This document shows positions 1 through 33,618 of a DNA stretch of 33,618 nucleotides, piece after piece. The stretch is from Candidatus Nomurabacteria bacterium. GTDB lineage: Bacteria > Patescibacteriota > Minisyncoccia > Phycocordibacterales > UBA9973. Position numbers and translations under genes: made by a program. The notes beneath the pieces were generated by a model that was given only the letters and a program-made list of their open reading frames with translations, had not been told where the DNA came from and made no database searches. Positions within the stretch are counted from its first letter, which is position 1. Every line of letters begins with the position of its first letter. The stretch spans positions 1 to 33,618 of the forward strand of contig CAIOXK010000008.1 of assembly GCA_903862255.1 (NCBI GenBank), read 5' to 3'.

Positions 1-63
1 CTGTTTTGAAATTGCCATAATATTTTTTGTTGTTAATAATTCCCTTTTACAGGAGTGCAGAGA

Positions 64-106
64 TAAAAAAGATTTAGGTAGGAATTATGCCTTTCGGCGG
101 CCTACT
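64..106 (-). terminator. Probable rho-independent terminator after the cupredoxin-like gene pair
   Basis: Read on the minus strand, GTAGG (102-106 region) pairs with CCTAC (78-82). A second small stem GCC/GGC lies inside, and a run of six T follows (plus-strand A run at 65-70). It lies about 85 bases downstream of the stop codon of the minus-strand gene ending at 189. The stem is not perfect, so strength is uncertain. Confidence 0.5.
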
Positions 107-188
107 GTCTTCAATCCACACGCTGATACTGTACCAGATTTTCTTCAAAACGCAATCCCACTTCGCCAAGGCTTCGCGGGACGCGGCC
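107..188 (-). other. GC-rich 3' flank with a CGCG-GGA-CGCG hairpin and two open frames
   Basis: Directly after the TAG stop at 189-191 the minus strand carries the hairpin CGCG/CGCG at 175-185, then 25 sense codons in the frame of the upstream gene before TGA. The next frame is open even longer, into the terminator. The composition is more GC-rich than the genes around it. It could be a short dispersed repeat carried at a gene end, or remnant coding sequence. No function is claimed. Confidence 0.35.
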
Positions 189-686
189 CTACTGTACAGC
201 TATTAATGCAACTGCTTGCACTGAATCACAAGTCACAGCAAATGTGCCAGGATTGTTAAATGAAGCCAAAATATAGTCAAATGGCGCAATAGTATATGTA
301 CGCGGACCAATAATCACATTGCGTTGCCAACGAGATTCGTTATCAAACATTAATACGGTTTTTTGCGGAATGGCAGTAGTTACAGGCTGGGCTCGGCAAT
401 TGGCATCCAATTGTACTACTCTGCCAGCATAAGTAATGAGCGCTTCATCGCGTGACATTGAAGCCGTTGCCCCTGCGCCTGAAACCTCACGTAAGGTGTC
501 ATATTGACCAGCATCATTATGAACAGAATCTTTACGATCAGCACTGGTCACCTGTTGTGGTTCTGGAAGAAAGACTATAGGGTTGCGGAAATAGATATGA
601 TTATATTTCAGCACAAAAAAGAGACCGATTGCTACCACAGCAACAATGCCAATGATACTATTCGATCTCTTTTTTAAGAATTGCAT
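189..686 (-). CDS. Membrane-anchored cupredoxin-like protein, degenerate metal site (paralog A)
   Basis: A 165-aa protein with a short basic N-terminus, one hydrophobic helix at about residues 10-27 (signal anchor), a polar linker to about 80, and a C-terminal beta-rich domain of about 75 residues. That domain resembles the second half of small blue-copper proteins: the stretch VLMFDNESRWQRNVIIG sits where cupredoxins have N-x-x-x-x-H, and GTFAVTCDS sits where they have GxYxxxC. The first His is replaced by Arg, and the distal His and Met are absent, so copper binding is unlikely. A second Cys (DANC) upstream could form a disulfide with the CDS cysteine. It is the downstream member of a tandem pair, starting 7 bases after the stop of paralog B, with no Shine-Dalgarno sequence. 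The fold is inferred from spacing and motifs only. Confidence 0.7.
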   Translation of the reverse strand: MQFLKKRSNSIIGIVAVVAIGLFFVLKYNHIYFRNPIVFLPEPQQVTSADRKDSVHNDAGQYDTLREVSGAGATASMSRDEALITYAGRVVQLDANCRAQPVTTAIPQKTVLMFDNESRWQRNVIIGPRTYTIAPFDYILASFNNPGTFAVTCDSVQAVALIAVQ

Positions 687-693
687 ATGGATA

Positions 694-1173
694 TTACTTT
701 ACAGTAATAGTCGCAGCCTTTGCATTAGTATCACAACTCACTACTTGAACGTTAGAAGTTGCAATCTTTGCTGTCTTATAATGATGAGCTCCGATTTTTA
801 CACCAGATGCACCGCCAACAGAAATAGTGTGTTCTACATCGCTATTGTTAGCCAAAAGTACAGTTGAACCGAGAGCTTGAATATGATCTGTAGGAGTAGC
901 CTTACAATCAGCACCAAACACAATCAAACGGCCGCTATATTGAGCAAGCATTGCTTCCCAAGCACTTTGCCCAGCATCGCCTCCTTTTGTTTTGGTAGTA
1001 ACAGTAGTAGGCACGGTCACTGCTGCAGTATCTGCAATAGGAGCAGCACCCTGCTTACGAAAATGAGGAACTGCGATCGCCAAAGCGATTACTACCACAA
1101 TGGCAATACCAGCAATGATAAGATATTTATTATTACTTTTATCTGACGAGTTCTTTTGATTGTTTTGTGACAT
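694..1173 (-). CDS. Membrane-anchored cupredoxin-like protein (paralog B)
   Basis: A 159-aa protein starting MSQNNQ. A start six codons upstream at 1191 is possible in frame but would lie inside the promoter. The polar, charged N-terminus is followed by one membrane helix at about 18-37, a Thr/Val-rich linker, and a domain from about 85 with VLLANNSDVEHTISVGG and VQVVSCDTNAKAATITVK. This matches the cupredoxin pattern better than its neighbour because the first His of the copper site (EHT) is present, as is the Cys. The C-terminal His and Met ligands are still missing. The GADC/VSCD cysteine pair is shared with paralog A. The -10 element lies 8 bases before this ATG, so the transcript is probably leaderless and also covers paralog A. 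Confidence 0.72.
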   Translation of the reverse strand: MSQNNQKNSSDKSNNKYLIIAGIAIVVVIALAIAVPHFRKQGAAPIADTAAVTVPTTVTTKTKGGDAGQSAWEAMLAQYSGRLIVFGADCKATPTDHIQALGSTVLLANNSDVEHTISVGGASGVKIGAHHYKTAKIATSNVQVVSCDTNAKAATITVK

Positions 1174-1181
1174 ATGCCGAT

Positions 1182-1190
1182 ATTGTACCA
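1182..1190 (-). promoter_or_regulatory. Extended -10 promoter TGGTACAAT
   Basis: On the minus strand TGGTACAAT ends 8 bases before the ATG at 1173. A weak -35 (TCTACA) lies 16 bases upstream. The same motif with the same 8-base spacing precedes the AI-2E transporter gene (31575-31583). A start site 7-8 bases after the hexamer would fall on or next to the ATG. Confidence 0.6.
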
Positions 1191-1244
1191 TGATTCGAAT
1201 ATTTGTAGAGGCGTGGATAAACTATACAAAATAGAAAATTATTA

Positions 1245-1250
1245 TATAAT
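1245..1250 (+). promoter_or_regulatory. -10 element TATAAT of the plus-strand glycan operon
   Basis: A perfect TATAAT lies only 6 bases before the ATG at 1257, with a weak TATACA at 1223-1228 as -35. There is no room for a ribosome binding site, so initiation on a leaderless or nearly leaderless mRNA is expected. It is divergent from the promoter of the cupredoxin-like pair. Confidence 0.6.
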
Positions 1251-1256
1251 AATGCC

Positions 1257-2534
1257 ATGTTGCAGCATCAGCGCACTATCCTCTTCTTGGGAGATCTCCT
1301 TTCTCTGATTATCAGTTTCATATTGATGGTTGTTATTCGTTTCGACTTCACCACTCAACGTATCTTTATTGACCAACAAGCAGTACTCTTCGGGTGGCTC
1401 TTCACTCTTTGGCTCATTATCTTTTTTGTATTTGATCTCTATAACCTTCGCCGCATCAACCCAAACCCTCGCAATATCGGATTACTTATCACTAGTATGG
1501 TCACCAACATATTACTTGGGGTTGCTTTCTTCTATATTTTTTCTGTGCAAGGTATTTCACCAAAGACTAACCTTTTAATCATTAGCATTTTTTCATTCAT
1601 ATTATTAATAGTGTGGCGTCGCTTGTTTTACCACCTCTTCACAGTACGCTTCACTCGCACTATCGCTACAATCGGTACTAGTCCTCTGATTGGAGAATTG
1701 CAAAATGAACTACAAAAGAACCCCCACTTTGGTGAGCACATTATCCACTGGAACAATATAAGTGAAGTAAATAACAAATACACTGTGGATATTTTGATCG
1801 CGGAACATACTGACCCTCAAAAACTTCTCACTATTGCTAAGAGTCTTTCTGCTGAAGTACTTACTCTTGGCGAAGCATACGAAACATTCTTTGCTAAAAT
1901 CCCTCTTTCATTAATTACTGACGAAAAAGCAATCGAACTAATGACCCGCCATGAAAGTCGAGCGGTGCATATTATATATCGTGCAGTAGAAATTCTTTTT
2001 GCAATAACAATACTTATCATTACATCACCGTTTATGCTTATAGCTATAATCGCGCGACTTATTGAAGACGGTCATCCGATTTTTTTTAATCATGATCGGA
2101 TTGGCAAAAACGGCAAAGTATTTACTGTATACAAACTTCGTTCAATGATCAAAAACGCTGAGAAATCCGGGGCTGTATGGGCAGATCAACAAGATCCTCG
2201 CATTACAACGCTTGGTAAAATCCTTCGTAAGACTCATATCGATGAAGTGCCTCAAATGTGGAATATCATCAAAGGTGATATTGCCCTTGTAGGACCACGC
2301 CCTGAACGGCCAGAATTTGTTTCTCAACTTGAAAAAGAAATCCCCTACTACTTCTTGCGCCATACTATCCGCCCTGGATTTACTGGCTGGGCCCAGATCA
2401 AATATCGCTATGCAAGAACGGTAGATGATACAAGAGAAAAGTTTGAATATGATATGTATTATTTAAAAAATGCTAACTCATTACTAGATATCGGCATAAT
2501 ATTAAAAACATTACAGATAATTTTTACTCACTAA
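1257..2534 (+). CDS. Polyprenyl-phosphate hexose-1-phosphate transferase (initiating sugar transferase)
   Basis: A 425-aa membrane protein of the WbaP/WcaJ type. Four predicted membrane helices lie within residues 5-130, then a CoA-binding-like soluble region to about 225, another hydrophobic helix at about 235-260, and the catalytic bacterial sugar transferase domain to the end. The domain shows the family signatures: NHDRIGKNGKVFTVYKLRSM, the catalytic Asp-Glu pair in THIDEVPQMWN, LVGPRPERPEF and RPGFTGWAQI. The enzyme family transfers a sugar-1-phosphate from a UDP-sugar to undecaprenyl phosphate at the cytoplasmic face, starting glycan repeat-unit synthesis. The sugar cannot be told from sequence. 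It is the first gene of a five-gene operon, with the flippase starting 1 base after its stop. Confidence 0.93.
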   Translation: MLQHQRTILFLGDLLSLIISFILMVVIRFDFTTQRIFIDQQAVLFGWLFTLWLIIFFVFDLYNLRRINPNPRNIGLLITSMVTNILLGVAFFYIFSVQGISPKTNLLIISIFSFILLIVWRRLFYHLFTVRFTRTIATIGTSPLIGELQNELQKNPHFGEHIIHWNNISEVNNKYTVDILIAEHTDPQKLLTIAKSLSAEVLTLGEAYETFFAKIPLSLITDEKAIELMTRHESRAVHIIYRAVEILFAITILIITSPFMLIAIIARLIEDGHPIFFNHDRIGKNGKVFTVYKLRSMIKNAEKSGAVWADQQDPRITTLGKILRKTHIDEVPQMWNIIKGDIALVGPRPERPEFVSQLEKEIPYYFLRHTIRPGFTGWAQIKYRYARTVDDTREKFEYDMYYLKNANSLLDIGIILKTLQIIFTH

Positions 2535-2535
2535 T

Positions 2536-3981
2536 ATGGGAAAAGTTAAGGATTTTCTTTTTAAGAATTCATCGACAAAACAAACCATTGCTAAGAATAC
2601 TATCTGGCTTTTTTTGGGTGAAATAGTTGGTAGAGTATTCAAGTTGGGAATAATAGTATTTGCAACAAGACAACTCGGTGTCGAGGGTTGGGGCATTTTC
2701 TCATACGCACTCGCATTTGTGTCTTTGGCATATATTTTTGCAGATATAGGGATTAACACTTTTTTAACAAGAGAGCTCTCTAGTAATGACTCCGATAAAT
2801 ACAAATATCTGTCTGCGGCATTTTTCTTTAAGGTTTTACTCCTATTACTTTCATTGATCGCTTCAATACTAATCATTCCATATTTTGGCTCAGTACCCTT
2901 ACAAATACCTATCATTATTACAATTGCGGTGCTCAATTTTTCAGATTCACTTAGAGAGTTTTTCCTCTCAGCAAATCGTGCCCTTCAAAAAATGGAGCGC
3001 GAAGCATACATAAAAATAGTACTGAGTATAAGTGTAACTGTTTTGGGAACAATATTGCTTATTACGAATCCAACCCCCTTACTACTCTCAATAGCCTATG
3101 CAGTGGGCAGTATCATTGCAACGATCGTAACCATTGCTATGTTGCCAAAAGAATTTCGTTATATGAAATGGAGCTTCCCTTTGTCGTACCTAAAAACAAT
3201 TTTTAATTTTGCATGGCCCTTTATTGCACTAACCATATTTTCAACAGCACTAGTTACCATCGACAGCATAATGTTAGGACAAATGAAGTCAGCAACTGAA
3301 GTCGGTCTTTATTCAGCAGCCCAACGAATCATACAGTTCGCCGCAATCATTCCTATCTATATCGGCATTTCACTATTTCCGCTATTAACAAAAAACAAAC
3401 ATGATGAAGGGGTCCTTGCCGCGATCTTCGAAAAGACATTTGTGTTAGTCCTCGCAATAGGATTGCCACTTTCCATGCTATGTTTTTTGCTTAGTACTAG
3501 TATTATGACTACTCTTTTTGGTACAGCCTTTGCTTCCGGGGGACAGATACTGGCAATCTTAGCGATTGTCATTATTGCTGATTTTTCATACATACTCTTA
3601 AACAATATGGTTTATGTAAAAAACATTCAACGAAAATTTATTATCGCTTCTTTTGTCGGACTAATTCTTAATATTGTAATGAATATGTCTCTTATCCCGA
3701 CATATGGCGCTGTCGGCGCAGCAATTTCAACAACAGCTGCGCAAGTATTAATTATGGTCCTAAACTGGGTACAACTAAAAAGATTTTTCTCATTTAGCAT
3801 AGTGCCGAAACTTGGCATAATTACCATTGCAACAGTACTAATGGCAGTGGTTGTAATAATACTTGTCTTCCTACAGCTGCATTTTATTTTGATTGCATTT
3901 GTAGCAGTACTAGCTTATATTACAATTCTTTACCTACTAAAAGAACCTTCTTTATCAGAATTATTATTACTTTTTAGATAA
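2536..3981 (+). CDS. Wzx-type oligosaccharide flippase
   Basis: A 481-aa integral membrane protein with about 14 hydrophobic segments spread over its full length. The N-terminal part AKNTIWLFLGEIVGRVFKLG and ATRQLGVEGWGIFSYALAF is typical of polysaccharide transporters of the MATE/MurJ superfamily (Wzx/RfbX branch). The family moves undecaprenyl-pyrophosphate-linked repeat units across the inner membrane. Length is normal for Wzx. MurJ itself is less likely, because the protein sits between the initiating transferase and glycosyltransferases. It starts 1 base after the upstream stop and is followed by the GT2 gene after another single base, with no ribosome binding site, so translational coupling is likely. 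Confidence 0.92.
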   Translation: MGKVKDFLFKNSSTKQTIAKNTIWLFLGEIVGRVFKLGIIVFATRQLGVEGWGIFSYALAFVSLAYIFADIGINTFLTRELSSNDSDKYKYLSAAFFFKVLLLLLSLIASILIIPYFGSVPLQIPIIITIAVLNFSDSLREFFLSANRALQKMEREAYIKIVLSISVTVLGTILLITNPTPLLLSIAYAVGSIIATIVTIAMLPKEFRYMKWSFPLSYLKTIFNFAWPFIALTIFSTALVTIDSIMLGQMKSATEVGLYSAAQRIIQFAAIIPIYIGISLFPLLTKNKHDEGVLAAIFEKTFVLVLAIGLPLSMLCFLLSTSIMTTLFGTAFASGGQILAILAIVIIADFSYILLNNMVYVKNIQRKFIIASFVGLILNIVMNMSLIPTYGAVGAAISTTAAQVLIMVLNWVQLKRFFSFSIVPKLGIITIATVLMAVVVIILVFLQLHFILIAFVAVLAYITILYLLKEPSLSELLLLFR

Positions 3982-3982
3982 C

Positions 3983-4753
3983 ATGAAAACTATTAGCATC
4001 TGTATCCCAACACACGAAATGGGAGGACTAGGACATACATTCCTAAGAAAAAGTTTTGAAAAATTAAAAACACAAACATTCAAAGAATTTGATATTGTTG
4101 TTTCTGACCACTCTAAAAATGACGATATAAAAAAGCTCTGTGAAGAATATGCCGACAAGTTCGATGTGCATTATTTTCGGAATACTGAAGGTGTCGGATC
4201 GTCTTCAATAAACATAAACAATGCGATAAAACACGCTAGTGGTAAATTAATCAAAATATTATTCATGGATGATTTCCTTTTTAGCGATACCGCCCTCCAG
4301 GAAATCGTTGATAATTTTGATATGGAAAAAGATCATTGGATGATTACCGCGTGTGAACACTCAAACGACGGAGTGACATATTATCGCCCTTTTTACCCAA
4401 AATATAATAATAAGATTTTTCTAGGCAGAAACACTATTAGTTCTCCTTCTGTTATTACAATCAAGAACGACAACCCTCTTTTTTTTGATGAAAAACTAGT
4501 ATGGCTTATGGATGTAGAATATTACAAAAGATGCTACGATACCTTTGGTAAGCCTAAGATTCTTGATATTATTACTGTCGTAAACGGTACCGGGGACCAC
4601 CAAGGTATTGGAGGATATAAGAGCAGAAATAAAAAGTCTACAAACAAACTCAAATGGAGTGAATATCTCTATGTTTTAGGCAAATATGAAAAAGGGTTCA
4701 ATTATTACTATTACAAATTTACTGGTTTTATAAAAGCACTGATAAAAAATTAA
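3983..4753 (+). CDS. Family 2 glycosyltransferase
   Basis: A 256-aa soluble GT-A fold enzyme. The N-terminus MKTISICIPTHEMGGLG gives the first beta strand, FDIVVSDHS gives the nucleotide-binding strand, and ILFMDDFLF near residue 95 provides the DxD-like metal motif. No membrane helix is visible. The family transfers a sugar from a nucleotide donor to a growing lipid-linked oligosaccharide at the cytoplasmic membrane face. Donor and acceptor cannot be read from the sequence. The C-terminus is rich in Lys, Tyr and Asn. It lies in the plus-strand operon between the flippase and the epimerase. Confidence 0.85.
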   Translation: MKTISICIPTHEMGGLGHTFLRKSFEKLKTQTFKEFDIVVSDHSKNDDIKKLCEEYADKFDVHYFRNTEGVGSSSININNAIKHASGKLIKILFMDDFLFSDTALQEIVDNFDMEKDHWMITACEHSNDGVTYYRPFYPKYNNKIFLGRNTISSPSVITIKNDNPLFFDEKLVWLMDVEYYKRCYDTFGKPKILDIITVVNGTGDHQGIGGYKSRNKKSTNKLKWSEYLYVLGKYEKGFNYYYYKFTGFIKALIKN

Positions 4754-4758
4754 TTTAT

Positions 4759-5760
4759 ATGAAAAAGGTATTAGTTACTGGTATTGCAGGGTTGCTCGGA
4801 TCTCATTTCTCAACACATCTTCTCAATCAAGGGTATGAGGTTATTGGCATAGACAATCTATCTGGCGGATACGAAGACTATATCGACAAACGTATTATCG
4901 AGTCTGGAAATTTTTATAATTTTGACCTACTTCAAGCATCACAACTTGATGAGGTATTCAAAAAACATAACCCTGAATACGTATATCATTTTGCTGCATA
5001 TGCTGCCGAAGGTCTTTCTCCTTTTATTCGAAACTTTAACTACAACAATAACCTTATTAGTTCTATTAATATAATTAATAACTGTATTAATTATAATGTT
5101 AACAAAGTTATTTTTACTTCTTCGATGGCAGTATACGGTATTGGTACACCTCCTTTTACAGAAGATCAGTCCCCAAGCCCTGTTGACCCATACGGTATTG
5201 CAAAATACGCAGTTGAATTAGACCTTGAACAAGCATTTGATCAATTCGGCCTTAAATATAATATTATTCGTCCTCATAATGTGATCGGTACGAAGCAAAA
5301 TATCTGGGACAAATACCGCAACGTAATCGGTATATGGATCCGAGAATCTTTAGCAGGTAACCCTATCACTATATTTGGTGACGGTACTCAGAAGCGAGCA
5401 TTCTCCGATATTCAATTTTATATGAAGCCATTTGAATTATTGATGACTACAAACGACTGCGAAATATTCAATATCGGTGCTGACCACGAATATGAGCTTA
5501 ATGATATTGCAACCCTTGTTCAAAAGATTGCAAATGAGTTTGGATATAATCCTGAAATTAAACACCTAGAACCTCGACATGAAGTAAAAGATGCCTATTG
5601 TAATCACGATAAAGCAAAGAACGCTCTTGGGTTTGAAGACAAGACAAATATCGAATCTACAATACGTGACATGTTTGAATGGGCAGTGAAGCAACCTGTT
5701 CGAGAGACAAAGAAAATGGAATATGAAGTAGAAAAAAACATCTACTCTTTCTGGAAATAA
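4759..5760 (+). CDS. NAD-dependent nucleotide-sugar epimerase/dehydratase
   Basis: A 333-aa extended short-chain dehydrogenase. The Rossmann motif VTGIAGLLGSH gives GxxGxxG at residues 8-14. The catalytic set is Ser in TSSMAVYG (about 122) with Tyr145-x-x-x-Lys149 in YGIAK. NIIRPHNVIG and GDGTQKRAFSDI are substrate-region signatures of the UDP-glucose 4-epimerase/GDP-sugar epimerase group. It probably supplies an epimerised or dehydrated nucleotide sugar to the surrounding transferases. Exact specificity (galactose, uronate or GDP-deoxysugar) cannot be decided. Because a GT11 enzyme and a GT11-like domain are encoded nearby, a role in a GDP-fucose-like branch is possible but unproven. A five-base gap follows the upstream gene. 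Confidence 0.88.
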   Translation: MKKVLVTGIAGLLGSHFSTHLLNQGYEVIGIDNLSGGYEDYIDKRIIESGNFYNFDLLQASQLDEVFKKHNPEYVYHFAAYAAEGLSPFIRNFNYNNNLISSINIINNCINYNVNKVIFTSSMAVYGIGTPPFTEDQSPSPVDPYGIAKYAVELDLEQAFDQFGLKYNIIRPHNVIGTKQNIWDKYRNVIGIWIRESLAGNPITIFGDGTQKRAFSDIQFYMKPFELLMTTNDCEIFNIGADHEYELNDIATLVQKIANEFGYNPEIKHLEPRHEVKDAYCNHDKAKNALGFEDKTNIESTIRDMFEWAVKQPVRETKKMEYEVEKNIYSFWK

Positions 5761-5764
5761 CCAT

Positions 5765-8380
5765 ATGATAGCGACAGAACTCTACAAAGGACAAGGACTC
5801 GGTAACCAGCTCGCCTGCTATGTGGCAACTCGAGTAATTGCACTTGATAGAGGGTTTGAATTTGGCATACACCACCCTGAACGATTTAAGGGGGCTGATT
5901 TTATGATGCTTGATTTTGGAAAGACAGTAACAGGAGGGGGTAATGATATTAAATATTACTATACTGAGAGAAAAACACTTCACCCTATTACCGGTGATGA
6001 TATTCGCCTTTATGATAAAGACCTCGTTACTGTTTTAGATGGCACAAAAATTGATGGACTGATGCAGGATGAACAGTATATTGATCATCGTAAAAACGAA
6101 ATTAGAGCATGGTTAACAGTTGATCCAGCATTTGACTGTTACGACTATTCTGATGAAAATACTTGTGTCATTAATTTTCGAGGTGGAGAATATACTCGCC
6201 ATAACAACTTCTTTCTAACAAAAAAGTACTGGGATGATGCCGTCCGCTATATGATATCAATAAATAAGAATTTTCGTTTTATTGTTATTTCTGACGACCC
6301 GATTACAGCTAAAAAATTCTTTCCACATTATGATGTATTCCATTTTAGTATTGGCAAAGACTATTCGATAATCAAAAATGCTCATTATCTTATATTATCT
6401 AATTCAAGCTTTGCCTGGTTTCCTGCCTGGTTAAATGAAAATCTAAAATTCTGCATTGCTCCAAAGTATTGGGCTCGTCATAATATTTCTGATGGATACT
6501 GGAGCCTAGGATATAACATCACCAGGGGTTGGAATTATATGGACCGCGAGGGAGTATTGTATGACTATGATACTTGTCTTAAAGAATTACAAGCATACAT
6601 AGAAAATCATCCTGACTATTTCCCTACTCCAAAAATTAACAAAAACTTTTTAGTTATATCTAACTATAATAACGATCTGCGGTGGGTACCCGAGTACACT
6701 GATAATTATGTGATTTATAACCATTCAAGCGATAAGTTGGCAATTCCGGATTCTATCGAACCAGCAAAAGTACTGCCGGCACCAAACGTTGGCTACAACA
6801 CATATAATTATTTCACCTTTATTATTGATAATTATGAAAACCTGCCCGACGTAACTATTTTTGCAAAAGGGTGGAGCTTCCCTAGACATGTGCGCCGAGA
6901 GCATTTCGAAAGAGTAATGAATAATGAATGCTTCACACCAATTGAAGACTGGAAGATGCATACACCACGATTCCCAATCGCGTTGTTTTCTGCAAATGGC
7001 GGATATTGTGAATACAATAATAGCTGGTATTTGAAGCACTGGAAAACAAAATATTTTAAAAACTATAACGACTTTATTCGCTATATATACACAGACCCTG
7101 TTATTCCGCTTTATGTTCGATTTGCGCCAGGTGGAGACTATATTGTACCAAGAGCTAATATTCTTAAAATACCAAAACAGGTATATGAAAATATGCGTTT
7201 ATTTATGTCACATTGCCAAGAGCCTGGCGAAACTCATTTAATTGAACGTGCCGTCCACACGCTATGGACCAGTAATTTTGAGATAAATCCTCAGGCATTA
7301 AAACCAGTGGGTGAATATTTTTCAATCCCTAAGAAAACTTTTAAGGAGAAGCTTAAGGCCAGTACCCCAGTAAAAATAAAAAATATTGCTAAGGCAATCA
7401 TCAATAGTACTAAGAATGTCATAACCTATATCAATCAACCAATCGATGCTATTAAAGAGCGTTCGAGAAAAAAACGGTGGCTTTCGGCTAATGAAATTTC
7501 TACATATCGAAAATCTATTAAAATATATGATGCATTTAATTTTTTTAATGAATTAGAAACGTTAGATATCCGACTCAATATTCTTAATGAATATGTTGAT
7601 TATTTTGTCATCGTTGAGTCAACACTCACCCATTCTGGCCAGCCGAAAGAATTATTTTATGAGAAGAATAAACATTTATTTAAAAAGTGTGAAGATAAAA
7701 TACTGCACTATATTATTGATCGGCCGCTAAAAAACTTTGACGACGCCCGAGAGCGCCTGCAAGACCCTGCAATTTCTACTATTGATAAAACTATCTTAAC
7801 CGCAACTCTCACATCCGATAATGTTGGACCAGGTGAAGAAAACTTCTTGCGAGACTTTTATGAAAAAGAGTATATTAAAAAAGTTTTACTGTCCCTAAAT
7901 CTTAGCGATAATGATTTTTGCTATATCTCTGATCTTGATGAAATATGGAACCCTGAAGTAGTAATTGATTATTCAAAAGACGATATCTACAAATACAAAC
8001 AGGATCCTTATATTTATTATCTCAATAATCGCTCAAATGAAGACTGGAGTGGCTGGACAGGAACAATTGCTACTAAATTTAAGAATATAAAAAATAACTG
8101 CCTTAACCATCTTCGCACTAGAACAAAAACAACATATACAGTAATTAAAAATGGTGGTTGGCATTTCAGTTTCCAGGGCGGAACAAATCGCATAAAAACA
8201 AAAATTGAATCATACAGCCATCAAGAGATTAACAATGATGATATTAAGTCTCAGATTGAAGATAGGCTGTCAAAAAATAAAGACGTACGCGGACGGCTAA
8301 TGAAATTTTGGAAAGATGAAAGTACACTTCCTCGATATTTAACTGAGAACAAAGGTAAGTACCCTGGCTTTTTTCGATAA
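5765..8380 (+). CDS. Three-domain glycosyltransferase: GT11-like + DUF3431-like + GT17-like
   Basis: An 871-aa protein with no membrane helix and apparently three catalytic-type modules. Residues 1-280 resemble alpha-1,2-fucosyltransferases (GT11), with KGQGLGNQ at 8-15, NFRGGEY at 137-143 in place of HxRRGDY, and LSNSSFAWFPAWL at 211-223. Residues about 294-505 resemble DUF3431 proteins: VISNYNNDLRWVPEY, NVGYNTYNYFTFIIDNYENL, and FAPGGDYIVPRANIL. A basic linker at 520-575 leads to residues 586-860, which match GT17 enzymes: IYDAFNFFNELETLDIRL, VESTLTHSGQPKEL and the acidic SDLDEI motif. It is the last gene of the plus operon. Its TAA directly abuts the TAA of the opposing GT2 gene. The domains could act in sequence on one acceptor; that is inference. 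Confidence 0.82.
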   Translation: MIATELYKGQGLGNQLACYVATRVIALDRGFEFGIHHPERFKGADFMMLDFGKTVTGGGNDIKYYYTERKTLHPITGDDIRLYDKDLVTVLDGTKIDGLMQDEQYIDHRKNEIRAWLTVDPAFDCYDYSDENTCVINFRGGEYTRHNNFFLTKKYWDDAVRYMISINKNFRFIVISDDPITAKKFFPHYDVFHFSIGKDYSIIKNAHYLILSNSSFAWFPAWLNENLKFCIAPKYWARHNISDGYWSLGYNITRGWNYMDREGVLYDYDTCLKELQAYIENHPDYFPTPKINKNFLVISNYNNDLRWVPEYTDNYVIYNHSSDKLAIPDSIEPAKVLPAPNVGYNTYNYFTFIIDNYENLPDVTIFAKGWSFPRHVRREHFERVMNNECFTPIEDWKMHTPRFPIALFSANGGYCEYNNSWYLKHWKTKYFKNYNDFIRYIYTDPVIPLYVRFAPGGDYIVPRANILKIPKQVYENMRLFMSHCQEPGETHLIERAVHTLWTSNFEINPQALKPVGEYFSIPKKTFKEKLKASTPVKIKNIAKAIINSTKNVITYINQPIDAIKERSRKKRWLSANEISTYRKSIKIYDAFNFFNELETLDIRLNILNEYVDYFVIVESTLTHSGQPKELFYEKNKHLFKKCEDKILHYIIDRPLKNFDDARERLQDPAISTIDKTILTATLTSDNVGPGEENFLRDFYEKEYIKKVLLSLNLSDNDFCYISDLDEIWNPEVVIDYSKDDIYKYKQDPYIYYLNNRSNEDWSGWTGTIATKFKNIKNNCLNHLRTRTKTTYTVIKNGGWHFSFQGGTNRIKTKIESYSHQEINNDDIKSQIEDRLSKNKDVRGRLMKFWKDESTLPRYLTENKGKYPGFFR

Positions 8381-9214
8381 TTATAGACGCTTATATATTC
8401 GCTGTATAAAGTAAAATAGTTTTTTCGGTATCGGCACTGTCGACATACATACAAAACCTATATAGCGAGCGAGTGCGACTACATACCCTAATAAAAAGTT
8501 AGGGTATGTAGCTTTATAGCAACTAATTAAAAATAGTATATGTTTTGCTTGCTGTACTCTATTTTTTGAAGTAAGGCTATTGCTGTGTACTACTAATGAG
8601 GTTGAGACTACGTCTATATTAACAAACTGCCCGACTGTTCCGAGTCGTAGCCATAGTTCATAATCTTCTATATGCAATACAGTAGGACTTTCTTTGTATC
8701 CACCGACAGTGTGGATAGTGGTCTTACGCATCATAACCGTAGAGTGCAAAAAACAGTTTTTTGACAAAATTTTTGAGCGAATTTCTTTGTCGGTTTTAGG
8801 CATAATACTTGTAAAGATTTTTTTACCGGATTCATTAATAATTAATGCATCAGTGCCGACCAATACACAATTAGGATGACTGTCTAAATATGAAACCTGC
8901 AGAGCGAGTTTATCTTTATAGACCCATTGGTCATCATCATCGAGTCTAGTCACATATTCCCCTTTTGCAAAAAGAATCCCCTTGTTAAGAGTTTTTTGAA
9001 TACCTATATTATGTTCGTTTTCTAAAAAAATAATTCTTTCATCATTTTTTGAATACTCCTGAACAATTGATTTTGTTTGGTCTATTGACCCGTCAGAAAG
9101 TATGATTAATTCCCATGCTTGAAATGTTTGATTTAATACACTGTCTATAGCGGTACGAATGAATTGAGCTCCATTGTACGTAGGTAATATAATACTTACT
9201 CTATATTTTTCCAT
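8381..9214 (-). CDS. Family 2 glycosyltransferase
   Basis: A 277-aa protein starting MEKYRVSIILPTYNG. An upstream in-frame ATG at 9250 would add 12 residues and lengthen the overlap with the preceding gene, so 9214 is preferred. The classic GT-A signatures are YRVSIILPTYNGAQFI, WELIILSDGSIDQT, NIGIQKTLNKGI and the metal-binding TRLDDDDQW near residue 90. HIEDYELWLRLG near 175 carries the acidic catalytic-base region. It resembles SpsA-like and rhamnosyl/galactosyl transferases, but the donor is unknown. The C-terminal 45 residues contain a hydrophobic segment that may associate with the membrane. It overlaps the upstream Wzy-like gene by 19 bases, indicating coupling. Confidence 0.88.
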   Translation of the reverse strand: MEKYRVSIILPTYNGAQFIRTAIDSVLNQTFQAWELIILSDGSIDQTKSIVQEYSKNDERIIFLENEHNIGIQKTLNKGILFAKGEYVTRLDDDDQWVYKDKLALQVSYLDSHPNCVLVGTDALIINESGKKIFTSIMPKTDKEIRSKILSKNCFLHSTVMMRKTTIHTVGGYKESPTVLHIEDYELWLRLGTVGQFVNIDVVSTSLVVHSNSLTSKNRVQQAKHILFLISCYKATYPNFLLGYVVALARYIGFVCMSTVPIPKKLFYFIQRIYKRL

Positions 9215-10524
9215 GGCAATAAAGATAACGCTAGCACAGCCCAGAAACAATATAATGATAAACTATCGTCAAACATGATTGCTATAGTTAAACTAAACAG
9301 TGTTACTAATAACGATACAAGCATTGGATTGAAGTTGCTTTTTAGTTTATTGCCTAGGTTTAAAAAGGCATTAAAAAGTAAATATACAAAACTTAATAAA
9401 GATATGCCTCCGCCCCAAAGTAATAATTCTAGAAAAGTATTGTGCGGCCCAGTACTAACGTGGTTACCGTCTATATCAATTACGTTTGACTCAATATGAG
9501 TATTTGGACCAATACCTAGTGGATTTTTTATGATTATATTTTTTATATAAAAAGGCCAAATTTGTAACCTTGTTTCTTTCTCGTCACTGTTTAATACTAT
9601 GCCCTTAGTGTTAGGCTGAACAGCAGTATTGTGGAATGAATGAAATATAATACTCAAAAGCCCCATAGACCGTACCTGTTCTTGGGAAAACTGATGGGTA
9701 TCAGAATTAAGTACTCTGTTTAACATAACCTGTTTTCTAGAATATGGGGTAAAAATAAACCCAACAGTGAGAATTACCATGAGTGTTCCTATATACAAAA
9801 AAGTTTTTTTCCATGTGAAATTATGCGAAGCAACAACCAAAAAAGCAAAAAACATACCTGAGAACAAACTGAGGATTGCCCCGCGAGATGATATCCATAA
9901 CAACAAAGACACGAGCAAGGAGGCTATACATATATACACAATCCTCATCTTTACATTTTTTGTTAGGATTATTGCGTGGACTATAAAATACATTGCAGGT
10001 ATTAACAGCATCTTGGAAATGAGATTTACGTTCGTAGTGAGTCCTACAAAATTACCATCAGATGCAAGAAGAAAAGAAGGGGTACTGTGAGGAAATAAAA
10101 CAAATATAATAAAGATGACTGGTACGAGTAATGCGTAATAATATTTCTTACTAATGCCAGAATCGTTATATCCATAAAATAACACAAACAAGAATGTTAT
10201 GAGACCAATGATACATGTTCCAAACTCTAGCAACATGTTCAAATTTGTAGGAATATGATTTATATATACAGAAATTCCCCAACCAAGTAGTACTGAGCCT
10301 ACTAATAAACACACTGCCACGAGTATGTTTTTTGGGATTACCGTAATGCTTGTCTTAATGTTAGTAACAAACAATACATAAACTATTGTTAGCAATGAAA
10401 GTACTACAAATAGTAGTTCGTATGGTTTTGGTAAAAATGAGTAGGCGAAATTTCCTACTCGATACGATAATAGGGCTAGGCCGATAAGTAATATATTTTT
10501 ATTAGTCTTTTCAAGAAATTTCAT
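9196..10524 (-). CDS. Wzy/WaaL-like O-antigen polymerase or ligase
   Basis: A 442-aa polytopic protein with about 12 hydrophobic helices. A large extracytoplasmic loop at about 260-370 contains the Wzy_C-type signature NPLGIGPNTH and, further on, GPHNTFLELLLWGGG. These proteins either polymerise undecaprenyl-linked repeat units or transfer the finished glycan to an acceptor, on the outer face of the membrane. Start MKFLEKTNK lies 2 bases after the stop of the fucosyltransferase gene; a GTG six codons upstream would overlap it. It is the second member of this superfamily in the locus, so one may be the polymerase and the other a ligase. Sequence alone does not say which. Confidence 0.85.
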   Translation of the reverse strand: MKFLEKTNKNILLIGLALLSYRVGNFAYSFLPKPYELLFVVLSLLTIVYVLFVTNIKTSITVIPKNILVAVCLLVGSVLLGWGISVYINHIPTNLNMLLEFGTCIIGLITFLFVLFYGYNDSGISKKYYYALLVPVIFIIFVLFPHSTPSFLLASDGNFVGLTTNVNLISKMLLIPAMYFIVHAIILTKNVKMRIVYICIASLLVSLLLWISSRGAILSLFSGMFFAFLVVASHNFTWKKTFLYIGTLMVILTVGFIFTPYSRKQVMLNRVLNSDTHQFSQEQVRSMGLLSIIFHSFHNTAVQPNTKGIVLNSDEKETRLQIWPFYIKNIIIKNPLGIGPNTHIESNVIDIDGNHVSTGPHNTFLELLLWGGGISLLSFVYLLFNAFLNLGNKLKSNFNPMLVSLLVTLFSLTIAIMFDDSLSLYCFWAVLALSLLPWKNIE

Positions 10525-10526
10525 AC

Positions 10527-11420
10527 TTACATTCTCACCCACTCCTCAGGAATAAGATCATGCGTATCTATTGTATCATCTGCAAACCATTTTTTAGGAG
10601 CAATTACAATTTTATTTTCATTAGCGGCTAGCCACGCTGCCCACCAAGAAAAAGTACTGTTTGGTATAACAAAATATTTACATGCAGACATGAGGGCAAA
10701 ATGTTCGCAATCCCTATCTCCAGCATATTCATTGCCCACAAAAATAGTTGGGTATGCAAAGGTTAAATTAGCCCTACACCACTCAATATCATCAGAAAAT
10801 ACGTATATTTTTTCTATTGTTGTATGATTAGAAATATAAGAAATCCCCTTATCATAGTATGTCTGGCCTATAGCGGTATCATGAACCTTATTACCAACAT
10901 AGTCCCCTCGCCTGATATGTACACATACAGCATTACAAGAGACAATTTCATTGTGCAGTGATTGTGATTTTTCTGAAAGCGGTTCTTTTAAGGTGAAATC
11001 TTTCTGTAGAACATCTTTAATATCTGAAAAATATTTCGGTGTTTGCCAGTTACCATCTAAATAAGTATTTGGTCCTTTTAGTAATATAGCAGGATCATAC
11101 TGTTGATCTCTTTTGCCAAATGATGGATGTAATATTCTTCTGCGTACACCATCAATTATTGGGCGCACTTTGCCTGCCCCATAATTGCGTAAATACCACG
11201 GTACCTCTTTTTGATTAGCAATCTGCACTGAAATGTTAAAAACATCTAGACTATAAGGCCTGAAAATTAATGACTTGAGATTAAAGCCATGTTCATGCAA
11301 ATACATTTGCATATCAATATCAAGCTTTAATGGAACATTATATTTCAATGCCAATGCACGCCCCAGCGCATACTGAAACATTTGATTCCCCATACCCCCT
11401 GATAGTCTAACTATAATCAT
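10527..11420 (-). CDS. GT11 alpha-1,2-fucosyltransferase-like enzyme
   Basis: A 297-aa single-domain enzyme of normal family length. All hallmark motifs are intact: MIIVRLSGGMGNQMFQYALG at the N-terminus, HIRRGDY at about 168-174 for GDP-fucose binding, FSDDIEWC, and PNSTFSWWAAWLA near 255. GT11 enzymes transfer fucose from GDP-fucose in alpha-1,2 linkage to galactose-type acceptors; some relatives use other sugars. There is a 1-base gap after the Wzy-TPR gene and a 2-base gap before the next Wzy-like gene. Unlike the degenerate GT11-like domain of the 871-aa protein, this copy keeps HxRRGDY, so the two may have different acceptors or activity. No GDP-fucose synthesis genes are recognised here. 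Confidence 0.93.
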   Translation of the reverse strand: MIIVRLSGGMGNQMFQYALGRALALKYNVPLKLDIDMQMYLHEHGFNLKSLIFRPYSLDVFNISVQIANQKEVPWYLRNYGAGKVRPIIDGVRRRILHPSFGKRDQQYDPAILLKGPNTYLDGNWQTPKYFSDIKDVLQKDFTLKEPLSEKSQSLHNEIVSCNAVCVHIRRGDYVGNKVHDTAIGQTYYDKGISYISNHTTIEKIYVFSDDIEWCRANLTFAYPTIFVGNEYAGDRDCEHFALMSACKYFVIPNSTFSWWAAWLAANENKIVIAPKKWFADDTIDTHDLIPEEWVRM

Positions 11421-11421
11421 A

Positions 11422-13410
11422 TTATTTTAATTGCTTCCTAAAATTAACAGCAGGTAAATAATTAGCATTAATCTGTATTGCCTTATCCAAAAGTGCTTTT
11501 GCTTCTGCAATTTTATTTTCATACACTAAGGTTTGAGCATACGATACATAAATATCTGGATCAGTTACGGAAAGGCTGAATGCCTGCATGGCATAGCGAT
11601 CAGCATTCGCTAACTCTGTAACATTCCCTGTTAGATAGTATTCCAGGTTTTCTAACTGTACCATCGTTAGTGCCAAATGATAGTCATATGGATTGTGTTG
11701 CAAAATTGGGTCAACTGCTTTTATTAAGGCTGATAATTCTGCTGATGCCACTCTTTGATATAACGGATCTATTTTCAATTGTTCTTTTTGTGCATCATAT
11801 GCAAAAAAAAGTGAATCTGTAAAAAACTCTACATCGGTTGATATCGCATATGACCCAGGCGAATGAAAAGCATGTTCATACATTGATGCACGCTGGTCAC
11901 TTGCCGTCATAGACAATACATAAATCTCTTCCATCTTTCTCGCAGGCAAATATGATGCGTATATCCACAAAGGAATCATTCCGATACTAATAATAGTAGC
12001 CATACTATATAGCCATGAGGATACGTATGGATATACCTGTTTATAGTCATTATTTACATCATACAAACCAGCGATAATAGCAAAAAGCGAGAAGAATATA
12101 GTAAAGCTGGTTATTGAATCGTAGATCATTTGCTGTTGAAGGATGAAAGCAATATACAGGCCGATCATTAGCGCAAATGATTGTTTGTCTAATATATTTC
12201 GACAGTACAACCTGTATGTTCCCCAAAAAAGTACACCAAGTAATACTAAGTAAAAAAATCCAGCGACACATCCCCCATTAACGAGTATTTCTAATGTGCT
12301 GTTATGCGGATGCAGTGCCCACCCTTCATTACCATGACCAGGATTAAATACAATTGGATTAAAATATTTCTGGTGTACGACATGGTAATTTTCTGCCCCC
12401 CATCCAAGCAATGGCCGCTCTTTAATACCTTTTAATGCTTCTTGCCAGTCAGTAATTCGATTACCTGATTGTTCTACAAAAAAAGCACGTGCATTCGTTT
12501 GAGGAGAAATAATTTGCTGAAATCCCATTATTCCAACTATTACTATTAGACCTAGACCGATACCTCCTATTACTTTTATGGTTTTTTTACTGGCAAGGGC
12601 AAAGTATACAAACAGACTAATTAACAAGCCGACAATAAGAGATACTGTGGCAATGCGTGCCTCACCTATAAATAAATATCCTGAAGATAGTGCCTTGCCC
12701 TTGAATAGTGCTACATTAAAATAGATAGGACAAAAAGCAATAAGTGCTAATCCTGCCATATATACGATCTTCTTCCAGAGCAATATTTCTTTTTTTATTA
12801 ATTGAAATGTGAAGAAGAAACAGAAAATACCATATGCACCTACTAATAATGAATTTCCCATCATTGCACCACCAGAAGATTTATTAAGCATTTCTGAATT
12901 AATATCAAACAGACCATTTGGCCCAGTAAAAAAAGTCGCGATAGCCAAAACTATAGATGCAAAAAAGGTTGCTTGAAATATTCTTCTTACTAACTCTTTT
13001 TGCTGAACTCGAATCAATGAAGTAATAATGCATACGAGTAGAACTATATGATAAAACACCACGAGCCCTGTACCAGTTTCGACAGTTGAAAAAAAAGATG
13101 TAGCGGGATCAACGCCGTTATAGGCACTGATCGTCAATGACAATGTATATAAAAATAGCGGTAAGAGTAATAGTAGATTCTTTTTTGTTAGTCGATACCT
13201 TTTGTCGATGACCAATAGCCATATCCATAGAACTGTAAGCAGTTCAACAATGCCGATTAAAAAATACTGTTTTGATGTAACATATGAAGCGATGCGCCCT
13301 GGGAAATACAGTAGCGGCAATACGGCAAATATAGCGAACACCCCCCATTTCAGTGCACTTTCTAAAAATGATAAGGGTCGAGTACTTTTGCTTTTTATTT
13401 TTGTTCGCAT
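11422..13410 (-). CDS. O-antigen ligase/polymerase-family membrane protein with C-terminal TPR
   Basis: A 662-aa protein with about 12-13 membrane helices over residues 15-480. A Wzy_C-type loop runs from about 315 with GNRITDWQEALKGIKERPLLGWG and LHPHNSTLEILVNGG, followed by further helices and a soluble C-terminal part. The last about 60 residues contain TPR-like repeats (AMQAFSLSVTDPDIYVSYAQ, AEAKALLDKAIQINANYLPA). This Wzy-plus-TPR form is longer than the other Wzy-like protein of the locus. The TPR tail may bind an acceptor or partner protein. A -10-like TATAGT lies 6 bases before the ATG, and the serine hydrolase gene ends 19 bases upstream. Confidence 0.88.
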   Translation of the reverse strand: MRTKIKSKSTRPLSFLESALKWGVFAIFAVLPLLYFPGRIASYVTSKQYFLIGIVELLTVLWIWLLVIDKRYRLTKKNLLLLLPLFLYTLSLTISAYNGVDPATSFFSTVETGTGLVVFYHIVLLVCIITSLIRVQQKELVRRIFQATFFASIVLAIATFFTGPNGLFDINSEMLNKSSGGAMMGNSLLVGAYGIFCFFFTFQLIKKEILLWKKIVYMAGLALIAFCPIYFNVALFKGKALSSGYLFIGEARIATVSLIVGLLISLFVYFALASKKTIKVIGGIGLGLIVIVGIMGFQQIISPQTNARAFFVEQSGNRITDWQEALKGIKERPLLGWGAENYHVVHQKYFNPIVFNPGHGNEGWALHPHNSTLEILVNGGCVAGFFYLVLLGVLFWGTYRLYCRNILDKQSFALMIGLYIAFILQQQMIYDSITSFTIFFSLFAIIAGLYDVNNDYKQVYPYVSSWLYSMATIISIGMIPLWIYASYLPARKMEEIYVLSMTASDQRASMYEHAFHSPGSYAISTDVEFFTDSLFFAYDAQKEQLKIDPLYQRVASAELSALIKAVDPILQHNPYDYHLALTMVQLENLEYYLTGNVTELANADRYAMQAFSLSVTDPDIYVSYAQTLVYENKIAEAKALLDKAIQINANYLPAVNFRKQLK

Positions 13411-13416
13411 GATTTT

Positions 13417-13422
13417 ACTATA
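13417..13422 (-). promoter_or_regulatory. -10-like TATAGT just before the Wzy-TPR gene
   Basis: On the minus strand TATAGT is followed by six bases and then the ATG at 13410. This repeats the close spacing seen at 1245 and 1182. No good -35 is seen, so the gene may also be read from the upstream serine hydrolase promoter. Confidence 0.35.
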
Positions 13423-13429
13423 TTAAATC

Positions 13430-14431
13430 TTATTTATTATCTTTGACAGATTGCCAAGTAATTCCAGAGATATCAGCTATTACTTTTTCTAAATCAGGAA
13501 AAGCTGTTCCTTTTGTCATTACACACAATAGATACGGATTATTTGGTGCATAGATAATGCCGCAATCATGCAGTTCTCTTACAGAAGTTGCCCCTGTACC
13601 TATACTGCGTTCTCCAAACTTATGTGACACAATAGTCCCTGAAGGAACACCTGCAACTAACCCTTTAGTAAATGTTGTCTTGCTAAGCAATTCCAGCGAC
13701 TGATTTGATACTGTATTCGAAATATATCCACCATTATAGAGCGCACGGAATGCGCGAGAGTACATCTTTGGAGAAATAAAATCCGTTGGCGTGTTTTGAC
13801 TTAATGATGGAATTTTTAAATCGGTAAATACTTTTTCTAATGCAGGAGCACCGATTAAAGCATTAATAGCATTTGCCGCATTATTATCTGAATATATAAT
13901 CATATGAGAAAGAAGCTCATTGGCAGAATACTCTTCACCAGGAGTCACAGGGTCTGCTGGAGGATAAAAATCTTGATTTGTATCGGTATTTACCATGTGT
14001 GGAGCTATCCTTACCTGGGTGAGATACAGCGATGGATTGTTTTGTGCATTGTGCAAGAATGCTATCAATGACAATACTTTGAGCATACTTGCAGGGGCGT
14101 ACAGATCATCCTGATTTACCCCTAACCACTGATCAGTATTTAGCTTACGAAAATACACTGAGGCATCGGTCACCTTTTTTTCTTGCTCTGCAGTGTCTAT
14201 ATATTTTGTAATTATTTTTTTAAGCACCTGAGATTGCGGTGCTGTGTCTTCGTTACTTTGCAAAAATAAAATAGGGCTAATAAATTTATAATCCGTAGGA
14301 TTTTCTCTAATCGGTACTACAGGTTTTATTTCATACTGTTTTCGAACTAACCATCCTAGTACTGCGCCGATACTGACCGATACTACTATACTGGAAATCG
14401 TGGCAGCTTTTATTTTCTTACCCATCTTCAT
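13430..14431 (-). CDS. Class A beta-lactamase/penicillin-binding-protein-like serine hydrolase
   Basis: A 333-aa protein anchored by one N-terminal helix (about residues 9-28), so the catalytic domain should be extracytoplasmic. Active-site motifs from the MKMGKK start are SxxK in PASMLKV (Ser115, Lys118), YSDN at about 180-183, and KFG at about 271-273 where KTG is usual. No clear Glu166 deacylation motif is seen, so beta-lactam hydrolysis is not assured. A peptidoglycan carboxypeptidase or esterase role is equally possible. Start 14431 is chosen because TATAAT lies 9 bases upstream and an alternative start at 14467 would fall in the preceding terminator. It lies just upstream of the minus-strand glycan operon and may be co-transcribed with it. 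Confidence 0.85.
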   Translation of the reverse strand: MKMGKKIKAATISSIVVSVSIGAVLGWLVRKQYEIKPVVPIRENPTDYKFISPILFLQSNEDTAPQSQVLKKIITKYIDTAEQEKKVTDASVYFRKLNTDQWLGVNQDDLYAPASMLKVLSLIAFLHNAQNNPSLYLTQVRIAPHMVNTDTNQDFYPPADPVTPGEEYSANELLSHMIIYSDNNAANAINALIGAPALEKVFTDLKIPSLSQNTPTDFISPKMYSRAFRALYNGGYISNTVSNQSLELLSKTTFTKGLVAGVPSGTIVSHKFGERSIGTGATSVRELHDCGIIYAPNNPYLLCVMTKGTAFPDLEKVIADISGITWQSVKDNK

Positions 14432-14440
14432 TAGAAGTTG

Positions 14441-14446
14441 ATTATA
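14441..14446 (-). promoter_or_regulatory. -10 element TATAAT of the serine hydrolase gene
   Basis: On the minus strand GGTATAAT is followed by 9 bases and ATGAAGATGGG. It sits between a strong terminator and the gene, which supports a true independent promoter for the minus-strand glycan operon with a leader of only about two bases. Confidence 0.55.
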
Positions 14447-14465
14447 CCTGGAAAATGCAGAAAAC

Positions 14466-14491
14466 AAAAAACCTCCCGAAGGAGGTTTTTT
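14466..14491 (-). terminator. Strong rho-independent terminator of the 700-aa surface protein gene
   Basis: On the minus strand ACCTCC-TTCG-GGAGGT forms a stem closed by a stable C(UUCG)G tetraloop, flanked by six A upstream and six T downstream. The stem reads almost equally well on both strands. It ends the surface protein transcript before the serine hydrolase promoter. Confidence 0.9.
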
Positions 14492-14534
14492 GTTTTCAGA
14501 ACTTTATAGTATCTGAGCCATTAACCCGTAAGGA

Positions 14535-16637
14535 TTATTGACCAGCTACGTATGCAGTACGGAATTGGTTTGTTGTCAAACCAGCAGTGTAAGTTGAGTA
14601 TGAAGAACCACTTGTTAGAGTGTTGTTCACATTAACCAACTGACCGCGGTATGAACCTCCAGTTGTAGGAGAGTAAGTAACAACTAGGTTAAATGTCTTT
14701 GTCTGACCAACTGGAACTTGGTAGTTACCATTGCCGTCCTGACTAAGACTGTCGTTTCCAACATAACTGATAGTTGCACTTGCACCTGTCTGAAGAGCAG
14801 AACCGTTATCAACAGCGTACTGGATGTAGTTTCCAGCAGTAGCTGTTGGGTTGTTCACAGTTCCAGCACTTACTAGACTAGTAGCTGAAGGAACGTATGA
14901 AGTCTGACCGTATGAAGTTACAGAGAAAGGAATAGTCATTGTGAAGATTCCGTGTGACTGTGAACCACCTGGGTTAGAGTAAGTATTTGTTGTTGCACTT
15001 GCAGCAGCAACGTTAACACCGTTTACGTAGAAGTAGTTCTTTGAACCAGTTGTAGAACCAACTAGGTATGTAGAACCAGTGATACGGTTGTTGTTAACAT
15101 CGTATGCCTGGATAGCCAATACGTTATTCTGTGTCAATTCAGCAACTGCGTAAGTACCAGCGTTGAATGTTGTGCCGTTAACAGTATTGATGTCTCCCTT
15201 GATTGTGTACACGTTAGTTGTTCCTGTAGGAACAGCTAGAGTGTTGTTGTTGAAGTTAGTAAATGTAACTGTTGCACAAAGTGAACCAGATACAGAGTAC
15301 AAACTTGAACCAGTTACACCAGAACATACAGCTCCAGCAGGAACTGTTTCTGAGTCAATCAAAGTACCAGCTGAGTTGTAAAGACGTAGAGTACTTACAA
15401 CATCACTAACTGAAGTACCAGTAGCACCAGAAGCTTTTACGATACCAACAGTAACAGGAATACTCTGGATATTGATGTTTGTTCCTTGTGAGTTCAAATC
15501 AATAGTAGCAAGAGTAAGACCCTGTGTGTTTGATGAAGCAGAAGCCTGGATTGTGTGATCAGTAGAGTCATTTACATCCTTAGTAACGTTTAGCTTGATG
15601 TTTGAAGATGAAGCTGAAGTGTTAAATACGAATGTAGCGTTTGACAATGTTGAGTCAGACACTGAGTACTGGAAAGCTGAACCAGTTGAGTCACTGTAAC
15701 GGATAGAAGTACCAGTAATAATGAAAGTATTATTAGAACTTGTAAGGTTAGCAGTATCGATAACTGGAAGAGCTGATACAGCAATGTACAAATCACTTGT
15801 AGTGTTTGGACTTAGCATTGCACCACTCAAAGGAATGTATGCAGAGTAAGCATTGTTGTATGAAGTGAATGAAGTAGCAGGAAGTGAACCAACCTGTACA
15901 CCGTTCAACCATACAGACACGTTTGAAGCGTATTTGATGAACTGATAGTCACCAGCAGAAACATTGTTCTTGAAAGTAACATTCAAACCAGTTAGGTTAC
16001 CTGTACCACCTGCACCAGTAACGATGCGGAGGTCAGCAACCTGCTTGTTAGATGAACCAACACCAACGTTTGTAGCTGTGTAGCCTGAGCCAGCAGTTAC
16101 AGTGTTGATAGAAAGAGGACCACCTACAACAGCTGTTGAAGTTGAAGAACAAGGCTGACCTGTTGTTGAAGAGAATCCAACTGAAGATACACAACCTGCA
16201 GGGAATACTGTTGTTGCTGGAGTACCAGAACAAGGAGCACCGTTTACAGTTGAGTAACCTGTAGTTGAAGCACAACCAGCAGGAAGACCTGTGTTAACTG
16301 AAGTTGAAGTTGAAGTTACAGCAGCAAGCTTAGCGCCTGTCATTGCACCAACAGCACCATCAGCTGTTAAGCCGTTAGCTGATTGGAAACACTTTACAGC
16401 TGCCTTTGTAGCAGGACCGAAAGTAGTTGTTTCCATACCCATTGAACCAGCACCTGAAGCAGCTACTTTACATGAAGTCATGTTAAGAGTCTGTTGAAGA
16501 GCTAGAACCTGAGAACCTTTTGAACCCTGTTTAAGAAGTCCTGTGTGCATGTAAGCAGCAGAAGCTGTTGAAGCGATCGCAAAAGCGAAAGCAAGAGCAG
16601 CTACTGAACCTACAACAAATTTTGAAATTTTGTTCAT
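14535..16637 (-). CDS. Secreted peptidoglycan-binding Ser/Thr-rich surface protein
   Basis: A 700-aa protein with a clear Sec signal peptide (positive MNKISK, hydrophobic core, cleavage after ASTASA near residue 27). A peptidoglycan-binding type 1 domain follows at about 33-110 (LLKQGSKGSQVLALQQTLN, TFGPATKAAVKCFQ). Next come two copies of a cysteine loop, PAGCASTTGYSTVNGAPC and PAGCVSSVGFSSTTGQPC, at about 118-165. The remaining about 530 residues are Ser/Thr/Asn/Gly-rich beta repeats without Lys/Arg clusters. Codon use is very uniform (repeated GTACCAG/GAACCA strings on the plus strand), as in a highly expressed gene. It is probably a major cell-surface or S-layer-like protein held to the wall by its N-terminal domain. 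It is monocistronic, with a strong terminator downstream and a long structured region upstream. It is a plausible glycan acceptor. Confidence 0.85.
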   Translation of the reverse strand: MNKISKFVVGSVAALAFAFAIASTASAAYMHTGLLKQGSKGSQVLALQQTLNMTSCKVAASGAGSMGMETTTFGPATKAAVKCFQSANGLTADGAVGAMTGAKLAAVTSTSTSVNTGLPAGCASTTGYSTVNGAPCSGTPATTVFPAGCVSSVGFSSTTGQPCSSTSTAVVGGPLSINTVTAGSGYTATNVGVGSSNKQVADLRIVTGAGGTGNLTGLNVTFKNNVSAGDYQFIKYASNVSVWLNGVQVGSLPATSFTSYNNAYSAYIPLSGAMLSPNTTSDLYIAVSALPVIDTANLTSSNNTFIITGTSIRYSDSTGSAFQYSVSDSTLSNATFVFNTSASSSNIKLNVTKDVNDSTDHTIQASASSNTQGLTLATIDLNSQGTNINIQSIPVTVGIVKASGATGTSVSDVVSTLRLYNSAGTLIDSETVPAGAVCSGVTGSSLYSVSGSLCATVTFTNFNNNTLAVPTGTTNVYTIKGDINTVNGTTFNAGTYAVAELTQNNVLAIQAYDVNNNRITGSTYLVGSTTGSKNYFYVNGVNVAAASATTNTYSNPGGSQSHGIFTMTIPFSVTSYGQTSYVPSATSLVSAGTVNNPTATAGNYIQYAVDNGSALQTGASATISYVGNDSLSQDGNGNYQVPVGQTKTFNLVVTYSPTTGGSYRGQLVNVNNTLTSGSSYSTYTAGLTTNQFRTAYVAGQ

Positions 16638-16826
16638 ATAAGTTTTAGTATTTTTATTAATCGTACAAAGCCCATTGCTCTATCGACAAATAGAGCGAGC
16701 GATGACGTTTTCCCATGACAGATGTCTTTATCACATCCGGACATAAGAAGTGTAATTTGCAGACGGGAATGAATTACTGCATCCCGTATCTGCCGTGTCG
16801 ACAAGGCCGATATCAAGTCTTCTAAT

Positions 16827-16876
16827 CACGTGACCTAAGTACATACTATATATAGTATGTACTTAGGTTTTACGTG
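16827..16876. repeat. Perfect 36-bp palindrome (16833-16868) with outer CACGT/ACGTG arms
   Basis: The left arm ACCTAAGTACATACTATA is mirrored exactly about the centre between 16850 and 16851. CACGT at 16827 and ACGTG ending at 16876 extend the stem across a small internal loop. As RNA or cruciform DNA this is by far the longest hairpin in the window. The 11-6-11 layout also resembles a tyrosine-recombinase core site, but the arms do not match the usual dif consensus well. Confidence 0.85.
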
Positions 16877-17166
16877 AAGCAGAAAACAAAAGATCGGTCG
16901 CCGAAAATTTCGTAATCGAGAAACCCTTCATATAAATATTCAGGGTCCCTATTATTTAATTTTCAATGACCAATCAGTTCGTGGTTTTACCCACGTTTGT
17001 CTCCTACTTCCAAAACCAATCTTGCGACTACTTTTGGGTCAGAAAGACAGTTATCATAATAACACATTAACCCTATTCAGGCCAGTGCGTTACTATGCAC
17101 AAAGTATATCGTGTAACTGTATCTGTAGCAAAAAAACAAAACGTGGAAAACCACTTACCTATTAGA

Positions 17167-17214
17167 CGAACAAAGACCACACATATTACATTTCATAGGA
17201 GTGGTCTTTGTTCG
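17167..17214. repeat. 14-bp perfect inverted repeat with 20-base loop
   Basis: CGAACAAAGACCAC at 17167-17180 is the exact reverse complement of 17201-17214. The 20-base loop is AT-rich. No T tract follows on either strand, so this is not an ordinary terminator. It may be part of an RNA structure, or a processed 3' end of the regulator transcript. Confidence 0.8.
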
Positions 17215-17254
17215 GAAGCGCAGGGGTAGTTAACTAGATACTCTATTGAATTGA

Positions 17255-17278
17255 TGAGTGTGAATTAATTCACACTCA
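17255..17278. repeat. 24-bp perfect palindrome across the regulator's stop codon
   Basis: TGAGTGTGAATT at 17255-17266 is mirrored exactly to 17278. It spans the last codons and the TAA of the minus-strand winged-helix gene. A TAGATACTC direct repeat lies on both sides (about 17236 and 17281). It could act as a protein-binding site or an RNA stem at the 3' end. Confidence 0.75.
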
Positions 17279-17909
17279 AGTAGATACTCCATCTCTTCTC
17301 TCCTCTCTTTGTGATCTTTCCAGCAGCAACTAATGCACTTAATTCTCTTTGAATTGTCTTTTCGCTAGTGTCCGAGAAGAGTGCTGCAATGTCCTTAATA
17401 GCGACAGATTTTCGCTCGTTGATGAAAGACAAAATTGCGTCTTGGCGCTTAGATTTGTTCTCATTAACTAGGGGTATTTTCAGTGGGTTATCAATGGTCA
17501 CTGGCCGGTTGATATAGGACATTTTGTGCGGCGGGTGTGAAGGACTATTTGGTTTCATGATCTGAGTCTCAGAGACAGGACTGAAGAGGTGTGAAATAGT
17601 GTCTGACTCAGCACTAATGTGAACTAGGTAGTGACGAAGTTCCAAGGAGATAATTGAGGCATTTTTTTCAGAAATTAAACCAGCAATAACTGCAGTACTG
17701 AGTAGGTTGTCGATGGCATGAGCAGCGCTAGTTTTGTGCCCTTCGTGATCACTAGTACTGATAGTGATAGCATGAGTCCGTAAGGCATTTCGTAATGGAT
17801 CAGTATCGGACAAGTGAGCAGAAACAAGATAGAGTGCTGCGGCAATCTTTTGACTCTTAGTATTGTCTTTTACTTTTTGCTTTAAATTTAAGTAGTTAAA
17901 TTGCTCCAT
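17265..17909 (-). CDS. Winged-helix DNA-binding regulator (unrecognised family)
   Basis: A 214-aa soluble protein. The N-terminal half (about 1-110) is helical: YLNLKQKVKDNTKSQKIAAA, HLSDTDPLRNALRTHAITI and a long C-terminal helix. It looks like a four-helix bundle. A Pro/Ser-rich linker (about 115-145) leads to a DeoR/MarR-like winged helix at about 150-212: RQDAILSFINERKSVAIKDI, then the recognition-helix region TSEKTIQRELSALVAAGKI and the wing KRGEKRWSIYL. No known ligand domain is recognised. It is transcribed away from ftsK. The intervening DNA carries TTGTCC-type half-sites at 11-bp intervals that overlap its probable promoter, suggesting autoregulation. Confidence 0.75.
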   Translation of the reverse strand: MEQFNYLNLKQKVKDNTKSQKIAAALYLVSAHLSDTDPLRNALRTHAITISTSDHEGHKTSAAHAIDNLLSTAVIAGLISEKNASIISLELRHYLVHISAESDTISHLFSPVSETQIMKPNSPSHPPHKMSYINRPVTIDNPLKIPLVNENKSKRQDAILSFINERKSVAIKDIAALFSDTSEKTIQRELSALVAAGKITKRGEKRWSIYLSVN

Positions 17910-17912
17910 TTT

Positions 17913-17992
17913 TTGTCTCTTACTTGTCCATTATCTGTCCGTTATATAGGACAATGTACCGCCAGTATACGCTTGTCTTTTCTATTGGACAA
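17913..17992. promoter_or_regulatory. Cluster of TTGTCC/GGACAA half-sites in the regulator-ftsK intergenic region
   Basis: Half-sites are TTGTCT at 17913, TTGTCC at 17924, CTGTCC at 17935, the inverted GGACAA at 17949, TTGTCT at 17973 and the inverted GGACAA at 17987. The first three are direct repeats exactly 11 bp apart, so they lie on one face of the helix. A GATAAT read on the minus strand lies within the cluster as a possible -10 of the regulator gene. Binding by the adjacent regulator is inferred. Confidence 0.55.
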
Positions 17993-18085
17993 GGGGTGAT
18001 TACTAATGGTCACAGACAACAAAAAGGTATATGCCGTAATAGTTTTTCAGCATTAGCAATGATATACTCTATGGACAATACATCT

Positions 18086-20284
18086 ATGGCTAAGAAACAA
18101 ACACCGAAGAAATCAAACAGTCAAAAATCACCTTCTACTACTAATCACGTCGTTATTGGCCTACTACTTATCCTTGTTGGACTAATCGCTGTCGGAGGCT
18201 TTCTTGGAGTAGCAGGAGCGGGAGGGTTTGTTGTTTCAGAAGGCGCTTACCTACTTCTTGGGGCAGGTAAATACATCGTACCAATCGCCCTTATTACCGG
18301 AGGGGTACTGATAATACGCCAGCGCAAATTGGATGCCACAATACGAGAAATCATTACATCTACGATAGGACTATTGTCATTATTAGTACTACTTGCAATC
18401 TATGACGACACATTGGGAGGTCTCATTGGTAGACTCTTTGCCAAGGCACTTCTAGGCGCTTTTGACACACTATTCTCTGCTATTATTTTGCTTTTCGTAA
18501 GCATTACTTCCTTCATTCTTTTCTTCGACCGTACTCCGAACCTTTTTCCATTTTTCAATACCATATTCGGACGTTTCGGCAACCTTTTCAATCGCAACGA
18601 AGTTACTATTGAGACATCATATGATGAAGAAGAGGAAGATGCCGACGACGCTGAAGCTATGCCGGCCAAAGGAAGAGAAAAGGCTGTGGCAGAAAAAATT
18701 GCTCCAGCTGTAGCCAAGGAAGCCCCTCAGAAAGAGATGGTGATCAACGATCCCTCTATGGGCAACGAGTTGGTAATCGATTCAAAGCGTCAAGCTAGTT
18801 TCTTTGGTACTTACACTCCTCCACCACTTAACCTTCTCAATGGAGATAGTGGTAAGGCAAATGTTGGTGACGTAAAAGCTAATGCAAACATCATTCGCCG
18901 CACACTTTCTAACTTCGGTATTGAGGTTGAAATGGACGAAGTTACTATCGGACCAACAGTAACTCGTTACGCTTTAAAACCTGCTCAAGGAGTAAAACTT
19001 TCTCGTATCGTCGGCCTACAAAACGACCTTGCTCTAGCTCTCGCAGCTCACCCACTTCGTATCGAAGCTCCGATTCCAGGCAAGAGTTTGGTAGGTATTG
19101 AAATCCCAAACAAGACGAAGGCAACAGTTGGTCTTGCGAGCTTATTATCTGACCCTGCATTCTCTCAAGAAAAAAAACCTCTTGTGGTTGCTCTTGGACG
19201 AAATATTTCAGGTAAACCTGTGATCAAGAGTATCGCAAAAATGCCTCACCTTTTGATCGCTGGTACAACCGGTTCAGGTAAGTCAGTAACTATTCATGCC
19301 ATCATCGCATCTCTCCTCTATCGTCATGGACCGGACGATCTCCGATTCATCTTCGTTGACCCAAAACGCGTGGAACTTACTCTCTACAACTCAATCCCTC
19401 ACCTCCTCACTCCTGTTATCACTGAATCAAAAAAAGCGATCTTGGCATTGAAATGGGCAGCCACAGAAATGAGTCGCCGCTACGACCTACTTGAAGGCGA
19501 ATCTGTTCGTGATATTGATTCTTACCACAAGCTCTATGCTAAAGAAATCGCTAACCCTACTGAGGGTGGAGCAGACCGCATGCCATACATCGTTATCATT
19601 ATCGATGAGTTGGCCGACATCATGCAGGCATACCCTCGTGAACTTGAAGCTGCGATTGTTCGCCTTGCCCAAATGTCACGTGCCGTTGGTATTCACCTTA
19701 TACTCTCTACTCAGCGACCAGAAGTGAACGTTATTACTGGATTAATTAAAGCTAACGTACCTTCTCGTATCGCCCTTCGTGTCCCTACAGGTATCGACTC
19801 ACGTACAATTTTAGATACTACAGGTGCTGAAAAATTGCTCGGACAAGGTGACATGCTCGCTGTTGTCGGTGGTGATAGTCAGGCAGAACGTCTACAAAGT
19901 GCATTTATCACTGAAGATGAAGTGAAAAGCGTGGTAAAATACTTAAAGAATGCATTCAAAGATGACGTTCGAGACACTATTGAACTCAGTGGTACAGTGG
20001 GTGGTGCTGGTGAAAAAGTAATGTTTGGAGATGATATGGAAGATGCTCCGGATGATGAGCTCTACGAAGAAGCCCGTATGATTATTGTTGAGGCTGGTAA
20101 GGCATCAACTTCATACTTACAACGTAAGCTCAAGGTTGGCTATGCGCGTGCTGCTCGCTTGATTGATATGCTGGAAGATCGCGGCATTGTTGGTCCAGCT
20201 GATGGTGCTAAACCTCGCGATGTCCTTATTGGAGGTATAAAAGATGCAGTTTCTGATCAAGTAGCAGAAGACATGGGACTATAA
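18086..20284 (+). CDS. ftsK: DNA translocase FtsK
   Basis: A 732-aa protein from the MAKKQTPKK start. ATG at 18071 is an alternative, and the frame runs upstream to 17924 but only through operator-like DNA. Four membrane helices at about 20-160 anchor it at the septum. A short acidic linker (EEEEDADDAEAMPAKG) follows, much shorter than in E. coli. The alpha/beta motor has Walker A GTTGSGKSV at about 393-401 and Walker B IVIIIDELADIM at about 502-513. A C-terminal gamma winged helix (ARMIIVEAGKASTSYLQRKL to GIVGPADGAKPRDVL) reads DNA polarity sequences. It pumps DNA through the septum and activates dimer resolution. It is the first gene of an operon with an Ig-like protein and recA; the gap to the next gene is 3 bases. 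A TATACT at 18063-18068 may be its -10. Confidence 0.95.
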   Translation: MAKKQTPKKSNSQKSPSTTNHVVIGLLLILVGLIAVGGFLGVAGAGGFVVSEGAYLLLGAGKYIVPIALITGGVLIIRQRKLDATIREIITSTIGLLSLLVLLAIYDDTLGGLIGRLFAKALLGAFDTLFSAIILLFVSITSFILFFDRTPNLFPFFNTIFGRFGNLFNRNEVTIETSYDEEEEDADDAEAMPAKGREKAVAEKIAPAVAKEAPQKEMVINDPSMGNELVIDSKRQASFFGTYTPPPLNLLNGDSGKANVGDVKANANIIRRTLSNFGIEVEMDEVTIGPTVTRYALKPAQGVKLSRIVGLQNDLALALAAHPLRIEAPIPGKSLVGIEIPNKTKATVGLASLLSDPAFSQEKKPLVVALGRNISGKPVIKSIAKMPHLLIAGTTGSGKSVTIHAIIASLLYRHGPDDLRFIFVDPKRVELTLYNSIPHLLTPVITESKKAILALKWAATEMSRRYDLLEGESVRDIDSYHKLYAKEIANPTEGGADRMPYIVIIIDELADIMQAYPRELEAAIVRLAQMSRAVGIHLILSTQRPEVNVITGLIKANVPSRIALRVPTGIDSRTILDTTGAEKLLGQGDMLAVVGGDSQAERLQSAFITEDEVKSVVKYLKNAFKDDVRDTIELSGTVGGAGEKVMFGDDMEDAPDDELYEEARMIIVEAGKASTSYLQRKLKVGYARAARLIDMLEDRGIVGPADGAKPRDVLIGGIKDAVSDQVAEDMGL

Positions 20285-20287
20285 TAT

Positions 20288-20683
20288 ATGAGAAAAATAA
20301 TTGGCAATGTAACACTCGTAACAATACTCTTAGGTACTTTGGTAGCCGGTTTTCTTGGTCTCGTGCTCTACAACATCAAAGATATGCTCTTCGGTGCGCC
20401 GTTTACAGTTATTGCGGCAACTGATGGTAGTACAGTAGATAGCTCATACCTGCCTATTACAGGCATTGCTAAACATGCAAAACAGATCACTATTAACGGC
20501 AGAACACTAGGACTTGACCGTCAAGGTAATTTTTCAGATGGCGTCATTCTGTCACCGGGGTATAATATAGTAGAGGTTGCAGAAAGAGATCAATTCGGTA
20601 AAGAAAAGAAAGAAACCTATCACTGGGTAGTATCTACCTCCCCGACTGTGGCTCAGAACGACACCTCCCCTTATCAGCGTTAA
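20288..20683 (+). CDS. Small membrane-anchored Ig-like domain protein
   Basis: A 131-aa protein with one N-terminal membrane helix (about 8-32) and a single extracytoplasmic beta-sandwich domain (about 40-115). The pattern [57 protein letters not shown] is that of bacterial Ig-like/glucodextranase-B-like domains. The C-terminal tail is polar. The function is unknown. Its tight position between ftsK and recA (gaps of 3 and 13 bases) implies co-transcription and suggests a role linked to division or the envelope, but nothing in the protein proves it. Confidence 0.8.
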
Positions 20684-20696
20684 ATTTATATACAGT

Positions 20697-21827
20697 ATGG
20701 CTAAAGCAAAAACTCCAAAGGAACACAACGCTTCTATCGAAGATACTATTAAGTCACTGCAAACCAAGTTTGGTGAAGGTGCAATCATGAAAATGGGAGA
20801 AACACCAAAGGTATCAATATCTGCTGTTTCAACTGGATCAATCGGTCTCGATATAGCACTTGGTATTGGAGGACTTCCCCGTGGACGTATTATTGAAATT
20901 TTTGGACCTGAATCATCTGGTAAGACTACACTCGCCCTCCATGTAGTGGCAGAAGCGCAAAAGCTTGGTGGTGTATGTGCATACATAGATGCTGAGCACG
21001 CAATGGACCCTGACTACGCTGCAAACATTGGTGTTAACATCAACGAACTCTTGATCTCTCAGCCAGATACTGGTGAGCAAGGTCTTGAAATTACAGAAAG
21101 TTTGGTTCGTAGTGGCAAGATCGACGTCATTGTTATCGACTCTGTTGCTGCATTGACCCCAAAAGATGAAATTGAAGGCGATATGGGCGCTCAACATATG
21201 GGCAAACAGGCTCGTTTGATGTCACAAGCACTTCGTAAGCTTACCGCTATCGTTGCTCGTTCAAATACTATTGTGATCTTCATCAACCAGATCCGTATGC
21301 AGATCGGTGTGATGTTTGGTAACCCTGAAACTACTCCAGGCGGTAAAGCACTTAAGTTCTACACCTCTATCCGTCTCGATATCCGTCGTATTGCCCAGAT
21401 CAAAAAGGGTGAAGAAATCGTTGGTTCTCGTACTCGTGTAAAAGTAGTGAAGAACAAGGTTGCTGCCCCATTCAAACAAACTGAGTTCGATATCATCTAC
21501 GGTGAAGGTATTTCTCTAGAAGGAGAACTCCTCGCTCTTGGTGAAAGTCTTGGTGTAATCAAGAAAAGTGGTACTTCATACTCATATATTCCTAGTGCTC
21601 CTGCACCGAAGTCTACAAAGAAGACGAAGGCTGGCTCCAAGGATTCTGAGGATGGCTCACCCGCCGACGCTGAAGCTATGGCTGGCGAGGATGGTGAAAT
21701 CAAACTCGGCCGTGGATATGATGCAAGTCGTATCTTCATGCGAGAGAATACAAAGATTCGCGACCAGATCCTCAAAGACGTTCGTAGTCGTCAAAAAGAA
21801 GTAGTGATGACTAGTTCAGGCGAATAA
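20697..21827 (+). CDS. recA: Recombinase A with C-terminal domain insertion
   Basis: A 376-aa RecA. Walker A is GPESSGKTT at 70-78, Walker B is [14 protein letters not shown] at about 142-155, DNA-binding loop L1 is [20 protein letters not shown], and loop L2 is [22 protein letters not shown]. It forms filaments on single-stranded DNA for strand exchange and SOS co-proteolysis. The core is fully conserved. Unusual is an insertion of about 37 residues (298-334) between YSY and [17 protein letters not shown] in the C-terminal domain: a Pro/Lys-rich part ([17 protein letters not shown]) followed by an acidic part ([19 protein letters not shown]). It is the last gene of the ftsK operon. A terminator follows 23 bases after the stop. 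Confidence 0.98.
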
Positions 21828-21850
21828 TCTCCCCTATTTTAACAATACTT

Positions 21851-21878
21851 AAAAGCAATACATACATATTGCTTTTTT
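21851..21878 (+). terminator. Rho-independent terminator after recA
   Basis: AAAAGCAAT at 21851-21859 pairs with ATTGCTTTT at 21868-21876 across an 8-base loop and runs into a T tract. It closes the ftsK-recA operon. Confidence 0.85.
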
Positions 21879-21925
21879 GTTTGTTTTGTGTTGTAATAAT
21901 GAAAATTTACATAAATAGTTAAATA

Positions 21926-22513
21926 ATGAGAACATTTACATTGCCTGAATTTACAAGCCTGGTACAAAGTATCCAGGAGCATGCCTATCGCCTTCCCTCT
22001 GAAACGGATGCAGAACCTGCGCGATCTCATAAGTTTAGTGCGGAGAAACCGGCAGACGATCGTTTCTATCTAATAAATGGCCGTCGCACCTACGAAGTAG
22101 TTGCAGAGGCTCTGAAAAAGAAATTTCCTCATCTCGACAAAACGGAAGTAACAATGTTTTGTGATGGTGTTCCTGGATACCTGGAAAGGACCTGTGTTAT
22201 GCTGGAATACATTGAAAATAAAATAGCTCGCGATTATTTTATTCAGAAGATAATAACTCCAGATGAGCGTGATTTATTGGAAACATCTATTACTCGTGCT
22301 AGCAACATGGCAACAATTCTCAGAACTATTGAAGCGGTTTTTACGGATTACCCTGAAGAAAGAACCTATTTCACCAGTATTGAAACTTCTATCAAAAGAA
22401 TATATGCCAGCCAGCGTCACCAAACAGATGAAGTAATGAAACTACTAAATGCAAAAAATGTACGAAAAATTGTCTATGATTTCTGTGTCACACTAATTCA
22501 GGAAAATCATTAA
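21926..22513 (+). CDS. Hypothetical helical protein
   Basis: A 195-aa soluble protein without a signal peptide or membrane helix. The region 60-190 is predicted mostly helical and charged: DRFYLINGRRTYEVVAEALK, KTEVTMFCDGVPGYLERTC, KIITPDERDLLETSITRASN. No catalytic motif is visible. Although it follows recA, it does not show RecX features and has a separate transcript, since a terminator separates it from recA and another follows it. No Shine-Dalgarno sequence precedes the ATG; AT-rich -10-like sequence lies within 40 bases upstream. I do not recognise the family. Confidence 0.7.
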   Translation: MRTFTLPEFTSLVQSIQEHAYRLPSETDAEPARSHKFSAEKPADDRFYLINGRRTYEVVAEALKKKFPHLDKTEVTMFCDGVPGYLERTCVMLEYIENKIARDYFIQKIITPDERDLLETSITRASNMATILRTIEAVFTDYPEERTYFTSIETSIKRIYASQRHQTDEVMKLLNAKNVRKIVYDFCVTLIQENH

Positions 22514-22532
22514 ACGTACACAGATCTTACTT

Positions 22533-22560
22533 AAACACCCTTACCCATAGGGTGTTTTTA
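22533..22560 (+). terminator. Rho-independent terminator after the 195-aa gene
   Basis: AAACACCCT at 22533-22541 pairs with AGGGTGTTT at 22549-22557 across a 7-base loop, followed by a T run. It isolates the 195-aa gene from efp. Confidence 0.88.
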
Positions 22561-22633
22561 TCATGTGTGCTGCTTAGCTTTACACATATACCCTGGTGGA
22601 CTTTTACCTCCCTTTCAGCTACAATTTTCGAGT

Positions 22634-22639
22634 TATAAT
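22634..22639 (+). promoter_or_regulatory. -10 element TATAAT of efp
   Basis: A perfect TATAAT lies 15 bases before the ATG at 22655, giving a leader of about nine bases and no Shine-Dalgarno sequence. No good -35 is seen. The position rules out the longer in-frame start at 22565. Confidence 0.55.
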
Positions 22640-22654
22640 AAAACGAGTTACCTT

Positions 22655-23236
22655 ATGGCAATGTTAGAATACAATGAAATCCGCGAGCGAAAAATCATCC
22701 TTTGGGAAGGAGAACCATATGAAGTTATTCATAGTCATGTGTTTCGCAAACAACAGCGTAAGCCAGTAAATGCTACTAAGATCAAAAACCTGATCACTGG
22801 CCGTGTTGCCGAAATCTCTTTCGGTTCATCTGAAAAGGTGCATGAAGCTGATATGATCAACCGTAATGCAATTTTCCTTTACCGAGCAAAAGGAGAAATC
22901 TGGCTTTGTGACGTAAAAGACCGAAGTAAGCGTTTTTCTTTGAAAGAAGAAATCGTTGGTGATAAGTTGAAATACATCAAAGATAACTCTGAAGTAGAGC
23001 TCAATATCTTTACCAATGATGACGATGAGGAACAAGTAATCGGTATCAAAGTACCTATCAAAGTAGAACTAGAGGTTACTGAGGCTCCGCCATCAGTAAA
23101 AGGTAATAGTGTTACCGGTGGTACAAAAGTTGTAGTACTCGAGAACGGATCAACTGTTGATGCCCCCCTATTCGTTACTGTCGGCGATAAACTTCGTATC
23201 AATACTGATACTGGAGAATACGTTGAGCGAGTATAG
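22655..23236 (+). CDS. efp: Elongation factor P
   Basis: A 193-aa three-domain protein of normal length. Domain I is MLEYNEIRERKIILWEGEPYEVI with NATKIKNLITGRV. Domain II has SSEKVHEADM. Domain III holds the highly conserved EAPPSVKGNSVTGGTKVVVL and VTVGDKLRINTDTGEYVERV. EF-P binds between the P and E sites and relieves stalling at polyproline. The tip loop of domain I reads VFRKQQRKPVN (29-39) instead of the common VKPGKGGAF, so the usual modified Lys34 context is missing, though Lys32 and Lys36 are nearby. No EpmA, EarP or YmfI-type modification enzyme is encoded in the window. The start at 22655 is set by family length and the -10 element. It is convergent with the SGNH gene, with a gap of 4 bases. 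Confidence 0.96.
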   Translation: MAMLEYNEIRERKIILWEGEPYEVIHSHVFRKQQRKPVNATKIKNLITGRVAEISFGSSEKVHEADMINRNAIFLYRAKGEIWLCDVKDRSKRFSLKEEIVGDKLKYIKDNSEVELNIFTNDDDEEQVIGIKVPIKVELEVTEAPPSVKGNSVTGGTKVVVLENGSTVDAPLFVTVGDKLRINTDTGEYVERV

Positions 23237-23240
23237 AGTA

Positions 23241-26200
23241 CTAAGAGTGCGCAGTAATATATTTTCTAGTCGCAGTATTAAGTGAACCTGATGCTGGTTT
23301 AATACCATTAGATACCTGGAATCGAGCCAGGGCTTTTTTGGTTGCTGATCCAAAATAGTTTGTTTCATTTCCGAGTGAACCTGTCCCTATTAGAGAAACT
23401 GGGAAACCGTGTGTATTGAGGTAGTGCTGCAACAGACTTACTTGAATACTTTTTGCCCCCATAGAAAGATTGGTAGTAATTTTATTAATCAACACTTTTG
23501 TATCAACAGAAGGTGTTTTGTTGATTGTAGTACACAGAGCGCCTGTTGAGGTATTAAATAAGTCTCCTGGCATACATTGTGTTGTCGGAGTATTTTTTAC
23601 AGAAGCACCTCCGCCACTTATACTAGAACTAGTATACGTAATTATAGCTATAGGGGTTACCGATTCTGACGAAGCCGAAGCAGTACCTGTACCCGCATTA
23701 TTTGTTGCAGTAACAGTAAAGGTATAGCTGGTGCCATTTGTTAAACCAGTAACAATGATTGGCGAACTACTTCCGTTGGCAATAATATTGCCTGGAGTAG
23801 AAGTAGCAGTATAAGAAGTTATAGCGCTTCCACCATTCGATCCCGGAGATGTAAATGACACAGTTGCTTGACCACTAGCAGCTACAGCTGTAACTGCAGT
23901 AGGTGCACCAGGAACGGTTGCCGCAGTCGTAAACATTTGATCAGGTGAAGTAACACTGTTTCCTGATATATCTATACTTCTGATCTGATAATGATAGATA
24001 GTATTTGCATTCAAACTACCTATTGCTACAGAATGAGAAGTAACACGATTAGTGTCTAATGTTGTAGAGCTACCGTACGAATCAGTAGTACCGTAAAATA
24101 TTTGTGAATTACTACTCTTATCTGTAGTCCAAGTGATAGTTGCACTATGTTGACCAGGAGTACCAGAAGATATTGCTGATAGTATAGGAGCGGTAGTGTC
24201 GGCTGTAACTGTTACTGTGGTAGTAGCACCGCCAGTAGGATCAGTTATTGTAAGTGTGCCCGGAGTAGACCCAGCATTAATAGTGAGAGTGGCATGGGTA
24301 GTATCAACAATAGTTTGAGCGCTTATTGAAGCACCTGTTCCACCCGACAATATAAATGTTGGTGTGCCAGGAGTGCCTGCTGTCCATGCAGTATTAACAC
24401 CTACTAAAGAGATAGTACCACTAGTGTTTTGAGTGATAGATGTAGGGCTTGCAGAGATCGAAGACAAGTCACTGTTTATAGCAGCATAGAGAGCATTAGC
24501 AATAACAACGTGACCTGCAGCATCAGGATGTACACCATCAGCGGCTGTATAGCTGATTGAACCCAAGTCAATGAGATGGACGTTATGATCAGATGGATGC
24601 GCTACGGTATATGCAGTATATCCAGCTGTAATATTTACACGATCAGCCCCAGCAAAAGGAACAACAATAAAAATTTGTGTTGCTGACCCCGCTTCAATAC
24701 GAGCCTGCTCCATGCGAGTTTCAATAGAAGCAGAGACGTCACTTAGTCCGTCATTCTGACCGTGAACAATGAGCCAATAATCCGGAGGGTTTGGTAATAC
24801 ACCGTCCGTAAGGCGAGAAGCACCATTATAGTAATAATCAGCAGCATTTACATAGCTTGGTATATTGGCCTGACCAGCATGTATCCACCCTTGTGAACCA
24901 TACCCTATCTGTGTTACTTCAGAGTTCAACAAAGATGCCAGCAAGTGTGGAAAGGCGAGTACTGCGCTGTTGCCTGATGGTTTATCTGTGATGTCTATTA
25001 CTCTCAACCCTTCAGTAATTGAATCTCCATCGACTCTCAGCAATTTTGGTAATACTGTTGGTGTTGAAATATTTGCACCGTTATCTATCATGATACCAGT
25101 TACCTTTACTGCAGCTACAGGCGTATTCCAAATATCCGTGTTATCGTAAGTGGAGACATAGACAAACCGTAACGTATGAGCACCTGATGAAAGATGTTCA
25201 ATATTTATTGCATTTGTTGTAGGGGTAAGCTGTACATTTGTTAGTGATCCCCCATCAATCTGATATGCAACAATAGGATAGTTTACAGTCGTAACGGCAG
25301 CAGAAACTAATGCAGAAACATCAATATTTATAATTGCAGATGTTCCAGAAAAATTTGTTTTCAAATAACTTCCAGGATTTATCATTAATGCATATGATGA
25401 ACCATTAACATACACGTTATCCCTACTCCAATATAAGCTAGGATTATTAACAGAAATAACGACAGGACTGACAGCATAGTGTATAGCTACAGGGTCAGCA
25501 AGATTGGTTGAATTGGCTGTAGTGATAAGGTATGGCGAAGCGACTACACTACTTGAGGTATAGGTAAATGTTTTTGAAGAACTATCACCACTCCAAGTCA
25601 AACTGCTTGGAGAAAAAGTTCCCGGCCCTGTACTTGCGGGAGTAATAGTGCCCGTATATGGACCATTAGGAGTGATTGTAAAATTTGACGATGCACTATT
25701 TACAGGACCACTGGTCGGACCATCGAGCGTGTATGTTGTGGCATTAGTATTATCAGTTGCTGAAAAATCATCGAGATGCAACCCGTTTGAATCAGGCGCT
25801 CCACCCATAGTAAGGATACCAGCCGATCCAACAGTAGAAATTTGAGTATCCGCTGCTGATACGGTTAATACTCCATCAACATATCCTGAAATAAAGTTCC
25901 CTCTCATTGATAATTTCAACACATGTGACGTACCTGAAGATCCAAACGGTTCTGTGAATGATGCCATGAGAAACCCTCCGCCATTGACGAATCTATACAA
26001 CTGATACTGAGAAGTAGGATTATCATAACCGAACCAATACATCGTTACAGCAGTACTAGACATTCTTCCTGCAACACCAGTAGAATCACTATAGGGTTGC
26101 ACACTAGTAACTGTTGCCTGTACATCATAATCAGCAGTGGCAGGAGTACCTGAAGCATAATAAAGATTTAATCCACCAGTACCTCTGGCACGATTGGCAC

Positions 26201-26405
26201 TATCAATCACTATCGAACCGATCGAAGCAAATGAAGGGTGCTCAGTCCATGTAGCTCCGGTCTCTCCTGTATGATTCTCAAGCAATGTACTTGTAGTATC
26301 AGTAAAGGTATCATTAACAAACGGTGCAGCATATACACTCTTACAAAAAACTGTAAGAGTAATAATCAAGGCGACAGAGGCAAGTACTATTTTTCTTTTA
26401 ATCAT
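23241..26405 (-). CDS. Secreted SGNH hydrolase with Fn3 and peptidoglycan-binding domains
   Basis: A 1054-aa exported protein. The signal peptide is MIKRKIVLASVALIITLTVF, with cleavage near VYAA. A laminin-G/concanavalin-like beta domain spans about 30-215 and Ig-like regions about 215-450. The SGNH/GDSL hydrolase domain runs about 455-650, with block I VDGDSITEG near 459, block III HGQNDG near 549 and the His/Asp block ADGVHPDAAGH near 624. A further Ig-like region and two fibronectin type III domains follow (about 735-925; TITWTTDKSSNSQIFYG, PGAPTAVTAVAASGQATVSF). A cysteine loop QCMPGDLFNTSTGALC leads to a C-terminal peptidoglycan-binding domain (about 975-1054). It probably de-esterifies a cell-surface or environmental carbohydrate while bound to the wall. 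Substrate is unknown. Its -10 is extended (26438-26446). Confidence 0.88.
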   Translation of the reverse strand: MIKRKIVLASVALIITLTVFCKSVYAAPFVNDTFTDTTSTLLENHTGETGATWTEHPSFASIGSIVIDSANRARGTGGLNLYYASGTPATADYDVQATVTSVQPYSDSTGVAGRMSSTAVTMYWFGYDNPTSQYQLYRFVNGGGFLMASFTEPFGSSGTSHVLKLSMRGNFISGYVDGVLTVSAADTQISTVGSAGILTMGGAPDSNGLHLDDFSATDNTNATTYTLDGPTSGPVNSASSNFTITPNGPYTGTITPASTGPGTFSPSSLTWSGDSSSKTFTYTSSSVVASPYLITTANSTNLADPVAIHYAVSPVVISVNNPSLYWSRDNVYVNGSSYALMINPGSYLKTNFSGTSAIINIDVSALVSAAVTTVNYPIVAYQIDGGSLTNVQLTPTTNAINIEHLSSGAHTLRFVYVSTYDNTDIWNTPVAAVKVTGIMIDNGANISTPTVLPKLLRVDGDSITEGLRVIDITDKPSGNSAVLAFPHLLASLLNSEVTQIGYGSQGWIHAGQANIPSYVNAADYYYNGASRLTDGVLPNPPDYWLIVHGQNDGLSDVSASIETRMEQARIEAGSATQIFIVVPFAGADRVNITAGYTAYTVAHPSDHNVHLIDLGSISYTAADGVHPDAAGHVVIANALYAAINSDLSSISASPTSITQNTSGTISLVGVNTAWTAGTPGTPTFILSGGTGASISAQTIVDTTHATLTINAGSTPGTLTITDPTGGATTTVTVTADTTAPILSAISSGTPGQHSATITWTTDKSSNSQIFYGTTDSYGSSTTLDTNRVTSHSVAIGSLNANTIYHYQIRSIDISGNSVTSPDQMFTTAATVPGAPTAVTAVAASGQATVSFTSPGSNGGSAITSYTATSTPGNIIANGSSSPIIVTGLTNGTSYTFTVTATNNAGTGTASASSESVTPIAIITYTSSSISGGGASVKNTPTTQCMPGDLFNTSTGALCTTINKTPSVDTKVLINKITTNLSMGAKSIQVSLLQHYLNTHGFPVSLIGTGSLGNETNYFGSATKKALARFQVSNGIKPASGSLNTATRKYITAHS

Positions 26406-26437
26406 AGGTTAGTAAAAATTCTCATAATATAAAGGTA

Positions 26438-26446
26438 ATTATAGCA
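26438..26446 (-). promoter_or_regulatory. Extended -10 promoter TGCTATAAT
   Basis: On the minus strand TGCTATAAT lies 32 bases before the ATG at 26405. This is a consensus extended -10, giving a leader of about 26 bases without a Shine-Dalgarno sequence. No good -35 is needed or seen. Confidence 0.6.
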
Positions 26447-26486
26447 ATAATAAATTAGTATTAAAAGAACATTGTGGCGAGTAAAT

Positions 26487-26527
26487 AAAAAAACCATCAC
26501 ATTAAACGTGATGGTTTTTTTTATTTA
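26487..26527 (-). terminator. Terminator of the rpsF-ssb-rpsR operon
   Basis: AAACCATCAC at 26491-26500 pairs with GTGATGGTTT at 26508-26517 across a 7-base loop. A-rich and T-rich tracts lie on both sides, so it can act in both directions. It starts five bases after the rpsR stop. Confidence 0.92.
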
Positions 26528-26531
26528 CTCT

Positions 26532-26732
26532 TTAGTTAACGATGAACGGCAAGAGTGCCATGAATCGAGCGCGTTTTACTGCTTCTGCAAATGAACGCTG
26601 GTTCTTTGCTGTAAGGCCAGTGCGGCGACGAGACAAGATGCGGCCGTTTGGGTTCAAGAACCGCTTAAGGCTTTCAACATCTTTGTAGTCGATAAACTGA
26701 ATGTTATTTGAGTTAAAGTAATCGTTTTTCAT
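26532..26732 (-). CDS. rpsR: 30S ribosomal protein S18
   Basis: A 66-aa protein with the S18 core: [54 protein letters not shown]18 binds S6 and 16S rRNA in the platform of the small subunit. It is slightly shorter than the E. coli protein and lacks a cysteine-containing N-terminal zinc motif. It is the last gene of the rpsF-ssb-rpsR operon, 13 bases after ssb, with a terminator immediately downstream. Confidence 0.97.
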
Positions 26733-26745
26733 AATAAGTTAGAAA

Positions 26746-27219
26746 TTAAAATGGAATGTCTTCAAGATTTATTTCTTCATCTGGATACTCAATGGTATCA
26801 AGGTCTGCTGGAGCCCCCTTTTGAGGTGCTTCTCCATCAGAGATTCCTGAGCCGCCTGTAGGGCGAACCGCGTCAGACGCGGCGAACCCTCCTGCCTTAG
26901 GACCAAACTGGAACGTGTCGATGATGATTTCAGTACGGTAATTTTTCTTACCATCCTGACCATCCCAACTACGAGTTTGAATACGTCCTTCTACAAACAA
27001 TGAGCTGCCCTTGCGAGCATACTGAGCGAGGTTTTCTGCCTGACGACCGAATGACACAAGATTGTGGTATTCAGTAGCTTCTTGGCGAGCACCTGCTTGG
27101 TCTTTCCATACACGGTTAGTAGCGAGTGAAATACTTGCTACTTTACTGCCTGATGGAAGCGCTTTGATTTCAGGATCACGAGTAAGATTACCGATGAGAA
27201 ATACTTTGTTGAGATACAT
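26746..27219 (-). CDS. ssb: Single-stranded DNA-binding protein
   Basis: A 157-aa SSB. The OB fold covers residues 1-105 with MYLNKVFLIGNLTRDPEIKALPSG, EYHNLVSFGRQAENLAQYARKGSSLFVEGRI and TEIIIDTFQFG. A flexible tail of about 50 residues ends in the acidic EEINLEDIPF tip used to recruit repair and replication proteins. The linker DNA at 26862-26888 holds a perfect hairpin CCGCGTC/GACGCGG between two GGCGAACC direct repeats, encoding GFAASDAVRP. This looks like an in-frame element rather than conserved SSB sequence. It sits between rpsF and rpsR in the classic order. Confidence 0.97.
   Translation of the reverse strand: MYLNKVFLIGNLTRDPEIKALPSGSKVASISLATNRVWKDQAGARQEATEYHNLVSFGRQAENLAQYARKGSSLFVEGRIQTRSWDGQDGKKNYRTEIIIDTFQFGPKAGGFAASDAVRPTGGSGISDGEAPQKGAPADLDTIEYPDEEINLEDIPF
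26862..26888. repeat. GC-rich hairpin with flanking direct repeats inside ssb
   Basis: CCGCGTCAGACGCGG at 26868-26882 is a near-perfect palindrome with a 3-base centre. GGCGAACC occurs at 26862-26869 and again at 26881-26888. The hairpin core CGTCAGACG also occurs in the rpsF leader at 27841-27849. Confidence 0.75.
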
Positions 27220-27261
27220 GATAATTAAATAGGTTTAGAATAATAATTCTAGTATAAGCTA

Positions 27262-27789
27262 TTACGCTTCTACTGTCTCGCTTGGAGTTTCAACCGTCAT
27301 ATCATCTTCAAGATTTGGAAGCTTTTCATGCTGTTCTTTCACCTCTTCTGAAGTGTCTTCTGCAGCATCATCCATTCCTTCAGCAATAGCTTCGAGTTCA
27401 TCTTCATCAAGTGAAGCATTTTCACGCTTAGCCTCTACTTTAGGTTTCTTGAAAACAACATTATTTTCAGCATCTGTCTTGATGAGCATATAACGCATCA
27501 AATCAAGATTACCATCAAGTGCTTTTTTCAAAGCTTCTAGTGTATCAGGAGCTGTGGTGAATTTAATCCAACCGAAGTATCCTTGATTCCACTTCATCTT
27601 CTTACTTTTTACATTCTTTTCAATCTGGTACGCAAGGTCAATAAACTCTGCTTCACCTTCTGAACTTACTGTACCTGCAACAGCTACGATAGCATTTTTG
27701 AGGTCAGTAACCTTTGCAACTACTTCCGCTTCTGGAACAGTTGGAACGAGGATATATCCAAGTTCATAAGTACGATTTTCTTCTGACAT
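27262..27789 (-). CDS. rpsF: 30S ribosomal protein S6 with long acidic C-terminal extension
   Basis: A 175-aa protein. Residues 5-100 form the S6 ferredoxin-like fold: RTYELGYILVPTVPEAEVVAKV, IDLAYQIEKNVKSKKMKWNQGYFGWIKF and LMRYMLIKTD. It pairs with S18 on 16S rRNA. The usual length is about 95-135 residues. Here an extension of about 65 residues (from KVEAKRENASLDEDELEAIA to the end) is strongly acidic, with almost no hydrophobic residues. It is the first gene of the operon with ssb and rpsR, and a structured leader precedes it. The gap to ssb is 42 bases, with a possible weak internal -10. Confidence 0.95.
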   Translation of the reverse strand: MSEENRTYELGYILVPTVPEAEVVAKVTDLKNAIVAVAGTVSSEGEAEFIDLAYQIEKNVKSKKMKWNQGYFGWIKFTTAPDTLEALKKALDGNLDLMRYMLIKTDAENNVVFKKPKVEAKRENASLDEDELEAIAEGMDDAAEDTSEEVKEQHEKLPNLEDDMTVETPSETVEA

Positions 27790-27864
27790 TTTTAAAGTGT
27801 ATATTTTTTTAATTTACGAGCCCGCTTCGGACCAATGCCACGTCAGACGTGGAACGGGGGCTAC
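27790..27864 (-). ncRNA. Candidate S6:S18 autoregulatory leader of rpsF
   Basis: From the predicted start site near 27864 the minus-strand leader folds into an outer stem, AGCCC with GGGCT plus TTC with GAA, and an inner hairpin CCACGTC/GACGTGG (27838-27852). A large 3' bulge contains CCG. A hairpin with a CCG-containing bulge is the known architecture of the S6:S18-binding motif in rpsF leaders. The leader is GC-rich in AT-rich surroundings, and about 30 AT-rich bases separate it from the ATG. The assignment rests on layout and gene context. Confidence 0.5.
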
Positions 27865-27870
27865 GGGGCA

Positions 27871-27899
27871 ATACTACCTTAAAACACTGGGTTTGTAAA
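27871..27899 (-). promoter_or_regulatory. Promoter of the rpsF-ssb-rpsR operon
   Basis: On the minus strand TTTACA (27894-27899) and TAGTAT (27871-27876) are separated by exactly 17 bases. It lies just downstream of a terminator and upstream of the structured leader. A TATACA eight bases before the rpsF ATG could be a second, leaderless promoter. Confidence 0.5.
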
Positions 27900-27900
27900 C

Positions 27901-27930
27901 AAAAAGACTCCCTACTATAGGAGTCTTTTA
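27901..27930 (-). terminator. Bidirectional terminator of the 69-aa gene
   Basis: AAAAGACTCC at 27902-27911 pairs with GGAGTCTTTT at 27920-27929 across an 8-base loop, giving T tracts on both strands. It follows the stop of the 69-aa gene by 14 bases. Confidence 0.9.
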
Positions 27931-27944
27931 ATAACGTTCGAGAA

Positions 27945-28154
27945 CTAAGAGCAGGCACATAATATGCCATTTAATGCATACCTAAACGTACCTTCTGCGG
28001 TAGCAGAACTAGTGTCCATTTCTTTGGTAACCTCCATATCTGATGGATATCCTGCGGCACTCAGATCATCCAAAATCGCCTCAAATAATGAAGGATTTCT
28101 AACATAGTCTGAATTTAATCCTGAAACTAACTGTTTAACGGTTTGTTTTTTCAT
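27945..28154 (-). CDS. Small hypothetical protein with C-terminal Cys-Ala-Cys-Ser
   Basis: A 69-aa protein. The N-terminal two thirds are charged and helical (KQTVKQLVSGLNSDYVRNPS, LFEAILDDLSAAGYPSDMEV). A Thr/Ser-rich stretch follows, then GTFRYALNGILCACS with two cysteines at the very end. It has its own transcription unit: TTGACA at 28194-28199 with an AT-rich -10 region 16-17 bases downstream, a weak AGGGA about 12 bases before the ATG, and a good terminator after the stop. The leader-plus-Cys-core layout is reminiscent of small modified peptides, but no maturation enzyme is present. I do not recognise the family. Confidence 0.6.
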   Translation of the reverse strand: MKKQTVKQLVSGLNSDYVRNPSLFEAILDDLSAAGYPSDMEVTKEMDTSSATAEGTFRYALNGILCACS

Positions 28155-28170
28155 GCTGATTTGTTTCCCT

Positions 28171-28199
28171 TATTTAAACAAATCACGGCCTATTGTCAA
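28171..28199 (-). promoter_or_regulatory. Promoter of the 69-aa gene, overlapping the tatD stop codon
   Basis: On the minus strand a perfect TTGACA (28194-28199) shares its TGA with the tatD stop codon. A TTAAAT or TAAATA follows after 16-17 bases as -10. The strong -35 is unusual for this window. Confidence 0.55.
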
Positions 28200-29005
28200 A
28201 TCCTGAAAAGTATTTTGGCATTATTGAGTAATTGAACTTCAGCTTCTTCAATTCCCACCCCTTTAATTTCAGCCACTTTTTTCACAATCTCTACCACATA
28301 GGCTGGCTCATTTCTTTGTCCTCGATACGGTGCGGGCGCAGCAAAAGGTGCATCAGTTTCGCTCAAAATGCGCTCTAGTGGCACAAAAGCTACGACTTCC
28401 TGGTATTCCTTCACAAAAGTAATAACACCGGAAAACGAAATATAAAAACCAAGATCAAGGAAACGCTGAGCAATAACCTTATCTCCGGCGAAGAAATGAG
28501 CCGTCCCCCGTAAAGCCTGATGGCCACGGGGTTCCCCTCCGCCACTTACTGCCTGACTATATTCTTCTAGAATATCCAATGCATCTTCATAGGCAGTCAT
28601 AGTGTGCATTTCTGGGCGAATATGGAGCATCAATGGTAAACCTGTTTCAATGGCTAATTCAATATGTCGACGAAAGATAACTACTTGTTCGTCTTTATGC
28701 TCTTTGTCCTCTGGGCGAAAATAATCCAAACCACACTCACCAATTGCCACAACAAACTTCCCTGCCGCTAGATCTGCAAACTCTACTGCATCAAATTCTT
28801 GCTTCCATTCTGTTGGGTGCTGTCCTACACAAGCCCAAATGTTTTCATTGTCGGTAGCAATCTCAATCGCCAACTTACTAGTTTCTAGATCTACTCCTAC
28901 ACAGATAGTTCCCACATCTGCTTCAGCCATACGCGTAATAGCCGCTTCCCGATCTTCATCGAACTGTGTGAGGTTGTAGTGTGAGTGGGTGTCTATCGTT
29001 TTCAT
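28196..29005 (-). CDS. tatD: TatD family metal-dependent deoxyribonuclease
   Basis: A 269-aa TIM-barrel hydrolase. Metal ligands are all visible: DTHSHYN at the N-terminus, the Glu in GECGLDYF near 93, LMLHIR near 128, the His in TAHFFAGD, and the Asp in LSETDAPF near 220. Members cleave DNA from the 3' end in repair and quality control. Before the third histidine there is an extra stretch SQAVSGGGEPRGHQALRG of about 17 residues, where relatives have a short turn. Its DNA is GC-rich and forms a CCCCGT/ACGGGG hairpin (28506-28531). It is the last gene after metG, starting 10 bases after the metG stop. TGA is the stop codon. Confidence 0.93.
   Translation of the reverse strand: MKTIDTHSHYNLTQFDEDREAAITRMAEADVGTICVGVDLETSKLAIEIATDNENIWACVGQHPTEWKQEFDAVEFADLAAGKFVVAIGECGLDYFRPEDKEHKDEQVVIFRRHIELAIETGLPLMLHIRPEMHTMTAYEDALDILEEYSQAVSGGGEPRGHQALRGTAHFFAGDKVIAQRFLDLGFYISFSGVITFVKEYQEVVAFVPLERILSETDAPFAAPAPYRGQRNEPAYVVEIVKKVAEIKGVGIEEAEVQLLNNAKILFRI
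28500..28560. repeat. GC-rich hairpin segment inside tatD
   Basis: CCCCGT at 28506-28511 pairs with ACGGGG at 28526-28531, and GGGGTTCCCC follows at 28528-28537. The segment encodes the extra loop of TatD and is far richer in G+C than the rest of the gene, which suggests an inserted element. Confidence 0.5.
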
Positions 29006-29014
29006 AAGAGTGTA

Positions 29015-30496
29015 TTAGTTACGTCGATTAAACAATGGCTTCTCTGGATTTTTCTTTTCCTTAACAAGACCCATAATTGTTTCCGCAGTCTTTGGCATAA
29101 ATGGCTGTAGCAAGAAACCGATTATATACAAACGAATAGCAAGATCGCCTACAATACGACGAGCTTCATCAATATCGGTCTTGGCAACTTTGAAGGGTTC
29201 TTTGTTTTGAATTAACCAGTCGAGTGAATTCACCTCACGCCAAATATCATCCATCGCCGCTTTAAGGTCAAACTGATCAATCTTAGTATGAAAGTCTTCT
29301 GGTACTGCATCATTGAATTCAAGTAGATCTGCATCTGTAGGTAGTAAATACTCTACTTCATAATTAGTTACCATTTTCATAACACGAGAAGTGAGATTAC
29401 CAAGACCATTACACAGGTTGGCAGTATATGCATCATCCAATGATTCGTTTGTCATATCACTGTCTTCAAATGAATTCATATGACGAAGTAGATAATATCG
29501 CAATACGTCACTGGCTAATTCTCCTGCTACACCATTGAAGCGAGCAACAACATCATAGGGATTGATAACATTACCAATAGACTTAGACATTTTTTGTCCA
29601 CCAGAATTAATAAAACCATTTACCACTATATGTTCTGACTGTGGTAAATCTGCCGCAATAAGCATCGCTTGCCACATCGAAGACTGCTGACGAGTATTGT
29701 CTTTACCGCAATATTGAACTGGAGTGCCTCGCACCCAATACTTCTCAAAATCATCTTCGAGCAATGGATAGCCTAGTGTAGAAATATAGTTTACCAATGC
29801 ATCAAACCATACATACATCACCTGTGACTCATCCCCTGGCACTGGTACACCCCATGGCATTTTTTCTGTGACACGGGAAATAGAAAAGTCATGCAAGCCA
29901 TTTTTTAAGAATGCTTTCATTTCGTTATAGCGAAAATCTGGAATCACAAAAGTAGGATGTGCATCATAAAATGTTTGCAGCTTGTCTGCCAACCTTGAGT
30001 ATGCAAAGAAATAGTTTTCTTCATTTATGTATTCAACCTTTCTGCCCACATGAATAAGACAGCAATCATTTTCATCTACTTCTGAATCAGTCTTTTCTAA
30101 TTCACATCCAGTACAGTATTTTGTTTGATATTGTTTCTTGTAGATATAGCCATTGTCATATACCTTAGTCCAAAACACTTGAGCTGCCTTCATGTGGTGC
30201 TCGTCTGTAGTACGAATAAAATGTACTGAAGGTGTGATATTCAATAAATTAGCAAGGCCGCGAAACTTTTCTGCATAACCATCAACATATGCTTGTGGAC
30301 TAAGATTTGCTTTTAGTGCCTCGGTATAAAGCTTATTGCCATGCTCATCAGTTCCTGTATTAAAAAAAACATCGTAGCCTTGCAGACTTTTGTATCGAGC
30401 AACAACATCAGCACGAATAAACTCCATAGCGAAGCCAACGTGTGGATCCGCATTAACATACGGAAGTGTAGTTGTTATATAAAAAGTTTTTTCCAT
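29015..30496 (-). CDS. metG: Methionyl-tRNA synthetase
   Basis: A 493-aa class I synthetase. The HIGH-type motif is in NADPHVGFAMEF (about 16-27). A single zinc knuckle is seen in KYCTGCELEKTDSEVDENDCC (about 125-146). KMSKS is in GGQKMSKSIGNVINPYD near 300, and an anticodon-binding helical domain lies at about 360-485. It charges tRNA-Met for initiation and elongation. It lacks the C-terminal Trbp111-like dimerisation domain found in many bacteria, so it is probably monomeric. It lies between an AI-2E-family transporter gene (11 bases upstream) and tatD, the metG-tatD order being common in bacteria. Confidence 0.97.
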   Translation of the reverse strand: MEKTFYITTTLPYVNADPHVGFAMEFIRADVVARYKSLQGYDVFFNTGTDEHGNKLYTEALKANLSPQAYVDGYAEKFRGLANLLNITPSVHFIRTTDEHHMKAAQVFWTKVYDNGYIYKKQYQTKYCTGCELEKTDSEVDENDCCLIHVGRKVEYINEENYFFAYSRLADKLQTFYDAHPTFVIPDFRYNEMKAFLKNGLHDFSISRVTEKMPWGVPVPGDESQVMYVWFDALVNYISTLGYPLLEDDFEKYWVRGTPVQYCGKDNTRQQSSMWQAMLIAADLPQSEHIVVNGFINSGGQKMSKSIGNVINPYDVVARFNGVAGELASDVLRYYLLRHMNSFEDSDMTNESLDDAYTANLCNGLGNLTSRVMKMVTNYEVEYLLPTDADLLEFNDAVPEDFHTKIDQFDLKAAMDDIWREVNSLDWLIQNKEPFKVAKTDIDEARRIVGDLAIRLYIIGFLLQPFMPKTAETIMGLVKEKKNPEKPLFNRRN

Positions 30497-30507
30497 AGCT
30501 GTAGTTT

Positions 30508-31566
30508 TTATCCCTTATTAATAGTAATCGGTATGAGCTTTTGTTTTTCTACATCACTAAGATATTCAAGAATAAATACTGCAACAGGGATTGCAATAAT
30601 AGCACCCCAGAAACCAGCCACAGTAATGCCAATCAAGAATGACAACAATACAACAAGTGGAGGAATACCAACAGTACGATGAGCAACTACAGGACTCAAT
30701 ACATAGTTTTCTATTTGCTGAACAACAATATAAAAAATTAATACCTTAACTGCTAACAAAAAACCGCCATCAATCACTGCAAACAGTATTGCGGGAATAG
30801 CAGCAAAAATAATACCAAACGGAATAAGTTCAGCTATACCGCTTATCAAGCCAATCAAGAATGAGTACTGCACACCAAGCAATGCAAGCACTACTACAGC
30901 AATGGCTCCAACAATGAGACCAAGTAATAGCTGACCTTTGAACCACAATCCGATTTTGTGCTGAGTTCGATTCCAAAGGTTAACAACATAATGCTCATGC
31001 TTCAAAGGAGTAAGTATGCGAAGAAAACTATCGATACCCTTTTCTTGTATTGATAAATAAAACGCCATCACAACAACCAGAACAACATCAAGCACTGTTC
31101 CAAACGTTGTCCCAATAAATGTTGTTATCCCCTGCGATAAGGAGGCCGAGCTATTTTTCAAACTAGCTAATACATCAGTAAGTGAGGCGTGGTGTGTCAG
31201 ACTTGAAATGAAACTTGTCGCACCCTGAATTGATTCGCCACTGATAGGTGCACTATTAGGGATGTATGAAAGTAATGAAGTAATAACCCCCGATAATTCA
31301 CGGATAATAATCGGAACAAATGTATAGAAGATACCAGCTACTATAAAAATAACCGCCATAAATATGATTGGTACGGAAAGTGTACGTCCAATACCGATAC
31401 TCTTGAAGAGCTTAACCCCTGCCTCAACAAAAGAAGCGATAACGATCGCCACAAGAATTAGCAGCAAAATGTCCTTAATTATAAAGAGAATTACAGCAGT
31501 GGCAATAAGCAATATTGCCCGAATCATTGTGTCAGTACTTATTCTAATGGTGCGATGTTCGCTCAT
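30508..31566 (-). CDS. AI-2E (PerM) family transporter
   Basis: A 352-aa membrane protein from MSEHRTIRIS. An in-frame start at 31632 would read through the promoter and is rejected. Two N-terminal helices, a central soluble domain (about 65-200; YIPNSAPISGESIQGATSFI) and five to six C-terminal helices match the PerM/TqsA/YtvI layout. The family signature QQIENYVLSPVVAHRTVGIPPLVVLLSFLIG is present in parts. The family includes quorum-signal and sodium/lithium exporters, so the substrate here is open. It is the first gene of a probable operon with metG and tatD. Confidence 0.9.
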   Translation of the reverse strand: MSEHRTIRISTDTMIRAILLIATAVILFIIKDILLLILVAIVIASFVEAGVKLFKSIGIGRTLSVPIIFMAVIFIVAGIFYTFVPIIIRELSGVITSLLSYIPNSAPISGESIQGATSFISSLTHHASLTDVLASLKNSSASLSQGITTFIGTTFGTVLDVVLVVVMAFYLSIQEKGIDSFLRILTPLKHEHYVVNLWNRTQHKIGLWFKGQLLLGLIVGAIAVVVLALLGVQYSFLIGLISGIAELIPFGIIFAAIPAILFAVIDGGFLLAVKVLIFYIVVQQIENYVLSPVVAHRTVGIPPLVVLLSFLIGITVAGFWGAIIAIPVAVFILEYLSDVEKQKLIPITINKG

Positions 31567-31574
31567 GTATTGAT

Positions 31575-31583
31575 ATCGTACCA
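31575..31583 (-). promoter_or_regulatory. Extended -10 promoter TGGTACGAT
   Basis: On the minus strand TGGTACGATATC is followed by the ATG at 31566, with 8 bases between hexamer and ATG. Motif and spacing equal those at 1182-1190. Confidence 0.55.
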
Positions 31584-31597
31584 TTGCAGCACAAGGC

Positions 31598-33618
31598 TTA
31601 CAAGGCAGGAGTGGTTGGTGTCTGAGTATCAACAGGAAGTACTACTACTGGTGCAGCAATGTCAGAGCTTTGGGCTTCTGATGGCTGAACAGTTGCAGGA
31701 ACATCTCCTACTACGGTAGTTGTCTGCGGTGAGTTTGCCGAACCACCTGTTGTACTATTTCCCCCACTAGTCTGCTGAGTTTTTTCCAATTGTAATAAAT
31801 TATGAATATCGTCTTTTGTTAGACACTGATCATCAACACAAACACTATCATGTACTACCAATGATTTAATGCCATTCCCTGCACTACCAAACCAAGCAAT
31901 CAGACTATCTCTCCAACTATTTGTTTTTGTAAGGTCTGCGATATTAATAATATTGAAATTCATTTCTTTGATTGCCTCAATTGTGTATGGCACCATACCG
32001 GCATAGTTTAATGACAAAAAGTGTGTCTTTGGATTTTGTGCCACTAAGTCAGGAAAGATTTGTTGTACTTCTTGTGCAATGAAACCTGCATGCCGATTAG
32101 GTCCTGAGCCTGTCGTAGGATTAGAATCTGGTTCTGAGTTCCAGTTATAGTCTACCGGGTTTAATGCAAGAATTTTTGCCAATATGGATTGATTGGTAGT
32201 TGTAATATTAGTATTAAATGTCCAAGGACTATTGTCAGCCAAACTAGCAATATTCTTTTTCAAATTCATATCGGAACTACATGATATACCGCCAGTGACA
32301 TCAGGAGCGATATCACATGTACCCCCAGTGTTTGTAAATTCTGCAACAATACCAGTGGCAACACTGGATGAGCCAACAACAAATAAGAATGAAGGGGTGG
32401 CATTAGCGATACCAGTATTGCCATTTTTGAGGACAGTAAGCGCATTCAAGCGCTGGTTTGGAAAACCTCCTCCAGGCTGAAAACCGTTACCGATTTCAAA
32501 AAGAGGGTCAGTATCAATCCATGTATGAGGGTCGCCGCCACCAACATTATAGCGCCCAAAAACAGTATCGTTATAGGCATTTGCAAAAGATTCATACCCA
32601 CCAGCAGTGGTGTAGTCTCCTTGTGCATCGTTTGCGAAACCGAAAGAAAAACCAAAGAACCCTTCTGACTGACTGATACCAAATGCAGTACTACTAGCAC
32701 CACTAGCATACCCTTCATTAAAAACAATACTGCCTGGACCACTTGCTATACCATCAGAACCAAAAGCCAATGAACCGTTTCCTGATGCTGTCGTATTAAT
32801 ACCAAAGGCGACCGAGTTTTGACCAACATTAGAACTATTCCACTGTGCACCATTGACTGTTCCAGCACGAAACGCATTAGCACTTGGTATCCATTCCATA
32901 CGAGTACCTGCACCAAGGTCTGGTACAGCACTACCAGATCCAAATATACCAGTAGCAACAATGTTCCCATTGTTAATGGAGACATCGCCAGTAACATTTA
33001 AACTAATATCAGTACCATTTCCATCAAGACTCAAAGTTTCTGCATGTATACCGCCAACAACATCAAGTGCTGTGCCTGGTGTAGTTGTACCAATACCAAC
33101 ATTACCAACAACAGACAATTCTCCGCCCACATGAGTAGTTCCAGCAATAGTAGTGTTTCCATTCTTAAGTACTTTAAATGCATCAGAAAGACTTATTGTG
33201 TTGAAACCATTTCCTATCTCAAACAATGGATCAGTACCGACCCAACTAGAAGGATTACCTCCTCCTACATTATTGCGACCAATTACAAAAGAGTCGAGAG
33301 AAGTAGCTGTACCACTGTCGCCAAAAACAGTACTATTTTGACCGGAAGCAGTAGTCATCCGACCAAAACTAGTGGAGAAATCGCCGGAAGCATTTGTTGA
33401 GATACCGAACGCTGTTGATTGATACCCGGAAGCAGTAGTAGAGGCACCAAAAGCAGTGGCCGCATAAGCTGAAGCTATAGTACCACTACCAAACGCAACA
33501 GATGCACCCCCTGATGCTGTATTACCTTGACCTAGTGCAGTAGAATAATCGCCGGAAGCATTTGTACCAACACCATTAGCGATACTATATTGCCCAGAAG
33601 CAATACCAGAGTTAAACA
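31598..33618 (-). CDS. Giant surface protein: YadA-like head repeats and S74 chaperone (5' end outside window)
   Basis: The minus-strand frame is open from the stop at 31598 to the window edge, so this is the C-terminal part (at least 673 aa) of a larger protein. The part before the internal Met at 33358 continues without a stop. It consists of about 14-residue repeats of the type TASGYQSTAFGISTNASGD, as in trimeric adhesin heads. Two copies of a NVGGGxPxxWxxTDPLFEIGNGF block (near 33260 and 32540) show internal duplication. An S74 intramolecular chaperone domain follows (about 32280-31930) with SSDMNLKKNIASL and HAGFIAQEVQQIFPDL, then a short domain with HDSVCVDDQCLTKDDIHNLL and a Thr/Pro-rich tail. 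It probably forms trimeric fibres at the cell surface, with the chaperone self-cleaved after folding. Confidence 0.85.
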   Translation of the reverse strand, partial: FNSGIASGQYSIANGVGTNASGDYSTALGQGNTASGGASVAFGSGTIASAYAATAFGASTTASGYQSTAFGISTNASGDFSTSFGRMTTASGQNSTVFGDSGTATSLDSFVIGRNNVGGGNPSSWVGTDPLFEIGNGFNTISLSDAFKVLKNGNTTIAGTTHVGGELSVVGNVGIGTTTPGTALDVVGGIHAETLSLDGNGTDISLNVTGDVSINNGNIVATGIFGSGSAVPDLGAGTRMEWIPSANAFRAGTVNGAQWNSSNVGQNSVAFGINTTASGNGSLAFGSDGIASGPGSIVFNEGYASGASSTAFGISQSEGFFGFSFGFANDAQGDYTTAGGYESFANAYNDTVFGRYNVGGGDPHTWIDTDPLFEIGNGFQPGGGFPNQRLNALTVLKNGNTGIANATPSFLFVVGSSSVATGIVAEFTNTGGTCDIAPDVTGGISCSSDMNLKKNIASLADNSPWTFNTNITTTNQSILAKILALNPVDYNWNSEPDSNPTTGSGPNRHAGFIAQEVQQIFPDLVAQNPKTHFLSLNYAGMVPYTIEAIKEMNFNIINIADLTKTNSWRDSLIAWFGSAGNGIKSLVVHDSVCVDDQCLTKDDIHNLLQLEKTQQTSGGNSTTGGSANSPQTTTVVGDVPATVQPSEAQSSDIAAPVVVLPVDTQTPTTPAL
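33230..33618 (-). repeat. YadA-head type 14-residue (about 42-bp) tandem repeats
   Basis: Translated on the minus strand this stretch gives successive units such as NASGDYSTALGQGN, TASGGASVAFGSGT, TASGYQSTAFGIST and TASGQNSTVFGDSG. The repeated plus-strand string CCGGAAGCA marks the S-A/S-G turn in each unit. The array continues beyond the window edge. Confidence 0.85.

Follow-up and report, generated by a model that had tools for sequence, protein, structure and literature searches.

The fusion gene and its polysaccharide locus

The DNA analysed here (33,618 nt, hereafter the window) forms contig 8 of a genome of 670 kb that is 89% complete. The host, a very small and probably symbiotic bacterium, has Candidatus Nomurabacteria MAGs as its closest named relatives and hence belongs to the CPR. 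An operon on the forward strand starts with an initiating sugar-phosphate transferase (Bac_transf; positions 1257-2534, PF02397, 207.7 bits) and continues with a Wzx-type flippase (2536-3981, PF01943, 115.4 bits), a GT2 glycosyltransferase (3983-4753, PF00535, 58 bits) and an NAD-dependent sugar epimerase/dehydratase (4759-5760, PF01370, 159.8 bits). The latter reached no NCBIfam equivalog cut-off, the best model being GalE with 142.9 of 262.3. Four nucleotides downstream follows the last gene of the operon, which encodes a fusion protein of 871 amino acids (5765-8380). Its stop codon is abutted by the GT2 gene of a converging operon on the reverse strand (8381-9250, PF00535, 110.6 bits); this operon also contains a Wzy/O-antigen ligase-like polymerase (9196-10542, PF04932, 43.7 bits) and an ordinary GT11 enzyme (10527-11420, PF01531, 110.8 bits), homologues of which occur in 15 of the bacterial loci. 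PF02397, PF01943 and PF04932 all scored above cut-off, which identifies the region as a Wzx/Wzy-dependent polysaccharide locus. Promoter and terminator scans gave matches at chance level only.

Other reverse-strand products of the window were characterised by reading their sequences. The gene at 11422-13410, which adjoins the first Wzy-like gene, encodes a second multi-pass protein that resembles an O-antigen ligase/polymerase and ends in a TPR-like tail. Also near the polysaccharide genes is a secreted serine beta-lactamase-like protein (13430-14467) with SMLK and SDN motifs. Large secreted-looking surface proteins are encoded at 14535-16637, 23241-26405 and 31598-33616. Two of them show peptidoglycan-binding-like repeats, and the other has a head repeat and S74-peptidase-like ends; these three proteins are possible carriers of the glycan.

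The fusion is a single uninterrupted open reading frame on the forward strand, from the ATG at 5765 to the stop codon at 8378-8380. The first-pass annotation had described three glycosyltransferase-type modules in this frame, a layout that we confirmed, although we redrew the module limits from residues 1-280, 294-505 and 586-860 to 1-290 (N), 291-520 (M) and 575-871 (C), with roughly 50 residues of basic, helical linker ahead of the last. NCBIfam and PDB sequence searches returned no match for the 871-aa protein. PHROGs matched N alone (phrog_2644, glycosyltransferase) and gave no match for M or C. The same N-M-C reading frame is present in four further genomes: G032/UBA5155 (838 aa, truncated N-terminally where the contig stops) and G004 (921 aa) from the GTDB family of the host, and G375 (858 aa) and G331 (895 aa) from outside it. 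The fusion therefore recurs in five CPR genomes of three GTDB families, and an assembly or frameshift artefact is ruled out. That many phages encode the same three enzymes as separate adjacent genes likewise argues that the fusion is real. Between the window and G032, synonymous sites are saturated (pS 0.76-0.79) and nonsynonymous differences amount to 0.18, 0.24 and 0.19 in N, M and C, respectively, indicating purifying selection on all three modules.

Folds and conserved residues of the three modules

In the HMM searches that had been proposed for the three segments, M and C exceeded their Pfam cut-offs and N fell below, but relatives of N passed. Module N (5765-6634) scored 10.9 bits against PF01531 (Glyco_transf_11) over residues 154-258, under the cut-off of 23.9; the scores of its relatives were 34.4 (L027), 33.3 (L040), 27.9 (L038), 40.9 (L051) and 46.0 bits (huge-phage locus L062). 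The predicted structure of N has a GT-B fucosyltransferase-type fold and aligned best with NodZ (Z 12.4, rmsd 3.5, 218 residues), followed by POFUT1/2, plant FUT1 (AtFUT1) and FUT8, all of them GDP-fucose transferases; the best 35 VIA-align rows were fucosyltransferases throughout. Because relatives pass the cut-off and the fold matches GDP-fucose transferases, we regard N as GT11-related. Its donor is probably a GDP-6-deoxyhexose such as GDP-fucose.

At motif I, N reads NFRGGEY (residues 137-143, positions 6173-6193), in contrast to HIRRGDY in the intact enzyme at 10527-11420, as the first-pass annotation had pointed out. N thus lacks the HxRRxD(Y) motif of GT11 and keeps the first arginine alone. 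In an alignment of 59 N sequences, 40 columns are conserved at 90% or more and Arg139 is invariant. Of the 19 bacterial copies 16 read NFRGGEY, as do 11 of the 40 phage copies, the remainder being mostly close variants such as HIRGGDF, and a tree separates the N clade from the ordinary GT11 enzymes of the same loci with 100/100 support. The invariant arginine and the conservation of the motif in a deep clade mark NFRGGEY as a clade signature and not as damage, and this conservation argues strongly against a decayed domain. With GT11, GT23, GT65 and GT68, the HxRRxD fucosyltransferase superfamily, N shares the predicted fold, a GxGNQ N-terminal motif, the motif-I arginine and an NSSFAWFPAW-type motif III; it differs from them by NFRGGEY, its separate clade and its fusion to two other transferase modules.

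Module M (6635-7324) matched PF11913 with 44.7 bits over residues 297-506 (cut-off 25) and hence belongs to DUF3431. W307, G343, Y357, E494 and R495 are invariant; Glu494-Arg495 (7244-7249), identical in all 33 bacterial and phage M sequences, are candidate functional residues. The full-length model, for which 58 sequences from the window and the retrieved loci were aligned, had a pTM of 0.47, with N and C at a pLDDT of about 95 and M poorly modelled. Since the full-length alignment had misaligned single-domain phage M proteins, we modelled M alone (26 sequences) and obtained a complete GT-A-like domain (pLDDT 94.2, pTM 0.91). GT-A and nucleotidyltransferase folds filled the top VIA-align rows over nearly the whole domain. 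The best match was mannosylglycerate synthase (rmsd 4.4, 177 residues), at a Z of 8.2, a level where structural matches may reflect merely a common arrangement; the WrtF fucosyltransferase followed with Z 8.0. Foldseek ranked chondroitin synthase CHSY3-CHPF first (E 2.3e-3). Given these modest scores, M is a putative GT-A glycosyltransferase. Residues 291-520 contain no DxD motif; some GT-A enzymes lack DxD. In the mainly non-subscription literature searched, we found no description of a function for DUF3431 or DUF5672, and the fusion offers a route to one for DUF3431.

The segment between M and C (residues 525-574, positions 7337-7486) is a predicted basic amphipathic linker. Over residues 538-556 its hydrophobic moment is 0.55, compared with a mean of 0.24 for the protein, and its net charge is +3; the model places a helix at 536-570 with low confidence. 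The high moment and positive charge fit contact with the membrane, the site of lipid-linked acceptors, and the linker is probably a peripheral membrane contact.

Module C (7487-8377) is a member of GT17 according to PF04724 (Glyco_transf_17; 80.3 bits, cut-off 26). Its predicted fold matched GT-A and nucleotidyltransferase folds with Z about 10. The sequence SDLDE (residues 722-726, positions 7928-7942) supplies the DxDE motif, the predicted metal- and donor-binding site, and D723, D725 and E726 are invariant in 48 of 48 C sequences. GT17 is the family of the beta-1,4-GlcNAc transferase that bisects N-glycans. C passes the Pfam model of this family and keeps its DxDE, but differs in being bacterial or phage-borne, soluble or peripheral, and the C-terminal module of a fusion.

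Module arrangements in CPR genomes and phages

N is present in 17 of 147 genomes of the host's GTDB family, in varied arrangements. G124 and G011 encode N-M with a separate C, which in G011 follows a methyltransferase domain on one chain. N-C without an intervening M is found in G038, G012, G041, G114 and G066, the last two retaining M as a separate gene of the locus. M-C stands behind a DUF5672-N gene in G091 and G076, and N, M and C are on different reading frames in G077, G081 and G003. We further saw methyltransferase-C, M-methyltransferase and GT2-DUF5672 fusions. These architectures are intermixed in the N tree (G032, with N-M-C, is sister to G038, with N-C; 100/99), so that fusion, fission or loss of M happened more than once. 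Homologues of the GT2 enzyme at 3983-4753 were detected in 6 of 60 bacterial relatives, solely in genomes that also carry N. Among 380 genomes drawn evenly across the phylum, the host's was the only one to match DUF3431, and a class-wide profile search was positive in 4 of 383 genomes; the gene set is thus patchy in CPR bacteria.

Phages carry the same modules unfused. LR756502, a 642-kb uncultured phage, has consecutive genes for GT2, DUF5672, M, N and C, and the isolated cyanophages S-B05 and RN05-S have C and N side by side. A scan of IMG/VR viral contigs with the N alignment yielded 75 loci, 74 of them with a full N. C accompanies N in 71 of these 74 (within 20 nt or overlapping in 57) and M in 45, and N is fused to C or M in none. 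With near-duplicates removed, C was present in 36 and M in 18 of 38 loci. By comparison, 80 control viral loci with an ordinary GT11 gene contained C once, at a locus where N adjoins it, and M never. Homologues of the GT2 enzyme, found in 62 of 77 viral loci with up to 60% identity, occurred in 60/75 viral N loci and 8/80 controls, and DUF5672 in 34/75 and 5/80, respectively. Gene order varies among phages. The N-M-C order with overlapping gene ends in L111 and L122 is plausibly the arrangement that preceded fusion. Phage markers (PhoH-like) lie close to the gene set in L069 and L118.

With the exception of G040, the bacterial N sequences fall into a single clade (95/95) amid those of phages. 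Bacteria and phages are more mixed in the C tree, and the M of one phage clusters with bacterial M at weak support. A plasmid collection held homologues of C only, and none of N or M.

A proposed role in surface-glycan assembly

We consider it reasonably probable that the fusion is a membrane-associated trifunctional enzyme which transfers three sugars to a single lipid-linked repeat unit of a Wzx/Wzy-type pathway. N, M and C would each transfer one sugar to the same undecaprenyl-linked unit at the inner face of the membrane, where the basic amphipathic linker ahead of C would hold the protein. It probably formed when adjacent genes of an older cassette (GT2, N, M and C, often with DUF5672), which is unfused in phages, were joined. 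That the modules travel together, and that the operon also encodes an initiating transferase, a flippase and a glycosyltransferase with Wzy-like genes nearby, argues for consecutive sugars, probably those of a cell-surface coat. The first-pass annotation had suggested an assembly line of this kind. The idea gains from modules that keep company in phages and CPR bacteria, fused or not, from the conservation of family-typical residues and from the polysaccharide operon; its sequential catalysis is kept here as a proposal. Loss of M from the N-C relatives G038, G012 and G041 implies that the three steps are not obligatory, and the glycan of these genomes is predicted to be one sugar shorter.

Alternatively, N and C might be the only catalytic modules, with M an acceptor-binding or structural insert between them. 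The missing DxD and the best structural Z of only 8.2 would fit, as would the three genomes just named, where N and C stay fused without M. However, M is a standalone gene in phages and some CPR loci, possesses invariant residues of its own and forms a complete GT-A-like domain in the model, and we regard a non-catalytic M as unlikely. Improbable to a similar degree is that the modules are active without acting consecutively, at different positions or branches, or on an acceptor that is a protein or lipid, for instance a surface glycoprotein, the fusion serving to equalise their amounts. Free gene order in phages is compatible with this, and so are the swapping of fusion partners (methyltransferase, GT47-like, DUF5672) and the large surface-type proteins encoded in the window; against it, the operon encodes the initiation, flipping and polymerisation steps of a lipid-linked pathway. 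There is very little to commend a degenerate GT11 that has lost sugar transfer: the sub-threshold score of N and the change from HxRRxD to NFRGGEY point that way, but Arg139 is invariant in 59 sequences, the motif is kept in a deep clade, the module is under purifying selection and its predicted fold is intact.

Besides the free gene order in phages, the supply of donors counts against the trifunctional reading. GDP-mannose 4,6-dehydratase was detected in 8 of the 17 genomes that carry the cassette, and on the cassette contig in 7. It was not found in the host genome (89% complete) at the thresholds used. Neither this enzyme nor NTP_transferase (PF00483) was detected at these thresholds in the host (G000) or in G032, G038 and G041 of the same genus, even though the cassette lies within polysaccharide loci there; the four possibly depend on outside sugar nucleotides, or these incomplete MAGs have gaps. 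The absence of NTP_transferase, if real, would mean that sugar nucleotides or their precursors come from elsewhere. The first-pass annotation had alternatively proposed that the first domain may have changed its donor. On this question, NFRGGEY marks an old clade that keeps Arg139, and in viral contigs GDP-mannose dehydratase, a possible sign of the donor, was not enriched near N (18/75 loci) relative to ordinary GT11 genes (24/80).

Fused multi-domain glycosyltransferases are already known. Chondroitin polymerase K4CP and heparosan synthase PmHS2 contain two GT-A domains that alternate two sugars processively. The fusion resembles them in having several transferase domains on one glycan-building chain, but consists of three unrelated modules and lies in a Wzx/Wzy-type locus. 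The earlier statement that this architecture is not a described one agrees with our survey of the mainly non-subscription literature, which produced no paper on the fusion and no description of the conserved GT2/N/M/C set. With one module of undescribed function and many natural rearrangements, the fusion lends itself as a natural experiment on which of the modules cooperate and in which sequence.

Phage clusters with several glycosyltransferase genes, including alpha-1,2-fucosyltransferase, are known in jumbo phages and cyanophages, where they are linked to capsule or LPS (PMC7824862, PMC9602691). They have the clustering of several such genes in common with the cassette, but the parts of these papers considered here do not mention a conserved set of GT2, GT11-like, DUF3431 and GT17 genes, its sharing with CPR bacteria, or a fusion. 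Phages (among them the uncultured one of 642 kb and isolated cyanophages) and CPR bacteria have one transferase set in common, an indication that programmes for surface glycans travel between the two. This is relevant to how CPR bacteria are coated and how phages affect the host surface. We tentatively propose, as a possibility that we rate below even, that phages and CPR bacteria exchange a portable glycan-assembly set (GT2, DUF5672, GT11-like N, DUF3431 and GT17), which the latter repeatedly weld into multi-domain enzymes, both building the same oligosaccharide, and that DUF3431, and possibly DUF5672 as well, represent glycosyltransferase families not described so far. For DUF5672, a role as a further transferase of this set is probable.

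Individual loci showed further variants. In the CPR loci L055 (9886-11292), L027 (3430-4842) and L038 (12031-13455), a single gene joins the cassette's GT2 to DUF5672. Other fusion partners of DUF5672 are N, in L032-L035, and a methyltransferase, in L051. In G124, the N-M and C reading frames (L025, 8579-10285 and 10272-11321) overlap by 14 nt in different frames inside the helical linker, possibly a recent split or a fusion made by frameshifting. Among phage loci, L069 has two copies of M (8767-10085), L135 two copies of C (3206-4950) and L076 a C-M fusion (870-2255).
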